Assembly: GCF_002028425.1 (NCBI RefSeq)
Contig: NZ_CP020042.1
Coordinates: 1,116,001 to 1,180,000, forward strand
From: Streptomyces katrae
GTDB taxonomy: Bacteria > Actinomycetota > Actinomycetes > Streptomycetales > Streptomycetaceae
Reading direction: 5' to 3'
Length of the DNA: 64,000 nucleotides
Below are positions 1-64,000 of the stretch, piece after piece. The notes under the pieces were generated by a model that saw only the letters and a list, made by a program, of their open reading frames with translations, was not told the DNA's origin and searched no databases. A program made the translations under genes and the position numbers. Position 1 is the stretch's first letter; every line of letters starts with the position of its first letter.

Positions 1-1621
<1,621 letters not shown>

Positions 1622-1658
1622 GGGCCTCCTTTCGCCGGGGACTCCACTGAGCCTAGCT

Positions 1659-1681
1659 CATTGTTACCTATGCTCACAATG
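1659..1681. promoter_or_regulatory. Candidate MarR operator (imperfect palindrome)
   Basis: Two 10-bp arms, CATTGTTACC and GCTCACAATG, are separated by TAT. Eight of ten positions are complementary, with a perfect outer CATTGT/ACAATG. It lies midway in the short divergent gap between the ABC exporter and the MarR gene, where a MarR dimer could control both promoters. Binding is inferred from position and symmetry. Confidence 0.6.
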
Positions 1682-1708
1682 AATCCGGTCCTGCTAGTGT
1701 TTCCCAGT

Positions 1709-2179
1709 ATGAGCACCGGTTCCGAGACCGACACCCGCGATTCGACCGACGGCGTCCTCGCCGAGCAGCTGCTGCGCCTCACGCGCCGGCTCCACCGGAT
1801 CCAGAAGCGGTACATGGAGCCGCTCGGGATCACCCCGGCCCAGGGCCGGCTGCTGCGGATCGTGGCGCACTACGCGGACGGCGCACCGCCCCGAATGGCC
1901 GATCTGGCCACGCGCCTTGAGGTGGTGCCCCGTGCCGTGACGACCCTGGTCGACGCTCTGGAGGCGGCCGGCTGCGTGCGCCGCGCGCCCGACCCCGCGA
2001 ACCGGCGCGTGATCCGGATCGAGCTCACCGAAACCGGCCGCGCCACGCTGCGCCGTCTGCGCAACGCGCGGACCGACGCGGCAGAGGAGATCCTGGCTCC
2101 GTTGACCGCCGGACAGCGCGAGGTGCTCGGAGGTCTCCTCAACGCTCTCACGGACGTCCCGGCGGAGCGCCGCTGCTGA
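1709..2179 (+). CDS. MarR family transcriptional regulator
   Basis: A 156-aa winged-helix regulator of normal MarR length. The start is the ATG at 1709, just after the divergent promoter; the frame stays open far upstream only because it is antisense to the ABC gene. The DNA-binding core is visible from MADLATRLEVVPRAVTTLVD (recognition helix, about residues 63-82) to the wing RRAPDPANRRVIRIELTETG. It is divergent from the ABC exporter and probably represses it and itself through the palindrome at 1659-1681, with release by a transported ligand. The ligand is unknown. Confidence 0.92.
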   Translation: MSTGSETDTRDSTDGVLAEQLLRLTRRLHRIQKRYMEPLGITPAQGRLLRIVAHYADGAPPRMADLATRLEVVPRAVTTLVDALEAAGCVRRAPDPANRRVIRIELTETGRATLRRLRNARTDAAEEILAPLTAGQREVLGGLLNALTDVPAERRC

Positions 2180-2243
2180 AACGGTCCCGCTGAGGGGCGC
2201 CGGGGGCGGCGGGCCGGGCGACCACACGGACAAGGGGTCGCAC

Positions 2244-5168
2244 ATGCCGCTGCTCGAACCGAAGCCGGGCGCCCTGCGCCCGGCCCGCCCCGGCGCCCCC
2301 GCACCCGACCGCGTCCCCGACCGGACGGCCGCCGGCACCCCGCGGACCCTGCGCGAGGAGCTGACGGCGCTGCTCGGCGCCGAGAAGGTGCTCTGGGAGG
2401 TCTCCGACCTCGTCCGCTACGCCACCGATGCCTCCCCGTACCGTTTCGTCCCCCAGGTCGTGGTGGTCGCCGAGGACATCGACGACATCTCCGCGGTCCT
2501 CTCCTACGCCCACGGCAGGCAGCGCGAGGTGGTCTTCCGCGCCGCCGGGACCTCCCTCAACGGCCAGGCGCAGGGCGAGGACATCCTCGTCGACGTGCGC
2601 CGCCACTGGCGGGCTGTCGAGGTCCTCGACGGAGGCCGCCGCGCCCGGATCCGGCCCGGCACCACCGTCTTCCGGGCCAATGCCGCCCTCGCCCGCCACG
2701 GCCGGGTCCTGGGCCCCGACCCGGCCAGCGCCGTCGCCTGCACCCTCGGCGGGGTCGTCGCCAACAACTCCTCCGGGATGACCGCCGGCACGACGAGGAA
2801 CGCGTACCGCACGCTGTCCTCCCTCACCTTCGTCCTGCCGACCGGCACCGTGGTGGACACCGCCGACCCGCTCGCCGACGAGGAGCTGGCCCGCGCCGAG
2901 CCGGCCCTGTGCCGGGGGCTGATGGAGCTCAAGCGGGAGATCGAGGCGGACCCGGCCCTCGTGGCGCGGATCCGGGCCAAGTACGAGATCAAGAACACCA
3001 CCGGCTACCGGCTCGACGCCTACCTGGACGGCACCACGCCCGTGGAGATCCTGCGCGGGCTGGCGGTCGGCTCCGAGGGCACCCTCGGCTTCATCGCCGA
3101 GGTCGTCTTCGACACCCTGCCCCTCGACCGCGAACTCACCAGCGCCCTGCTCTTCTTCCCCTCCCTCCCGGCAGCGGCCGCCGCCGTCCCGCTGTTCAAC
3201 GAGGCCGGCGCCCTGGCCGTGGAGCTGATGGACGGCAACACCCTGCGCGCCTCGGTGAGCGTCGAGGGGGTGCCCGCCGACTGGGCGGAGCTGCCCAGGG
3301 ACACCGCCGCCCTGCTGGTGGAGTTCCGCGCCCCCGACGCCGCCGGGCGCGCCGCGCACGAGCGCCGGGCCGCCGCCGTCCTGCCCCGGCTGGAGCTGGT
3401 GGCGCCGGTCGCCTCCGTCACCAACGCCTTCACCGCCGACCCGGCCGTCATCGCCGGTTACTGGAAGGCCCGCAAGGCCTTCGTCACCGCCGTCGGCGGA
3501 GCCCGGCCGCCGGGCACCACCCTGATCACCGAGGACTTCGCCGTACCCCCGTCACGGCTGGCCGAGGCCTGCGAGGCGCTCCTGGCGCTCCAGGCGGAGC
3601 ACGGCTTCGACGCGGCCGTCGCCGGGCACGCGGCCCACGGCAACCTGCACTTCCTGCTGGCCTTCGACGCCTCCAGGCCCGGGGACGTCGACCGGTACGC
3701 GGCCTTCATGGAGGCCTTCTGCCGGCTCACCGTGGAACGGTTCGACGGCTCGCTGAAGGCCGAGCACTCCACCGGCCGCAACATGGCCCCCTTCCTGGAG
3801 CTGGAGTGGGGACCCCGGGCCACCGACCTCATGTGGCGCACCAAGCGGCTGATCGACCCGGAGGGCATCCTCGCCCCGCGGATCCTCCTCGACCGCGACC
3901 CGCGAGGACACCTGCGCGGCCTGAAGACCATCCCGCGGGTGGAGGCGGAGGCCGACCCCTGCATCGAGTGCGGGTTCTGCGAACCGGCTTGCCCCAGCGC
4001 GGACCTGACGACCAGTCCGCGCCAGCGCATCGTGCTGCGCCGCGAGATGGTGCGCCAGCCGCCCGGCTCCCCGGTCCTCGGGGCGCTGCTCGACGCCTAC
4101 GGCCACGACGCCGTCGACACCTGCGCGGGCGACTCCACCTGCAAGCTCGCCTGTCCCGTCGGCATCGACACCGGCGCGTTGATGCGGGAGTTCCGCCACC
4201 GGCGGCACGGCCCGCGCGAGGAGCGCGCCGCCGCCCTGGCCGCCGAGCGGTTCCGTGCCGTCGAGGCCGCCGCCCGGCTCGCGGTGGCCGTCGCCGACCG
4301 GGCCGGCGACCGGGTGCCGGCCGCCCTCACCCGGGCCGCGCGCCGGGTGGTGCGCCCCGACCTGGTGCCGCAGTGGCTGCCGCGGCTGCCCGGGGCCGCG
4401 GCGCGGCGGCTGCCGCCGACCCGGCGGGTGGGCGCGGCCGCCGTGTACTACCCCGCCTGCGTCAACCGGATCTTCGGCGGGCCCGCGGACCGTCCCGGGC
4501 CCTCGCTGCCCGAGGCGGTGGTCGCCCTGTCGGAGCGGGCCGGGCGGCCGGTGTGGATCCCGCGCGACGTGTACGGCACCTGCTGCGCGACGATCTGGCA
4601 CTCCAAGGGGTACGAGGCCGGCAACCGGCTGATGGCGAACCGGGTCACGGAGGCCGCCTGGGGATGGACCGCCGGGGGCCGGCTCCCGCTGGTGGTGGAC
4701 GCTTCCTCCTGCGCCCTCGGCCTCGCCCGGGAGGTGGTCCCGTACCTCGGTGAGGACAACCGGGCCCTGCACGCGGAGCTGCGGATCGTGGACTCCGTCG
4801 TGTGGGCCGCCGAGGAGCTGCTGCCGCACCTGGAGGTCCGGCGCAAGATCGGGTCGGCGGTCCTCCACCCCACCTGCTCGATGCGCCACCTGGGGGACGA
4901 GGAGCAGCTGCGTGCGGTCGCCGGGGCCTGCGCGGAGGAGGTGGTGGTCCCGGACGACGCGGGCTGCTGTGCCTTCGCGGGCGACCGGGGGATGCTGCAC
5001 CCCGAGCTCACGGCCTCGGCGACGCGGCGGGAGGCGGCGGAGGTGACGGCGCGGCCGTTCGACGCGTACCTGTCGGCGAACCGGATGTGCGAGGTGGGCA
5101 TGGAACGGGCCACCGGGCACGCCTACGCCTCGGTGCTGCTCGAACTGGAGCGCGCCACCCGGCCCTGA
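2244..5168 (+). CDS. FAD-binding and Fe-S-binding oxidoreductase (D-lactate dehydrogenase-like fusion)
   Basis: A 974-aa fusion resembling respiratory D-2-hydroxyacid dehydrogenases (Dld-type FAD domain plus GlpC-like Fe-S domain). Residues about 60-240 form the PCMH-type FAD-binding domain (RAAGTSLNGQAQGEDILVDV, with the conserved LGGVVANNSSGM), followed by the FAD-oxidase C domain with GHAAHGNLHF. Two ferredoxin-type motifs follow, CIECGFCEPACP near 573 and CAGDSTCKLACPVG near 627. Two cysteine-rich CCG segments end the protein (YYPACVNRIF near 734, GCCAFAGDRG near 907). It probably oxidises D-lactate or a similar hydroxyacid and passes electrons to quinone. The ATG at 2244 was chosen as the first start after the MarR stop. 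Confidence 0.93.
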   Translation: MPLLEPKPGALRPARPGAPAPDRVPDRTAAGTPRTLREELTALLGAEKVLWEVSDLVRYATDASPYRFVPQVVVVAEDIDDISAVLSYAHGRQREVVFRAAGTSLNGQAQGEDILVDVRRHWRAVEVLDGGRRARIRPGTTVFRANAALARHGRVLGPDPASAVACTLGGVVANNSSGMTAGTTRNAYRTLSSLTFVLPTGTVVDTADPLADEELARAEPALCRGLMELKREIEADPALVARIRAKYEIKNTTGYRLDAYLDGTTPVEILRGLAVGSEGTLGFIAEVVFDTLPLDRELTSALLFFPSLPAAAAAVPLFNEAGALAVELMDGNTLRASVSVEGVPADWAELPRDTAALLVEFRAPDAAGRAAHERRAAAVLPRLELVAPVASVTNAFTADPAVIAGYWKARKAFVTAVGGARPPGTTLITEDFAVPPSRLAEACEALLALQAEHGFDAAVAGHAAHGNLHFLLAFDASRPGDVDRYAAFMEAFCRLTVERFDGSLKAEHSTGRNMAPFLELEWGPRATDLMWRTKRLIDPEGILAPRILLDRDPRGHLRGLKTIPRVEAEADPCIECGFCEPACPSADLTTSPRQRIVLRREMVRQPPGSPVLGALLDAYGHDAVDTCAGDSTCKLACPVGIDTGALMREFRHRRHGPREERAAALAAERFRAVEAAARLAVAVADRAGDRVPAALTRAARRVVRPDLVPQWLPRLPGAAARRLPPTRRVGAAAVYYPACVNRIFGGPADRPGPSLPEAVVALSERAGRPVWIPRDVYGTCCATIWHSKGYEAGNRLMANRVTEAAWGWTAGGRLPLVVDASSCALGLAREVVPYLGEDNRALHAELRIVDSVVWAAEELLPHLEVRRKIGSAVLHPTCSMRHLGDEEQLRAVAGACAEEVVVPDDAGCCAFAGDRGMLHPELTASATRREAAEVTARPFDAYLSANRMCEVGMERATGHAYASVLLELERATRP

Positions 5169-5203
5169 ACCGTTCCGCGCGCTCCGCTCACGCCCTCGCG
5201 CGA

Positions 5204-5232
5204 CGCACGCCCCCGGGCCTCCGGGGCGTGCG
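5204..5232. terminator. Hairpin terminator after the FAD/Fe-S gene
   Basis: Perfect 10-bp arms CGCACGCCCC and GGGGCGTGCG with a 9-nt loop, 35 bp past the stop at 5168. There is no clear U-tract, as is common in Streptomyces. Confidence 0.55.
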
Positions 5233-5331
5233 CGGGCGGCTCCCCCCCCGCCCGGAAAATTCGATTGCCGGGGGGACGACCGGAAGGCGAACCTTGCGTG
5301 GTTTGCACTCACCGAGCCGTGATGGGGCGTC

Positions 5332-7179
5332 ATGCAGATCAGCGACCTTCCGTATCCGGATCCCGGAGTACCCGACGCCCGCTCCGGTCCGCGTTTCCTG
5401 TGGTGGCTGGGGCGGGGCCAACTCGGCGGGCAGGCCCGCAGCCTGGCCTGGGGGCTGCTGCACTTCTGCGGTATCGCCGGGCTGCCGTACGCGGTCGGCC
5501 TGGGCGTCGAGGCGGCCGTCGACCGCGACGGCGGACGGCTGCTGCTGGTCGGCGGGGTGCTCCTGCTCGTCGGCGCCGCCATCGCGACCGGGGACGCCAT
5601 GCTCCACCGCACGGCCGTCACCAACTGGATCACCGCCGCCGCGCGGGTGCAGCAGCTGCTCGCCCGCAAGACGGCCGAGCTGGGCTCCGCCCTCAGCCGC
5701 CGGGTCGCGGCGGGTGAGGTGGTGGCGGTGTCCACCGGGGACGTGGAGAAGATCGGCTGGTTCGTCGAGGCCGTCTCCCGCTTCCTCGCCGCGGCCTTCG
5801 CCGTCGTCGCCATCTGCGTCGGGCTGCTGTTCTACGCACCCTCGATCGGGGTGGTCGTCGCGGCCGGTGTCCCCGTGCTCGCCCTGTCCGTGCTGCCGCT
5901 GCTGCCGCGGGCCACGCGGCGTGCCGACGTCCAGCGCGAGAAGGCGGGCAAGGCCACCGAGCTGGCCTCCGACACCGTGGCGGGCCTGCGGGTGCTGCGC
6001 GGCATCGGCGGCGAGGAGCTCTTCCTCGACCGCTACCGCGACGCCTCGCAGGAGGTCCGCAGGGCGGCGGTGCGCAGCGCCCGGATGTGGGCGCTGATCG
6101 CCGCGGTCCAGGTGCTGTTGCCGGGCGCGCTGATGGTCGCCGTGGTCTGGTACGGCTCCGTGCTCGTCCTGGACGGACGGCTGGCGGTGGGTGAACTCGT
6201 CGCCGCCTTCAGCGCGGTGGCCACGATGCTGTATCCGCTGAGGCACTTCGAGGAGATCGCGATGGCGTACTCCTTCTCCCGGCCCTCCGCCGAGCGGGCG
6301 GCCCGGGTGCTGTCCCTGACGCGTACGGACGGGGCACCGCAACCCGCCGCCGCGGAGCCGGTGGAGGCGCCTGCTCCGGGCGGGGACCTGTACGACCCGG
6401 CGACGGGACTACTGGCCCCGGCCGGGCGGTTCACGGCGGTGGTGTGCGGGGACCCGGACGCGGCGGGCCGGCTCGCGGAGCGGCTGGGCGGGCACGCCGT
6501 CCAGGCCGGGGACGGCCCGGGCGCCGCGCCGCCGTCGGTGCTGCTCGGCGGGGTCGCGCTGGACGATCTCGCGCTGGACGCGGCGCGCGGGCTGGTCCTC
6601 GTGCAGGACAAGGATCCGGTGCTGCTGTCCGGGACCCTGCGCGAGCTGTTCGACGTGCCCGCGTCGGGCGCGGTCCCGGCGCCTCAGGCGCTGGCGGCGG
6701 CGCAGTGCGGGGACGTCCTGGACGCGCTGCTCCAGGCGGCTCCCGACGGGGTGGACGACGCGATGGACGCCCGGATCACCGAGCGCGGGCGGTCCCTGTC
6801 CGGCGGGCAGCGCCAGCGGCTCGCACTGGCGCGGTCGCTGGTCACCGACCCGGAGGTGCTGGTGCTGGACGAGCCGACCTCGGCGGTGGACGCGCACACC
6901 GAGGCGCGGATCGCCGACGGGGTGGCCTCCTTGCGCACCGGGCGCACCACCGTGGTGCTGGCGTCCTCGCCCCTGCTGCTGGACCGGGCCGACCGGGTGG
7001 TGCTGGTGCACGAGGGCCGGGCCGTGGCGGCGGGCACCCACCGCGAGCTGCTGCGCGGCGAACCCCGCTACCGGGCGGTCGTCACGCGGGAGACGGACGG
7101 GGAGCAGGGGCGGGTCGCGGAACAGGGGCGGGTCGCGGAACCCGCCGGGGAGCTCACAGAGATCGAGGAGTCCGCATGA
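5332..7179 (+). CDS. ABC exporter subunit with degenerate ATP site
   Basis: A 615-aa membrane-ATPase fusion forming a pair with the next gene. Membrane helices span about residues 40-300. In the ATPase domain the Walker A is lost: the expected GxxGxGKS/T position near residue 370 reads GDPDAAGR. The H-loop His is also missing (VVLASSPLLL). A perfect signature, LSGGQRQR near 486, and Walker B VLVLDEPTSAVD near 509 are kept. Such subunits work as the non-catalytic half of heterodimeric exporters. The last codons overlap the next ATG (ATGA), so translation is coupled. The C-terminal tail contains a short direct repeat, EQGRVAEQGRVAE. Substrate unknown. Confidence 0.93.
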   Translation: MQISDLPYPDPGVPDARSGPRFLWWLGRGQLGGQARSLAWGLLHFCGIAGLPYAVGLGVEAAVDRDGGRLLLVGGVLLLVGAAIATGDAMLHRTAVTNWITAAARVQQLLARKTAELGSALSRRVAAGEVVAVSTGDVEKIGWFVEAVSRFLAAAFAVVAICVGLLFYAPSIGVVVAAGVPVLALSVLPLLPRATRRADVQREKAGKATELASDTVAGLRVLRGIGGEELFLDRYRDASQEVRRAAVRSARMWALIAAVQVLLPGALMVAVVWYGSVLVLDGRLAVGELVAAFSAVATMLYPLRHFEEIAMAYSFSRPSAERAARVLSLTRTDGAPQPAAAEPVEAPAPGGDLYDPATGLLAPAGRFTAVVCGDPDAAGRLAERLGGHAVQAGDGPGAAPPSVLLGGVALDDLALDAARGLVLVQDKDPVLLSGTLRELFDVPASGAVPAPQALAAAQCGDVLDALLQAAPDGVDDAMDARITERGRSLSGGQRQRLALARSLVTDPEVLVLDEPTSAVDAHTEARIADGVASLRTGRTTVVLASSPLLLDRADRVVLVHEGRAVAAGTHRELLRGEPRYRAVVTRETDGEQGRVAEQGRVAEPAGELTEIEESA

Positions 7180-8957
7180 TCGGCGTGGCGCCGCCCGAGT
7201 ACGATCCGGCGGCCCCCGAGACGGCCGCGACCCTGCCCGTGGGCACGTCGGCGACCGTACGGGGCTATGTGCGCGAACTGCTGCGGCGGCACCGGCGGGC
7301 CTTCACGGCGCTGGTGGCGGTCAACGCGGTCGCGGTGGTCGCCTCCATGACCGGCCCGTACCTGCTGGGTCGGGTGGTGGACGGGCTTTCGGCCGGGGAG
7401 CGGGAGCTCCATCTGGGGCGCGTGGCGCTGTTGTTCGCGCTGGCGCTGGCCGTGCAGACCTGTTTCGTGCGGCTGGTCCGGCTGCGCGGGGCGATGCTCG
7501 GCGAGCAGATGCTGGCCGATCTGCGCGAGGACTTCCTGGTGCGGTCGGTGGGCCTGCCGCCGGGTGTCCTGGAGCGGGCCGGAACCGGTGACCTGCTGTC
7601 GCGGATCACCACCGACATCGACCGGCTGGCGAACGCCATGCGCGAGGCCGTGCCGCAGCTGGCCATCGGCGTGGTCTGGGCGGGGCTGCTGTACGGGGCG
7701 CTCGCGGTGACCGCGCCCCAGCTGGCGCTGGCCGCGCTGGTGGCGCTGCCGGTCCTGGTCGCCGGCTGCCGCTGGTACTTCCGGCGGGCGCCCTCGGCGT
7801 ACCGGTCGGAGGCCGCCGGGTACGCGGCGGTCGCGGCGGTGCTGACGGAGACGGTCGACGCGGGGCGGACGGTGGAGGCGCACCGCCTGGGCGGGCGCCG
7901 CATCGCCCTGTCGGAGCGGCGGATCAAGGAGTGGACGGCCTGGGAGCGGTACACGCTGTTCCTGCGGACCGTGCTCTTCCCCGTCGTCAACGTCACCTAT
8001 GTGACGATCCTCGGAGCGGTGCTGCTCATCGGCGGGTACTGCGTGCTGCGCGGCTGGATGTCGGTCGGCCAGCTGACCACGGGCGCGCTGCTGGCGCAGA
8101 TGATGGTCGACCCGATCGGGCTGATCCTGCGCTGGTACGACGAGCTCCAGATCGCCCAGGTGTCACTGGCGCGGCTGGTGGGCGTGCGCGAGATCGAACC
8201 GGCCGCGGGTGACCGGGCGGTGGCCCCGGAAGGCCGGGACGTCCGGGCGGACGAGGTGCGGTTCGGCTACCGGGAGGGCGTGGACGTGCTGCACCGGGTG
8301 TCGATGTCCGTGCCGCCGGGCACCCGGATGGCGCTGGTCGGCCCTTCGGGCGCGGGCAAGTCCACCCTGGGCCGGCTGCTGGCGGGGATCTACGCGCCGC
8401 GGACCGGGGAGGTCACGCTCGGCGGGGCGCGGCTGTCGCGGATGCCGGCGGAGCGGGTGCGTGAACACGTGGCGCTGGTCAACCAGGAGCACCACGTCTT
8501 CACGGGGTCCCTCCGGGACAACCTGCGGCTGGCCCGGACGGGCGCGCAGGACGGCGAACTGTGGGCGGCGCTGGGCGCGGTGGACGCCGACGGGTGGGCA
8601 CGCGCCCTGGAGTCGGGGCTGGACACGGAGGTGGGCTCGGGCGGCACCGCGCTGACCCCGGCGCAGGCGCAGCAGATCGCGCTGACCCGCCTGGTGCTGG
8701 CGGACCCGCACACGCTGGTCCTGGACGAGGCGACCTCGCTGCTCGATCCCAGGGCGGCCCGGCATCTGGAGCGGTCGCTGGCGCGGGTGCTGGACGGCCG
8801 GACGGTCATCGCGATCGCCCACCGGCTGCACACCGCGCACGACGCGGACGTGATCGCGGTGGTCGAGGGCGGCCGGATCAGCGAACTCGGCTCGCACGAC
8901 GAACTGGTAGCGGCCGACGGGGCCTACGCGGCCCTTTGGCGCTCCTGGCACGGCTGA
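7176..8957 (+). CDS. ABC exporter subunit, catalytic partner
   Basis: A 593-aa half-transporter that overlaps the preceding subunit by 4 bp. Its ATPase domain has an intact Walker A (GPSGAGKST near residue 388), Walker B (TLVLDEATSLLD near 512) and H-loop (IAIAHRL). Its signature is degenerate, LTPAQAQQ instead of LSGGQxQ. Together with the preceding subunit this leaves one complete composite ATP site (this Walker A/B/H-loop with the other LSGGQ) and one dead site. That is the arrangement known from TM287/288- or TAP-like exporters. The first 30 residues are cytoplasmic. Substrate cannot be inferred. Confidence 0.93.
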   Translation: MIGVAPPEYDPAAPETAATLPVGTSATVRGYVRELLRRHRRAFTALVAVNAVAVVASMTGPYLLGRVVDGLSAGERELHLGRVALLFALALAVQTCFVRLVRLRGAMLGEQMLADLREDFLVRSVGLPPGVLERAGTGDLLSRITTDIDRLANAMREAVPQLAIGVVWAGLLYGALAVTAPQLALAALVALPVLVAGCRWYFRRAPSAYRSEAAGYAAVAAVLTETVDAGRTVEAHRLGGRRIALSERRIKEWTAWERYTLFLRTVLFPVVNVTYVTILGAVLLIGGYCVLRGWMSVGQLTTGALLAQMMVDPIGLILRWYDELQIAQVSLARLVGVREIEPAAGDRAVAPEGRDVRADEVRFGYREGVDVLHRVSMSVPPGTRMALVGPSGAGKSTLGRLLAGIYAPRTGEVTLGGARLSRMPAERVREHVALVNQEHHVFTGSLRDNLRLARTGAQDGELWAALGAVDADGWARALESGLDTEVGSGGTALTPAQAQQIALTRLVLADPHTLVLDEATSLLDPRAARHLERSLARVLDGRTVIAIAHRLHTAHDADVIAVVEGGRISELGSHDELVAADGAYAALWRSWHG

Positions 8958-8990
8958 CCGGGGCGCCGGCGGCGCCGGGGCCGGGGCCGG

Positions 8991-9782
8991 CTAGATGAAG
9001 CCCAGGGCCGAGGCGCCGCCGATACCGCCCAGGAGCATGAACACCGGCATGAGGACCTTCAGCTCCACCCAGCTGCCCGCCCGGAAGCGCATCGCCTTCG
9101 GCGGGCCGACCGCGTACCAGCGCTTGCCCTTGATCGGCAGGGGCCACAGGACCGGGCAGCCGGAGACGGTCAGCGCGTCCCCGATGTCGTGGACGAGGGC
9201 GCCGAGCAGGATCGGCAGGCCGAGCCACAGGTACTCCTGCCCGGGGCCGGAGAACAGCCAGCCGGCGCCGTTGCCCGGCTGGTCGAGGACTCCGGCCAGG
9301 ATCCAGGCGCTGGTCGCGCCGAGCAGCCAGACCAGGATGTCGCTGGACATCCGCGCCGCCCGCCACAGCAGGCCCTCGACGGCCAGCACCAGGTGGACGA
9401 AGAGGAGCGCCAGCACGCCCCAGCGCTCGAAGCTCACGGCCAGCGCGGAGGAGCCGGCGCCTATGAGGACCGCCCACAGCCAGGTGTGGGTCAGGGTGCG
9501 GTGACCGCCGCTGCGCCGGGCGTCGCGCGGCGAGCGGGTCGCCTTGTAGACGGCGTAGGAGATCTTGTCGACCACCTCGCACAGGCCCCGGGACAGCGGC
9601 CCGAAGGCTCGGGAGATGGTCGCCGACTTGTGGTCGAGGTCGGGGGCGAGAGCCGCGCCGGCGCAGATCAGTGCTCCGACGACCAGTACCGGCCAGGGCA
9701 TCGGGTGTCCGGCGGCCGCGGTCGCGGCGCCCACCCCCAGCCAGGCCGCCGCCCCGGACAGTGAGTGCGCCGGACCCATCAT
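8991..9782 (-). CDS. YdjM-like inner-membrane metal-dependent hydrolase
   Basis: A 263-aa membrane protein. It starts at two adjacent ATGs (9782 or 9779). The N-terminus MMGPAHSLSGAAAW and the motif APDLDHKSATISR, together with GGHRTLTHTW, are hallmarks of the YdjM/LexA-regulated membrane hydrolase family, whose His and Asp residues are thought to bind metal. Further hydrophobic helices follow, and a second conserved segment, ALVHDIGDALT, lies near residue 200. The reaction is not established for the family. It is divergent from the helicase gene across a 144-bp gap. Confidence 0.85.
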   Translation of the reverse strand: MMGPAHSLSGAAAWLGVGAATAAAGHPMPWPVLVVGALICAGAALAPDLDHKSATISRAFGPLSRGLCEVVDKISYAVYKATRSPRDARRSGGHRTLTHTWLWAVLIGAGSSALAVSFERWGVLALLFVHLVLAVEGLLWRAARMSSDILVWLLGATSAWILAGVLDQPGNGAGWLFSGPGQEYLWLGLPILLGALVHDIGDALTVSGCPVLWPLPIKGKRWYAVGPPKAMRFRAGSWVELKVLMPVFMLLGGIGGASALGFI

Positions 9783-9926
9783 GCTCGTTCCCCGCCCCGG
9801 TCCTGTCGTGGCGCGGCCCCTTCGACGTCTTCGGTCGGGCCGCCTCGACGGCCCAGGGTACCGGCGATGATCTTCTTTCCGTCCGCCGGTTCCCCCTTCC
9901 GGCGGGAAGCCAGGCAAGATGGGGGC

Positions 9927-12449
9927 GTGACCCTCATTGATCAGCTCCCGCCGACCGCCGACCCCGATGCCCTCTTCGAGGCTTTCTCCTCGTGGGCGGA
10001 GGACCAGGGCATCACCCTGTACCCGGCGCAGGAGGAGGCGCTGATCGAGGTCGTCTCGGGCGCGAACGTGATCCTTTCGACCCCGACCGGCTCCGGCAAG
10101 AGCCTCGTGGCGGCGGGTGCGCACTTCACCGCGCTGGCCCAGGACAAGGTCACCTTCTACACCGCCCCGATCAAGGCGCTGGTGTCGGAGAAGTTCTTCG
10201 ACCTGTGCAAGCTCTTCGGCACCGAGAACGTCGGCATGCTCACCGGCGATGCCTCGGTGAACGCGGACGCCCCGGTGATCTGCTGCACCGCCGAGGTGCT
10301 GGCCTCCATCGCCCTGCGCGACGGCAAGTACGCCGACATCGGCCAGGTCGTGATGGACGAGTTCCACTTCTATGCGGAGCCGGACCGCGGCTGGGCCTGG
10401 CAGATCCCGCTGCTGGAGCTGCCGCAGGCGCAGTTCGTCCTGATGTCGGCGACGCTCGGCGACGTGAAGCGGTTCGAGGAGGACCTGACCCGGCGCACCG
10501 GCCGGCCGACCTCGGTGGTCCGCTCCGCGACCCGGCCCGTGCCGCTGTCGTACGAGTACGTGACCACGCCGATCACCGACACCATCACCGAGCTGCTGGA
10601 GACCCGGCAGGCGCCGGTCTACATCGTGCACTTCACGCAGGCCCAGGCGGTCGAGCGGGCGCAGTCGCTGATGAGCATCAACATGTGCACCCGCGAGGAG
10701 AAGGACAAGATCGCGGAGCTGATCGGCAACTTCCGTTTCACCACGAAGTTCGGCCAGAACCTCTCCCGCTACGTCCGCCACGGGATCGGCGTGCACCACG
10801 CGGGCATGCTGCCCAAGTACCGGCGGCTGGTGGAGAAGCTGGCCCAGGCCGGCCTCCTGAAGGTGATCTGCGGTACCGACACCCTCGGCGTCGGCGTCAA
10901 CGTCCCCATCCGCACGGTGCTGTTCACCGCGCTCACCAAGTACGACGGCAACCGCGTGCGCACGCTGCGGGCCCGCGAGTTCCACCAGATCGCCGGCCGC
11001 GCGGGCCGCGCGGGCTTCGACACGGCCGGGTTCGTGGTCGCGCAGGCGCCGGAACACGTCATCGAGAACGAGAAGGCCCTCGCGAAGGCCGGCGACGACC
11101 CGAAGAAGCGCCGCAAGGTGGTCCGGAAGAAGGCTCCCGAAGGCTTCGTCGCCTGGTCGGACACCACTTTCGAGAAGCTGATCGCCGCCGATCCGGAACC
11201 GCTGACCTCCCGCTTCAAGGTCACCAACATCATGCTGCTGTCGGTGATCGCCCGTCCGGGCGACGCCTTCCAGGCGATGCGCAGCCTGCTGGAGGACAAC
11301 CACGAGCCGCGCAAGGCGCAGCTGCGGCACATCCGCCGGGCCATCGCGATCTACCGGTCGCTGCTGGACGGCGGTGTCGTGGAGAAGCTGGACACCCCGG
11401 ACGCCGAGGGCCGCACCATCCGGCTGACCGTCGACCTCCAGCAGGACTTCGCGCTGAACCAGCCGCTGTCCACCTTCGCACTGGCCTCCTTCGACCTGCT
11501 GGACCCGGAGTCCCCGTCCTACGCGCTGGACATGGTCTCGGTCGTGGAGTCCACGCTGGACGACCCGCGCCAGATCCTCGCGGCCCAGCAGAACAAGGAG
11601 CGCGGCATCGCCGTCGGCGCGATGAAGGCGGACGGGATCGAGTACGAGGAGCGGATGGAGCGGCTCCAGGAGGTCAGCTATCCCAAGCCGCTGGAGGAGC
11701 TGCTGGTCCACGCCTACGACGTGTACAGCAAGAGCCACCCCTGGGTCCGCGACCACCCCGTCTCCCCGAAGTCGATCATCCGCGACATGTACGAGCGGGC
11801 GATGACCTTCACCGAGTTCACCTCCTTCTACGAGCTGGCCCGCACCGAGGGCATCGTGCTGCGATACCTGGCCGGCGCGTACAAGGCCCTCGACCACACC
11901 ATTCCCGACGACCTGAAGTCGGAAGACCTGGAGGACCTGATCGCCTGGCTGGGCGAGCTGGTCCGGCAGGTGGACTCCAGCCTGCTCGACGAGTGGGAGC
12001 AGCTGGCGAACCCGGAGGTGGAGACGGCGGAACAGGCCCAGGAGAAGGCCGACCAGGTCAAGCCGGTCACGGCCAACGCCCGCGCCTTCCGCGTGCTGGT
12101 CCGCAACGCGATGTTCCGCCGGGTGGAGCTGGCGGCCCTGGACCACGTCGACCAGCTGGGCGAGCTGGACGCCGACTCCGGCTGGGACGCCGACGCCTGG
12201 GGCGAGGCCATGGATGGGTACTGGGACGAGTACGACGACCTGGGCACCGGCCCCGACGCGCGCGGCCCCAAGCTCCTGCAGATCGAGGAGGACCCGGCGC
12301 ACGGCCTGTGGCGCGTCCGCCAGACCTTCGCCGACCCGAACGGCGACCATGGCTGGGGCATCAGCGCCGAGGTCGACCTCGCCGCGTCCGACGAGGAGGG
12401 CCGGGCCGTCATCCGGGTCACCTCGGTCGGCGAGCTCGGCTCGCTCTGA
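9927..12449 (+). CDS. DEAD/DEAH-box helicase with DUF3516 C-terminal region
   Basis: An 840-aa superfamily 2 helicase. The GTG at 9927 is chosen because the upstream open frame is antisense to the YdjM-like gene and the protein then begins MTLIDQLPPTADP. Motif I is STPTGSGKSL (near residue 51). Motif II reads DEFHFY, a DExH variant with Phe. Motif III is SATLGD, and motif VI is HQIAGRAGRAG. The remaining 450 residues match the actinobacterial DUF3516 region. The motif VI form resembles Ski2/Mtr4-type helicases, so RNA unwinding or RNA turnover is plausible. It is monocistronic, with a hairpin right after the stop. Confidence 0.93.
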   Translation: MTLIDQLPPTADPDALFEAFSSWAEDQGITLYPAQEEALIEVVSGANVILSTPTGSGKSLVAAGAHFTALAQDKVTFYTAPIKALVSEKFFDLCKLFGTENVGMLTGDASVNADAPVICCTAEVLASIALRDGKYADIGQVVMDEFHFYAEPDRGWAWQIPLLELPQAQFVLMSATLGDVKRFEEDLTRRTGRPTSVVRSATRPVPLSYEYVTTPITDTITELLETRQAPVYIVHFTQAQAVERAQSLMSINMCTREEKDKIAELIGNFRFTTKFGQNLSRYVRHGIGVHHAGMLPKYRRLVEKLAQAGLLKVICGTDTLGVGVNVPIRTVLFTALTKYDGNRVRTLRAREFHQIAGRAGRAGFDTAGFVVAQAPEHVIENEKALAKAGDDPKKRRKVVRKKAPEGFVAWSDTTFEKLIAADPEPLTSRFKVTNIMLLSVIARPGDAFQAMRSLLEDNHEPRKAQLRHIRRAIAIYRSLLDGGVVEKLDTPDAEGRTIRLTVDLQQDFALNQPLSTFALASFDLLDPESPSYALDMVSVVESTLDDPRQILAAQQNKERGIAVGAMKADGIEYEERMERLQEVSYPKPLEELLVHAYDVYSKSHPWVRDHPVSPKSIIRDMYERAMTFTEFTSFYELARTEGIVLRYLAGAYKALDHTIPDDLKSEDLEDLIAWLGELVRQVDSSLLDEWEQLANPEVETAEQAQEKADQVKPVTANARAFRVLVRNAMFRRVELAALDHVDQLGELDADSGWDADAWGEAMDGYWDEYDDLGTGPDARGPKLLQIEEDPAHGLWRVRQTFADPNGDHGWGISAEVDLAASDEEGRAVIRVTSVGELGSL

Positions 12450-12451
12450 CC

Positions 12452-12474
12452 TCCCCCGGACCCCGTCCGGGGGA
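12452..12474. terminator. Hairpin terminator after the helicase gene
   Basis: Perfect 10-bp arms TCCCCCGGAC and GTCCGGGGGA around a CCC loop, 3 bp after the helicase stop. Confidence 0.65.
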
Positions 12475-12555
12475 AGCCCCGACCCGCACGCCACCCGGCC
12501 GGGCGGCCCCGCCCGGCCCGCCGGCACCGCCGGACACGACAGTGGAGAGCCCCTG

Positions 12556-13458
12556 ATGACGAACCCCGCCGAGAGACTGGTCGATCTGCTCGACCTGGAG
12601 CAGATCGAGGTCAACATCTTCCGGGGGGCCAGCCCCCAGGAATCCCTCCAGCGCGTGTTCGGCGGGCAGGTCGCCGGCCAGGCGCTGGTCGCGGCAGGCC
12701 GGACCACCGAGGGCGACCGCCCCGTCCACTCCCTCCACGCGTACTTCCTGCGCCCGGGGATTCCCGGGGTGCCCATCGTGTACCAGGTGGAACGGGTGCG
12801 TGACGGGCGCTCCTTCACCACGCGCCGGGTCACCGCCGTCCAGCAGGGCAAGACCATCTTCAACCTGACCGCCTCCTTCCATCACCCGGAGGAGGGCAGC
12901 ATCGAGCACCAGCTGCCTCCCCGCCTCGACTTCCCGCACCCGGACGCGCTCCCGAAGGTCGCGGACGAGATCCGCGAGCACCTGGGCGCACTGCCCGAGG
13001 CCCTGGAGCGGATGGCCCGCCGCCAGCCCTTCGACATCCGGTACGTGGACCGGCTCCGCTGGACCCCGCAGGAGCTCAAGGACGCCGATCCGCGCAGCGC
13101 GGTGTGGATGCGGGCGGTCGGCCCCCTGGGCGACGACCCGCTCGTGCACACCTGCGCCCTCACCTACGCCAGTGACATGACCCTCCTCGACGCCGTGCGC
13201 ATCCCCGTGGAGCCGCTGTGGGGCATGCGCGGTTTCGACATGGCCTCCCTGGACCACGCCATGTGGTTCCACCGGCCGTTCCGGGCGGACGAGTGGTTCC
13301 TGTACGACCAGGAGTCACCCATCGCACACGGCGGCCGGGGCCTGGCCCGCGGCCGGATCTACGACCTGGAGGGCAGGCTGCTGGTCTCCGTGGTCCAGGA
13401 GGGCCTCTTCCGTCCGTACCCCGCGGAGAAGGCACGACCGGCCGTGTCCCCCCAGTAG
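12556..13458 (+). CDS. tesB: Acyl-CoA thioesterase II
   Basis: A 300-aa double-hotdog thioesterase, close to the usual 285-290 aa. It hydrolyses acyl-CoA to free fatty acid and CoA. N-terminal hotdog features VFGGQVAGQALVAA and VHSLHAYFLRPG are present. In the C-terminal hotdog the expected catalytic Asp (SLDHAMWFHRPF), Ser/Thr (DQESPIAHGGRGL) and Gln (VSVVQEGL) are all seen. The ATG at 12556 follows GAGAGCCCCTG. It has its own cistron after the helicase terminator. Confidence 0.94.
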   Translation: MTNPAERLVDLLDLEQIEVNIFRGASPQESLQRVFGGQVAGQALVAAGRTTEGDRPVHSLHAYFLRPGIPGVPIVYQVERVRDGRSFTTRRVTAVQQGKTIFNLTASFHHPEEGSIEHQLPPRLDFPHPDALPKVADEIREHLGALPEALERMARRQPFDIRYVDRLRWTPQELKDADPRSAVWMRAVGPLGDDPLVHTCALTYASDMTLLDAVRIPVEPLWGMRGFDMASLDHAMWFHRPFRADEWFLYDQESPIAHGGRGLARGRIYDLEGRLLVSVVQEGLFRPYPAEKARPAVSPQ

Positions 13459-13518
13459 GCCGGCGCGGCCCGGCCCTCCTCACCCCTCCCCTCCCGTACC
13501 GAAGAACTGAGCTCACCC

Positions 13519-13920
13519 ATGACCAGCCCGGTCCTCCCCTGCCCCTGCGGGCTGCCCGCCGCCTACCCGGCCTGCTGCGGCCGCTTCCACTCGGGCGCCC
13601 GGCAGGCGCCGACCGCCGAACTGCTGATGCGCTCACGCTTCAGCGCCTTCGCTCTCGGCGACACCGCCTACCTGCTGCGGTCCTGGCACCCCTCGACCCG
13701 CCCCGCCCGGCTCGACCTCGATCCGGACCAGCGCTGGGAGCGGCTGGAAATCCTCGCGACCGAGCGCGGCGGGATCTTCGAGACCGAGGGCTCGGTGGAG
13801 TTCCGCGCCCACTACCGAGAGGGCGGCCACACGGGATCGCTGCACGAGCACAGCGCCTTCTCCCGGGAAGCCGGCGCCTGGGTCTACGTCGGCCCCCTCT
13901 CCCCCGTCGAGTTCGACTGA
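13519..13920 (+). CDS. YchJ family (UPF0225) protein
   Basis: A 133-aa protein of the YchJ/UPF0225 family. The N-terminal SEC-C-like zinc motif PCPCGLPAAYPACCGRFH is followed by the conserved ELLMRSRFSAFALGDTAYLLRSWH. The rest is an NTF2-like fold (WERLEILAT, VEFRAHYREGG, HEHSAFSREAGAWVYV). The molecular role of the family is not established. Its 3' end overlaps the convergent DUF6397 gene by 37 bp. Confidence 0.92.
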   Translation: MTSPVLPCPCGLPAAYPACCGRFHSGARQAPTAELLMRSRFSAFALGDTAYLLRSWHPSTRPARLDLDPDQRWERLEILATERGGIFETEGSVEFRAHYREGGHTGSLHEHSAFSREAGAWVYVGPLSPVEFD

Positions 13921-14708
13921 CCCCGCGCCCCGCTCAGGGCGAACTCCAGGCTGGCACGGTACCGGCCGGCCTCTTCGGGCTGGTCCGCCAGCAGCAGGGG
14001 CCGGGCCACCGCCGCGGCCGCCGGGACCTGCGGGTGACCGTAGGGCGGGGGCGGCGCGAGCGCCGCGAGCACGATGCGCTCCGCCGGGTCGGGAACGGCG
14101 GCCAGCACCTCCTCCTCCGGGAGCACGGAGGCCAGCACGGCCGCCCGCTCCCAGGGATCGGCGGTCCGTCTCAGCAGCAGTCCCACATGCCGCTCCCGCC
14201 ACCTGCGCGGGCGAAGGTCCGCTCCGGCGGCCACCAGTTCCCGGTCCTGGGGCGGTGCGGCCCCGCTCAGCAGCCCGGGCTCCCGGGCGGCGAACTCCCG
14301 CAGCTCGGCCGCCAGGTAAAGCCAGACGAGGGCCCGGTAGCGGTTGACCCGGTAGCCGACGGGGCTGAGGTGCCCGCACCGGGCGAGCCGGGTGAACCGG
14401 GTCGGCCCGGTCCCGAGCACCCGGGCCCCGTGGTCCGCGCCCGCCACCGTCTCGACCTGCGCCCGGAGCGCATCCGGATGTCCCCGCCGCGCCTTGACCC
14501 GCTCCAGCTCGGCCCTGGCGAAACGGGCGGCACCGCCCGCGGCCCGGGGACCGGGGCGCACCAGCCCGAGCTGGACGGCCCGGGCGAACTCTCCCCGCCC
14601 CAGGCCCAGTTCCACCGCGGCCCGGGCCCCGCCGAGCAGCGGCTCCGGCCGCGCGTCCTCCCGTAGAGCCGCCCCGACGGGCGCGCACTGCCTCGCTTCC
14701 ACCTTCAT
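13884..14708 (-). CDS. DUF6397 family protein
   Basis: A 274-aa soluble protein of unknown function. The pattern GEFARAVQLGLVRP, then RFTRLARCGHLSPV with VNRYRALVWLYLAAELREF, fits the Streptomyces family DUF6397. The early part resembles a helix-turn-helix or excisionase-like fold, so DNA binding is possible but unproven. The ATG at 14708 is chosen because GGGGAGG stands 6-12 bases upstream of it. The gene is convergent with and overlaps the YchJ gene. Confidence 0.75.
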   Translation of the reverse strand: MKVEARQCAPVGAALREDARPEPLLGGARAAVELGLGRGEFARAVQLGLVRPGPRAAGGAARFARAELERVKARRGHPDALRAQVETVAGADHGARVLGTGPTRFTRLARCGHLSPVGYRVNRYRALVWLYLAAELREFAAREPGLLSGAAPPQDRELVAAGADLRPRRWRERHVGLLLRRTADPWERAAVLASVLPEEEVLAAVPDPAERIVLAALAPPPPYGHPQVPAAAAVARPLLLADQPEEAGRYRASLEFALSGARGQSNSTGERGPT

Positions 14709-14821
14709 CACGGTCCTCCCCCACGACTGGCGACCGCCCATGGCGATCACTCTGTGTGAAGACCGTAACCGAGCGCTACGACGTCGCGCCGGGCCTGTGG
14801 ACAACTCTCGTCATGCGCCGC

Positions 14822-15220
14822 TCAACCCCCGGTGATCCGGCGCTCCGCCACTCCCAGGTGCTCTCCCACCCGGTTCACCAGCAGCGTCATCTCGTACGCA
14901 ACCTGCACGATGTCAGCCTCGGCGGCGCTCAGCGCGCACAGGCTGCTGCCCGAGCCCGCCGCCACCACGAAGAGGAAACCCTCGTCGTACTCGACCATCG
15001 TCTGGCGCACCTCACCCGCCCGGAAGTGCCGCCCCGACCCCTTCGCCAGGCTCTGCAGCCCCGCCGCTACCGCTGCGAGGTGTTCGGAGTCCTCCCGCGC
15101 CAGGCCCGCGCTCGCCGCCGTCACCAGCCCGTCGTTCGACAGCACCACCGCGTGGCGGACCTGCGGGACCCTGCGCGTCAGATCGTCCAGCAACCAGTCG
15201 AGCTGCTTGTCCAGTGCCAT
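14822..15220 (-). CDS. Roadblock/LC7 domain protein (extra conservon-type member)
   Basis: A 132-aa roadblock/LC7 protein, the fold that binds small Ras-like GTPases. It begins MALDKQLDWLLDDLTRRVPQ and contains the conserved VLSNDGLV, EHLAAVAAGLQSLAKG and FLFVVAAGSGSSL segments. It is clearly paralogous to the roadblock gene at 16552-17001 (shared WLLD, RHAVxLSNDGL, FHAG/FRAGEVRQT). The ATG at 15220 follows GGGGAGGGG. It lies beyond the conservon GTPase on the same strand, with a decayed opposite-strand gene in between, so it probably serves the same GTPase. Confidence 0.9.
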   Translation of the reverse strand: MALDKQLDWLLDDLTRRVPQVRHAVVLSNDGLVTAASAGLAREDSEHLAAVAAGLQSLAKGSGRHFRAGEVRQTMVEYDEGFLFVVAAGSGSSLCALSAAEADIVQVAYEMTLLVNRVGEHLGVAERRITGG

Positions 15221-15324
15221 TTCCAGCCCCTCCCCGTTGACCCGGCCGACGTGGCCGCGCCCTCCCCGCGTGGTCCTGCCGCAAGCCTTCCCCACCAGGG
15301 GCTTTCCGGCAAGGAGATGGACGC

Positions 15325-15498
15325 ATGGCACGGAAGATGACTCAAGAGGAATGGCGGGCGTCCCTCCGGCCCCCGTCCGCCGCCGGGAAGCCACCCCGGG
15401 CGGACGCGGACGGAAGCCCGCACATCGCTCCCATCCGGTCCCTTCCCGACAGCGGCCACACCGTGCCCACCACCGGCGGTGACACCGTCAAGAGCCGG
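15325..15498 (+). pseudogene. Remnant of a PPOX-class F420-dependent oxidoreductase
   Basis: From an ATG with AAGGAG upstream, 58 codons align by eye with the N-terminus of PPOX-class F420-dependent enzymes: MARKMTQEEWRA, then GKPP.ADADGSPHIAPI (normally GKLATVRADGSPHVAPI) and TTGGDTVKSR (normally TTGxDTVKGR). The expected WF after API is replaced by RS. The remaining two thirds of the gene are absent; the open frame runs on antisense into the conservon GTPase gene. It is a truncated relic. Confidence 0.7.
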
Positions 15499-15509
15499 AT
15501 TCCGGCCCT

Positions 15510-16157
15510 TCACACGGAACCGGCCTGCGGGCCCACCGAGTCCAGCAGCCGGGCGGTGTGCACCCGTCCCGCGTACTCCACCAGCCGGATCAGCACTTCC
15601 TTCCCCGAATCCCGGTCCCGCGCGTCACACAGCACCACCGGCGTGCCCTGCTCTAGGTCCAGCGCCCGCGCGACCTCGTCCGCCCCGTAACGCCTGGCGT
15701 CGGTGAAGCAGTTGACGGCGACCACGAAGGGGATCCGGCGGTGCTCGAAGTAGTCCACCGCCGGGAAGCAGTCCTCCAGCCGCCGGGTGTCGGCGAGCAC
15801 CACTGCCCCGAGCGCCCCCTGCGAGAGCTCGTCCCACAGGAACCAGAAGCGGTCCTGGCCCGGCGTCCCGAACAGGTACAGCGACAGCCCGGCCCGGATG
15901 GTGATCCGCCCGAAGTCCATGGCCACGGTGGTGGTCGTCTTCCGGTCCACCCCGCCGGTGTCGTCGACCAGTTCACCCGCCTCGCTGAGCAGCTCCTCCG
16001 TACGCAGCGGACGGATCTCGCTGACCGCGCCCACCAGCGTGGTCTTGCCCACCCCGAACCCGCCCGCCACCAGGATCTTCAACGCCAGCGCGGCCAGGTC
16101 CCCGTCGCCCGCGGGATCCCGCTTCTGCGCCGGTCCGTTGTCGTGCAGTCCCCTCAC
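15510..16157 (-). CDS. cvnD: Conservon GTP-binding protein (CvnD)
   Basis: A 215-aa Ras-like GTPase, fourth gene of a conservon. The P-loop is GGFGVGKTT (near residue 33). A switch region follows (DRKTTTTVAMDFGRI), then the G3-like LFGTPGQDRFWF and a base-recognition region at VAVNCFTD (an N-C-F variant of NKxD). The GTG start at 16157 overlaps the DUF742 stop as GTGA, indicating translational coupling. It is expected to cycle at the membrane with the roadblock protein and the sensor kinase. The conservon's input signal is unknown. Confidence 0.92.
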   Translation of the reverse strand: MRGLHDNGPAQKRDPAGDGDLAALALKILVAGGFGVGKTTLVGAVSEIRPLRTEELLSEAGELVDDTGGVDRKTTTTVAMDFGRITIRAGLSLYLFGTPGQDRFWFLWDELSQGALGAVVLADTRRLEDCFPAVDYFEHRRIPFVVAVNCFTDARRYGADEVARALDLEQGTPVVLCDARDRDSGKEVLIRLVEYAGRVHTARLLDSVGPQAGSV

Positions 16158-16555
16158 AGCGCCCTCAATCCCTCGATGACTTCCCGCAGAATCCGCAGTT
16201 CCGGCAACCGGGCGGGCGGCACCGGACGGCTGACCTTCACGTGCCCCGCCTCGAGCAGGTCCCCCAGCAGCACCCGCACCACGCCCACCGGAAGGTCCGC
16301 CTCGGCGGCGAGCTCCGCGACCGACTGGGTCTCGGCGCGGCAGAGCCCCAGCAGGGCCCGGTGTTCGGGCTCCAGCAGCGACTCGTCCCCCGCCCCCGCG
16401 CCCCCGGGACCGACCGCGACGAGGGCGATCAGGTCGAAGCGGACCCCGTGGGGCCCCGGTTTCGTCCGCCCTCCCGTCATGGCGTACGGGCGGACCAGGG
16501 GACCCGCCTCGCCGTCGTACCACCGGCCGTCCATGTTCCGGCCCACCGCTCTCAC
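16154..16555 (-). CDS. cvnC: Conservon DUF742 protein (CvnC)
   Basis: A 133-aa DUF742 protein. The family signatures WYDGEAGPLVRPYAMTGGRT and the winged-helix-like AELAAEADLPVGVVRVLLGDL are present. The C-terminal half looks like a helix-turn-helix, so DNA or partner binding is possible. Both ends are coupled: the GTG at 16555 overlaps the roadblock stop and its TGA overlaps the GTPase start, each as GTGA. That coupling fixes the start despite an in-frame ATG seven codons later. Confidence 0.92.
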   Translation of the reverse strand: MRAVGRNMDGRWYDGEAGPLVRPYAMTGGRTKPGPHGVRFDLIALVAVGPGGAGAGDESLLEPEHRALLGLCRAETQSVAELAAEADLPVGVVRVLLGDLLEAGHVKVSRPVPPARLPELRILREVIEGLRAL

Positions 16556-17001
16556 CCGGCGGCCGGCGGGTGGGAGGCCGCGAACCGGGGCGGGGTGTAG
16601 AGGTGTTCGCCGACCCGCTTGACCAGGCGGGCCATCTCGTAGGCGATCAGGCCGATGTCCGCGCCGGCGGTGCTGAGCACGGCCAGACAGGACCCGTCCC
16701 CGGCGGCCGCGACGAAGAGGAACCCCCCGTCCATCTCCACCAGGGTCTGGCGCACGCCCCCGGCGTGGAAGTGCCGGCCCGCGCCCTTGGCCAGGCTGTG
16801 GAAGCCGGAGGCGACGGCGGCCAGGTGCTCGGCGTCCGCCCGGCTCAGCGCGCTGGAGGAGCCGACCGCGAGCCCGTCGTTGGACAGGAGCACCGCGTGC
16901 CGGACCTCGCGGACCCGTCTGACCAGCTCGTCGAGCAGCCAGTCCGGCTCCCCGCTCCGGCGGACGCCTTCGGGGCCCGCCCTGTGGTGTTCGATCATCA
17001 C
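16552..17001 (-). CDS. cvnB: Conservon roadblock/LC7 protein (CvnB)
   Basis: A 149-aa roadblock/LC7 protein with PDWLLDELVRRVREVRHAVL, LSNDGLAVGSSSAL, EHLAAVASGFHSLAKGAG and FLFVAAAGDGSCLAVL. It is likely the modulator (GAP-like or scaffold) of the downstream GTPase. The GTG at 17001 is preferred over the ATG at 16998 because it overlaps the kinase stop as GTGA, the same coupling used through the whole operon. Confidence 0.92.
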   Translation of the reverse strand: MMIEHHRAGPEGVRRSGEPDWLLDELVRRVREVRHAVLLSNDGLAVGSSSALSRADAEHLAAVASGFHSLAKGAGRHFHAGGVRQTLVEMDGGFLFVAAAGDGSCLAVLSTAGADIGLIAYEMARLVKRVGEHLYTPPRFAASHPPAAG

Positions 17002-19649
17002 ACTTCTCCTTCGCTGCCTGAATGGGGTGATTCGTCCCGGGAGCCGCGCGCCCAGCCGGCCCGGTAGGCCGCCATCCGGTCCCGCGCCTGCTCCGGGCTC
17101 CGGCCCGGCGGCTCCTGCGCGGGCAGCGTCCCCGGCGGGGTCAGGTCGGCGGGAACCTCGCGCAGCTGCGGGACCAGGCTGGCCTGGCGCACGCGGCGCG
17201 GCAGTTCGGCCACCGGTTCCACGGAGGGCGGCGGGGCGGGTGGGGCAGGTGGCGCCGGGCGGGCGCCGGGCGCCGGGGCCGCCGCGGATACCGGGTCGGC
17301 ACGCCCCTCCCCGCCGCCCGGCCCGCGCGGCCGGAGCGCCGCCACCGGGGCGGGGAACGGCTCCCCCGGCCCGGCACCGGAGCGCACGGCGGGCCCGGGG
17401 CCGGGACGCACGGCGGGCCCGGGCGGCGCAGCGGGGGCGGGTCCCCGTCCGGCGGGCCCGGGGCCGGCGGGGCGAGGCCCCGCAGCCGGCGACCCGGCCG
17501 GCTCTGCCCCGGCGGCGGTCGGCCGCCTGTCACCGGCCGGCCCGGCACCCGCCGTCCCGGGGTCCGGCACCGCCTCGATGGCGCCCTGGAGCAGGGACAG
17601 CGGCAGCAGCACCACGGCGGTCGTGCCCCCGTACGGCGAGGGCCGCAGGTGCACCCGGATGCCGTGCCGGGCGGAGAGCCGGCTGACCACGAAGAGCCCG
17701 AGCCGGTCGCTGTCGAACAGGTCGAGGTCCTCGCACTGCTCGATCCGCCGGTTCGCCCCGGCAAGGGCCTCGCGGCCCATGCCGAGCCCGCGGTCCTCGA
17801 CCTCCAGCACGTAACCGGCGCCGACGGGTTCGCCGCTGACCCGGACCTTGGTGTGGGGCGGGGAGAACTGGGCGGCGTTCTCGATCAGTTCGGCGAGGAG
17901 GTGCGTGAGGTCGGCGACGGATCCGCCCGCGACGGAGGTCTCGGCGAGCCCGCGCACCTCCACCCGCGGGTAGTCCTCGATCTCGGAGACGGCCGCGCGC
18001 ACCACGTTCGTCAGCGGTACGGGCATCCGCCAGGCCCGGCCGGGGGCGGCGCCGGAGAGGATGATCAGGCTCTCGGCGTGGCGGCGCATCCGGGTCGTGA
18101 GGTGGTCGAGCCGGAAGAGGTCACCGAGCTCGCCCGGGTCGTCGGCCCGGCGCTCCATCGAGTCGAGCAGGCTGAGCTGTTTGTGGACCAGGACCTGGCT
18201 GCGGCGGGCCAGGTTGACGAAGACTCCGCTGACCCCGCCGGCGAGTTCGGCCCGTTCGACGGCGGCGCCGAGTGCGGCCCGGTGGACCGTGGACAGGGCC
18301 TCCCCGACCTGGGTGATCTCGTCCTCGGCGGGCGGGCCGGACGGGGCCTCGGCCTCGATGTCGATCTCGTCGGACCGGCCCGCGCGGATCCGGTCCATGG
18401 CCTGCGGGAGCTTGTGGTGGGCGATCTCCAGGGCCGAGTCGCGCAGCGAGACCAGTTCGACGACCAGGAAGCGGCCGATGCGCACGGAGATCACGAGCGT
18501 GACGGCGACGGCGGCCAGGCCCAGCAGCACGGCGGCCCCGGCCGGGCTGAGGGCGGCCTCGGTGAGCGGGTCGGTGTGCGGTGCGGTCTCGGCGTGCGCG
18601 GCCTGGCGGATCTCGCGCAGGGAGCCGCCGATGCTCGTGTACGCGCCCTCCCAGCCCGGCGGTGTGCCGCGGGACTCCTTCGCGGCGGCGGGGGCACCGG
18701 CGCCCGTGGCCGTCGGCGTCAGGGCCTTGTCCTCCGCGGCGGTGAGCTCGCTGTAGGCGGCGCTCTGGGCCACCGACTCCCACACCGCCCGCTGGCCCGG
18801 GGGCAGGTCCCCGGCGGCGGCCGCGGTCAGCGCGCGGCGGGATTCGACAGCGGCCGTCAGGCGGCGCTGTGCGTCGGCGCCGCGGGCGCCCGGCAGGGCG
18901 AGCAGGGCGTCCTCCCGGGAGAGGAGTTCACCGGCCCGGGCGAAGTCGAGCAGGACCCGGGCCTCCGCGCCGAGCTCGGGGTGGGCCCCGCCGGACAGGG
19001 CGCCTTCGACGGCCAGGGCGGCGTCGGCCACGCGGGTGTACGTCTCGTAGGCGCCGTCGGGGGTGGCACGGCGGTCGGCGACGTCCTTGCGGGCGGAGCC
19101 GAGCGCCTCCGCGTCGGCGACGAAGGCGGCGAGCCGGACCACGGTGTCGGCGCGGTAGTCACCGGTGTCGGCGGCGGTGTGGCGATCGCCCAGGCGCAAT
19201 CGCCGGACGGCCGCATCGGTCCGCCGGGCCTGCCCCTCGAGGGCGGAGGCCTGGTCGGAGGCGGGGTCGGCCAGGAAGCGGACGGCTGCGCGGCGTTCGG
19301 CCTGGATCTCGGTGAGGGCGGCGGCGACGGGCGTGCGTATCTCGGCGTCGACCTGCCGGACGCGGCCGAGGCGGACGATGTCCTGGGCGGCGCTGACGGT
19401 GGCGAAGCCCCAGAGTGCGAGCAGCGAGACCACCGGGACCATCAGCAGCGAGACGATCTTCGCCCGGACGGTGGCGGGCCGCCGCCGGAGCCCGGGCTTC
19501 GCCGTGCTCCCGTCGCCGGCCCCCCGGCCGGGGCTCGCGGGCGCTGCCGCCTCCTCGGCAGGGGCACCGGCATGGGCGCGGCGGCCGCGCGGCGGGGGCG
19601 CGGGCGGCCGCGGCACCGCCGGGTCCGGTCTTCTGCGGGGTGTGCGCAT
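16998..19649 (-). CDS. cvnA: Conservon sensor histidine kinase-like protein (CvnA)
   Basis: An 883-aa membrane sensor, first gene of the conservon. A basic, Pro/Ala-rich N-terminus precedes a membrane segment near residues 65-85 (VSLLMVPVVSLLALWGF). An extracytoplasmic nitrate/nitrite-sensing (NIT)-like region of about 300 residues follows, then a second membrane helix near 395-415 and a HAMP-like linker. The ATPase part has the N box LIENAAQFSPPHTKVRV and G box EDRGLGMG, and a Pro-rich tail of about 170 residues. No canonical phospho-acceptor H-box is obvious; the dimerisation region reads FRLDHLTTRMRRHAESL. The ATG at 19649 follows GGAGCCC. It probably signals to the GTPase rather than to a response regulator. 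Confidence 0.92.
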   Translation of the reverse strand: MRTPRRRPDPAVPRPPAPPPRGRRAHAGAPAEEAAAPASPGRGAGDGSTAKPGLRRRPATVRAKIVSLLMVPVVSLLALWGFATVSAAQDIVRLGRVRQVDAEIRTPVAAALTEIQAERRAAVRFLADPASDQASALEGQARRTDAAVRRLRLGDRHTAADTGDYRADTVVRLAAFVADAEALGSARKDVADRRATPDGAYETYTRVADAALAVEGALSGGAHPELGAEARVLLDFARAGELLSREDALLALPGARGADAQRRLTAAVESRRALTAAAAGDLPPGQRAVWESVAQSAAYSELTAAEDKALTPTATGAGAPAAAKESRGTPPGWEGAYTSIGGSLREIRQAAHAETAPHTDPLTEAALSPAGAAVLLGLAAVAVTLVISVRIGRFLVVELVSLRDSALEIAHHKLPQAMDRIRAGRSDEIDIEAEAPSGPPAEDEITQVGEALSTVHRAALGAAVERAELAGGVSGVFVNLARRSQVLVHKQLSLLDSMERRADDPGELGDLFRLDHLTTRMRRHAESLIILSGAAPGRAWRMPVPLTNVVRAAVSEIEDYPRVEVRGLAETSVAGGSVADLTHLLAELIENAAQFSPPHTKVRVSGEPVGAGYVLEVEDRGLGMGREALAGANRRIEQCEDLDLFDSDRLGLFVVSRLSARHGIRVHLRPSPYGGTTAVVLLPLSLLQGAIEAVPDPGTAGAGPAGDRRPTAAGAEPAGSPAAGPRPAGPGPAGRGPAPAAPPGPAVRPGPGPAVRSGAGPGEPFPAPVAALRPRGPGGGEGRADPVSAAAPAPGARPAPPAPPAPPPSVEPVAELPRRVRQASLVPQLREVPADLTPPGTLPAQEPPGRSPEQARDRMAAYRAGWARGSRDESPHSGSEGEV

Positions 19650-19692
19650 GGGCTCCTCGTTCCGGGGCGGTACGTCTGGGCGGGGCGCGGGG

Positions 19693-20604
19693 TCAGCGGG
19701 AGGGGGCGGGACGGTCCGCCGGCGGCCGTCCGGGGCGCGGTGCGTAGGCGGCGGCGGGGAGCCGGGCCGGAGCCGGACCGGAGGCCCGGCCGGACGCGGT
19801 GCCGGGGCCAGGACCGGGAGCGGCAGCGGCAGCGGCAGCGGCACCAGGAGCAGCGGCCCGCACCGGCAGCGCCCGCTCGTCGCCCGTCGGGGACAGGGCG
19901 ACGAAAGCGGCGGTGACGAACAGGTACGAGCCGAGCCCGACCGCGAGGGGGAAGATGAACTGGAGCGCGGTGGCCCCGGGCAGCGGCTCGGCCGAGGGGG
20001 TCACACGGACGGTGACGGCCATCATCCCGGTGTAGTGCATGCTGCTGACGGCCGCGCCCATGAGGAGGGACGCACCGGTCACCGCCAGCGGCGAGCTGAT
20101 GTGCAGGGCGGCCCAGAGCGCGGCGGTCGCGGCCACGACGGCGATGGCGATCGAGATCCCGACGACCAGGGGGTCGTAGGCGACCCTGCCGTGCAGGCGC
20201 AGGGCCGCCATCCCGAGGTAGTGCATGCTCGCGACGCCGAGACCGGTGGTGAGGCCGCCGAGGACCAGGGAGCGGCCGCGGTCCCGGCCGTAGCCGACGG
20301 CGAAGAGCCCGGCGCCGACGACGAGCACGGCGACGAGGAGGCTCAGGAGGGTCAGCGGCACGTTGTAGTGGATCTCGGTGCCGGTGATGTGGAAGCCCAG
20401 CATGGCGATGAAGTGCATCGTCCAGATGCAGGTGGCCAAGGCCGAGGCCGCGGTGAGCAGCCAGTTGCGGCGCGAGGGGCCCGTCGCGGCGAGCGCGCGG
20501 ACGGTGCAGCGCAGGCCGAGGGCGGCGCCGATCGAGGCCATCACGTACGACAGCGCGGGTGTCAGCCAGCCATAGGCGGCGTGGTCCAGGTGTCCCATGG
20601 CCAC
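19693..20604 (-). CDS. MHYT-domain integral membrane sensor
   Basis: A 303-aa protein with seven predicted membrane helices and three MHYT-type motifs (WTMHFIAMLGF, ASMHYLGMAAL, SSMHYTGMMAV). These are proposed to bind copper and sense O2, CO or NO. Unlike many MHYT proteins it has no GGDEF/EAL output domain; it ends in an Ala/Pro-rich cytoplasmic tail of about 85 residues. The GTG at 20604 or the ATG at 20598 could start it. It ends 43 bp before cvnA on the same strand, so it may be cotranscribed and feed the conservon. Confidence 0.88.
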   Translation of the reverse strand: MAMGHLDHAAYGWLTPALSYVMASIGAALGLRCTVRALAATGPSRRNWLLTAASALATCIWTMHFIAMLGFHITGTEIHYNVPLTLLSLLVAVLVVGAGLFAVGYGRDRGRSLVLGGLTTGLGVASMHYLGMAALRLHGRVAYDPLVVGISIAIAVVAATAALWAALHISSPLAVTGASLLMGAAVSSMHYTGMMAVTVRVTPSAEPLPGATALQFIFPLAVGLGSYLFVTAAFVALSPTGDERALPVRAAAPGAAAAAAAAPGPGPGTASGRASGPAPARLPAAAYAPRPGRPPADRPAPSR

Positions 20605-20751
20605 GGGACGCTAGTCCGGGTGAGGGGACGAACACGGGGCGCATTTCGAAAGCCGCTGGAACTGCTGGAATATGACAGACATACGTTCATCTGCGACCAC
20701 GACGGACGACAGCTTGCACACGGGCCACATCGGGTGGGGAATCATGGGTGC

Positions 20752-21369
20752 ATGAGCACTGTGAACCGGATGAGCGAGGACCGCACGCGTGTACAGGAGT
20801 TCTTCGGGGCGCGGGCGGACGCCTGGGACGAGAAGTTCCCGGAGGACGGCCCCGCCTTCGCGAGGGCCGTCGCCGAGTTCGGCGTCGGGCCCGGCGACCG
20901 GGTCCTCGACGCGGGCTGCGGGACCGGGCGGGCGCTGACCCCGCTGCGCGCGGCCGTCGGACCTGCCGGGACGGTGCTCGGCGTGGACCTCACCGAGCGG
21001 ATGCTGGCCGCGGCTCGGCGGGCGGGACGGGGGGCGGACGGGACGCTGCTGTGGGCGGACGTGGCCCGGCTACCGCTGCGCGACGGGGCCCTGGACGCGG
21101 TGTTCGCGGCCGGGCTCATCGCGCACCTGCCCGAACCGGCGGCGAACCTGCGCGAGCTTGCCCGTGTGGTCCGCCCCGGCGGCCGGCTCGCGCTGTTTCA
21201 CCCGATCGGGCGAGCCGCGCTGGCCGCGCGCCACGGCCGCGAGCTGACCCCGGACGATCTGCGGGCCGAGCAGAACCTCGGCCCGCTGCTGTCCGGTTCC
21301 GGCTGGGAGATGACCTCGTACGCGGACGAGGACGCCCGCTTCCTGGCCCTGGCCGTCCGCCGCGCCTGA
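20752..21369 (+). CDS. Class I SAM-dependent methyltransferase
   Basis: A 205-aa methyltransferase of the UbiE/type 11 kind. SAM motif I is VLDAGCGTGRAL (about residues 49-60). The acidic loop is VLGVDLTERML, motif II is LWADVARLPLRDGALDAVFAAG and motif III is RVVRPGGRLALFHP. The ATG at 20752 was chosen after the divergent region with the MHYT gene. The acceptor substrate cannot be predicted. It is convergent with the MpaB-type gene; a short GC hairpin (21404-21418) in the 61-bp gap may stop both. Confidence 0.92.
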   Translation: MSTVNRMSEDRTRVQEFFGARADAWDEKFPEDGPAFARAVAEFGVGPGDRVLDAGCGTGRALTPLRAAVGPAGTVLGVDLTERMLAAARRAGRGADGTLLWADVARLPLRDGALDAVFAAGLIAHLPEPAANLRELARVVRPGGRLALFHPIGRAALAARHGRELTPDDLRAEQNLGPLLSGSGWEMTSYADEDARFLALAVRRA

Positions 21370-21430
21370 GCGCCCTTTCCCCGTCTTTTACGTCGGCACG
21401 CGCGGCGGGGTCCCCGCCGAAACCCGGGGG

Positions 21431-22345
21431 CTACGCCGGAGGCTGGGCATCCGCCCCGGCCGGGCGGCGCGGGTGGGGCACGGGGCAGCCCCCGGCCCCG
21501 GGCACGGGGAACGTGCCGAGCTCGCCCACGTCGTAGCCGTGGGGGTAGCCCTTGATCTCCGGGTTCTGGCGTGCGTAGTGCGGGGCCTTCCGGGGCGGCA
21601 GCAGCCGTACCGCCCGGCCGCGCAACCGCAGGGCGCCGTGCACCAGGCGGCTGAGCGCGGGGTGGGGGCGCTCGTACCGGAAGGCGCTCAGCAGCGGCTC
21701 GTCCAGGAGGGCGCGGCTCGCGCGGAGCACGGCGGGGGCGAGGGGCGCCGGGTACCAGGAGGCCATCAGGCCCAGGGTGGAGTCGGCGACCGCGCGGCCC
21801 CCCTCGTCCCAGCCGAAGTGGGCCTCCTCGTAGGCGTCGAGGGTGGCCTCGAACTCCTCGTAGGAGCCCGGAACGTCCTTGATGCCCAGGTGCTTGCCGA
21901 GCGTCGCGTAGTAGTGGGCGCAGGCGCGGCGCTCGTGGTGGGTCAGCGGGCGCCAGCCGTAGGCGTCGATCCAGCGCGACGGGATCACCACGAACGTGCA
22001 CAGGACGTAGCGCATGTCGTCGTCGGAAATGTCGTAGCTGCGGTGCATCTGGTTGACGCGGCGGATCGCCGTGCGGGCCGTGTCGTGGTCGAAGCCGTGC
22101 TCCACGACCGCGTCGAGGAGCAGTGCGGTGTCGTCGTAGCGCTTCTGGGGGCGCTCGGTGAACTCGGCGGTCTCGGCGAGCAGGCTCCCGATGCTCGGGA
22201 CCGCGTAGGTGCGGAAGAGGGCGAGCTCCAGGGCACGGCTGAAGTCCCAGGGGAATTCGTAGGTGGCGGTGAGCCGGTAGATGGCGAGGAAGTCCTTCTC
22301 GGGGTCGAGCCGGAGGATCTCCTTCAGCCGGTCGTAACGCTGCAC
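21431..22345 (-). CDS. Oxygenase MpaB family protein (DUF2236)
   Basis: A 304-aa protein of the MpaB/latex-clearing-like family, whose characterised members are haem oxygenases cleaving aliphatic chains. Conserved features include FPWDFSRALELALFRTYAVPSIGSLLA, VNQMHRSYDISDDDMRYVLC and FGWDEGGRAVADS. His residues that could ligate haem are present (NQMHRSY, LTHHERRACAHYY). The GTG at 22345 follows AGGGAG. A 6-bp inverted repeat lies 30 bp upstream. The substrate is unknown. Confidence 0.85.
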   Translation of the reverse strand: MQRYDRLKEILRLDPEKDFLAIYRLTATYEFPWDFSRALELALFRTYAVPSIGSLLAETAEFTERPQKRYDDTALLLDAVVEHGFDHDTARTAIRRVNQMHRSYDISDDDMRYVLCTFVVIPSRWIDAYGWRPLTHHERRACAHYYATLGKHLGIKDVPGSYEEFEATLDAYEEAHFGWDEGGRAVADSTLGLMASWYPAPLAPAVLRASRALLDEPLLSAFRYERPHPALSRLVHGALRLRGRAVRLLPPRKAPHYARQNPEIKGYPHGYDVGELGTFPVPGAGGCPVPHPRRPAGADAQPPA

Positions 22346-22374
22346 CGGTCTCCCTTTCTGTGGCGGGTGCCCAA

Positions 22375-22392
22375 CTCTACGTGCAGGTAGAG
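22375..22392. promoter_or_regulatory. Inverted repeat in a divergent promoter
   Basis: CTCTAC and GTAGAG are perfect 6-bp arms with a GTGCAG spacer, lying between the MpaB-type gene and the hypothetical gene at 22480. Possible operator; no adjacent regulator gene identifies a ligand. Confidence 0.35.
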
Positions 22393-22479
22393 GGCTTGAA
22401 AATCGCCGCCCGCCGGGTCTCGACGCGCGAGTTACCGCCTGGTTAGGGTGCGCCGACGAGACTGCGATCGGGAGGCCAG

Positions 22480-23268
22480 GTGTCGGACGAGGAGGGCGGG
22501 GGCTCGCTGTACGTGCTGAGCGCCGTGCTGCTGACCCCCACGCAGTTCCCGGCGTTGCTCGGCGACGACTTCCCGGAGGCCTGCTCGCTGCTGGGCGTGG
22601 CGCCCACCGCCGAGGGGTACGGGCTCGTGCTCGGGCAGGACGAGGAGGGCGCCCGGTGGACGGTCGTGGTGGACGACGTCTCGCTCGTGGCCGCCGCCAT
22701 CGCCTCCTGGGACTGCGGCATGGAGTACGAGCTGTCGCCCGACGAGCGGACGGTCGTGCTGTCGCTGGCGGGCTGGCCGCTGGAGCTGACCGTGTCCACG
22801 CCCGGCATCCCCGCGCCGCACGACCCGGAGCGGGGCGCGGACGGCACCGGGCGGGTGCCGCTCGCGCCGCCCTCGGCCGACACCTGGGGGCCGGTGCAGC
22901 GGCGGCTGGGCGCCGACCAGATCGCCCGGGAGTGGGCGGACTGGCGCGAGCGCGTGGCGGAGGACGGCGGCGCCGCTGCCGCCGCGCACCCGGGGCTGGC
23001 GCGGGCGCTGCGGGAGGCGGTGGACTACACCCGGCAGCCGCCTCCGCCGGGGCGGGTCCGGTCGGCCTTCGCGGGTGAGGGCGTACGGACCTTCCGGGCG
23101 GACGGGCCCGGCTGGTCGCTGGTCGCCCGGACCGGCGACGCCGCCTTCGTGCTGCTGGACGAGGAGCCGGGCGGGGTGCTGGCGGTGCCCCGCGAGGCGG
23201 CGGACGGGCTGCCCGGACTTTCCGGCCTGCTGGAGGCGCTGGACCGCGTCGCCGTGCGGCCGGCCTGA
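22480..23268 (+). CDS. Hypothetical protein, probably Streptomyces-conserved
   Basis: A 262-aa soluble acidic protein, not recognised. It starts at the GTG at 22480 with GGAGG upstream. The N-terminal 120 residues look like an alpha/beta domain (LYVLSAVLLTPTQFPALL, RWTVVVDDVSLVAAAIASWD). After that comes a WGPVQRRLGADQIAREWADWRERV helix-rich part, then a small beta domain (FRADGPGWSLVARTGDAAFVL). There are no catalytic motifs, signal peptide or membrane segment. The stop abuts the TrmO relic. Confidence 0.75.
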   Translation: MSDEEGGGSLYVLSAVLLTPTQFPALLGDDFPEACSLLGVAPTAEGYGLVLGQDEEGARWTVVVDDVSLVAAAIASWDCGMEYELSPDERTVVLSLAGWPLELTVSTPGIPAPHDPERGADGTGRVPLAPPSADTWGPVQRRLGADQIAREWADWRERVAEDGGAAAAAHPGLARALREAVDYTRQPPPPGRVRSAFAGEGVRTFRADGPGWSLVARTGDAAFVLLDEEPGGVLAVPREAADGLPGLSGLLEALDRVAVRPA

Positions 23269-23269
23269 C

Positions 23270-23565
23270 CACTTCGACCGGGTGCCGGTGGAGAAGATCG
23301 AGACCGGTGCCCGGCACCCCCGGGGGAACCGGGACTGGCCGCTGGTCGGCATCTTCGCCCAGCGCGGGAAGAACCGGCCCAACCGGCTCGGCGTCTCGCG
23401 GTGCCGGGTGGTGACGGTCGAGGGGCTGGACGTGCACGTCGAGGGCCTGGACGCCGTGGACGGCACCCCGGTGCCCGACCTCAAGCCGTACATGGAGGAG
23501 TTCGGCCCGCGGGGCGAGGTCCACCAGCCGGCTGGGGGACGGCCCTGATGCGCGACTGCTACTGA
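23270..23565 (+). pseudogene. Truncated, frameshifted TrmO (tRNA t6A37 methyltransferase) relic
   Basis: The translated fragment HFDRVPVEKIETGARHPRGN, then VGIFAQRGKNRPNRLGVSRC, VEGLDAVDGTPVPDLKPY and FGPRGEVHQPA, is the C-terminal part of the TrmO/TsaA/YaeB family, including its RPNRxG segment. The N-terminal half, with the start, is missing: the fragment begins straight after the upstream gene's stop. Near 23528-23533 one base appears lost. In the shifted frame the sequence continues WGTALMRDCY and stops at 23563-23565, matching the usual family ending WxxELMxDYY. It is therefore doubly broken and non-functional. Confidence 0.8.
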
Positions 23566-23608
23566 CGCGACCGCTGCCGGGCCGGGCCGCTCGGGCGTGC
23601 CTGTCCGC

Positions 23609-24163
23609 TCAGACGCGGTCGAGCGGTATGTGCGGCAGCGGCGGGAGGGTGACCTTGATGGAGTCGCCGGGGCGGACCCTGCCGCCCTGCTGGACCACGC
23701 CCATGATCCCCGCCTTGCGGACCACCCTGCCCTCCTGGTCCCGGCCGACGACCTGCTTGAGGAGTCCGTCCTGGAAGGCGTTGATCTGCGGGCACGGGTT
23801 GCGCAGCCCCGTCACCTCGACGACCGCCCGCTCGCCGATGCCCAGCAGGGTGCCCTTCGGCAGGGCCAGGAGGTCTATGCCCTCGGTGGTGACGTTCTCC
23901 CCGAGCTGACCGGGCGCGACGCTGAAGCCGGCCCGGGCGACCTCGTCGAAGAGCTCCCGGTGGATCAGGTGCACCTGCCGGAGGTTGGGCTGCGTCGGGT
24001 CCTGGGCCACGCGCGAGCGGTGCTTGACCGTGACCCCCGCGTGCACGTCTCCCTCGACTCCGAGACCGGTGAGCAGGGTGATGCTCTCCCGGTTCGGCTT
24101 CGTGAAGGAGTACTCGCCGTTGCTGCTGACCGCCGCGACCTGCGCCGTGGTGGTGTCGTTCAT
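23609..24163 (-). CDS. MOSC domain-containing protein
   Basis: A 184-aa stand-alone MOSC (molybdenum cofactor sulfurase C-terminal) domain. Conserved parts are GLGVEGDVHAG, VHLIHRELFDEV, PGQLGENVTTEGIDL and the Cys-containing TGLRNPCPQINAFQ, where the Cys may carry sulfur. Members act in sulfur or Mo-cofactor chemistry or detoxification. The start is the ATG at 24163 with AAGGAG upstream. It lies 23 bp after a small membrane gene on the same strand, so the two may be cotranscribed. Confidence 0.9.
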   Translation of the reverse strand: MNDTTTAQVAAVSSNGEYSFTKPNRESITLLTGLGVEGDVHAGVTVKHRSRVAQDPTQPNLRQVHLIHRELFDEVARAGFSVAPGQLGENVTTEGIDLLALPKGTLLGIGERAVVEVTGLRNPCPQINAFQDGLLKQVVGRDQEGRVVRKAGIMGVVQQGGRVRPGDSIKVTLPPLPHIPLDRV

Positions 24164-24186
24164 CTCCTTGCTCCCCCCTGCCGCTG

Positions 24187-24369
24187 TCAGCGGCCGATCC
24201 TCTTCCTCGACATGCCCCGCACCCGACGCCTCTGGGAGGGGTCCAGGAGCAGGTAGGCCAGCACCGGGACCCCGATCAGGACCGCGAGCGCCGGCCAGAA
24301 GCCGAACAGCCAGAACAGCACGACCGCCGCCGCGACCGCGACGACCGCGGTCCTTCCGCTCCTCGACAT
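24187..24369 (-). CDS. Small two-helix membrane protein
   Basis: A 60-aa protein starting at the ATG at 24369 with GGAGG upstream. It has a short basic N-terminus (MSRSGRT), two hydrophobic stretches (TAVVAVAAAVVLFWLFGF and ALAVLIGVPVLAYLLL) and a strongly basic tail, RRRVRGMSRKRIGR. No family recognised. It precedes the MOSC gene on the same strand. Confidence 0.65.
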   Translation of the reverse strand: MSRSGRTAVVAVAAAVVLFWLFGFWPALAVLIGVPVLAYLLLDPSQRRRVRGMSRKRIGR

Positions 24370-24515
24370 CCGCGGACACCTCCTCCTGCGTCGACTCACT
24401 ACTGGCACAACGCGCCGGGGCGGCGGTGCGTTCCCGGCCGGGTTCCGGGGCGAACTGGCCGACGCGACCCTTGCCGGGACCGGGGCCCCGCACCACGATG
24501 GGTGCGCTCCGCGTA

Positions 24516-24577
24516 CCACGGCTCCACGGCTCCACGGCTCCACGGCTCCACGGCTCCACGGCTCCACGGCTCCACGG
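24516..24577. repeat. 8-bp tandem repeat, unit CCACGGCT, about 7.75 copies
   Basis: Seven perfect copies of CCACGGCT (24516-24571) and a partial eighth stand head to tail in the divergent gap between the small membrane gene and the GAF regulator. They end 16 bp before the regulator's ATG, overlapping its likely leader. The unit length is not a multiple of three. Confidence 0.9.
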
Positions 24578-24593
24578 TCTTCGGGAGGGTGAC

Positions 24594-25907
24594 ATGGGCG
24601 ATCCGTCGTTGGCGCTGCCGGGCGGGGCCGATCCCGTCGAGCGGACGCGCGTCCTACGGCGGGCGCACGAGGCCTTCACCCGGGACGGCCGGGTCGAGCC
24701 GCCGGTGCGGACGGTGATCGCGAAATCCTGGCGGCGCTGCGCACGAGCCCGGGTCAGCCCCGAGTGCGCGCCCCGGCTGGACCGGCCGGAGCCGGAGCTG
24801 CTGGCCTACCGGGAGCGCCACCCGCTGGCCCGGGTGATGCCGCTGTTCCGTGACCTGGTGGGGGCGTTCGCGGCGCACGGGGCGCACCTGCTGGCCGTGT
24901 GCGACGCGCGGGGCGGGCTGCTGTGGGTGGAGGGCGAGCCCGCCACCCTGCGCCGGGCCGAGGGGCTGGGCTTCGTACCGGGCTCGCGCTGGGCGGAGAC
25001 GGCCATGGGAACCAACGCCCCCGGTACGGCGGTCGCGCTGGGGGAACCCGTCCAGGTCTTCGGCGCCGAGCACTTCAGCCGCCGCGTGCACCCGTGGACC
25101 TGCGCGGCGGCCCCGGTCCGGGACCCGCGTACCGGCCGGGTGCTGGGCGCGGTGGACATCACCGGCGGCGACGGGCTGGCCCACCCGCACTCGCTGGCCT
25201 TCGTACAGGCGGTGGCCCGCGCCGCCGAGGCCCAGCTGGCCCTGCTGGCGCCCGCGCCGGACGCGGCGGCCCCCGACACGCTCACCGCCCTCGGCCGGGA
25301 CGAGGCGCTGCTGGTGCTCGGCGGCCGGAGGATCGCCCTGGGGCGGCGGCACAGCGAGATCCTGGCCCTGCTGGCGCAGCACCCGGAGGGGCTGACGGGG
25401 GACGAGCTGGCCTACGCCCTGTACGAGGAGGAGTCGGTGGCGGCGGTGACCCTGCGGGCCGAGATGTCCCGGCTGCGGGCCGTCCTGGGTACCGGGAGCC
25501 TGCTCTCGCGCCCGTACCGCACGGCCGTCCCGCTGGAGGCGGACTTCGCCGCCGTGACCCGGCACTTGGCGGCGGGCGCCGTCTCGGCCGCCCTCACGCG
25601 CTATCCGGGCCCGCTGCTGCCGTCCTCCTCGGCGCCGGGGATCGCCCGGCTGCGGCGGCGGCTCGAGGACCAGGCGCGGGCGGCGGTGATCGCCCGGGCG
25701 GACGTGGGGCTGCTGTCGGACTGGGTGTGCAGCCCGTGGGGCGCGGAGGACCCGGCGGTGTGGCGGGCGCTGGCCGCGGCGCTGCCGCCACGGGACCGGC
25801 CGGCCGCGCTGGCCCGTGTACGGTCCCTCGACGCGGAGCTGGGCGCGGGGCTCGGACCGGAGCGGGGCGCGGGGTGTGCAACGTTCCCGCAACCTGCCCG
25901 CTCCTAG
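24594..25907 (+). CDS. GAF-domain transcriptional regulator of the adjacent aldehyde dehydrogenase
   Basis: A 437-aa cytoplasmic protein resembling the N-terminal half of AcoR-type regulators. [16 protein letters not shown] opens the sensor part; the GAF domain (about residues 80-220) contains [20 protein letters not shown] and [26 protein letters not shown]. The sigma-54 AAA+ domain is absent. Instead there is a DNA-binding-like region ([26 protein letters not shown], about 250-290). The ATG at 24594 follows GGGAGG. It ends 56 bp before the aldehyde dehydrogenase on the same strand and likely activates it. Confidence 0.85.
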
Positions 25908-25963
25908 CCTGCCTCCCGAGCGCTGTCCGACGGCGGCCGGCGCCCGGCAAGGGGAGGACCACC

Positions 25964-27487
<1,524 letters not shown>

Positions 27488-27497
27488 GAGCACGAGA

Positions 27498-27537
27498 AAC
27501 GGCGCCTGACCCGGGCTTTTGCCCGTCAGGCGCCGTT
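27498..27537 (+). terminator. Strong hairpin terminator after the aldehyde dehydrogenase
   Basis: Arms AACGGCGCCTGA and TCAGGCGCCGTT pair perfectly, with an inner CGGGC/GCCCG stem and a TTTT loop (two-base CC bulge on the left). It lies 11 bp past the stop. Confidence 0.85.
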
Positions 27538-27583
27538 GACGCGACCCGCTTGACGCGGATATCGGTATTTCCTGTTCGGACCG

Positions 27584-27730
27584 AAGGACGTAGTCCGGAT
27601 CGGCCTCACGCAGGGCACGCGGCGGGAGCTTGCAACGGCGGTCACCCTCACGGGTGATGCTGACCCACTCGACCAGGGCATGAGGCAGGTCGAGTGCGGC
27701 AGAATCCGGAACCAACACGGCTTCTATGCC
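27584..27730 (-). pseudogene. Transposase remnant, N-terminal part
   Basis: Read on the minus strand, the fragment translates as VLVPDSAALDLPHALVEWV, then TREGDRRCKLPP and ALREADPDYVL. I recognise this as the N-terminal part of a Streptomyces IS5-like transposase family. Compared with intact members it seems to lack a few residues after HALVEWV and a larger block between KLPP and ALREADPD. There is no start or continuing frame. It marks the left edge of the collagen/rhamnose island. Confidence 0.55.
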
Positions 27731-27778
27731 TCTGGGTTGAGACTTCGAACGCGGAGATGTTCGAGTTGAGCCGGCGGC

Positions 27779-27822
27779 CACCCTTCGGTTCGCCAGCGCT
27801 CACGCGGCGAGTCCGAAGGGTG
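27779..27822 (-). terminator. Hairpin terminator downstream of the glycosyltransferase gene
   Basis: Perfect 10-bp arms CACCCTTCGG and CCGAAGGGTG, extended by TCGCC/GGCGA, lie 37 bp past the glycosyltransferase stop (27859). This is the likely end of the collagen-TPR-glycosyltransferase transcript. Confidence 0.6.
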
Positions 27823-27858
27823 ACCGCGTTCCCTGCACGCACCTCGTCACCCAGGGCG

Positions 27859-29133
27859 TCACACCAGCAAGGGACCGCCGCAGCGTTCGGCGCCTTCCTT
27901 CATCGCGATCAGATTGGCCACCACGTAAGAGATCTGGTTCCGGGCGTGCCAGTCGGTCGGGAAGTAGGTGACCAGCCGTGAGTTCTGGAACCGGGCCTGG
28001 ATCTCCGGTACGAAGGCACGGTACTGATTGTCGGTGTAGTACCAGAACGAGTTCTCGTTGTAGTAGGCGACATGTGTCGGGTCCTGGTAGGCGCCCCGGC
28101 CGTCGGAGCTGGGAGTGAGGGTGAGGAGCATGCCGCCAGGTGCCAGCAGGCGGTACAGCTCATTGATCAGTGGAACCTTCGCGGGCACGTGTTCCAGGAA
28201 GTCCACCGCCCTGAGCAGACCGACCGAGTTGTCCGGGAGGTCCAGGGGTGCGGGCAGCGTGGCAATGATGTCGACTCCGTCCCGTGCGTGCTGGTCCACT
28301 CCCAGGTAGCCGGGCGGCTTGCGGTGCGCGGCGCCGAGGTCCAGTGCGAGCAGCCCGCGCCGCTTGGTCCAGGCGAGCGCGTTGGACTCGATGTATTTGT
28401 CGTACAGGGCGACGGTCTCGCGCTGAATGTGCGCGTTGATCTCGGTGTCGCGCTGGGTGTTGTCGGGATGCATGCGTTGCATGTACAGGCATCGCGGGAT
28501 GCAGTGGAAGTCACCGGCCTGGAAGAGACGGCACATCAAGTCCTGGTCGTCCAGCACCGTGCGGGTGGCGTCGTACCCGCCGACCTGCTCGTAGGTGTCC
28601 CTGCGGAACGCCCGCACATGGTTGGGGGCGTACCAGATGTAAGACACGTTGTGCGGCGTCGGCGCCATGGCGATCGCTTGCAGGAGACGGCGACCGTCGA
28701 CGTCCACCTCCTCGTACTGCCAGCCGTTCGCCTCGTTGAACCGCGTGTCGTCCCGGTTTCCGTCCTCGGTGATCTGAGCGGTGTGGCTGTAGACCAAGAC
28801 GGCGTCGGGATGTTCGTCGAAGGCCTTCGCCAGTTCCGCCAGGCAGTCCTTCGCCAGCAGGTCGTCGTGGTCGAGCTCGACGAGAATCTCGCCGCGTGCC
28901 ACTTCGCAGGCACGGCGTTTGGCGGCTCCAACCCCCCGGATGCCGTCCGCGACCTCCAGCCGGACACGGTCGTCGGGGCGTTCCGGCCGCCATCGCGCGC
29001 CGTTGTTGAGGAGGACGATCCACTCCCAGTCGGAGCAGGTCTGCGCTTGCAGGGTGGCGAGGCATTCGTCCAGGAAACGCGGTCGGTGGCTGGGGGTGAA
29101 GACGGAGAACCTCGGGGTCGGGGAAGAAGTCAT
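27859..29133 (-). CDS. Fusion of family 2 glycosyltransferase and SAM methyltransferase-like domain
   Basis: A 424-aa cytoplasmic protein. Residues 1-250 are a GT-A glycosyltransferase: FSVFTPSHRPRFLDECLATL, the metal-binding DHDD in EILVELDHDDLLAKD (near 95), and YEQVGGYDATRTVLDDQDLMCR near 210. Residues about 275-400 are a class I methyltransferase-like domain with LALDLGAAHRKPPGYLGVD, a motif I where the usual GCG reads GAA, then VGLLRAVDFLEHVPAK and YRLLAPGGMLLTLTPS. It overlaps the TPR stop by 4 bp (ATGA). Given its place behind the collagen gene, it may glycosylate that protein or build a methylated sugar on it. Confidence 0.88.
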   Translation of the reverse strand: MTSSPTPRFSVFTPSHRPRFLDECLATLQAQTCSDWEWIVLLNNGARWRPERPDDRVRLEVADGIRGVGAAKRRACEVARGEILVELDHDDLLAKDCLAELAKAFDEHPDAVLVYSHTAQITEDGNRDDTRFNEANGWQYEEVDVDGRRLLQAIAMAPTPHNVSYIWYAPNHVRAFRRDTYEQVGGYDATRTVLDDQDLMCRLFQAGDFHCIPRCLYMQRMHPDNTQRDTEINAHIQRETVALYDKYIESNALAWTKRRGLLALDLGAAHRKPPGYLGVDQHARDGVDIIATLPAPLDLPDNSVGLLRAVDFLEHVPAKVPLINELYRLLAPGGMLLTLTPSSDGRGAYQDPTHVAYYNENSFWYYTDNQYRAFVPEIQARFQNSRLVTYFPTDWHARNQISYVVANLIAMKEGAERCGGPLLV

Positions 29134-29774
29134 TCCGTGGTACCTACCTGAGTGGCTGTCAGTGCTGCGCTCGCGGAATCCCGGAACTCCTCCGGGACGA
29201 ACTGTAGAAGCGATGGGTCGGCGCGGACGGCGAGGCCGAAGGCTTCCCCGGCCTCTTTGTCCCGGCCCTTCCTCGCCAGGGCCCGTCCAAGGTGCAGATG
29301 GGCCGTGGCGGCCTTCGGGTCGGCCCCCACGATGTGCCGCAGGATCGCGATGGCCTCGTCGGGGTGGTTCGACTCGACCAGAAGCGCCTTGTTGTAGAGG
29401 GCCGATTCGAAATTCGGGTCGATCTTGAGGGCGTGGTCGTAAGCCGCGCGTGCGTCGGCTGTCCTGTTGTCGTGCTGGGCGATGACGCCGAGGTTGTACC
29501 AGGCGAGTTTGTCGGCGGGGTTCACGTTCAGGTCCAGGACCTGTCGGAAGCTATGCGTCGCCCCGGGGAAATCCTTGGCCTCGCCCTGTTTGATGCCTGC
29601 TTGGAGCAGTGCCTCCGCCCGCGCGGCACGCTTGGCCGCAGGTGACTCGGGCCCGGACGCAGTCGAAGACGTGCTCTTGGGGTCCCCTGTGAGCAGGTGG
29701 ACCCAACCGGTGGCCACATTGGCGACCACGACTGCCGCGGTGAGTCCGGTCCACAGTGCGATCCGCGTTTTCAC
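29130..29774 (-). CDS. Membrane-anchored TPR protein
   Basis: A 214-aa protein with an N-terminal signal anchor (RIALWTGLTAAVVVANVATG) and a Ser/Thr-rich linker. At least four tetratricopeptide repeats follow from about residue 50 to 195 (NPADKLAWYNLGVIAQHDN, ARAAYDHALKIDPNFESALY, KAATAHLHLGRALARKG, EAFGLAVRADPSL). It would place a protein-docking helical solenoid outside the membrane. It is coupled to the glycosyltransferase (ATGA overlap) and lies 149 bp behind the collagen-like gene, suggesting a role in export, assembly or glycosylation of that protein. Confidence 0.88.
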   Translation of the reverse strand: MKTRIALWTGLTAAVVVANVATGWVHLLTGDPKSTSSTASGPESPAAKRAARAEALLQAGIKQGEAKDFPGATHSFRQVLDLNVNPADKLAWYNLGVIAQHDNRTADARAAYDHALKIDPNFESALYNKALLVESNHPDEAIAILRHIVGADPKAATAHLHLGRALARKGRDKEAGEAFGLAVRADPSLLQFVPEEFRDSASAALTATQVGTTE

Positions 29775-29865
29775 AGGGGTCTACCTCGCCGATCCGGTGA
29801 CGCGACTGAGCCGGGCGGCAGGGGCAAGCACCGTCGGCTGCACGGACGATGCTCGCGGACGTCGT

Positions 29866-29901
29866 TGACCAGTGCGGCCGTGTGCGCCGGCCGGCTGGTC
29901 A
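29866..29901 (-). terminator. Hairpin between collagen-like and TPR genes
   Basis: Arms TGACCAG and CTGGTCA enclose a second CGGCCG/CGGCCG stem around a 7-nt loop, 22 bp after the collagen stop. It could terminate or attenuate, giving far more collagen than TPR/glycosyltransferase message. Confidence 0.5.
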
Positions 29902-29923
29902 GGAGAGTTCACGGTGCGGGGGT

Positions 29924-32900
29924 TCACGGCGCGCACACCGCGTAGACGGTGACTGCGCCCACGCCGTTGGAGGTGGCCTGCCAGCCAGTAGCGGGGGAAC
30001 CCCCGACAGGACGGCTGCTGAGCATCTGGAGGCCAACGACCGACGTGCTCTGGTAGCCGCCGCCGATGGCGAATGTACCAGCGGGGCAAAAGACCGTGGA
30101 TTGGCCTGTGCCGCTGTTGGAGACGACCGTGCTCTGCGCCCCGGGACTCGCGCCCTGGTTGCCTTGGAATCCCTGGTTGCCTTGGAATCCCTGAGTGCCT
30201 TGGAATCCCTGAGTGCCCTGCGCACCGGGGCCGCCCTGACTTCCCTGGGCACCGGCACCGCCCTGGAAACCCTGCGCGCCCTGCGGACCGACGTTGCCCT
30301 GGCTGCCTTGCGCGCCGGTGCTGCCCTGAACGCCTTGCGCGCCCACAGCTCCTTGGGTGCCCTGGGCACCGGTACCGCCCTGGAAACCCTGGAAACCCTG
30401 CGTGCCTTGGGTGCCCTGGGCTCCGGTGCCGCCCTGGAAGCCCTGGAACCCCTGCGCGCCCTGCGCGCCGACGTTGCCTTGGCTGCCTTGCGCGCCGGTG
30501 CTGCCCTGAACGCCCTGCGCGCCCACAGCTCCCTGGGTGCCCTGGGCACCGGTACCGCCCTGGAAACCCTGGAAACCCTGGCTGCCTTGGGTGCCCTGGG
30601 CTCCGGTGTCACCCTGGGAGCCCTGATTGCCCTGCGCGCCCTGCGCGCCGACATTGCCTTGGCTGCCTTGCGCGCCGGTGCTGCCCTGAACGCCCTGCGC
30701 GCCCACAGCTCCCTGGGTGCCCTGGGCACCGGTACCGCCCTGGAAACCCTGGAAACCCTGGCTGCCTTGGGTGCCCTGGGCTCCGGTGTCACCCTGCGAG
30801 CCCTGATTGCCCTGCGCGCCCTGCGCGCCAACGCCGCCCTGACTGCCCTGCGCACCGGCGGTGCCCTGAACGCCTTGCGCGCCTACAGCCCCTTGGGCAC
30901 CCTGGGCACCGGTACCGCCCTGGAAACCCTGGAAACCCTGGCTGCCTTGGGTGCCCTGGGCTCCGGTGTCACCCTGCGAGCCCTGATTGCCCTGCGCGCC
31001 CTGCGCGCCAACGCCGCCCTGACTGCCCTGCGCACCGGCGGTGCCCTGAACGCCTTGCGCGCCTACAGCCCCTTGGGCACCCTGGGCACCGGTACCGCCC
31101 TGGAAACCCTGGAAACCCTGGCTGCCTTGGGTGCCCTGGGCTCCGGTGTCACCCTGCGAGCCCTGATTGCCCTGATTGCCCTGCGCGCCAACGCCGCCCT
31201 GACTGCCCTGCGCACCGGCGGTGCCCTGAACGCCTTGCGCGCCCACAGCCCCTTGGGCACCCTGGGCACCGGTACCGCCCTGGAAACCCTGGAAACCCTG
31301 CGCCCCCTGGGAGCCCTGCGCTCCGGTGTCACCCTGCGAGCCCTGATTGCCCTGCGCGCCCTGCGCGCCAACGCCGCCCTGACTGCCCTGCGCACCGGCG
31401 GTGCCCTGAACGCCCTGCGCGCCCACAGCCCCTTGGCCACCCTGGGCACCAGTACCGCCCTGGAAACCCTGGAAACCCTGCGCCCCCTGGCTGCCCTGCG
31501 CGCCGGTGTCACCCTGCGAGCCCTGATTGCCCTGCGCACCCTGCGCGCCAACGCCGCCCTGACTGCCCTGCGCACCGGTGCTGCCCTGGACGCCTTGCGC
31601 GCCTACAGCCCCTTGGCCACCCTGGGCACCAGTACCGCCCTGGAAACCCTGGAAACCCTGCGCCCCCTGGGAGCCCTGCGCGCCGGTGTCACCCTGCGAG
31701 CCCTGATTGCCCTGCGCACCCTGCGCGCCTACACCGCCCTGACTGCCCTGCGCACCGGTGCTGCCCTGAACGCCCTGCGCGCCCACAGCCCCTTGGCCAC
31801 CCTGGGCACCAGTACCGCCCTGGAAACCCTGGAAACCCTGCGTGCCCTGGCTGCCCTGGCTGCCCTGTGCGCCGGTGTCGCCCTGGAAACCCTGGCTGCC
31901 TTGTGTGCCTTGTGTGCCGGTGTCGCCCTGGAACCCTTGACTGCCTTGGACTCCGGCGTCGCCCTGGCTGCCCTGGCTGCCCTGCGGGCCGATATCGCCC
32001 TGGCTTCCCTGGCTGCCGACTTCCCCCTGGCTGCCCTGGACGCCGGCTCCACCCTGGAACCCCTGGCTGCCCTGGGAACCCTGACTGCCCTGGAACCCCT
32101 GGACACCAGTTTCGCCCTGACTGCCCTGACTGCCCTGGAAACCCTGGGCGCCGGGGCTGCCCTGACTGCCCTGCGGGCCGGCTCCCGAACCACCCGGACT
32201 GCCCTGCGCACCCTGGAAACCCTGCGGACCGATACCACCCTGAGCACCCTGAACACCGGCGCCACCCTGGACACCGGGACCACCCTGGCTGCCAGCGACG
32301 CCCTGAGACCCCGGCGTGCCCATGTCGCCCTGCGCCCCCTGACTGCCCTGACTGCCGGAACCACCCTGACTTCCCTGAGCTCCGGTGCCACCCTGAATGC
32401 CCTGGCTGCCCTGGGCCCCGGTACCGCCCTGGCTCCCCTGGGTTCCGATTCCCTGGGTTCCTTGCGCACCGGTGTCGCCCTGGAACCCCTGACTGCCCTG
32501 GGTTCCTTGCGCACCGGTGTCGCCCTGGAACCCCTGGCTGCCCTGGGCTCCGGCGTCGCCTTGTGTGCCCTGGCTTCCCTGGCTGCCTGTACTGCCCTGG
32601 CTGCCCTGAGCGCCAGCGGTGCCCTGGCTGCCCTGACTTCCCTGCGTTCCCGCGTCACCCTGGCTGCCCTGGACTCCGGCACCGCCCTGGCTGCCCTGCG
32701 GCCCGACACCACCCTGGCTGCCCTGCGCGCCCTCGTCGCCCTGGCTGCCCTGGCTTCCCTGGCTGCCTGCACTGCCCTGGCTGCCCTGCGCGCCGGCGGT
32801 GCCCTGGCTGCCCTGATTGCCCTGCGGGCCGATATCGCCCTGGCTGCCCTGGACTCCGGCACCGCCCTGGCTGCCCTGCGGCCCGGTACCACCCTGGCTG

Positions 32901-35900
32901 CCCTGGGCTCCGGCGTCGCCTTGTGTGCCCTGGCTTCCCTGGCTGCCTGCACTGCCCTGGCTGCCCTGCGCGCCAGCGGTGCCCTGGCTGCCCTGACTTC
33001 CCTGCGCCCCCGCATCACCCTGGCTTCCCTGAACTCCGGCACCGCCCTGGCTACCCTGCGGCCCGACACCACCCTGGCTGCCCTGCGCGCCCTCGTCGCC
33101 CTGACTGCCCTGGCTTCCCTGGCTGCCTGCACTGCCCTGGCTGCCCTGAGCACCGGCGGTGCCCTGGCTGCCCTGACTTCCCTGCGTTCCCGCGTCACCC
33201 TGGCTGCCCTGGACTCCGGCACCGCCCTGGCTGCCCTGCGGCCCGACACCACCCTGGCTGCCCTGCGCGCCCTCGTCGCCCTGGCTGCCCTGGCTTCCCT
33301 GGCTGCCTGCACTGCCCTGGCTGCCCTGCGCGCCGGCGGTGCCCTGGCTGCCCTGATTGCCCTGCGGGCCGATATCGCCCTGGCTGCCCTGGACTCCGGC
33401 ACCGCCCTGGCTGCCCTGCGGCCCGGTACCACCCTGGCTGCCCTGGGCTCCGGCGTCGCCTTGTGTGCCCTGGCTTCCCTGGCTGCCTGCACTGCCCTGG
33501 CTGCCCTGCGCGCCAGCGGTGCCCTGGCTGCCCTGACTTCCCTGCGCCCCCGCATCACCCTGGCTTCCCTGAACTCCGGCACCGCCCTGGCTACCCTGCG
33601 GCCCGACACCACCCTGGCTGCCCTGCGCGCCCTCGTCGCCCTGACTGCCCTGACTTCCCTGGCTGCCTGCACTGCCCTGGCTGCCCTGAGCACCGGCGGT
33701 GCCCTGGCTGCCCTGACTTCCCTGCGGGCCGATATCGCCCTGGCTTCCCTGAACTCCGGCACCGCCCTGGCTACCCTGCGGCCCGACACCACCCTGGCTG
33801 CCCTGCGCGCCCTCGTCGCCCTGACTGCCCTGACTTCCCTGGCTGCCCGTACTGCCCTGGCTGCCCTGAGCACCGGCGGTGCCCTGGCTGCCCTGACTTC
33901 CCTGCGCCCCCGCATCACCCTGGCTGCCCTGGACTCCGGCACCGCCCTGGCTGCCCTGCGGCCCGGTACCGCCCTGGGTGCCCTGGGCTCCGGCGTCGCC
34001 TTGTGTGCCCTGGCTGCCCTGGGCTCCGGCGTCGCCCTGGCTGCCCTGCGGCCCGGCACCGCCCTGGCTCCCCTGGAAACCCTGCGTCCCCATATCGCCC
34101 TGGCCACCTTGGACTCCGGCGTCGCCCTGGCTGCCCTGGCTGCCCTGCGGGCCGATATCGCCCTGGCTGCCCTGGCTGCCGACTTCCCCCTGGCTACCCT
34201 GGACGCCGGCCCCTCCCTGGAACCCCTGGCTGCCCTGGGAACCCTGACTGCCCTGGAACCCCTGGACACCAGTTTCACCCTGACTGCCCTGACTGCCCTG
34301 GAAACCCTGGGCGCCGGGGCTGCCCTGACTGCCCTGCGGGCCGGCTCCCGAACCACCCGGACTACCCTGCGCACCCTGGAAACCCTGCGGACCGATACCA
34401 CCCTGAGCACCCTGCACACCGGCGCCACCCTGGACACCGGGACCACCCTGGCTGCCAGCGACGCCCTGAGACCCCGGCGTGCCCATGTCGCCCTGCGCCC
34501 CCTGACTGCCCTGACTGCCGGAACCACCCTGACTTCCCTGAGCTCCGGTGCCACCCTGAATGCCCTGGCTGCCCTGGGCTCCGGTACCGCCCTGGTTGCC
34601 CTGCGCCCCGAGACTGCCCTGGCTGCCCTGGCTGCCGGTGCCGCCTTCGGTGCCCTGGCTGCCCTGCGGTCCTGGACCGCCCTGGCTGCCCTGGCTGCCG
34701 GGACCGCCCTGGAAGCCTTGGCTGCCCTGCGCGCCCTCGCCGCCCTGGCTTCCCTGCGCCCCCGCATCGCCCTGGCTGCCCTGCACACCGGGACCGCCCT
34801 GGCTGCCCTGGCTGCCTACATCGCCCTGACTGCCCTGACTTCCCTGCGTTCCCGCGTCACCCTGGCTGCCCTGCACACCGGGACCGCCCTGGCTGCCCTG
34901 GGCTCCCGTACCACCCTGGCCGCCCTGACTTCCCTGCGCCCCCGCATCGCCCTGACTGCCCTGCGCACCCGGACCACCCTGACTGCCCTGCGCGCCCTCG
35001 TCGCCCTGACTGCCCTGACTTCCCTGCGCCCCCGCATCACCCTGACTGCCCTGCACACCCGGACCGCCCTGGCTGCCCTGGGCTCCCGTACCGCCCTGGC
35101 CGCCCTGACTTCCCTGCGCCCCGGCATCGCCCTGACTGCCCTGCGCTCCCGGACCGCCCTGGCTGCCCTGCGCGCCCTCGTCGCCCTGACTGCCCTGACT
35201 TCCCTGCGCCCCCGCATCGCCCTGGCTGCCCTGCACACCGGGACCGCCCTGGCTGCCCTGGGCTCCCGTACCACCCTGGCCGCCCTGACTTCCCTGCGCC
35301 CCGGCATCGCCCTGACTGCCCTGCACACCGGGACCGCCCTGGCTGCCCTGGCTGCCTACATCGCCCTGACTGCCCTGACTTCCCTGCGTTCCCGCGTCAC
35401 CCTGGCTGCCCTGCACACCGGGACCGCCCTGGCTGCCCTGGGCTCCCGTACCACCCTGGCCGCCCTGACTTCCCTGCGCCCCCGCATCGCCCTGACTGCC
35501 CTGCGCACCCGGACCACCCTGACTGCCCTGCGCGCCCTCGTCGCCCTGACTGCCCTGACTTCCCTGCGCCCCCGCATCACCCTGACTGCCCTGCACACCC
35601 GGACCGCCCTGGCTGCCCTGGGCTCCCGTACCGCCTTGGCCGCCCTGACTTCCCTGCGCCCCGGCGTCGCCCTGGCTGCCCTGCGCTCCGGGACCGCCCT
35701 GGCTGCCCTGGCTGCCTACATCGCCCTGACTGCCCTGACTTCCCTGCGCCCCCGCGTCACCCTGACTGCCCTGCACACCGGGACCGCCCTGGCTGCCCTG
35801 GGCGCCCGTACCACCCTGGCCGCCCTGACTTCCCTGCGCCCCCGCATCGCCCTGACTGCCCTGCGCACCCGGACCACCCTGACTGCCCTGCGCGCCCTCG

Positions 35901-38545
35901 TCGCCCTGACTGCCCTGACTTCCCTGCGCCCCCGCATCACCCTGACTGCCCTGCACACCCGGACCGCCCTGGCTGCCCTGGCTGCCGACATCGCCCTGAC
36001 TGCCTTCGCCGCCCTGTGGACCGATACCGCCCTGGCTTCCCTGCGGACCGGTGTCGCCCTGACTGCCCTGGACTCCGGCGCCCCCTTGGAACCCCTGGCT
36101 GCCCTGGAAGCCCTGGCTGCCCTGGTCCCCTTGGGCGCCGGTGTTGCCCTGGACTCCCTGGCTGCCTTGGCTGCCCTGGAATCCCTGGGTGCCGGGGCTG
36201 CCCTGACTGCCCTGCGGGCCGGCTCCCGAACCACCCGGACTGCCCTGCGCACCCTGGAAACCCTGCGGGCCGATACCGCCCTGGGCACCCTGAACACCGG
36301 CGCCACCCTGGACACCGGGACCACCCTGGGTGCCAGGGACGCCCTGAGATCCTGGCGTGCCGGCGTCGCCCTGAAAACCCTGACCGCCTTGGCTTCCCTG
36401 GGTTCCGACCCCGCCCTGATTGCCCTGATTTCCCTGCGGGCCGGCGTCTCCCTGACTGCCCTGCGAGCCCGTACTGCCCTGGTTGCCCTGCGCCCCGGCA
36501 CCGCCCTGACCGCCCTGGCTACCCTGGGCTCCGGCGGTCCCCTGGCTACCCTGCGGGCCGGCGTCACCCTGACTGCCCTGCGCCCCGAGACCGCCCTGAC
36601 TGCCCGAACCTCCCTGCGGGCCGGCATCGCCCTGACTGCCCTGGGCTCCGGTACCGCCCTGGTTGCCCTGCGCCCCGGCACCGCCCTGGCCGCCCTGGCT
36701 ACCCTGGATTCCGGCGGTCCCCTGGCTACCCTGCGGACCGGCATCACCCTGACTGCCCTGCGCCCCGAGACCGCCCTGACTGCCCGAACCTCCCTGCGCC
36801 CCAGCATCGCCCTGACTGCCCTGGGCTCCGGTACCGCCCTGGTTGCCCTGCGCCCCGGCACCGCCCTGGTTTCCTTGGCTGCCCTGGCTTCCGGCGGTCC
36901 CCTGACTTCCCTGCGGGCCGGCGTCACCCTGACTGCCCTGCGCCCCGAGACCGCCCTGACTGCCCTGGGCACCGGTACCACCCTGGCTGCCCTGACTGCC
37001 CTGGGCTCCGGTACCGCCCTGGTTGCCCTGCGCGCCGAGACCGCCCTGGTTTCCTTGGCTGCCCTGGCTTCCGGCGGTCCCCTGACTTCCCTGCGGACCG
37101 GCGCCTCCCTGACTGCCCTGCGCCCCAAGACCGCCCTGACTGCCCGAACCTCCCTGCGGGCCGGCGTCTCCCTGACTGCCCTGCGAGCCCGTACCGCCCT
37201 GGTTGCCCTGCGCGCCGAGACCGCCCTGGCTGCCCTGGCTGCCCTGGCTTCCGGCGGTCCCCTGGCTACCCTGCGGGCCGGCGTCACCCTGACTGCCCTG
37301 CGCCCCAAGACCGCCCTGACTGCCCTGGGCACCGGTACCACCCTGGCTGCCCTGACTGCCCTGGGTCCCGGTACCGCCCTGGTTGCCCTGCGCCCCGGCA
37401 CCGCCCTGGCTGCCCTGGCTGCCCTGGCTTCCGGCAGTCCCCTGACTTCCCTGCGGGCCCGCGTCACCCTGACTGCCCTGCGCCCCAAGACCGCCCTGAC
37501 TGCCCTGGGCACCGGTACCACCCTGGCTGCCCTGACTGCCCTGGGTCCCGGTACCGCCCTGGTTGCCCTGCGCCCCGGCACCGCCCTGGTTTCCTTGGCT
37601 GCCCTGGCTTCCGGCAGTCCCCTGACTTCCCTGCGGACCGGCGTCACCCTGACTGCCCTGCGCCCCAAGACCGCCCTGACTGCCCTGGGCACCGGTACCA
37701 CCCTGGCTGCCCTGACTGCCCTGGGCTCCGGTACCGCCCTGGTTGCCCTGCGCCCCGAGACCGCCCTGGTTTCCTTGGCTGCCCTGGCTTCCGGCGGCCC
37801 CCTGACTTCCCTGCGGACCGGCGCCTCCCTGACTGCCCTGCGCCCCAAGACCGCCCTGACTGCCCTGACTTCCCTGCGGGCCTGCCACACCCTGGTTGCC
37901 CTGGGACCCGGTGCCCTGAGAACCCTGACTGCCCTGGGAGCCCTGACTGCCTTGGGAGCCCTGGGACCCGGTGCCCTGACTGCCCTGCGTGCCCTGGAAT
38001 CCCTGCGTGCCTTGGAAGCCCTGGGTGCCCTGCGTGCCCTGGGGGCCCTGCGTGCCTTGGGGGCCTTGGGGGCCCTGGGGACCGGGGTGCGGGCTCGGGT
38101 GCTCATGAGGCTTGCCATTGCCCGTCCCATGCCCGCCTGGTTCGTCCCCGTGGCCACCGTCGTCACCATGGCCACCCTGATCACCATGGCCACCCTGATC
38201 ACCGTCGCCACCGTGACCACCGTCGCCACCATGGCCACCGTGATCACCGTCGCCACCATGACCACCATGACCACCATCGTCACCGTGACCACCGTCGCCA
38301 CCATGACCACCGTCGCCACCGTGACCACCGTCGTCATCGGCCCTCCGCGGTGGGCGGGGCTCGAAGTCGGCACTCAGAGCACCGTTCGGGCCTGGCACAC
38401 CGATGGAGTAATCGACGGACGTAGCTGTCGCGTTGGCTGGAGCGGCCGTTGACGAACCGAGATTGACAAGCAATCCAAGAGTTCCCGACGCCGCGAGCGT
38501 AGTGACGGCCCGGATCCACGATCTGCGAAGTGACTGACGCTTCAT
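29924..38545 (-). CDS. Giant secreted collagen-like repeat protein
   Basis: A 2873-aa protein. The ATG at 38545 follows GGGAAGG. Residues 1-40 are a signal peptide (basic MKRQSLRRSW, hydrophobic TLAASGTLGLLVNL, likely cut after APANA). A short linker is followed by a His/Asp/Gly-rich stretch (GGHGGDGGHGGD pattern) that already runs in Gly-X-Y register. From about residue 153 to 2797 there are some 880 Gly-X-Y triplets (GAQ, GSQ, GPQ, GNQ, GFQ, GGT, GDA) with Gln the main Y residue and very little Lys or Arg. Six short G-X-G breaks interrupt it. The last 75 residues are a compact non-collagen domain with two Cys (VFCPAGTFAIGGGYQ, VTVYAVCAP). It probably trimerises on the cell or spore surface. 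Other frames are also open through the repeats but lack these features. Confidence 0.92.
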   Translation of the reverse strand: MKRQSLRRSWIRAVTTLAASGTLGLLVNLGSSTAAPANATATSVDYSIGVPGPNGALSADFEPRPPRRADDDGGHGGDGGHGGDGGHGDDGGHGGHGGDGDHGGHGGDGGHGGDGDQGGHGDQGGHGDDGGHGDEPGGHGTGNGKPHEHPSPHPGPQGPQGPQGTQGPQGTQGTQGFQGTQGFQGTQGSQGTGSQGSQGSQGSQGSQGSQGTGSQGNQGVAGPQGSQGSQGGLGAQGSQGGAGPQGSQGAAGSQGSQGNQGGLGAQGNQGGTGAQGSQGSQGGTGAQGSQGGLGAQGSQGDAGPQGSQGTAGSQGSQGNQGGAGAQGNQGGTGTQGSQGSQGGTGAQGSQGGLGAQGSQGDAGPQGSQGTAGSQGSQGSQGGAGAQGNQGGTGTQGSQGSQGGTGAQGSQGGLGAQGSQGDAGPQGSQGTAGSQGSQGSQGGLGAQGNQGGTGSQGSQGDAGPQGGSGSQGGLGAQGSQGGAGPQGSQGTAGSQGSQGNQGGLGAQGNQGGTGAQGSQGSQGGTGAQGSQGGLGAQGSQGDAGPQGSQGTAGSQGSQGNQGGAGAQGNQGGTGAQGSQGDAGAQGGSGSQGGLGAQGSQGDAGPQGSQGTAGIQGSQGGQGGAGAQGNQGGTGAQGSQGDAGPQGGSGSQGGLGAQGSQGDAGPQGSQGTAGAQGSQGGQGGAGAQGNQGSTGSQGSQGDAGPQGNQGNQGGVGTQGSQGGQGFQGDAGTPGSQGVPGTQGGPGVQGGAGVQGAQGGIGPQGFQGAQGSPGGSGAGPQGSQGSPGTQGFQGSQGSQGVQGNTGAQGDQGSQGFQGSQGFQGGAGVQGSQGDTGPQGSQGGIGPQGGEGSQGDVGSQGSQGGPGVQGSQGDAGAQGSQGSQGDEGAQGSQGGPGAQGSQGDAGAQGSQGGQGGTGAQGSQGGPGVQGSQGDAGAQGSQGSQGDVGSQGSQGGPGAQGSQGDAGAQGSQGGQGGTGAQGSQGGPGVQGSQGDAGAQGSQGSQGDEGAQGSQGGPGAQGSQGDAGAQGSQGGQGGTGAQGSQGGPGVQGSQGDAGTQGSQGSQGDVGSQGSQGGPGVQGSQGDAGAQGSQGGQGGTGAQGSQGGPGVQGSQGDAGAQGSQGSQGDEGAQGSQGGPGAQGSQGDAGAQGSQGGQGGTGAQGSQGGPGVQGSQGDAGAQGSQGSQGDEGAQGSQGGPGAQGSQGDAGAQGSQGGQGGTGAQGSQGGPGVQGSQGDAGTQGSQGSQGDVGSQGSQGGPGVQGSQGDAGAQGSQGGEGAQGSQGFQGGPGSQGSQGGPGPQGSQGTEGGTGSQGSQGSLGAQGNQGGTGAQGSQGIQGGTGAQGSQGGSGSQGSQGAQGDMGTPGSQGVAGSQGGPGVQGGAGVQGAQGGIGPQGFQGAQGSPGGSGAGPQGSQGSPGAQGFQGSQGSQGETGVQGFQGSQGSQGSQGFQGGAGVQGSQGEVGSQGSQGDIGPQGSQGSQGDAGVQGGQGDMGTQGFQGSQGGAGPQGSQGDAGAQGSQGTQGDAGAQGTQGGTGPQGSQGGAGVQGSQGDAGAQGSQGSQGTAGAQGSQGSTGSQGSQGSQGDEGAQGSQGGVGPQGSQGGAGVQGSQGDIGPQGSQGSQGTAGAQGSQGSAGSQGSQGSQGDEGAQGSQGGVGPQGSQGGAGVQGSQGDAGAQGSQGSQGTAGAQGSQGSAGSQGSQGTQGDAGAQGSQGGTGPQGSQGGAGVQGSQGDIGPQGNQGSQGTAGAQGSQGSAGSQGSQGSQGDEGAQGSQGGVGPQGSQGGAGVQGSQGDAGTQGSQGSQGTAGAQGSQGSAGSQGSQGSQGDEGAQGSQGGVGPQGSQGGAGVQGSQGDAGAQGSQGSQGTAGAQGSQGSAGSQGSQGTQGDAGAQGSQGGTGPQGSQGGAGVQGSQGDIGPQGNQGSQGTAGAQGSQGSAGSQGSQGSQGDEGAQGSQGGVGPQGSQGGAGVQGSQGDAGTQGSQGSQGTAGAQGSQGSTGSQGSQGTQGDAGAQGSQGFQGDTGAQGTQGSQGFQGDTGAQGTQGIGTQGSQGGTGAQGSQGIQGGTGAQGSQGGSGSQGSQGAQGDMGTPGSQGVAGSQGGPGVQGGAGVQGAQGGIGPQGFQGAQGSPGGSGAGPQGSQGSPGAQGFQGSQGSQGETGVQGFQGSQGSQGSQGFQGGAGVQGSQGEVGSQGSQGDIGPQGSQGSQGDAGVQGSQGFQGDTGTQGTQGSQGFQGDTGAQGSQGSQGTQGFQGFQGGTGAQGGQGAVGAQGVQGSTGAQGSQGGVGAQGAQGNQGSQGDTGAQGSQGAQGFQGFQGGTGAQGGQGAVGAQGVQGSTGAQGSQGGVGAQGAQGNQGSQGDTGAQGSQGAQGFQGFQGGTGAQGGQGAVGAQGVQGTAGAQGSQGGVGAQGAQGNQGSQGDTGAQGSQGAQGFQGFQGGTGAQGAQGAVGAQGVQGTAGAQGSQGGVGAQGNQGNQGSQGDTGAQGTQGSQGFQGFQGGTGAQGAQGAVGAQGVQGTAGAQGSQGGVGAQGAQGNQGSQGDTGAQGTQGSQGFQGFQGGTGAQGAQGAVGAQGVQGTAGAQGSQGGVGAQGAQGNQGSQGDTGAQGTQGSQGFQGFQGGTGAQGTQGAVGAQGVQGSTGAQGSQGNVGAQGAQGNQGSQGDTGAQGTQGSQGFQGFQGGTGAQGTQGAVGAQGVQGSTGAQGSQGNVGAQGAQGFQGFQGGTGAQGTQGTQGFQGFQGGTGAQGTQGAVGAQGVQGSTGAQGSQGNVGPQGAQGFQGGAGAQGSQGGPGAQGTQGFQGTQGFQGNQGFQGNQGASPGAQSTVVSNSGTGQSTVFCPAGTFAIGGGYQSTSVVGLQMLSSRPVGGSPATGWQATSNGVGAVTVYAVCAP
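30361..31860 (-). repeat. Collagen repeat block A, 180-bp period
   Basis: The element CCTGGGCACCRGTACCGCCC recurs at 30361, 30541, 30721, 30901, 31081, 31261, 31441, 31621 and 31801: nine copies at exactly 180 bp (60 codons, 20 Gly-X-Y triplets). Confidence 0.9.
31948..32430 (-). repeat. Dispersed 483-bp collagen block, copy 1
   Basis: Nearly identical to 34111-34593 at a constant offset of 2163 bp, including the G-X-G break GGSGAGPQG. A shorter, more diverged copy lies near 36140-36350. Confidence 0.8.
32581..33960 (-). repeat. Collagen repeat block B, 180-bp period with 540-bp tandem duplication
   Basis: GGCTGCC(T/C)G(C/T)ACTGCCCTGG recurs at 32581, 32761, 32941, 33121, 33301, 33481, 33661 and 33841. 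Sequence 32641-33110 is identical to 33181-33650, so three modules were copied as one 540-bp unit. Confidence 0.9.
34111..34593 (-). repeat. Dispersed 483-bp collagen block, copy 2
   Basis: Second copy of the block at 31948-32430, with only scattered substitutions. Confidence 0.8.
34801..35940 (-). repeat. Collagen repeat block C, 180-bp period
   Basis: CGCCCTGACTTCCCTGCG recurs at 34921, 35101, 35281, 35461, 35641 and 35821. Sequence 34801-35090 is identical to 35341-35630 apart from at most a base at the end, again a 540-bp offset. Confidence 0.9.
36421..37860 (-). repeat. Collagen repeat block D, 180-bp period
   Basis: GGTTGCCCTGCG recurs at 36481, 36661, 36841, 37021, 37201, 37381, 37561 and 37741, eight modules of 180 bp. 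Confidence 0.9.
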
Positions 38546-38726
38546 GTCGGAACCTTCCCGCAGGCTGAAAACCGATACGCCGAGGGGGGTGACGGGTCAC
38601 ATAGGCATGCCACACCATCACGTCGGACGGCATGAATGAGCGCCCAAGCTGTTGCGCAGTCGTGCCAGCAGCAGTGTGCCGGGACCCGATTCCCCACCGA
38701 CGGTTGACAGCGAATGTCGCCGCACT

Positions 38727-39389
38727 TCATTCAATTGGCGTACGGTCCGGCATTCGGGCTGCTCGTCCTTCGCTCCTGAGGTCTGTCCGGGGCGGACGGC
38801 AAGAATAGATGCCCTCCGCCAGGCATACGTCGTACGACGGCAGCATCCCCCCCACCACCGCCTCGGCCCACGACGGTGCCGCCGCGTCCCGGGCGGAGAG
38901 CAGCGGTGCGTCGGCCGGCCACTCGATGCCCAGGTCGGGATCGAGCGGATGGACCGCGTGCTCGGCGGTCGGCCGGTACGTCGTCGAGCACAGGTACGTC
39001 AGGGTCGCGTCGTCGGTGAGCGCGCAGAAGCCATGGCCCAGCCCCTCGGGGAGACAGACCGCCCGACGCTCGATGTCGTCCAGCCGGATGCCCTCCCAAC
39101 GGCCGAAGGTGGGCGAGCCGACCCTCAGGTCGACCACCACGTCCCACACCGCACCGCGCACGCAGGTGACGTACTTGGCCTGCCCGGGTGGCACGTCGGC
39201 GAAGTGGATGCCGCGCACCACGCCCTTGGCGGACACCGAAAGATTGGCCTGGGCCAGTGATAGCGGCCTGCCCACCGCCTCCGCCAGCCGGTCGAAGCGG
39301 TACCACTCGGTGAACAGCCCGCGCTGGTCGCCGTGCACCTGCGGGACGATCTCGAACGCGCCGGCGATCGTCAACTCGCGGATTTTCAC
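38727..39389 (-). CDS. rmlC: dTDP-4-dehydrorhamnose 3,5-epimerase
   Basis: A 220-aa cupin epimerase, third step of dTDP-L-rhamnose synthesis. The catalytic His is in VVRGIHFAD, with the partner segments [12 protein letters not shown] and [12 protein letters not shown]. The N-terminus has [13 protein letters not shown]. The GTG at 39389 overlaps the rmlA stop as GTGA, fixing the start. It ends 181 bp upstream of the collagen-like gene's ATG on the same strand; that gap probably holds the collagen promoter. Confidence 0.94.
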
Positions 39390-40258
39390 CGCACACCCTC
39401 CTCGAGCAGCCCGAGAAGGTACTGGCCGTAGCCGCTGTGGAGCAGCGGTTCTGCCAGCAGGCGCAGTTGGGAGTCGCCGACGAGTCCGGACCGCCAGACC
39501 GTCTCTTCGACGCAGCCGACTTTGAGGCCCTGCCGCTCCTCGATCACCCGGACGAACTCCGAGGCCTGGACCATCGAGGCGAAGGTCCCGGTGTCCAGCC
39601 AGGCCGTGCCCCGGTCGAGGGGGGTGACGTAGAGCTCGCCGGTGTCCAGATAGGCCCGGTTGACCTCCGTGATCTCCAACTCCCCACGAGCGCTGGGGCG
39701 AAGGCCTTGGGCGATCTCCACCGCCCGGTTGTCGTAGAAGTACAGTCCGGGCACCGCGTACCTGGATTTCGGACGGGCCGGCTTCTCCTCGATGCTCAGC
39801 ACCTGGCCCAGCTCGTCGAACTCCACCACCCCGTACGCCGACGGGTCGGCGACGGGGTAGGCGAACACCCTGCCGCCCTTCATGTCGGAGTGCTGGGCGA
39901 GCCTGGTGCCGAGGCCGCTGCCGTGGAAGATGTTGTCGCCCAGGATCAGGGCGACAGGGCCGTCCCCGATGAAATCCGCACCGAGCACGAGGGCTTGCGC
40001 GATGCCCTCCGGGCGTACCTGCACCGCGTATTCAAGGCGGAGGCCCCATTGGCTGCCGTCGCCGAGCAGGCGGCGGAACTGGGGCTGGTCGCCGGCCGTG
40101 GTGACGATCAGGATTTCACTGATGCCGGCCATGACCAGGGTAGAAATAGGATAGTAAATCATCGGTTTATCGAAGACCGGCAGCAGTTGTTTGGATACCG
40201 ATCGAGTAAGCGGCCACAAGCGGGAACCAGTGCCACCGGCCAACAGAATGCCTCGCAT
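39386..40258 (-). CDS. rmlA: Glucose-1-phosphate thymidylyltransferase
   Basis: A 290-aa nucleotidyltransferase making dTDP-glucose from glucose-1-phosphate and dTTP. The signature [22 protein letters not shown] opens the protein, then [49 protein letters not shown] and the C-terminal [15 protein letters not shown]. It is divergent from rmlB across 66 bp, so both arms of the pathway share one promoter region. Several AT-rich codons near its 5' end (40140-40200) stand out from the surrounding DNA. Confidence 0.95.
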
Positions 40259-40324
40259 GGCGACAGCGTATGACTTTGATGGCCGATTCGGCCATATGCC
40301 GAGTGGCGCTAGAATCTGCCCACT

Positions 40325-41299
40325 ATGCGCATCCTGGTTACCGGCGGCGCCGGGTTTATCGGTTCCGAGTTCGTCCGCTCCGTGCTGAATGCGGACTCCG
40401 AGAGCAGAATCACCGTCCTGGACAACTTCACCTATTCGGGCGTCGGGGAAAACCTCGCGCCGGTGGCTCACCATCCCGGGTACGCCTGCGTGCGCGGTGA
40501 CATCTGCGACGTGGAGACGGTGGACGCCGTGATGCCGGGCCACGACGCGGTGGTCCACTTCGCCGCCGAGTCCCACGTCGACCGCTCGATCGATGGCGCG
40601 GCAGCGTTCGTACGGACCAACGTCACCGGCACCCAGGTGCTGCTGGATGCCGCCCGCAAGCACGGCGTCGGCCGGTTCGTGCACGTCTCCACCGACGAGG
40701 TGTACGGCTCGATCGGCAAGGGCTCATGGACGGAGGAGTCGCCGCTCGCCCCCAACTCGCCGTACTCCGCGTCAAAAGCCGGCTCCGACCTGCTGGCACT
40801 CGCCTGCCACCGCACGCACGGCCTGGACGTCGTGGTGACCCGCTGCTCCAACAACTACGGGTCCCACCAGTTCCCGGAGAAGGTCATCCCCCTCTTCACC
40901 ACGCACCTGCTCGAGGGGAAGAAGGTGCCGCTGTACGGGGACGGCGGCAACGTCCGCGACTGGCTGCACGTCTCCGACCACTGCCACGCCATCGAACTGG
41001 TGCTCCGCGGCGGCCGGGCCGGCGAGGTCTACCACATCGGCGGCGGAAGCGAGATCACGAACAAGGAGCTCACCGGCATGCTGCTCGAGGCAACCGGACA
41101 CGGCTGGGACATGGTCCGGGAGGTGCCCGACCGAAAGGGACACGACCGGCGCTACTCCCTCGACATCACCAAGATCCAACAAGAGTTGGGCTACCGGCCG
41201 CAGATCTCCTTCGCGGACGGCCTGGCCGCGACCGTCAACTGGTATCGCGAGAACCGTGCCTGGTGGGAGCCGCTGAAGAGCCGGGCGGCACTGACGTGA
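40325..41299 (+). CDS. rmlB: dTDP-glucose 4,6-dehydratase
   Basis: A 324-aa extended SDR converting dTDP-glucose to dTDP-4-keto-6-deoxyglucose. The NAD site is [13 protein letters not shown]. The catalytic segments are [12 protein letters not shown] and [12 protein letters not shown] (Tyr-X3-Lys), with the substrate region [16 protein letters not shown] and [14 protein letters not shown]. It overlaps rmlD by 4 bp. Confidence 0.96.
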
Positions 41300-42162
41300 C
41301 CCGCTGGCTGGTCACCGGCTCCGGCGGGATGCTCGGCCGCGACGTGCGGACCCTGCTGGCAGACGGGCAAGTCACCGCGCTCGATCGCGCCGCCCTTGAC
41401 ATCACCGACCCGGAGGCCGTCCGCACCGCAGTCTCCGGCCACGACGTGGTGATCAACTGCGCCGCCTGGACGGACGTCGACGGCGCCGAGGCCGCCGAGG
41501 CCACCGCCACCGCCGTCAACGGAACAGGCGTCCGCCACCTGGCTCATGCCTGCCGGGACAGCGGCGCTCGACTCCTGCATGTCTCCACCGACTACGTCCT
41601 GCCGGGGGACGGCACCGAGCCGTATTCCGAGTCGACCCCGACCGGTCCGGTCAACGCGTACGGCCGCAGCAAACTGGTCGGCGAACGGGCCGTTGCCGAA
41701 ATCCTCCCCGATACCGGCTACATCGTGCGCACCGCCTGGCTGTACGGCGAGCACGGCCAAAACTTCGTCGCTACCATGCTCGGCCTGGCCGCCCGCAGGA
41801 GCACCGTCGACGTCGTCAACGACCAGTACGGGCAGCCAACTTGGACGCACGATCTGGCTGGTCTCCTGGTGATGCTCGGCCACGCCGACAAGGCCCCGCC
41901 CGGGGTCTACCACTGCACCGCGACCGGCCACACCACCTGGTACGGCCTGGCCCGCGCGGCATACGAACTCAGCGGACTCGATCCGGACCGCATCCGCCCG
42001 ACCGCATCGGCGGCATTCCCGCGCCCTGCCCGCCGGCCCGCCTTCAGCGTCCTCGGCCACGCCCGCTGGGCCGCGGCGGGCCTGCCCGTACTCCCGCACT
42101 GGCGCACATCACTCGCCGAGGCCCTGCACCGACCCTCGTTCACCGCCCTCGTGCACCAATAG
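41296..42162 (+). CDS. rmlD: dTDP-4-dehydrorhamnose reductase
   Basis: A 288-aa reductase making dTDP-L-rhamnose. The NADPH site is VTGSGGMLGRDV; next come DVVINCAAWTDVDGAE, HVSTDYVLPGDG and NAYGRSKLVGERAV (Tyr-X3-Lys), and RTAWLYGEHGQNFV. The GTG at 41296 overlaps the rmlB stop. Its last codons run directly into the right-hand transposase remnant, which starts at the stop codon, so the extreme C-terminus may have been rewritten by that junction. Confidence 0.95.
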   Translation: MTRWLVTGSGGMLGRDVRTLLADGQVTALDRAALDITDPEAVRTAVSGHDVVINCAAWTDVDGAEAAEATATAVNGTGVRHLAHACRDSGARLLHVSTDYVLPGDGTEPYSESTPTGPVNAYGRSKLVGERAVAEILPDTGYIVRTAWLYGEHGQNFVATMLGLAARRSTVDVVNDQYGQPTWTHDLAGLLVMLGHADKAPPGVYHCTATGHTTWYGLARAAYELSGLDPDRIRPTASAAFPRPARRPAFSVLGHARWAAAGLPVLPHWRTSLAEALHRPSFTALVHQ

Positions 42163-42278
42163 CCCGTGTAGGCGCGGTCGCCGAGGACGGGGACGCCCTG
42201 GCGTTCGCAGATCCGGATCATCCGGTGGGTGCGGGCCGCGGTGAGCTCACGAGTGCGGCCCGGCAGGGCGGGCGAGAT
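42162..42278 (-). pseudogene. Transposase remnant, C-terminal part
   Basis: On the minus strand the fragment reads ISPALPGRTRELTAARTH, then RMIRICERQGVPVLGDRAY. This is the DDE-domain stretch of what appears to be the same IS5-like family as the remnant at 27584-27730 (intact members read SPALPGRTHDLTAARTH and ADRAYQGAG). Both ends are lost: it starts after a broken frame near 42278 and ends at the rmlD stop. It marks the right edge of the island. Confidence 0.7.
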
Positions 42279-42400
42279 CCCGGCGCGGATCCCACGGCGA
42301 CGGCGAACAACACCGGTTTCCTGACCAGTTCGCGACCTTCCTGACGGCGGCGCGCAAGAGGGCGTCAAGCCGCCGTCCGAGGTGCGTCAACGCCGGATCG

Positions 42401-42440
42401 GCGCAGGTCGGCGCAGGTCGGCGCAGGTCAGCGCGGGTCG
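42401..42440. repeat. 10-bp tandem repeat at the island's right junction
   Basis: GCGCAGGTCG occurs three times (42401-42430, last base A in the third) and once more as GCGCGGGTCG. The array covers the stop codon of the KimA-like gene. Confidence 0.8.
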
Positions 42441-44311
42441 GCGGTGATGCGGAAGCGGAGTCGGCAGATCACGGCGTCCGTGTCGCGGCGGACCGCATGG
42501 GCGACGACGGAGCCGCGCTGGTTCTGGAGCAGCCGCTGCCACAGACGGGCCGGTTCGGTCTCCGGGATCAGGACGGTCACCTGGGCGTCCGGGTGGGTCT
42601 GGGCCAGCTTCCGCACGTACGACGAAAGGGGGCGGCCGAGCGAGCGCGTTTCCGAGGAGACCTCGATCAGCTCGACCCCGGGCTTCCACAACTCCCAGTC
42701 CCGCCTGAGGGCTTCGGCTGCCCGCCGGTCCTCGGGGGCCGGGTGGGTGACGGTCACGGCGAGGACTTCGTCGCCGAGCGAGCCGGCGGCGGTGAGGGCC
42801 TGGCTGGTCAGGCGGGACAGGCCGGAGACGGGGACCACGACCACGGAGCGGGCACGCCGAGGGGCCTGCGGAATCCGGCCGAGCTCCAGGCGTTCACCGA
42901 TCTCGGTGTACGCGCGGTGGATCTTCTCGAAGCCGAGGACGAGCAGCGGAAGCGCCACGACGATCAGCCAGGCGCCCTCGGTGAACTTGGTGGCGGTGAC
43001 GACGACGGCCGAGACTCCGGTCAGCAGGGCGCCGGAGCCGTTGAGCGCCGCCTTCGCCTGCCAGCCGCGCGGCCGCTCCCCGAACCAGTGGCGGACCATG
43101 CCGACCTGGCAGATGGTGAAGCCGACGAAGACGCCGATCGCGAAGAGAGGGACCAGGGTGTTGGTGTCGCCGCCGGAGCACAGCAGGAGGATGGCGGACA
43201 CGACGGCCAGGGCGAGTACGCCGTGCCGGTGGACCTGACGGTCGGCCTTGAGCGCGAAGACGTGCGGCAGGTGGTGGTCGCGGGCCAGCAGGCTCATCAG
43301 CGCCGGCAGACCGCCGAAGGAGGTGTTCGCGGCGAGCGCGAGCAGCACCATCGTGGCGAACTGGACCACGTAGAAAGCGATGTTGTGCCCGAAGGAGGCG
43401 TCCGCGAGCTGGGCGAGTACGGTCACGCCCTCGACCGGCTGGAGGTGGAAGCGGCCGATGAGGATCGACAGGCCGATCAGCATCACGCCCAGGAGCGCGC
43501 CGAGAGCGACCTCGGTGCGCTGGGCGCGGCGGGCGGCCGGAGCCCGGAAGGACGGTACGGCGTTGGCGACGGCCTCGACGCCCGTCAGTGCAGAGCAGCC
43601 GGCGGCGAAGGCCTTCAGCAGCAGGAGCGCGCCCACGGTGGTCGCGCCCTCGCCGAGGGCGGAGGCGTGTCCGGCAGCGGAGGCGGTGCTGACGGGGCCG
43701 TCGCGCAGGAGTCCCACGACGACCATCGCGAGGATCGACCCGACGAACACGGCGGTGGGCACGAGGAACGCCTTGGCGGATTCCACGACCCCGCGCAGGT
43801 TCACGGCGGTGACCAGCACCAGGATGCCCAGGCAGATCCACACCCGCTCCCCGTACAGTCCCGGGAAGGCCGAGGTCAGGGCGGCGACGCCTGCCGTGAC
43901 GGACACGGCCACGTTCAGGACGTAGTCCAGGATCAGCGAGGCGGCGGCGACCAGGCTCGTACGCCGGCCGAGGTGCTTCCTGGCCACGGCGTACGAACCG
44001 CCGCCGTCCGGGAAGGCGGCGATGACCTGCCGGTAGGAGGCCACCAGCACCGCCAGCAGGGCGGCGATCGCGAGGGTGACGGGGAGGGTGAAGCCCAAGC
44101 CGTAGGCACCCGCCGCGGCCAGGACCAGCACGATCGACTCCGGCCCGTACGCCACGGACGCCATCGCGTCCAGCGACAGGGCGGCCAGGCCCTGCAGGGC
44201 GGTCAGCCGGTGGCGGTCGCCCGCGGCGGTCGCCCGTTCGCCGGTATCAGGGGGCTCCTCCGTGCCGGGGGCCTGTCCTGCCGTGCTCGGCTTTCCCATG
44301 TCTATGGACAT
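42428..44311 (-). CDS. kimA: KimA-like APC-family potassium transporter
   Basis: A 627-aa permease with 12 or so membrane helices (ALSLDAMASVAYGPESIVLVL opens the first). GTMGGG-like gating parts are replaced by FPDGGGSYAVARKHLGRRTSL, and ALTGVEAVANAVPSFRAP and ANTSFGGLPALMSLLARDHHLP are conserved in the YdaO/KimA group. A cytosolic USP-like tail of about 150 residues follows (RSVVVVPVSGLSRLTSQAL). KimA imports K+ with protons and in Bacillus is restrained by c-di-AMP. Lying beside kdp and sharing promoter motifs with it supports a K+ role. A generic amino-acid permease is the alternative. Confidence 0.8.
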   Translation of the reverse strand: MSIDMGKPSTAGQAPGTEEPPDTGERATAAGDRHRLTALQGLAALSLDAMASVAYGPESIVLVLAAAGAYGLGFTLPVTLAIAALLAVLVASYRQVIAAFPDGGGSYAVARKHLGRRTSLVAAASLILDYVLNVAVSVTAGVAALTSAFPGLYGERVWICLGILVLVTAVNLRGVVESAKAFLVPTAVFVGSILAMVVVGLLRDGPVSTASAAGHASALGEGATTVGALLLLKAFAAGCSALTGVEAVANAVPSFRAPAARRAQRTEVALGALLGVMLIGLSILIGRFHLQPVEGVTVLAQLADASFGHNIAFYVVQFATMVLLALAANTSFGGLPALMSLLARDHHLPHVFALKADRQVHRHGVLALAVVSAILLLCSGGDTNTLVPLFAIGVFVGFTICQVGMVRHWFGERPRGWQAKAALNGSGALLTGVSAVVVTATKFTEGAWLIVVALPLLVLGFEKIHRAYTEIGERLELGRIPQAPRRARSVVVVPVSGLSRLTSQALTAAGSLGDEVLAVTVTHPAPEDRRAAEALRRDWELWKPGVELIEVSSETRSLGRPLSSYVRKLAQTHPDAQVTVLIPETEPARLWQRLLQNQRGSVVAHAVRRDTDAVICRLRFRITADPR

Positions 44312-44390
44312 CTTTCGCTGTTCCTCCGTTGGACAAACTGGGGACAGCGTCGGAATGCCGTGGCCGGATTTCCAGTGTTCTTGGCGCTTT

Positions 44391-44465
44391 CCATACGGCC
44401 GCCGCTGCGGTCTTCACGCGACTTTGACGCCGGGGCGGGGCAGCCGTATGAGGTGCGTCAAGACC
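44391..44465. promoter_or_regulatory. Candidate KdpE-type sites in the kimA promoter region
   Basis: In the gap between kimA and the DUF4118 gene, CCATACGG (44391-44398), GACTTTGACGCC (44420-44431), CCGTATG (44444-44450) and GCGTCAAGACC (44455-44465) occur together. The same two elements (CCGTATGG-like and GTCTTAACGCC-like, in either orientation) stand in front of kdp. Regulator identity is inferred. Confidence 0.5.
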
Positions 44466-44566
44466 TGGCCGCGGGGGGGTCGCCGTCCCTCCGGCGGGGG
44501 CAGTGTTGACAGAGGCGGCACGTCGTCGCCCTTGCTCTCCCCTCGTGTCCGGACAGGAGGCATCAG

Positions 44567-45319
44567 ATGTCCGGGTATCGACTTCACGACACTGCCGCCC
44601 TGCTCGCGGCCCTCGTGGCCCCCTTCCTCGTGGCGCTCGCGCTCGTTCCCGTCCGCACGGATCTTTCGGCAACGAACGCGGCGCTGGTCCTCGTCGTCGC
44701 GGTGGTCGCGGTGGCCGCCATCGGTACGCGTGTCGCCGGAGCGGTGGCCGCGCTGTCGGCGGCCGCCTGGTTCGACTTCTTCCTCACCGCGCCCTATCAA
44801 CGGTTCCTGATCGCCGGCCGCGGCGACTTCGAGACGGCGGGCCTGCTGCTCGCCGTCGGCCTGATCGTCTCGCAGGCGGCGGTACGCACACGGCGGCTCC
44901 AGAGGACCGTGATCACCGACGCCGCCCGTCTGGCGAGCCTCCAGGGAGCCGCCCGGCTCACCGAGGACGGCGGTTCGCCAGAGGCGGTGGTCGAGTACGT
45001 GCGACGGGAACTCGTCGGCCTGCTGGGGCTGCGCGGCTGCCGTTTCGCATACGGAACCCTGATGGGAAACCTGCCGCGCCTCGAGCATGACGGCGGTCTC
45101 TGGCGGCACCGCCCGGGCCGGGTGACCGAGTACGCCGACTGGCCGGACGGCGAGAGCGAGTTGCGCGTCGTCGGCGGCGGGCACTACTACGGCCGCTTCC
45201 TGCTGGATCCCCTCCCCGGCCCGCTGCCCCCGGAGCAGGACCGCCTGGTGGCCGTCGCGCTGGCCGCACAGGCCGGCTCCGCGCTGGATACGGCCGGCCT
45301 GGCCCACCACCAGGGCTGA
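44567..45319 (+). CDS. DUF4118 membrane protein, KdpD-like sensor part without kinase
   Basis: A 250-aa protein with the four-helix DUF4118 domain found in KdpD (residues about 5-105, WFDFFLTAPYQRFLI and VGLIVSQAAVRTRRLQR match KdpD's LLNYYFTPPLHEF region). A GAF-like domain with GRFLLDPLPGPLPPEQDRLVAVALAAQA follows. The N-terminal KdpD sensor, USP domain and histidine kinase are absent. The ATG at 44567 follows AGGAGG. Placed between kimA and kdp, it may bind KdpD or sense K+ or turgor itself. Confidence 0.85.
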   Translation: MSGYRLHDTAALLAALVAPFLVALALVPVRTDLSATNAALVLVVAVVAVAAIGTRVAGAVAALSAAAWFDFFLTAPYQRFLIAGRGDFETAGLLLAVGLIVSQAAVRTRRLQRTVITDAARLASLQGAARLTEDGGSPEAVVEYVRRELVGLLGLRGCRFAYGTLMGNLPRLEHDGGLWRHRPGRVTEYADWPDGESELRVVGGGHYYGRFLLDPLPGPLPPEQDRLVAVALAAQAGSALDTAGLAHHQG

Positions 45320-45365
45320 CCAGGCCTTTTCCGGCCGCCTTGGCCGGCCGCCTTTTCCGGCGCTT

Positions 45366-45430
45366 CCCGTATGGGTGGCGTTAAGACTTCCCGTGCGCCC
45401 GTATGGGCCCCGTCAAGGCGTCTTAACGCC
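45366..45430. promoter_or_regulatory. Candidate KdpE operator region upstream of kdp
   Basis: A perfect 11-bp inverted repeat, GGCGTTAAGAC (45377-45387) and GTCTTAACGCC (45420-45430), is interleaved with two copies of CCCGTATGGG (45366-45375 and 45398-45407). It lies 76 bp before the first gene of the kdp operon. Similar elements precede kimA. Confidence 0.6.
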
Positions 45431-45506
45431 GGGCTGAAGACGCGGTTATCTCGTCATCGGCCAGCTGGCCGATTTCATTTCTTCCCCATCAACCCAGGAG
45501 CTCACG

Positions 45507-45590
45507 GTGGCCGATCTGGCCTTCGTCGTCACCACGATCGCGGTGTTCGCGCTGGTGGCTCTCATCGCCCGGGGGGTGACCAAGCTGTGA
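45507..45590 (+). CDS. 27-aa membrane peptide at the head of kdp
   Basis: A 27-codon frame, MADLAFVVTTIAVFALVALI then ARGVTKL, starting at the GTG at 45507 with AGGAG upstream. It is one hydrophobic helix with a positive C-terminus. Its TGA overlaps the kdpF GTG (GTGA). The ribosome-binding site, the coupling and the clean helix support a real gene. It looks like a second KdpF-like subunit or accessory peptide. Confidence 0.7.
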   Translation: MADLAFVVTTIAVFALVALIARGVTKL

Positions 45591-45676
45591 CCGCCGAAAA
45601 CATCGTCGGCCTCGTCGTGGCCGTCTCCCTGCTCGGATACCTCGTCCTCGCCCTTGTGTACCCGGAGAGGTTCTAG
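45587..45676 (+). CDS. kdpF: K+-transporting ATPase subunit KdpF
   Basis: A 29-aa single-helix peptide, MTAENIVGLVVAVSLLGYLV and then LALVYPERF, of the KdpF type (stabiliser of the KdpABC complex). The GTG at 45587 overlaps the preceding 27-aa gene. It ends 6 bp before kdpA. Confidence 0.88.
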   Translation: MTAENIVGLVVAVSLLGYLVLALVYPERF

Positions 45677-45682
45677 CCACCG

Positions 45683-47347
45683 ATGAGTCCCGTTCTCGCT
45701 GGTGTGCTCCAGCTCCTCGCGCTGATGGCAGCGCTCGCGCTGGCCTACCGCCCCCTGGGCGACTACATGGCCCGCGTCTACTCCTCCGAGAAGCACTACC
45801 GCCCGGAGAAGTGGATCTACAAGGCGATCGGCGCCGACCCGACGGCCGAGATGCGCTGGCCCGCGTACCTGCGCGGTGTCCTCGCCTTCTCCGCGGTCAG
45901 CGTCCTGTTCCTCTACGCCCTGCAGCGCGCCCAGGGGATCCTGCCCGGCTCGCTCGGCTTCCAGGCCATCGATCCCGACCAGGCCTTCAACACCGCCGCC
46001 TCGTTCGTGGCGAACACCAACTGGCAGTCGTACGCCGGTGAACAGGCGATGGGCCACGTCGTGCAGACCGGCGGCCTGGCGGTGCAGAACTTCGTCTCCG
46101 CCGCCGTCGGCATGGCCGTGGCCGTGGCCCTCGTACGCGGCTTCGCCCGGTCCCGTACCGGTGAACTGGGCAACTTCTGGGCCGACCTGGTACGCGGCAC
46201 CTTCCGCGTCCTGCTCCCCATCTCCGTCATCGGGGCCCTGGTCCTGGTCGCGTGCGGGGCCATCCAGAACTTCGCCGGCATCCACGAGGTCGGCCAGTTC
46301 ACGGGCGGCACGCAGCAGTGGAACGGCGGGGCGGTCGCCTCGCAGGAGGTCATCAAGGAGCTGGGCACCAACGGCGGCGGCTACTTCAACGCCAACTCCG
46401 CCCACCCCTTCGAGAACCCCACCCCCTTCTCCAACCTCTTCGAGGTCTTCCTCATCCTCGTCATCCCCTTCGCGCTGACCCGCACCTTCGGCCGCATGGT
46501 CGCGAGCCTGCGCCAGGGCTACGCGATCCTCGCCACGATGGCGACGATCTGGCTCGGCTTCACCGCCCTGATGATGTGGACCGAATTCGCCCACCACGGC
46601 CCGGCCTTCGAGGTCGCGGGCGGGGCGATGGAGGGCAAGGAGACCCGCTTCGGCATCGGCGCGTCCGCGATCTTCTCCGTCGCCACCACGCTGACCTCGA
46701 CCGGCGCGGTCAACTCGTTCCACTCCTCCTTCACCGGCCTCGGCGGCGGCATCCAGCTGCTGGGCATGCAGCTCGGGGAGATCGCGCCCGGCGGTGTCGG
46801 TTCCGGCCTCTACGGCATGCTGGTCATGGCGATCATCGCGGTGTTCATCGCGGGTCTGATGGTCGGGCGGACGCCGGAGTACCTGGGCAAGAAGATCGGC
46901 ACCCGCGAGATCAAGCTCGCGGCCTGCTACATCCTCATCACCCCAGCCCTCGTGCTCTGCTTCACCGCCGCCGCCATGGCCCTGCCCACCCCGCCCCACT
47001 CCATGCTGAACTCCGGCGCGCACGGGTTCTCCGAGGTCCTCTACGCCTACACCTCGGGGGCCAACAACAACGGCTCCGCCTTCGCCGGCCTGAACGCCGA
47101 CACCCAGTGGTACAACTCCACGATCGGCATCGCCATGCTGCTGGGCCGCTTCCTCCCCATGGTCTTCGTCCTCGCGCTGGCCGGCTCGCTCGCCGAGCAG
47201 AAGCCCGTCCCCGAGACGGCAGGCACCCTGCGTACCGACAAGCCGCTCTACACCGGCCTGCTCGTCGGCACGATCCTCATCGTCACCGGTCTCACCTACT
47301 TCCCGGCCCTGGCGCTGGGTCCGCTCGCCGAAGGGCTCGCATCATGA
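45683..47347 (+). CDS. kdpA: K+-transporting ATPase channel subunit KdpA
   Basis: A 554-aa membrane protein of normal length, the K+-selective channel-like subunit of the high-affinity Kdp pump. The four selectivity-filter loops are seen: [42 protein letters not shown] and [13 protein letters not shown]. Its stop overlaps the kdpB ATG (ATGA). Confidence 0.97.
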
Positions 47348-49449
47348 GCACCGCCACACCCACCAGGGCTCCGCACCAGGACGTGCCCACCGGACACAAG
47401 CCGGGCGCCGGACGCGTGGGCGGCGGCCTGTTCGATCCGAAGCAGCTTCTGAAGTCCTTCCCGGACGCCGTCCGCAAGCTCGATCCGCGCGTCATGATCA
47501 AGTCGCCGGTCATGTTCGTGGTCCTGATCGGCTCGGTGGTCACCACCGTGCTGGCCTGTCTGGACCCGACGAACTGGTTCGGCTGGGCCATCACCGTCTG
47601 GCTGTGGCTGACCACGATCTTCGCCAACCTCGCTGAGGCCGTGGCCGAGGGCCGGGGCAAGGCCCAGGCCGACACCCTGCGCAAGGCCAAGACCGACTCC
47701 GTCGCCCGCCGGCTGACCAAGGACGGCAAGGGCGAGGAGCAGGTCCCGGGCACCGAGCTGAAGATCGGCGACCTGGTGGTCTGCGAGGCAGGCGACATCA
47801 TCCCCGGCGACGGTGACGTGGTCGAGGGCGTCGCCTCCGTGGACGAGTCCGCCATCACCGGCGAATCCGCGCCCGTCATCCGCGAGTCCGGTGGCGACCG
47901 CAGCGCGGTCACCGGCGGCACGAAGGTCCTCTCGGACCGGATCATCGTCAAGATCACCACCAAGCCCGGCGAGACCTTCATCGACCGCATGATCGCCCTG
48001 GTCGAGGGCGCGGCACGGCAGAAGACGCCCAACGAGATCGCGCTGAACATCCTCCTCGCTTCCCTCACGATCGTCTTCCTGCTGGCGGTGGTCACGCTCC
48101 AGCCGTTCGCGATCTACGCGGGTGCCGAGCAGTCGATGATCGTACTGACGGCCCTGCTCGTCTGCCTGATCCCGACGACCATCGGCGCGCTGCTCTCCGC
48201 GATCGGTATCGCGGGCATGGACCGCCTGGTCCAGCGCAACGTCCTCGCCATGTCCGGGCGCGCGGTGGAAGCCGCCGGTGACGTCTCCACGCTGCTGCTC
48301 GACAAGACCGGCACCATCACCCTCGGCAACCGCCAGGCCTCGGAGTTCGTCCCGGTCGAGGGCACGACGGAGGCCGAGCTGGCGGACGCCGCCCAGCTGT
48401 CGTCCCTCGCGGACGAGACGCCCGAGGGCCGTTCCATCGTCGTCCTGGCGAAGGAGAAGTACGGGCTGCGCGAGCGCCACCAGGGCGAGCTGTCGCACGC
48501 CGAGTGGATCTCCTTCACCGCCCAGACCCGGATGTCGGGCGTGGACGTGGACGGCAGGCAGACCCGCAAGGGAGCTGCCGGCTCCGTCATCACCTGGGTC
48601 AAGGAACAGGGAGGCATGGTCTCCGACGACGCCGACCTCCTCGCCAACAAGATCTCCGAGGCGGGCGGCACCCCCCTCCTGGTGGCCGTCAACGACGAGG
48701 AGGGCGCCCGCGTCCTCGGTGTCATCCACCTCAAGGACGTCGTCAAGGAGGGCATGCGGGAGCGGTTCGACGAGCTGCGCCGCATGGGCATCAAGACCGT
48801 CATGATCACGGGTGACAACCCGCTGACGGCCAAGGCGATCGCCGAGGAGGCGGGTGTCGACGACTTCCTCGCGGAGGCGACGCCCGAGGACAAGATGGCC
48901 CTCATCAAGCGGGAGCAGGCGGGCGGCAAGCTGGTCGCGATGACCGGCGACGGCACCAACGACGCCCCCGCCCTCGCCCAGGCGGACGTGGGCGTGGCGA
49001 TGAACACGGGCACCTCGGCCGCCAAGGAGGCCGGGAACATGGTGGACCTGGACTCCAACCCCACCAAACTGATCGAGATCGTGGAGATCGGCAAGCAGCT
49101 GCTGATCACGCGGGGCGCCCTGACCACGTTCTCCATCGCCAACGACGTCGCGAAGTACTTCGCGATCATCCCCGCGATGTTCGCGGTGGTCTACCCCGGC
49201 CTCGACAAGCTCAACGTCATGGGCCTGTCCTCGCCCGAGTCGGCGATCCTGTCCGCGGTCGTCTTCAACGCGCTGATCATCATCGCCCTGGTCCCGCTCG
49301 CCCTCAAGGGCGTCCAGTACAAGCCGACCAGCGCCGACAGGATGCTCCGCCGCAATCTGGGCCTGTACGGCGTGGGCGGCCTGATCGCCCCGTTCATCGG
49401 AATCAAGATCATCGACCTGCTCATCTCCCTCATCCCCGGAATCGGCTGA
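47344..49449 (+). CDS. kdpB: K+-transporting ATPase ATP-binding subunit KdpB
   Basis: A 701-aa P-type ATPase, the energising subunit of KdpFABC. Actuator motif AITGESAPV, phosphorylation site [15 protein letters not shown], nucleotide-binding KGAAGS region and hinge [20 protein letters not shown] are all intact. The ATG at 47344 is coupled to kdpA; kdpC follows after 3 bp. Confidence 0.97.
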
Positions 49450-49452
49450 GCC

Positions 49453-50130
49453 ATGAACAACTCCGTAGGAAACACCGCCCGTCTGCTGGGGGCCGGCCTG
49501 CGCGCGCTGCTGGTCCTGACGGTCGTCTGCGGCGTCCTGTACCCGCTGGCCGTCACCGGCATCGCCCAGGTCGCCTTCGGTGACCAGGCCAACGGCTCCG
49601 AGATCAAGGACAGGAACGGCCAGGTCGTCGGCTCCTCCCTCATCGGCCAGACCTACGACCTCCCCAAGCAGAACCCCGACGACCCGGAGGAGGCCGCCAG
49701 GCCGGACCTCAAGTGGTTCCAGCCGCGCCCCTCCAACGGCCTCGGCTCCAACAGCGTCAACACCCAGTACTCGCTGATCCTCTCGGGAGCCACCAACAAG
49801 GCGGCCGACAACCCGGACCTGGTCAAGCTGGTCAAGGACGCCAAGGCCGCGGTCGTCGCGGACAACACGACGGCCTCGTACACGGTCAAGCCGGAAGACG
49901 TACCGGCGGACGCCGTCACCTCCTCCGGCTCCGGCCTCGACCCGGACATCTCCCCCGCCTACGCCAGGCTGCAGATCCACCGGGTCGCCGAGCGGAACAG
50001 GCTCGACGTCAAGCAGGTCGAAGAGCTCGTCGCCGACCACACCACCGGCCGCACCCTCGGCTTCATGGGCGAACCCCGCGTCAACGTCCTCGAACTCAAC
50101 ACCGCCCTCAAGGCACTGGCCAAGAGCTGA
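49453..50130 (+). CDS. kdpC: K+-transporting ATPase subunit KdpC
   Basis: A 225-aa subunit with one N-terminal membrane helix (ALLVLTVVCGVLYPLAVTGI), the conserved GSSLIGQ and SGSGLDPDISPAYA, and the C-terminal GFMGEPRVNVLELN. It stabilises ATP binding in the Kdp complex. Confidence 0.96.
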   Translation: MNNSVGNTARLLGAGLRALLVLTVVCGVLYPLAVTGIAQVAFGDQANGSEIKDRNGQVVGSSLIGQTYDLPKQNPDDPEEAARPDLKWFQPRPSNGLGSNSVNTQYSLILSGATNKAADNPDLVKLVKDAKAAVVADNTTASYTVKPEDVPADAVTSSGSGLDPDISPAYARLQIHRVAERNRLDVKQVEELVADHTTGRTLGFMGEPRVNVLELNTALKALAKS

Positions 50131-50230
50131 TGTTCCCCCTCGCACGGGCCGGGGGCCGGCGGGGCGCGGAACTCCCGTGCTCCGCCGGCCCCTTACCGCG
50201 CCCGAACAACGAAGGAAAGGCTGCACACCG

Positions 50231-50920
50231 ATGACCCGGGTGCTGGTGGTGGAGGACGACCCTCAGCTCGTCCGCGCACTGAAGATCAATCTCCAGGCGC
50301 GCAAGTTCGACGTCGAGGAGGCCCCCGACGGAGGCGCGGCCCTGCGGCTCGCGGCCGCCCACAGGCCGGACGTCATCGTGCTGGACCTCGGCCTCCCGGA
50401 CATGGACGGCGTCGAGGTCATCAAGGGGGTCCGCGGCTGGAGCCGGGTCCCGATTCTGGTGCTGTCCGCGCGTCACACCTCGGAGGAGAAGATCCGGGCG
50501 CTGGACGCCGGAGCGGACGACTACGTGACGAAACCGTTCAGCATGGACGAGCTCCTGGCCCGGCTGCGGGCGGCCGCCCGCAGGCAGGAGCCGGCCGCCG
50601 GCTCCCAGGCCGACCAGGTCGCCGTCGTCACGACCGACGAGTTCACCGTCGACCTGGTCGCGAAGAAGGTGCACCGGGGCGAACGCACGGTGCGGCTGAC
50701 CCCGACCGAGTGGCACCTGCTGGAAATCCTCATCACCCACCCGGGCCGGCTGATCACCCAGAGCAGGCTCCTGCTGGAAGTCTGGGGACCGACCTACGGG
50801 GAGAACACCAACTACCTGCGCGTATACATGGCCCAGCTCCGCCGGAAACTCGAAGCGGACCCCTCGCACCCCCGGTACCTGATCACCGAACCGGGCATGG
50901 GCTACCGCTTCGAACCCTGA
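50231..50920 (+). CDS. kdpE: Response regulator KdpE
   Basis: A 229-aa OmpR-type regulator. The receiver has the acidic pair VVEDD, the phospho-Asp in VIVLDLGLPD, and the conserved Lys in DDYVTKPFS. The winged-helix output domain contains LTPTEWHLLEILITHPG and NYLRVYMAQLRRKLE. The ATG at 50231 follows GGAAAGG by a short spacer. It probably acts at the motifs upstream of kdp and kimA. Here kdpE precedes kdpD. Confidence 0.95.
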   Translation: MTRVLVVEDDPQLVRALKINLQARKFDVEEAPDGGAALRLAAAHRPDVIVLDLGLPDMDGVEVIKGVRGWSRVPILVLSARHTSEEKIRALDAGADDYVTKPFSMDELLARLRAAARRQEPAAGSQADQVAVVTTDEFTVDLVAKKVHRGERTVRLTPTEWHLLEILITHPGRLITQSRLLLEVWGPTYGENTNYLRVYMAQLRRKLEADPSHPRYLITEPGMGYRFEP

Positions 50921-50966
50921 TCCCCCGCCTGATCGTCGATCCTCGACAGAGAAGAAGAGTCTGAAC

Positions 50967-53513
50967 ATGGGACGCGGCAAGCTCCGCATCTACCTCGGCG
51001 CGGCACCGGGCGTCGGCAAGACGTACGCGATGCTCTCCGAGGCCCACCGCCGCGTCGAGCGGGGCACCGACTGCGTCGTGGGCTTCGTCGAGCACCACGG
51101 CCGCCCGCGGACCGAGGTCATGCTGCACGGCCTCGAACTCGTCGCGCGGCGCGAACTGGAGTACCGCGGCTCGACGTTCACCGAGATGGACGTCGACGCG
51201 ATCCTCGCCCGCCGCCCCGCCGTGGCCCTCGTGGACGAGCTCGCGCACACCAACGTGCCGGGCTCGCGCAACGGCAAGCGCTGGCAGGACGTGGAGGAGC
51301 TGCTCCAGGCCGGCATCGACGTCGTCTCGACCGTCAACATCCAGCATCTCGAATCACTGGGTGACGTGGTCGAGACGATCACCGGCGTCCGCCAGCGGGA
51401 GACGGTCCCGGACGAGGTCGCACGCCACGCCGACCAGATCGAGCTGGTCGACATGTCCCCGCAGGCGCTGCGCAGGCGCATGGCGCACGGCAACGTCTAC
51501 CAGCCCGACAAGGTGGACGCGGCCCTCTCGAACTACTTCCGCCCGGGGAACCTGACCGCGCTGCGCGAGCTGGCGCTGCTCTGGGTCGCCGACCGCGTGG
51601 ACGAGTACCTTCAGGAGTACCGGGGCGAGCACGACATCCGCTCCACCTGGCAGGCCCGCGAGCGCATCGTCGTGGGCCTGACCGGCGGCCCTGAGGGACG
51701 CACGCTCATCCGCCGCGCAGCCCGGCTCGCCGAAAAGGGTGCGGGCGGCGAGGTCCTGGCCGTCTACATCGCCGCCAGCGACGGGCTCACCTCCGCCTCG
51801 CCCAAGGAGCTGGCCGTCCAGCGCACCCTGGTCGAGGACCTGGGCGGCACCTTCCACCACGTCATAGGCGACAGCATCCCCGACGCGCTCCTGGAGTTCG
51901 CCCGCGGCTGCAACGCCACCCAGATCGTCCTCGGCGTCAGCCGCCGCCGCTCCTGGCAGTACGCGTTCAGCCCGGGCGTCAGCGCCACGGTCGCCCGCGA
52001 ATCGGGCCCGGACCTCGACGTCCACATCGTCACCCACGACGAGGCCGCCAAGGGCCGCCGCGGTCTGCCCGTCGCCCGCGGCGCACGGCTCGGCCGCTCG
52101 CGCATCATCTGGGGCTGGCTCGCCGGTATCGCCGGCCCCGCGCTGCTCACCGTGCTGTTGAGCCGGCTCGTCCCCGAGCTCGGTCTCGCGAACGACATGC
52201 TCCTCTTCCTCACGTTCACGGTGGCGGCGGCCCTGGTCGGCGGGCTACTGCCCGCGCTCGCCTCGGCGGCGTTCGGATCCCTGCTGCTGAACTACTACTT
52301 CACGCCGCCGCTGCACGAGTTCACGGTCTCCGACCCGAAGAACATCGTCGCCATCGCGATCTTCGTCGGGGTGGCGGTGTCGGTGGCCTCGGTCGTGGAC
52401 CAGGCCGCCCGGCGTACCCACCAGGCCGCCCGGCTGCGCGCCGAATCCGAGATCCTCTCCTTCCTCGCCGGCAGCGTCCTGCGCGGCGAGGACTCCCTCG
52501 ACGCGCTCCTCGAACGGCTCCGGGAGACCTTCGCCATGCAGTCGGTCGCCCTCCTGGAGCGCGGCAGCGAGGTGGACCCCTGGACGACGGCGGCGTACGT
52601 CGGCGGCGGTCCCGTCAGCCGGCCCGAAGACGCGGACGTCGACCTGCCCATCGGCGACACCATGGCCCTCGCCCTCACGGGCCGGGTCCTGCCCGCCGAG
52701 GACCGCCGCGTCCTGGGCGCCTTCGCCGCCCAGGCCGCCGTCGTACTCGACCGCCAGCGCCTCGTCGACGAGGCCGAGAAGTCCCGCGAACTCGCCGAGG
52801 CCAACCGCATCCGCACCGCGCTGCTCGCCGCCGTCAGCCACGACCTGCGCACCCCGCTCGCCGGCATCAAGGCCTCCGTCAGCTCCCTGCGCTCCGCCGA
52901 CGTCGCATGGTCCGAGGACGACAGGGCCGAACTCCTCGAAGGCATCGAGGACGGAGCCGACCGCCTCGCCGCCCTGATCGGCAACCTCCTCGACATGTCC
53001 CGGCTCAACACCGGCACCGTCGTCCCGCTGATCCGGGAGACCGGCCTCGACGAGGTCGTCCCCATGGCCCTGGGCGGCGTCCCCGAGGACAGCGTGGCGC
53101 TCGACATCCCCGAGACCCTGCCGATGGTCGCCGTCGACCGCGGCCTCCTGGAGCGGGCCGTCGCCAACATCGTGGAGAACGCCGTCAAGTACAGCCCCGA
53201 GGGCCGGCCCGTCCACGTCTGCGCCAGCGCGCTCGCCAGCCGTGTCGAGCTGCGCGTGGTCGACCGCGGGCCCGGTGTCCCGGACGAAGCCAAGAGCCGC
53301 ATCTTCGAACCGTTCCAGCGGCACGGCGACGCCCCGCGCGGCGCGGGCGTGGGCCTCGGCCTGGCGGTCGCCCGCGGCTTCACCGAGACCATCGGAGGCA
53401 CCCTCACCGCCGAGGACACCCCCGGCGGCGGCCTCACCATGGTCATCACCCTCCCCATAGCGGGGGACGTCCCTCCGGTGTCACCGGAGCTCCCGGCGTC
53501 TGCGGTCACCTGA
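50967..53513 (+). CDS. kdpD: Sensor histidine kinase KdpD
   Basis: An 848-aa membrane kinase. N-terminal KdpD domain with GAAPGVGKTYAML (Walker A) and VDELAHTNVPGS (Walker B); USP domain from RERIVVGLTGGPEGRTL; four-helix DUF4118 segment near 375-480; GAF domain; then the H-box AAVSHDLRTPLAGI (near 630), N box NIVENAVKYSPEG and G boxes. It senses low K+ or turgor and phosphorylates KdpE. It lies 46 bp after kdpE. The following 210 bp up to 53723 hold no gene I can support. Confidence 0.96.
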   Translation: MGRGKLRIYLGAAPGVGKTYAMLSEAHRRVERGTDCVVGFVEHHGRPRTEVMLHGLELVARRELEYRGSTFTEMDVDAILARRPAVALVDELAHTNVPGSRNGKRWQDVEELLQAGIDVVSTVNIQHLESLGDVVETITGVRQRETVPDEVARHADQIELVDMSPQALRRRMAHGNVYQPDKVDAALSNYFRPGNLTALRELALLWVADRVDEYLQEYRGEHDIRSTWQARERIVVGLTGGPEGRTLIRRAARLAEKGAGGEVLAVYIAASDGLTSASPKELAVQRTLVEDLGGTFHHVIGDSIPDALLEFARGCNATQIVLGVSRRRSWQYAFSPGVSATVARESGPDLDVHIVTHDEAAKGRRGLPVARGARLGRSRIIWGWLAGIAGPALLTVLLSRLVPELGLANDMLLFLTFTVAAALVGGLLPALASAAFGSLLLNYYFTPPLHEFTVSDPKNIVAIAIFVGVAVSVASVVDQAARRTHQAARLRAESEILSFLAGSVLRGEDSLDALLERLRETFAMQSVALLERGSEVDPWTTAAYVGGGPVSRPEDADVDLPIGDTMALALTGRVLPAEDRRVLGAFAAQAAVVLDRQRLVDEAEKSRELAEANRIRTALLAAVSHDLRTPLAGIKASVSSLRSADVAWSEDDRAELLEGIEDGADRLAALIGNLLDMSRLNTGTVVPLIRETGLDEVVPMALGGVPEDSVALDIPETLPMVAVDRGLLERAVANIVENAVKYSPEGRPVHVCASALASRVELRVVDRGPGVPDEAKSRIFEPFQRHGDAPRGAGVGLGLAVARGFTETIGGTLTAEDTPGGGLTMVITLPIAGDVPPVSPELPASAVT

Positions 53514-53723
53514 CCGACAAGGGGGCGACCGGCCGGGCGGCTCCCGCGTACGGGCTGACCGCCGGCACACGCGAGCCGTCCGGCCCCGGTATTTCTTGAC
53601 GCGTTCCTTCCGCGCGGAAGCCGATCTTTGCTGCGGCTCTGACGGAGGGTGTCCGCGCGGCCCTCTGACGCCGGCCGCGCGTCCGACGCCCTCGTATCCC
53701 CTCGGGGCCCGGCATCCCGCTGG

Positions 53724-54419
53724 TCAGCCTTCGACGCCGGTCGTGGTGTGGGCGGCGCCGACCGGCTTGGATTCGGGGGAGCCGCGCTGGCGGAGGTAGA
53801 TGGACAGGACGACCATGGCGGCGACCGCGAGGAGTTCGGACTGCCAGTTCTGCAGGGTGCGGTTCCAGAAGTCGGGGGTGGCGACGTACCCGGCCCAGCT
53901 GACGGGGTCCTCGAGTTGGCGCAGCTGCCGACCGTTGTAGGCGGCGGTGCCGGTGATGGACTGGCCCAGCCAGGAGAGGACGAACAGGGTGCCCATGACG
54001 GTGCCGAGGGAGCGGGCGTAGAAGGCCTGGCGCCAGTCTTTGGTGCCCGCCCAGCGGGGCGAGTCAGGGCGTGCGTGGTCGCCCATGCGCTGCTCCTGCT
54101 CGCTTTCGCTGCCGGCTTTGTGGACCTTCTTGGACTCCGGGGAGCCGCGCTGGACGAGGTAGACGGTGCCGAAGATGTAGAGGAAGAACTGCAGGAATTC
54201 CGATTGCCAGTTCTCGGTGACGTCCACGGCGAAGTCCGATGACGTCAGGTAGTCGCCGAAGCCGAGCGGCTGGAGGCCGTCGACCGTCATCTGTTCGTTG
54301 AACTCGGCGTGCCCGGAGATGGCCTGGCAGACGAGCACCACCAGGAAGGCGGTGCCGAAGGCGAGGGTCAGGCTGTTCTCCCGCCAGAACCCTCTGCGCG
54401 TTTCGCGGCCGGCGGTCAT
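53724..54419 (-). CDS. DUF6766 family membrane protein
   Basis: A 231-aa protein of unknown function with an internal duplication. Each half has hydrophobic helices, an NWQSE motif (VTENWQSEFLQFFLYIFGTV and TLQNWQSELLAVAAMVVLSI) and ends with QRGSPESK. The conserved GHAEFNEQ and YLTSSDFAVDV fit DUF6766. The ATG at 54419 overlaps the 27-aa gene upstream (ATGA). It is last in a string of coupled stress-type genes. Confidence 0.85.
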   Translation of the reverse strand: MTAGRETRRGFWRENSLTLAFGTAFLVVLVCQAISGHAEFNEQMTVDGLQPLGFGDYLTSSDFAVDVTENWQSEFLQFFLYIFGTVYLVQRGSPESKKVHKAGSESEQEQRMGDHARPDSPRWAGTKDWRQAFYARSLGTVMGTLFVLSWLGQSITGTAAYNGRQLRQLEDPVSWAGYVATPDFWNRTLQNWQSELLAVAAMVVLSIYLRQRGSPESKPVGAAHTTTGVEG

Positions 54420-54499
54420 CGCTGGAGCACCCCGATGGTGATGAAGTAGCCGAGCCCGCCCAGGATGACCGCCAGGGTGGTGACGAAGAGCGTGCGCAC
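54416..54499 (-). CDS. 27-aa single-helix membrane peptide
   Basis: From the GTG at 54499 the frame reads MRTLFVTTLAVILGGLGYFI and ends TIGVLQR: one basic residue, one hydrophobic helix, a basic end. It begins 3 bp after the lipoprotein stop and its TGA overlaps the DUF6766 ATG, so it is coupled on both sides. Not recognised as a named family. Confidence 0.7.
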   Translation of the reverse strand: MRTLFVTTLAVILGGLGYFITIGVLQR

Positions 54500-54502
54500 G
54501 CC

Positions 54503-54937
54503 TCACGCTCCCTTGAGCAGGCAGTCGTAGGGCCGGTCGGGCCGCGGTGTGCAGCCGGCGGCCACGACCTTCCAGCCGCCGGTGAACAGCGACAGGAACA
54601 GGGTGTCGTCGCCCGCCATGCGCACCATCGCCTGCCGCCCGTACGCCTCGACCCCCTGGACACCGTGCGTCCTGGGCAGCTCCTGCGACGCGAGCGCGGC
54701 GGGACAGGCCTTGTGCTCGTCCTGCTCCAGCTGCTTGCGGGTCTGCGGAGCCAGGAGCCCGCAGGCCCGGACGTGGTCTCCGGCCGCGACGGCGGCTTCG
54801 AAGGCGGCTCCCGCGGCGGCCGCGGCGTCCTGGCGTGCCCCAGGGCCCCCGCACCCGGCGGCCGCGAGCACCGCCGCGGCCGCCAGGACCAGTCCGCTCA
54901 GGGGGCGGCCGGATGCCCGGTGCCGTGATCGGATCAC
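54503..54937 (-). CDS. Putative lipoprotein
   Basis: A 144-aa exported protein. The signal peptide ends in a lipobox (LAAAGC, Cys near residue 29). The mature part is a small helical/beta domain with three further Cys (RACGLLA, HKACPAAL, AAGCTPRPDRPYDC). The GTG start at 54937 overlaps the hemerythrin stop as GTGA. Function unknown. Confidence 0.82.
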   Translation of the reverse strand: MIRSRHRASGRPLSGLVLAAAAVLAAAGCGGPGARQDAAAAAGAAFEAAVAAGDHVRACGLLAPQTRKQLEQDEHKACPAALASQELPRTHGVQGVEAYGRQAMVRMAGDDTLFLSLFTGGWKVVAAGCTPRPDRPYDCLLKGA

Positions 54938-55410
54938 TTCGAGTCGGCGCTGGGTACGGCGAGCGGGTCGCGGGGCGCCTGCTTCTTCCCGGCCTCCAGC
55001 TCACCGCCCAGCTCGGTGAGCCGGTTGCGGCCCATCGCCTTGCGGACCTCCGGGAACCAGTCCTGTTCCTCTTCCTCGACGTGGTGGCGGACCTGTTCCA
55101 TCAGCACGCTCATCTTGGCCTTGAACCGCTCGTCGGCCGGGTCCATGTCCTTGATCTCCGAGAGCATCCACACCACCGCGTGGTGCTCCTCGATGCTCTC
55201 CAGGATGTGGTCCGTCGTGTCCGGTGCGGCCTCGCGGGCCGCCGGGTAGAAGAACTCCTCCTCGATCCAGGCGTGGACGGTGAGCTCCTCGATCACCTCG
55301 TCGGCGATCCGGCGGCGTTCGGCCGTGTCGTCGTCGGAGGTCTTCTCGAAGCGCTTGAACAGCTTCTCGACGGTCTTGTGGTCTTCGCGCAGCAGCACGA
55401 TCGCATCCAT
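54934..55410 (-). CDS. Hemerythrin domain protein
   Basis: A 158-aa four-helix protein with the His/Glu pattern of non-haem di-iron hemerythrins: LREDHKTVEKLFKRFE, VHAWIEEEFFYP, IEEHHAVVWML and HHVEEEEQDWFPEV. It probably binds O2 or senses redox/NO. The ATG at 55410 is chosen over a GTG at 55419 because GGGGAG would overlap the latter. It is coupled to the lipoprotein gene. Confidence 0.9.
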   Translation of the reverse strand: MDAIVLLREDHKTVEKLFKRFEKTSDDDTAERRRIADEVIEELTVHAWIEEEFFYPAAREAAPDTTDHILESIEEHHAVVWMLSEIKDMDPADERFKAKMSVLMEQVRHHVEEEEQDWFPEVRKAMGRNRLTELGGELEAGKKQAPRDPLAVPSADSK

Positions 55411-55425
55411 GCGGGGCACTCCCCG

Positions 55426-55701
55426 TCAGGTGTTGACGCGGCTGTTGGTGCCGTCATGGCCGTCGGCCTGGTCGTCGTCGAACCAGTAGCCGCCGGCCGC
55501 CAGGTAGCGGAAGGAGTGGCCCCGGTGCGCGGGCAGGACCACCGTGGCCGCACGCATGCCGTCGCCCCGGTCCTGCAGCGGGTGCGCGGCGGGGTTCCAG
55601 TGGTTGAAGTCGCCCACGACGCTGACCGGACCCTCCGGGTGGTCGGCGGGGAGAACGAAAGTGACCTGCGTGCGGCCCTTGAGCTGCTTGCGTTCGAGCA
55701 C
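55426..55701 (-). CDS. Isolated CBM48/isoamylase N-terminal-type domain protein
   Basis: A 91-aa protein made of a single early-set (CBM48-like) domain: QVTFVLPADHPEGPVSVVGD, then FNHWNPAAHPL and a W/F-rich GHSFRYLAAGGYWFDDDQAD. Such stand-alone domains may bind alpha-glucans or regulate a partner, as in AMPK-beta. The GTG at 55701 with AGGAG upstream gives MLERKQLKG. It precedes the hemerythrin gene by 15 bp. Confidence 0.85.
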   Translation of the reverse strand: MLERKQLKGRTQVTFVLPADHPEGPVSVVGDFNHWNPAAHPLQDRGDGMRAATVVLPAHRGHSFRYLAAGGYWFDDDQADGHDGTNSRVNT

Positions 55702-55820
55702 CGGATGACTCCTGACTGGCGAGTGCTGGCGGAGGCCCGAGCACCTTCGCACGGTGCTCCCCCGCCCCGGCCCCGCACACGCCGACGGGAGCGAAACGGT
55801 CACTCACCTGGAGGCCGGGG

Positions 55821-56147
55821 TCAGCGGCCGAGGGCGTTCTTCAGTTGTTGCTTGGTCATGTTCGAGCGGCCCTCGATGCCGCGCTTCTTCGCCTCTTGGT
55901 AGAGGTCGTCCTTGGTCCGCTCGGACGAGCCGCCGCCACCGGACTTCTGGCCGCCCCGCTGGGAGGCGGATGCGCCCTGGGTCGAGCTGCGGCTGGAGGT
56001 CTTGCTCTCGCCGGATCGCGCGCGTTCCTTGTTCACGGTGCGGGAGGCCATTTCCTCGGCACGGGACTCGGACATACCGCGCTTCTCGCCGGATTCCTTG
56101 ATGTGTTCGTACTGGCGCTCGCGCTTGGGGCTTGATCCTCTGGGCAC
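55821..56147 (-). CDS. Plasmid-stabilisation-like protein with SAP/Rho-N-like C-terminus
   Basis: A 108-aa, very basic, hydrophilic protein. The N-terminus MPRGSSPKRERQYEHIKESG and ARTVNKERARSGES match a family often annotated as plasmid stabilisation proteins. The last 40 residues (KDDLYQEAKKRGIEGRSNMT then KQQLKNALGR) look like a SAP or Rho-N nucleic-acid-binding fold. The GTG at 56147 is chosen by a GGAAGGGA ribosome site and by the family's usual start. Likely chromosomal housekeeping or stress role rather than plasmid partition. Confidence 0.78.
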   Translation of the reverse strand: MPRGSSPKRERQYEHIKESGEKRGMSESRAEEMASRTVNKERARSGESKTSSRSSTQGASASQRGGQKSGGGGSSERTKDDLYQEAKKRGIEGRSNMTKQQLKNALGR

Positions 56148-56297
56148 GACGAATCCCTTCCTCGACGGTGCGTACACGGCCATCGTGTGCGCACCCGGGG
56201 CGTTCCCGCATCTCGCGTTGGTCCCCGTGGACGACGGCCGTCACCCTTGCCGTACGAGCGGGTGTCCCGGACCGGCCGGTGTCGTCCGGGCCCGCCG

Positions 56298-56912
56298 TCA
56301 GCCCGAAGGGGCGCCCTCGAAGGTGATCTCGCCGCTCGGACGGAGTTCGGCCGACATGTTGCGTTCCATCATGCGCAGGGCCGCTTCGGCGAGAGCGGCG
56401 TCGATGTGGGCGACCGCGTCGAGGGCCACGACGACCTCGAGGTGGCGGATGTGGGCGTCGAGGGCCGAGTACAGCACGCACTGCTCGGTCACCTGCCCGC
56501 ACAGCACCACCCGGCGTACATCGAGCTGGCCCAGCAGGTAGGCCAGGGGCGTTTCGTAGAAGACCGAGTGCCGTGCCTTGACGACGAACAGGGATTCCTC
56601 GTCCGGTGCGATCGGCTCCACCAGGTCGGAGTAACGGCCCGCCAGGGCGGCTTCGAGGATCTCGCCGTGGTGGGAGCGCCAGCGGCCGAAGTTGTCGTTC
56701 ACGTAGACGACCGGCGCTCCGGCCTCCCTCGCCCGCCGCAGCAGCGCCGCTACGCCCGGCAGGGCTTCACGGACGGACCGCACCAGCACCTCGGCGTCCT
56801 CGTGCTTGTAGGTGTTGAGCATGTCGATCACGATGAGCGCCGTGCGGCCCGTATCGCCGCCTCCCGCCGCGCGGCCCGGCGGACGGCCACCGCGAACGCG
56901 ACCGCCGTTCAC
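56298..56912 (-). CDS. Isochorismatase-like cysteine hydrolase
   Basis: A 204-aa hydrolase with the family triad visible: Asp in ALIVIDMLNTY, Lys in FVVKARHSVF and the nucleophile Cys in GQVTEQCVLYSA. The family includes nicotinamidases and isochorismatases; substrate is not assignable. The first 20 residues are Arg/Gly-rich, so a later GTG start near VRGG or close to GRTALIV is possible. Confidence 0.85.
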   Translation of the reverse strand: MNGGRVRGGRPPGRAAGGGDTGRTALIVIDMLNTYKHEDAEVLVRSVREALPGVAALLRRAREAGAPVVYVNDNFGRWRSHHGEILEAALAGRYSDLVEPIAPDEESLFVVKARHSVFYETPLAYLLGQLDVRRVVLCGQVTEQCVLYSALDAHIRHLEVVVALDAVAHIDAALAEAALRMMERNMSAELRPSGEITFEGAPSG

Positions 56913-57223
56913 GGACGCGGCCCGGCCACGGGCGGGGCAGGGGCGTGCCGGGCGACGAGCGCGCCTGCGTCGAGGGGGTGGGTCAAGGGCATGGCGGGTC
57001 CTTCATCCGGGACAGATGACGAGGTGGCCGTGCCGACAGTTTCCCGCTTCGGCCCGTGTCCGGCGCGCAGGCCACGCCGCCACAACGGGGAGGGCGCCCC
57101 ACGTCAGCCGGCCCGGGCGGGATCCCGTGGCATGGTCTGCCCGGCACGGGTTAGACGCGGCACATGACGCAGCACCGACCCCTGCCCGACTCCCCTCGCT
57201 GACCGTGCCGGAAGGAGACCGCA
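56913..57223. other. Non-coding divergent region
   Basis: A 311-bp gap between the hydrolase and the SDR gene, with no open frame I can support. It should hold both promoters. A weak GGGTTA element (57149-57154) preceded by GTGGCATGG could be a stress-sigma promoter for the SDR gene, but the match is poor. Confidence 0.4.
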
Positions 57224-58117
57224 ATGCCCTCGCACGACCAGCCCCGCCTCACCGATCCCGTGTCGCTCCATGCCCGCCCGCCGTTCCCCGAGCAGGACCA
57301 GAGCCATCCCGGCTCGACGGAGGCGATGGACCCCCGCCCCGACCACGGCGAGGACACCTACCGGGGCCACGGCCTGCTGAACGGCCGCAAGGCGCTGGTC
57401 ACCGGAGGTGACTCCGGGATCGGCCGGGCGGTCTGCCTGGCCTTCGCACGGGAAGGCGCCGATGTCGTCTTCACCCATCTGTCCGAGGAAGCAGAGGAGG
57501 CCGACGAGACCGCCCGTCTCATCCGGGAGGCGGGCCGCACGGCGGTGGCCGTGGCCTGCGACATCCGGTACGAAGACGAGTGCACCGCCCTCGTCGACAA
57601 GGCGGTGGGCGAGCTGGGCGGCATCGACCTGCTCGTCAACAACGCCGCCTACCAGATGGCCCAGCCGGACGGGATCGAGGCGATCACCACCGAGCAGTTC
57701 GACCGGGTGATGAAGACCAACCTGTACGGGATGTTCTGGCTCACCAAGGCCGCTCTGGCCCACATGCCGCGCGGGGGTTCGGTGATCAACACCGCCTCGG
57801 TGCAGGGCTACCAGCCCAGCCCGCATCTGCTCGACTACGCCATGACCAAGTCCGCGATCATCTCCTTCACCCACAACCTGGCCCAGATGCTCGCCGAGCG
57901 CGGCATCAGGGTCAACGCCGTCGCCCCCGGTCCGGTCTGGACCCCCCTGATCCCGGCGACCATGCCCGACCCGACGAAGTTCGGCGAACAGTCACCGCTG
58001 GGCCGGCCCGCGCAGCCGGCGGAAATGGCACCCGCCTACGTCTTCCTCGCCTCCGGCCAGGCCTCGTACATCACCGGCGAGATCGTCAACGCCACCGGCG
58101 GAACCCCCCTGCCCTGA
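57224..58117 (+). CDS. SDR oxidoreductase, general-stress type
   Basis: A 297-aa classical SDR with the N-terminal extension typical of the YhdF/YghA stress group (LTDPVSLHARPPFPEQDQSH). The NAD(P) site is VTGGDSGIGRAV; NNAAYQ, then the catalytic Ser in INTASVQGY and YAMTKSA (Tyr-X3-Lys) are intact. The ATG at 57224 follows GGAAGGAG. It is followed by a hemerythrin gene on the same strand. Confidence 0.93.
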   Translation: MPSHDQPRLTDPVSLHARPPFPEQDQSHPGSTEAMDPRPDHGEDTYRGHGLLNGRKALVTGGDSGIGRAVCLAFAREGADVVFTHLSEEAEEADETARLIREAGRTAVAVACDIRYEDECTALVDKAVGELGGIDLLVNNAAYQMAQPDGIEAITTEQFDRVMKTNLYGMFWLTKAALAHMPRGGSVINTASVQGYQPSPHLLDYAMTKSAIISFTHNLAQMLAERGIRVNAVAPGPVWTPLIPATMPDPTKFGEQSPLGRPAQPAEMAPAYVFLASGQASYITGEIVNATGGTPLP

Positions 58118-58282
58118 CCCCGGCCGAAGCCCTGCGCCGGATCGCTTCCTCCTGGAGCGGCGCGGGGCGGCCGCCTCCCCCGAGCGGGTGAGACGCGCCG
58201 TGCGGCCGGGCGCCCGTGCGTTCGACGGGGAACCGATCGCTTCGGGCCGGACAGGCCCGGCCCGAACACACATGGAGGCAAC

Positions 58283-58843
58283 ATGGGACACGGCGGGAAC
58301 GTGATCGACGAGCTGATGGCCGACCACCGCGAGGTGGAGGGCATGTTCGCCCGGATCCAGGCCATGACCGGCACCGGGCAGGAGCTCCGCGATCTCATCG
58401 ACGAGATCACCATCGAGCTGGTGCGGCACTCGGTCGCCGAGGAGCAGTACCTCTATCCGGCGGTACGCAAGCACGTCGAGGGCGGCGGGCCGATGGCGGA
58501 CAAGGAGATCGAGGACCACGGCCGCGTCGAGAAGATGCTCAAGCGGCTGGAGAGGATGAGCACCGATGACGTACAGATGAGCCCGCTCCTGCAGCAGCTC
58601 ATGGAGGAGGTCGCCGCCCACGTCCAGGACGAGGAGAGCAACCTCTTCCCGATGCTGAGGAGAGCCTGTACCGCGCAGCAGCTGGACGATCTCGGTGACA
58701 AGATCCGCCGTGCCAAGGCCATGGCGCCCACCCGCCCGCACCCCGCCGCGCCGAGCAGCCCCATGGCCAGCAAACTCCTCGCACCGGGTGCCGGCCTGGT
58801 GGACCGGGCCCGCGACTTCGTGAGCGGCCGCGGCAAGTCCTGA
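58283..58843 (+). CDS. Hemerythrin domain protein
   Basis: A 186-aa hemerythrin with LMADHREVEGMFARI, VRHSVAEEQYLYPAV, IEDHGRVEKML and AAHVQDEESNLFPML providing His/Glu ligands for a di-iron site. A basic Pro/Ala-rich tail of about 45 residues follows. It is a diverged paralogue of the one at 54934-55410. The ATG at 58283 follows GGAGGC. Confidence 0.9.
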   Translation: MGHGGNVIDELMADHREVEGMFARIQAMTGTGQELRDLIDEITIELVRHSVAEEQYLYPAVRKHVEGGGPMADKEIEDHGRVEKMLKRLERMSTDDVQMSPLLQQLMEEVAAHVQDEESNLFPMLRRACTAQQLDDLGDKIRRAKAMAPTRPHPAAPSSPMASKLLAPGAGLVDRARDFVSGRGKS

Positions 58844-58851
58844 TCTCCGGT

Positions 58852-58893
58852 CCGGGGCGGCGGGCGCGGTACGGGTCCGGGCCGCCGCCCCGG
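58852..58893 (+). terminator. Hairpin terminator after the second hemerythrin gene
   Basis: Perfect 12-bp arms CCGGGGCGGCGG and CCGCCGCCCCGG with an 18-nt loop, 9 bp past the stop. Confidence 0.7.
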
Positions 58894-59031
58894 GCGGAGG
58901 GTGACGTGCGTCATGCCGCCGGCCCGTCGCTTGCGGCTACGCTGGTCGGCCACGAGCGGAGCGGCGCAGCTTCGCGCCGCAGCTCGCGGGCCCGGGAGGC
59001 CCAGGCGAGCACGCCCCCCGAGGAACCCGCC

Positions 59032-59535
59032 GTGTCCGCCGATCTCGCACCTGTCATAGCCGCCGGCTCCCGCTGGCTGCTGACCGCCTTCCCGCCCTCC
59101 CCGGGCGCGTTCAGCCAGGCCCTGGCCGAGGCCCAGGCCCGGCAGGCCGTCGCCCTGGCCGCCGCCCTGCGGTACCCGACCCCGCTGGACGCCGAGCTGC
59201 TGGATCTCCTCGGCCCGGGCGGAAGCGCCCGGCTGGACTGGCTGACCGGCGCCGATCACGGCGACGACACCGACGCCGGCTGGCGGACGTGGGTGGACGA
59301 AACCGTCGTCAGCTGGGCCGCCTGCCTCCTCGCCGCCCCCGCCCTGGCCCTCGCCGCCCAGCGCCACGTCGACCGTGGCCAGGCCGGTGAGCTCACCCGC
59401 CTCACCCGCCCCGGCGACCACGAACACGACGCCGCGCCCCTGCTTCGCCATCCCGACCTGCTGGAGCCGGTCGCCGCCCTCCACCGCGCGCCGCTGCTGG
59501 ACCTCCTGGACAACGAGACCGCCGCCATGAGCTAG
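59032..59535 (+). CDS. Hypothetical helical protein
   Basis: A 167-aa Ala/Leu-rich, mainly helical soluble protein, not recognised. The GTG at 59032 (GAGGAA upstream) is preferred; an earlier GTG at 58906 would add 42 residues of low-complexity sequence, though GGAGG stands just before it. The centre reads LDAELLDLLGPGGSARLDWL and the end LDLLDNETAAMS. No catalytic motif seen. Confidence 0.6.
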   Translation: MSADLAPVIAAGSRWLLTAFPPSPGAFSQALAEAQARQAVALAAALRYPTPLDAELLDLLGPGGSARLDWLTGADHGDDTDAGWRTWVDETVVSWAACLLAAPALALAAQRHVDRGQAGELTRLTRPGDHEHDAAPLLRHPDLLEPVAALHRAPLLDLLDNETAAMS

Positions 59536-59575
59536 GCCGCCTCTTGTGGAAGGGCGCCCACGAGCGGCTCAGCCG

Positions 59576-60760
59576 TCAGGGATGGAAGAGGACCTTCACC
59601 ATGTTGTCCCGCTTCGCCTGGAAGTCCGCGTACGCCCGTGGGGCTTCGTCCAGGGAGAGGTGATGGGTGGCGAAGCCTTCGACGCCGAGAGGGTCGCCGT
59701 CCGTCAGCAAGGGCATCAGGTCGTCGACCCAGCGGCGGACGTTGGCCTGTCCCATGCGCAGCTGGATCTGCTTGTCGAACATCGTGAGCAGCGGGAGCGG
59801 GTCGGCGGCTCCTCCGTAGACGCCGGAGAGGGAGATCGTGCCGCCGCGGCGTACGAGCTCTATGGCCAGCCTCAGGGCGCCCAGGCGGTCGACCCCGGCC
59901 CTCTTCATCAGAGCGGCGGCCAAGGCGTCCGGGAGCAGGCCGGTCGCGGTCTGTACGGCCCTGACGCCGGCGCTGCCGTGGGCTTCCATGCCGACGGCGT
60001 CGATCACGGCGTCCGGGCCGCGGCCGCCGGTGGCGCTGCGGACCGCGTCGGCGAGCTGGTCACCGTAGTGGGTCAGGTCGTAGACCTGTACGCCGTGGCC
60101 CGCGGCGCGGGCGAGCCGTTCGGGGACCAGGTCGATGCCGATCACCTTGCCGGCCCCGCGGTGGGCGGCGATGCGGGTGCACATGTCGCCGATGGGCCCG
60201 AGGCCCAGGACGGCGACGCTGCCGCCGGGCGGGATGCCGGCGTAGGCGACGGCCTGCCAGGCGGTCGGCAGGACGTCCGACAGGTAGACGAACCGTTCGT
60301 CCGGTGGCCCTTCGGGCACGCGGATGGGGAGCGTGTCGGCGAAGGGGACGCGCAGGTATTCGGCCTGTCCCCCGGGCACCTGCCCGTAGAGCTTGGTGTA
60401 TCCGAACAGGCTCGCGCCGCTGCCGTGCTCGTGGACCTGGGTCGTCTCGCACTGCGAGTGCAGCCCCCGCTCGCACATGAAGCAGGTCCCGCAGGACACG
60501 TTGAACGGTACGACGACCCGGTCGCCGGCCTTCAGCTCCCGGACCTCGGGCCCCACCTCGGCGACCACCCCCATCGGCTCGTGCCCCAGGATGTCCCCGG
60601 CGTCCAGGAAGGGCCCGAGCACCTCGTACAGGTGCAGGTCCGATCCGCACAGGCCCGTCGTCGTCACCCTGATGACGGCGTCCGTGGGATCGGCGATCCG
60701 CGGGTCTGCAACGGTGGCCACCTCGATCTTGCGGCGGCCCTGCCAGGTCACGGCTTTCAT
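59576..60760 (-). CDS. Zinc-dependent alcohol dehydrogenase
   Basis: A 394-aa medium-chain dehydrogenase of the formaldehyde-dehydrogenase-like subgroup. Catalytic zinc ligands are in TTGLCGSDLHLYE and GHEPMGVV. Structural-zinc Cys are in VSCGTCFMCERGLHSQC. The NAD site is VAVLGLGPIGDMC. The ATG at 60760 sits at the end of the divergent gap with the LigD-type genes. Substrate (alcohol or glutathione-type adduct) unknown. Confidence 0.93.
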   Translation of the reverse strand: MKAVTWQGRRKIEVATVADPRIADPTDAVIRVTTTGLCGSDLHLYEVLGPFLDAGDILGHEPMGVVAEVGPEVRELKAGDRVVVPFNVSCGTCFMCERGLHSQCETTQVHEHGSGASLFGYTKLYGQVPGGQAEYLRVPFADTLPIRVPEGPPDERFVYLSDVLPTAWQAVAYAGIPPGGSVAVLGLGPIGDMCTRIAAHRGAGKVIGIDLVPERLARAAGHGVQVYDLTHYGDQLADAVRSATGGRGPDAVIDAVGMEAHGSAGVRAVQTATGLLPDALAAALMKRAGVDRLGALRLAIELVRRGGTISLSGVYGGAADPLPLLTMFDKQIQLRMGQANVRRWVDDLMPLLTDGDPLGVEGFATHHLSLDEAPRAYADFQAKRDNMVKVLFHP

Positions 60761-60944
60761 CACGCCTCCTCGGTCACGTATGCGCAGGGCAGGGAGCGGG
60801 CGACGCCGGCCTGTATCCGCGCGCCTGCCCCCTTCCGGATCCGCCAAGCAGCCGGCGCCGTCGTCCGTCCGCTGCGGATGACGGCCGCGATGCCGGGTAG
60901 CCGCGTGGACGGGATCCCTTGCCCCACGGTGTGAGGAGGCTGCG

Positions 60945-61601
60945 ATGACAGCCAAGAGACCACTGGCCCACTACCACCGGCGACGCGACTTCTCCAAGAC
61001 GGCCGAGCCCGAGGGCGGACTCGACGAGCCGTCCGGCGGGCAGCCCTCGTACGTGGTGCAGATCCACGACGCCCGCAGCATGCACTTCGACTTCCGGCTG
61101 GAAGCCGACGGCGTACTGAAATCATTCGCCGTGCCCAAGGGGCCCTCCAACGACCCCCACGACAAGCGCTTCGCGACGCCGACCGAAGACCATCCGCTGG
61201 AGTACCGCGACTTCGAGGGCACGATTCCGCACGGCGAGTACGGCGGCGGCACGGTGATCGTCTGGGACCAGGGAACGTACCGCAATGCCACCTCCGACCG
61301 CGACGGCCGCGAGATCCCGCTCACCGAGGCGCTGGAGCGGGGGCATGCCTCGTTCCGGCTCGACGGCCGCAAGCTGCACGGCGGCTACGCGCTCACCCGG
61401 ATCCGTGACGACGCGGACGGCGGGAAGGAGGCCTGGCTGCTGGTCAAGCAGGCCGACGAGCGGGCCGCCGCCACCGGCACGCCCGACCCCCGGCGGGCGA
61501 GGTCGGTGCGTACCGGCCGGACCCTGAACCAGGTCGCCGCCGACGCACGCCCGAGGCCTGGGACTGCGCGAGGACGAGCCGGGGGCCGAGGTGGTCCGTG
61601 A
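60945..61601 (+). CDS. LigD-type 3'-phosphoesterase domain protein
   Basis: A 218-aa stand-alone DNA ligase D phosphoesterase domain, which trims 3'-phosphate or ribonucleotide ends during non-homologous end joining. Key segments are VVQIHDARSMHFDFRLE (catalytic His/Asp), FAVPKGPS and IPHGEYGGGTVIVWDQGTY. After TGRTLNQVAADA the tail is Arg/Gly-rich. It lies 21 bp before a LigD-polymerase gene, so the usual single LigD chain is split here. Confidence 0.92.
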   Translation: MTAKRPLAHYHRRRDFSKTAEPEGGLDEPSGGQPSYVVQIHDARSMHFDFRLEADGVLKSFAVPKGPSNDPHDKRFATPTEDHPLEYRDFEGTIPHGEYGGGTVIVWDQGTYRNATSDRDGREIPLTEALERGHASFRLDGRKLHGGYALTRIRDDADGGKEAWLLVKQADERAAATGTPDPRRARSVRTGRTLNQVAADARPRPGTARGRAGGRGGP

Positions 61602-61622
61602 GCAACCGGCCGGGAGGACCCG

Positions 61623-62567
61623 ATGACCCCGAAACGCCGGTCCACGCCGCCGGAGCGCATACGGGCCGGCCGGCACACCGTCGAGATCAGCCGCCCGGAC
61701 AAGGTCCTCTTCCCCGGTGACGGCATCACCAAGGCCGACCTCGCCGGCTACTACCGCACGGTGGCCCGGCGCATGCTGCCCCAGCTGCGCGGGCGGCCCC
61801 TGATGCTGGAACGGCATCCCGACGGGACCGACGGCCCCGCCTTCATGCAGAAGGACGTCCCGGACCACTTCCCGGACTGGATCCACCGTGCCGAACTGCC
61901 CAAGCAGGACGGCACCGTCACCTACGTGATCTGCGACGACACCGCCACGCTGCTCTACCTCGCGGACCAGGCGTGCACCACCCCGCACCGCTTCCTGTCC
62001 AAGGCCGACCGGCCCGGCCATCCGGACCGGCTGGTGTTCGACCTCGACCCGGCCGGCGAAGACTTCGCTCCGGTGCGGGAGGCCGCGCTCGGCCTGCACC
62101 GGCTCCTGGACGAGCTGGAACTGCCGTCCCTGCCCATGACCACCGGCTCCCGCGGCCTCCACGTCGTGGTCCCCCTCGACCACCGCGCGCCCTTCGACGA
62201 CGTACGCGTCTTCGCGCGCGCGGTCGCCGGCGTCCTGGCCGCCCGCCGGCCCGACCGGTTCACCACCGAGCCCAGGAAGAAGGCCCGCCGCGGACGCCTC
62301 TACCTCGACACCGGGCGCAACGCCTACGCCCAGACCGCCGTGGCCCCCTACGCCGTCCGCGCCCTCCCCGGCGCCCCCGTCGCCGCCCCACTGTCCTGGA
62401 GCGACCTCGACGACCCCGGCCTCACCGCCCGCCGCTGGACCCTCGCCACCGTCGGCGAGCTGCTGGGGGAAGACCCCTGGCGGGCCCCTCCCCGGCCCCG
62501 CTCCCTGCGAAGGGCCCACAGCCTGCTCACCGCACTCACCCGTGACGAAACGAACCCGACGCCATGA
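61623..62567 (+). CDS. LigD-type polymerase/primase domain protein
   Basis: A 314-aa archaeo-eukaryotic primase-like polymerase of the LigD POL family, filling ends in non-homologous end joining. Seen are ISRPDKVLFPGDGITKADLA, the metal-binding DLDP in RLVFDLDPAGED, GSRGLHVVVPL and the third acidic site SWSDLDDP. The ATG at 61623 closely follows the phosphoesterase gene, and its stop overlaps the next ATG (ATGA). A separate ATP-dependent ligase and Ku would be needed; neither is in this window. Confidence 0.93.
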   Translation: MTPKRRSTPPERIRAGRHTVEISRPDKVLFPGDGITKADLAGYYRTVARRMLPQLRGRPLMLERHPDGTDGPAFMQKDVPDHFPDWIHRAELPKQDGTVTYVICDDTATLLYLADQACTTPHRFLSKADRPGHPDRLVFDLDPAGEDFAPVREAALGLHRLLDELELPSLPMTTGSRGLHVVVPLDHRAPFDDVRVFARAVAGVLAARRPDRFTTEPRKKARRGRLYLDTGRNAYAQTAVAPYAVRALPGAPVAAPLSWSDLDDPGLTARRWTLATVGELLGEDPWRAPPRPRSLRRAHSLLTALTRDETNPTP

Positions 62568-63211
62568 CACGACGACGACAGACGACCGTACGAAAGCTGA
62601 TGGACGCCTACGGGCGGACCCATGCCGAGGAAGCCGGCATCAAGCTGCGGAACACACCCGCGCCCCTCTACCAACTGCTCACCCTCTGCGTGCTCTTCTC
62701 CGTACGGATCAACGCCGACATCGCGGTGGCCGCCGCCCGCGAGCTGTTCGGAGCCGGGATGCGGACACCCCGGGCGATGGCGGACTCCTCCTGGCAGGAC
62801 CGGGTGGACGCACTCGGCCGCGCCCACTACCGCCGCTACGACGAGAGCACGGCCACCGCGCTGGGCGCCGGAGCCGAACTCGTCCTCGACCGGTACCGCG
62901 GCGACCTGCGCCGCCTGCGCGACCAGGCCGACGGGGATCCGGACCGGATCCGCGCACTGCTGCGGGAGTTCCCGCGGATCGGGCCCGTGGGAGCGGACAT
63001 CTTCTGCCGTGAGGCCCAGACCGTATGGCCAGAGCTGCGCCCCTCGTTCGACGACCGCGCCCGCGAGGCCGCCTCCAAGCTCGGCCTGCCGGCCACGCCG
63101 GAGGCCCTCGCCCGCCTGGTGGACACCGAGACGCTGCCGAGACTGGCAGCCGCCCTGGTGAGGGTCGGACTGTCCAAGGACGCCGCCGACGACCTCCTCG
63201 GAAGGGGCTGA
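62564..63211 (+). CDS. HhH-GPD-like DNA glycosylase/endonuclease
   Basis: A 215-aa protein resembling the endonuclease III fold: LYQLLTLCVLFSVRINADIA, then the helix-hairpin-helix FPRIGPVGADIFCREAQ and a following acidic stretch RPSFDDRA (candidate catalytic Asp). The lyase Lys of endonuclease III (GRKTA) is replaced by Ala/Asp, and the C-terminal four-Cys Fe-S cluster is absent. A monofunctional glycosylase or structural repair factor is likelier than a bifunctional enzyme. It is translationally coupled to the LigD polymerase gene. Confidence 0.82.
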   Translation: MTRRRQTTVRKLMDAYGRTHAEEAGIKLRNTPAPLYQLLTLCVLFSVRINADIAVAAARELFGAGMRTPRAMADSSWQDRVDALGRAHYRRYDESTATALGAGAELVLDRYRGDLRRLRDQADGDPDRIRALLREFPRIGPVGADIFCREAQTVWPELRPSFDDRAREAASKLGLPATPEALARLVDTETLPRLAAALVRVGLSKDAADDLLGRG

Positions 63212-63345
63212 GCCGGGGTGGGTGCGGGGGTCGCGTTCTTCGGCGTCGGCATTCTCGATAGCGTGGCTGCCGGCCGCGCACGGCTTCCATGGTCCGGCAC
63301 GCCCGTGCGGTGGGTTTCGACGGAGAGTGATGAGGCGATGAGGCT

Positions 63346-63756
63346 GTGACGAGTGAAGAACGGACGAAGCCCGTGGTCGAGGTTCCGAAGGGGGACGCTC
63401 CCGCCGAGCTGACCGTGCGGGACCTGGTCGTCGGGGAGGGGGCCGAGGTCAAGCCGGGCATGGTGGTCAAGGTCCACTACGTCGGGGTGACCTTCGAGTC
63501 CGGGAAGGAGTTCGACGCCTCCTGGGACCAGGGGCAGCCGTTCAAGTTCGCCCTGGGCAGTGGCAAGGTCATCAAGGGCTGGGACCGGGGGGTGCGGGGC
63601 ATGAGGGTCGGCGGCCGGCGCGAGATCGTCGTTCCCCCGCGTCTCGGCTACGGGAACCAGTCGCCCTCACCCTTGATCCCGGCGGGCTCGACCCTGGTCT
63701 TCGTGGTGGACCTGCTCGACTCGTATTCCCGGACGTCCGGGTGGAGCAACGGCTAG
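63346..63756 (+). CDS. FKBP-type peptidyl-prolyl cis-trans isomerase
   Basis: A 136-aa cytoplasmic FKBP. Residues about 25-130 form the domain: VKVHYVGVTFESGKEFDASW, KVIKGWDRGVRGMRVGGRRE, PPRLGYGNQSP, and LVFVVDLLD. The active-site aromatic and Asp residues are present, so it should be active. The GTG at 63346 was chosen within the open frame. Confidence 0.93.
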   Translation: MTSEERTKPVVEVPKGDAPAELTVRDLVVGEGAEVKPGMVVKVHYVGVTFESGKEFDASWDQGQPFKFALGSGKVIKGWDRGVRGMRVGGRREIVVPPRLGYGNQSPSPLIPAGSTLVFVVDLLDSYSRTSGWSNG

Positions 63757-63870
63757 CCCCCGGCCGCCGGTTCCCTCCCCCTCTCCCGGCAGAGATCGTG
63801 GTGCCGGTCGGTGTCAGTGCACTGAAGTATCCTTCCCGGCACCGCACACCGACTCGGAGGATCAAGAGAA

Positions 63871-64000
63871 TTGTCCGGCCTGTCCGCCTTTCCGTTGCCC
63901 TTTCAAGCATCGCGTGCCGTAGCGTTCGCGGCACCCCGGACGCTGCGGGAGCTGGAGATGATGCAGTGCAGCACGCACATCCGGGCGAAGGCCGGGTGGT
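63871..64000 (+). CDS. Start of a probable DUF4246 family protein (cut by window end)
   Basis: A frame beginning at the TTG at 63871, with GGAGG 10 bases upstream, reads MSGLSAFPLPFQASRAVAFA and continues LRELEMMQCSTHIRAKAGW to the window edge (43 codons). The LRELEMMQxSxxIRxKxxW pattern resembles the N-terminus of DUF4246 proteins. Family assignment is from memory and the length is unknown. Confidence 0.5.
   Translation, partial: MSGLSAFPLPFQASRAVAFAAPRTLRELEMMQCSTHIRAKAGW

Follow-up and report, generated by a model that had tools for sequence, protein, structure and literature searches.

A collagen-like gene linked to a glycosyltransferase-methyltransferase and to rhamnose supply in Streptomyces katrae and other actinobacteria

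Gene content and borders of the block

The window considered here is a stretch of 64,000 nucleotides from the chromosome of Streptomyces katrae, and all positions below are counted from its first letter. Between 27859 and 42162 the minus strand carries, in the order rmlA-rmlC-collagen-TPR-GT-MT, two rhamnose genes, a very long collagen-like gene, a TPR protein gene and a gene for a glycosyltransferase-methyltransferase fusion (GT-MT), with rmlB and rmlD divergent from them. The preliminary description of this block gave the genes and their coordinates correctly, and the full rml set that it placed beside the other three genes is present, with the correction that rmlA and rmlC lie on the minus strand and rmlB and rmlD on the plus strand. 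The features are as follows.

27545-27748, minus strand: IS5-type transposase relic at the left border, N-terminal piece (tblastn; Pfam silent)
27859-29133, minus strand: GT-MT, fusion of a GT2 glycosyltransferase and a class I methyltransferase, 424 aa (Pfam PF00535, PF08241)
29130-29774, minus strand: TPR protein, 214 aa (Pfam TPR_16 and others; hydropathy)
29924-38545, minus strand: collagen-like protein, 2873 aa (translation, Pfam Collagen, composition, N-terminal hydrophobic segment)
29927-30151, minus strand: collagen C-terminal head, 75 aa (six strands; 17 sequences share two conserved Cys)
38727-39389, minus strand: rmlC, dTDP-4-dehydrorhamnose 3,5-epimerase (TIGR01221, 159.1 bits, cut-off 155.75)
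39386-40258, minus strand: rmlA, glucose-1-phosphate thymidylyltransferase (TIGR01207, 426.1 bits, cut-off 360.65; start codon)
40325-41299, plus strand: rmlB, dTDP-glucose 4,6-dehydratase (TIGR01181, 435.1 bits, cut-off 365.1)
41296-42162, plus strand: rmlD, dTDP-4-dehydrorhamnose reductase (TIGR01214, 287.4 bits, cut-off 224.05)
42150-42275, minus strand: IS5-type transposase relic at the right border, later piece of the same gene (tblastn; Pfam DDE_Tnp_4, E 0.21)

The dTDP-L-rhamnose pathway is complete in the window, all four Rml proteins scoring over their NCBIfam equivalog cut-offs, and the TPR gene overlaps the start of GT-MT by 4 bases. The Collagen family (PF01391) exceeds its Pfam cut-off on the minus strand; a plus-strand frame at 29849-38452 (2867 aa) was rejected as an antisense shadow of the collagen gene, since it is the collagen frame that has the signal-like N-terminus, the head and almost all of the Pfam matches.

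The block had been described as richer in A/T than its flanks, which holds for seven small-to-middle non-collagen genes, with a GC3 of 0.80-0.91 (0.87 or lower in six), where seven neighbouring genes have 0.88-0.97. It does not hold for the collagen gene itself, which has 73% GC. The transposase relics reported at both borders are real, and both pieces match one annotated plasmid transposase gene and many like it, while Pfam alone shows neither. By tblastn the left relic matches 72 Streptomyces plasmid records (among the matches listed, 7 of 8 are annotated as transposase), its top match overlapping the start of the CDS WSQ96608.1, 'transposase'; the right relic matches 80 plasmid records (among the matches listed, 8 at 79.5% identity, 5 of them annotated as transposase), and its match at CP108547 206111-206242 lies inside that same CDS.

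A search for a direct junction between the window's own flanks in relatives, as suggested for an island, gave no empty site: the left aldehyde dehydrogenase and the right permease are never neighbours in the listed relatives having both, and lie megabases apart or on separate contigs, the latter saying little in drafts. Some Streptomyces have an alternative locus, flanked by an aminotransferase and PEP carboxykinase (Pfam); both flanks occur in 101/101 genomes, they lie within 1.3 kb of each other in 38 of the 97 genomes with both on one contig, and the GT-MT block sits between them in two genomes (G013, G016).

A conserved core of collagen and GT-MT

The linkage of the collagen, TPR and GT-MT genes, proposed from this one locus, is borne out across actinobacteria, where they travel together in rearranged orders. 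A collagen frame, called by a 15-triplet rule, is present at 73 of 80 GT-MT loci, whose hosts are Streptomyces, Kitasatospora, Frankia, Micromonospora and MAGs including Acidimicrobiaceae and Cellulomonadaceae. By group the counts are 46/51 in the Streptomycetaceae-type group (which takes in one record titled Saccharothrix), 14/14 in Micromonosporaceae, 7/8 in Frankia and 6/7 in others. Among the seven loci without a counted frame, three (L016, L048, L073) end near the gene at a contig end, two (L027, L035) have short or broken collagen frames and two (L049, L088) have none. Collagen frames were found in 0/20 random 20-kb regions and in 0/20 rmlB regions without GT-MT (19 from genomes without GT-MT and one, L136, from a genome with GT-MT elsewhere), and a chance neighbourhood was rejected on this basis; since gene orders vary between groups, the link is also not that of one frozen stretch. 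Of the 40 control regions, one (L148) contains five consecutive Gly-X-Gln codons, too few for the rule.

TPR genes occur at 56/80 GT-MT loci (37/51 of the Streptomycetaceae-type, 0/8 in Frankia), and 11/80 have a further GT2-TPR protein laid out like SgtA. The core of the module is the collagen gene and GT-MT (with TPR). The rml genes were rejected as its core, because all four are found at only 20 of the 80 loci and the cassette also occurs alone elsewhere.

The window collagen consists of a probable signal peptide, a Gly/His/Asp-rich stretch, 894 Gly-X-Y triplets and the C-terminal head. Gln occupies 69% of its Y positions, and every one of the 37 Pro at X belongs to a GPQ triplet, so there is no GPT among the 894. 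Linked collagens (73 loci) have a median of 68% Gln at Y against 2% in 33 unlinked Streptomyces frames (p 1e-16), and form a distinct Gln-Y subfamily. Ser and Thr together make up at most 3% of X/Y positions in 10/41 complete linked collagens, which disfavours them as a general acceptor in Gly-X-Y. The head is present at 61/80 linked loci, of which 16 had gone into building the profile, against 2/63 unlinked ones, as searched with unfiltered HMMER on the last 260 residues; default filters gave 45/80 in these long repeats. Its fold is predicted to be PCSK9/resistin-like, and as a profile search found no sequence homology to PCSK9 or resistin the likeness is one of fold only.

The GT-MT family is strongly conserved in actinobacteria, and the sources consulted name it only 'glycosyltransferase' or similar. 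Its GT2 half exceeds the PF00535 cut-off and has a predicted GT-A fold, with acidic D88, D90 and D91 (DxDD) invariant over 30 sequences. The putative methyltransferase half, whose structure modelled poorly, scores 23.8 bits with Methyltransf_11 (cut-off 21.2), and G267, G278 and D280, which we take to be SAM-site residues, are invariant over 30 sequences. The TPR protein has one N-terminal hydrophobic segment, at about residues 5-30.

Comparison with known systems

Accounts of the Bacillus cereus group tie the collagen-like gene for BclA to a rhamnose cluster operon and describe an exosporium nap in which a trimeric collagen stalk bears a glycan containing rhamnose (PMC10761439, PMC10050317, PMC6947953, PMC4750369). 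The window is like this system in having its collagen gene beside rhamnose genes, as do the related loci with a full set. It is unlike it in the Gln rather than Thr at Y of linked collagens, the fusion of glycosyltransferase to methyltransferase, the TPR protein, the N-terminal signal-like segment and the actinobacterial hosts, and its head, with its predicted PCSK9/resistin-like fold, may differ from the jelly roll described for BclA (PMC4750369). The glycan chemistry of BclA, on which the preliminary description drew, does not carry over to a window protein with 0 GPT in 894 triplets and to a family in which four complete collagens have no Ser or Thr in Gly-X-Y; judged from repeat composition, a BclA-style Thr linkage is unlikely across linked collagens in general.

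In Clostridioides difficile, SgtA of the SgtA-BclA3 pair is reported to glycosylate collagen-repeat peptides, GT2 and TPR being joined in a single chain that adds GlcNAc to Thr or Ser (PMC7157674). Here too a GT2 gene lies near a collagen gene and TPRs belong to the system, but the window GT2 is fused to a methyltransferase, the TPR protein is separate and there is a tie to rhamnose. The GT half is modelled with the GT-A fold of RmlT and SpsA, neither of which has, to our knowledge, a methyltransferase domain. Its best structural match is chondroitin polymerase, and SpsA (dTDP-bound) and RmlT (dTDP-rhamnose-bound) are among the other GT2 folds that it resembles; going by entry titles, SpsA was solved with dTDP and RmlT with dTDP-rhamnose, and the entries include a ribitol-phosphate complex.

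A proposed modified fibre and its alternatives

We propose, with a probability of roughly 58%, that this block produces a very long, secreted collagen-like fibre and decorates it with a glycan based on rhamnose. In the steps that we infer, RmlA-D would provide dTDP-L-rhamnose, the GT2 half of a cytoplasmic GT-MT would transfer the sugar to the collagen chain, or to a glycan that the chain bears, and the methyltransferase half would O-methylate the transferred sugar. The membrane-anchored TPR protein may keep hold of the chain, or of the enzyme, while the chain is modified and exported. The signal peptide would send the chain out of the cell, and the six-stranded head may aid its trimerisation. 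By hydropathy GT-MT lacks a membrane segment; as a cytoplasmic enzyme it would have to act before collagen export.

It is possible, if doubtful, that the product of GT-MT is a wall or capsular polysaccharide containing rhamnose, to which the fibre sticks or by which it is anchored, the protein itself being unglycosylated. The nearest folds to the GT half include the polysaccharide and teichoic-acid enzymes K4CP, heparosan synthase, TarS and RmlT (RmlT acts on teichoic acid), and the collagens without Ser or Thr in Gly-X-Y, the lack of a sortase motif at the window collagen's C-terminus (inspected by eye) and a DUF2079 membrane protein at 5 loci agree with this. However, GT-MT has no membrane segment, and no polysaccharide polymerase, flippase or lipid-carrier transferase appears in 19 Pfam-scanned non-module neighbour families, a sample from the 28 most recurrent, with 4/19 giving no Pfam match and such genes possible elsewhere in the genome.

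Modification of the fibre with rhamnose must also be weighed against the view, which we think unlikely, of unrelated neighbours: a free-standing rml cassette would have been transposed beside collagen and GT-MT, and GT-MT would use another donor. In 10/20 rmlB regions fetched (L122-L131, other Streptomyces) the window's cassette (38.8-42.15 kb) stands without a collagen gene, the IS5-type relics stand at both block borders and 60/80 loci are without the full set. Rhamnose genes in the same place in relatives lacking collagen had been named beforehand as counting against a joint island; such genes were found without collagen, but not in the same place, as homology of L122-L131 to the window ends at the cassette edges. 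Against unrelated neighbours, many other loci have rmlC and rmlB on either side of the collagen gene, and rmlD is over cut-off in 17/17 GT-MT genomes against 77/182 others (Fisher p 1.3e-6, shared ancestry ignored). It is likewise present in 35/35 tested genomes whose fetched GT-MT locus is without rmlD ('elsewhere' meaning outside the 11-21 kb fetched, some of these loci ending at a contig edge), the Streptomycetaceae-type subset giving 20/20 against 77/182 (p 1.4e-7, shared ancestry again ignored). The window rmlD is the only one over cut-off in the source genome. Rhamnose supply tracks the collagen/GT-MT module.

The window's RmlC, with that of a close relative (L012), groups with free-standing cassettes, apart from other collagen-linked RmlC, and one clade for all collagen-linked RmlC is rejected (AU p 6e-5), which makes at least two separate acquisitions of an rml set by the module probable. 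For RmlB and RmlD one clade with the other linked sets is not rejected (AU 0.35 and 0.60), and RmlA of the window and the other linked sets already form one side of a branch (support 94); 'twice' thus rests on RmlC and gene layout. The rml genes are decaying in close relatives. In L012 rmlA is truncated, rmlC shortened and the collagen gene also split by an IS element; L013, L014 and L088 keep short rmlC relics, and in L011 nothing is left but DNA similarity that extends 66 bp into the 3' end of rmlC.

That the block encodes a spore-surface (exospore coat) fibre resembling the exosporium nap seems improbable to us: most hosts found belong to sporulating genera (Streptomyces, Kitasatospora, Frankia, Micromonospora), but the module is found as well in MAGs, among them Acidimicrobiaceae and Cellulomonadaceae, and we do not know these two lineages as spore formers. 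We give very little credence to Y-position Gln as the acceptor, with GT-MT N-rhamnosylating or methylating Gln and so stabilising a proline-poor collagen, a modification that, if true, would replace hydroxyproline or glycosylated Thr as collagen stabiliser.

Full-text literature searches, in a library with few subscription journals or preprints and judged by title and abstract, found no description of the collagen/GT-MT module. That related bacteria also keep its core together suggests a type of sugar-coated bacterial fibre not described before which, if true, would be another bacterial collagen-glycosylation system, beyond Firmicutes and with other repeat chemistry. The model gives a testable statement on how proline-poor collagens are stabilised and would assign a function to a conserved actinobacterial GT-MT family, and collagens of this length that lack hydroxyproline and come with a modifying enzyme of their own would be of interest as materials.

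Layout and borders of the block

The preliminary description of this region reported a collagen-like gene, a TPR gene and a glycosyltransferase-methyltransferase fusion (GT-MT) on one strand beside a full dTDP-L-rhamnose (rml) set, and all seven genes are present; rmlC and rmlA share the strand of those three, with rmlB and rmlD lying opposite. All four rml genes score over their NCBIfam equivalog cut-offs.

27545-27748, minus: transposase relic, left border (matches transposases in 72 plasmid records)
27859-29133, minus: GT2-methyltransferase fusion, 424 residues
29130-29774, minus: TPR protein
29924-38545, minus: collagen-like protein, 2873 residues
38727-39389, minus: rmlC
39386-40258, minus: rmlA
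40325-41299, plus: rmlB
41296-42162, plus: rmlD
42150-42275, minus: transposase relic, right border (matches transposases in 80 plasmid records)

A plus-strand frame of equal length opposite the collagen gene was dismissed as a shadow. The chromosome carrying the window is 8.06 Mb long and Streptomyces-like, judged by its closest named relatives. The rmlD gene is the only copy over cut-off in the genome; a second full rmlB over cut-off is at C3:6744-7697, on a contig of just 203 kb.

The proposed transposase relics were not revealed by Pfam by itself, but are borne out by the plasmid records, whose hosts are all Streptomyces except one Kitasatospora. In CP108547 a single gene annotated as transposase (205694-206443) takes both hits, the left relic at 205661-205873 and the right at 206111-206242, so the two are from one IS family. 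Given their order in the window, the pieces are two copies, each truncated and pointing the same way, and not a single transposase gene split by the block. The higher A/T content reported for the block holds in part: GC3 of its genes other than collagen is 0.80-0.91 versus 0.88-0.97 in the seven neighbours compared.

Conservation of the collagen module

Scanning genome contigs for GT-MT gave 105 relatives, of which 80 were retained for counts. The earlier interpretation, of a possible BclA-like glycosylated surface or spore-coat fibre whose sugar donor, transferase and scaffold travel together, is partly supported: transferase and scaffold do keep company, with a collagen frame (at least 15 uninterrupted triplets) at 73/80 loci and TPR at 56/80, whereas the full rml set occurs at just 20/80 and at least one rml match at 31/80. 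Gene order varies between loci: collagen-TPR-GT-MT on a single strand (the window, some Streptomyces and Kitasatospora, Micromonosporaceae); TPR-GT-MT opposed to rmlD-rmlB-collagen-rmlC-rmlA; rmlDBCA with a divergent collagen gene (L029, L063, L084, L087); GT-MT opposed to collagen without rml; and, in Frankia, collagen-GT-MT with no TPR match. Collagen or rml was found in none of 20 random 20-kb regions, and collagen in none of 20 rmlB regions without GT-MT (19 from GT-MT-free genomes; L136 is from G079, which has GT-MT elsewhere). GT-MT, TPR and rml were found in none of 34 collagen regions not linked to GT-MT, which is description more than test, these being hand-picked from Pfam collagen matches minus those known to adjoin GT-MT. 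That collagen, GT-MT and TPR form one functional unit is well supported.

In Micromonospora parva a single contig bears two GT-MT/collagen/TPR loci (L070 and L090), and L064, from a Frankiaceae MAG, combines a pair of GT-MT genes with one collagen frame. Streptomyces genomes vary at the aminotransferase/PEP-carboxykinase junction (L041, 7982-14443), where 195 bp to 19 kb separate the two genes in the 97 genomes having both on one contig.

The linked collagens

Collagens beside GT-MT are a separate kind from unlinked ones. Median Gln at the Y position of Gly-X-Y triplets is 68% in 73 linked loci versus 2% in 33 unlinked frames (Mann-Whitney p 1e-16; a frame was missing from one of the 34 regions, and some unlinked frames may be shadows), and Gln at Y reaches at least 33% in 71/73 versus 1/33, the sole exception being L201 (40%). 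Thirty further collagen matches, many of them shadow frames, have 0-17% except L182 (42%), where the collagen adjoins a GT-MT gene. In bacterial collagens, as given in a review, Thr is the main Y residue, at 48% in Gram-positives (PMC8968730). The C-terminal head domain occurs at 61/80 linked loci (16 of the 61 belong to the head profile) versus 2/63 unlinked ones (L182 removed, being linked), and was not found at most Micromonosporaceae loci. Ser plus Thr at X/Y is at most 3% in 10/41 complete linked collagens, and zero in four of those, so Ser/Thr of the repeat is unlikely to be the general acceptor.

Nine unlinked Streptomyces frames (L192, L205, L206, L207, L210, L211, L214, L215, L218) have 55-95% Thr at Y, nearer BclA-like chemistry; rml, TPR and GT-MT were not found within the 20 kb fetched around them.

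Rhamnose genes and the proposed mechanism

The divergent rmlCA/BD layout is shared by the window and 10/20 fetched rmlB regions (L122-L131), whose DNA matches the window only at 38.8 to 42.15 kb. RmlC of the window and L012 clusters with RmlC of these regions, and the tree test rejects placing it in one clade with the remaining collagen-linked RmlC (AU p 6e-5); RmlB and RmlD are undecided on this and RmlA leans the opposite way to RmlC. The DNA match and RmlC grouping suggest that the block is probably two joined cassettes and that the module probably gained an rml link on two or more occasions. Among close relatives the rml side decays: rmlA is truncated and rmlC shortened in L012, short rmlC relics remain in L013 and L014, and in L011 the match covers 66 bp at the 3' end of rmlC; in L088 GT-MT is partial and collagen and TPR are without match. 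In L012 (S. canus V4I20) an IS3-like element (transposase gene 6628-7491) splits the collagen gene beside the decayed rmlA/rmlC.

Across 199 Streptomyces genomes, GT-MT is found in 17 (81-100% identity over almost full length) and rmlD over cut-off in 94: 17/17 with GT-MT versus 77/182 without (p 1.3e-6, shared ancestry ignored). In 7/17 rmlD lies apart from GT-MT, and these alone give p 0.003 (shared ancestry ignored); in G182 the distance is just about 10 kb. A close rmlB gives a weaker contrast (17/17 versus 148/182, p 0.036, shared ancestry ignored). Where the GT-MT locus has no rmlD match, rmlD over cut-off was present in 35/35 genomes tested, sampled from 57 named loci.

The two nearest known systems, the Bacillus rhamnose cluster with collagens (as outlined in PMC10761439) and SgtA-BclA3 (as outlined in PMC7157674), resemble the module in logic. 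The window protein, unlike BclA, does not show the GPT acceptor, and the block lacks the one-chain GT2-TPR layout of SgtA. An extra GT2 protein near GT-MT at 11/80 loci (L030, L032, L038, L040, L047, L054, L057, L058, L060, L062, L089), with C-terminal TPRs (Pfam, L054 copy), has a layout like C. difficile SgtA. In the most likely mechanism, to which we give a probability of roughly 0.6, dTDP-rhamnose would be the donor for GT-MT and the collagen or its glycan the acceptor.
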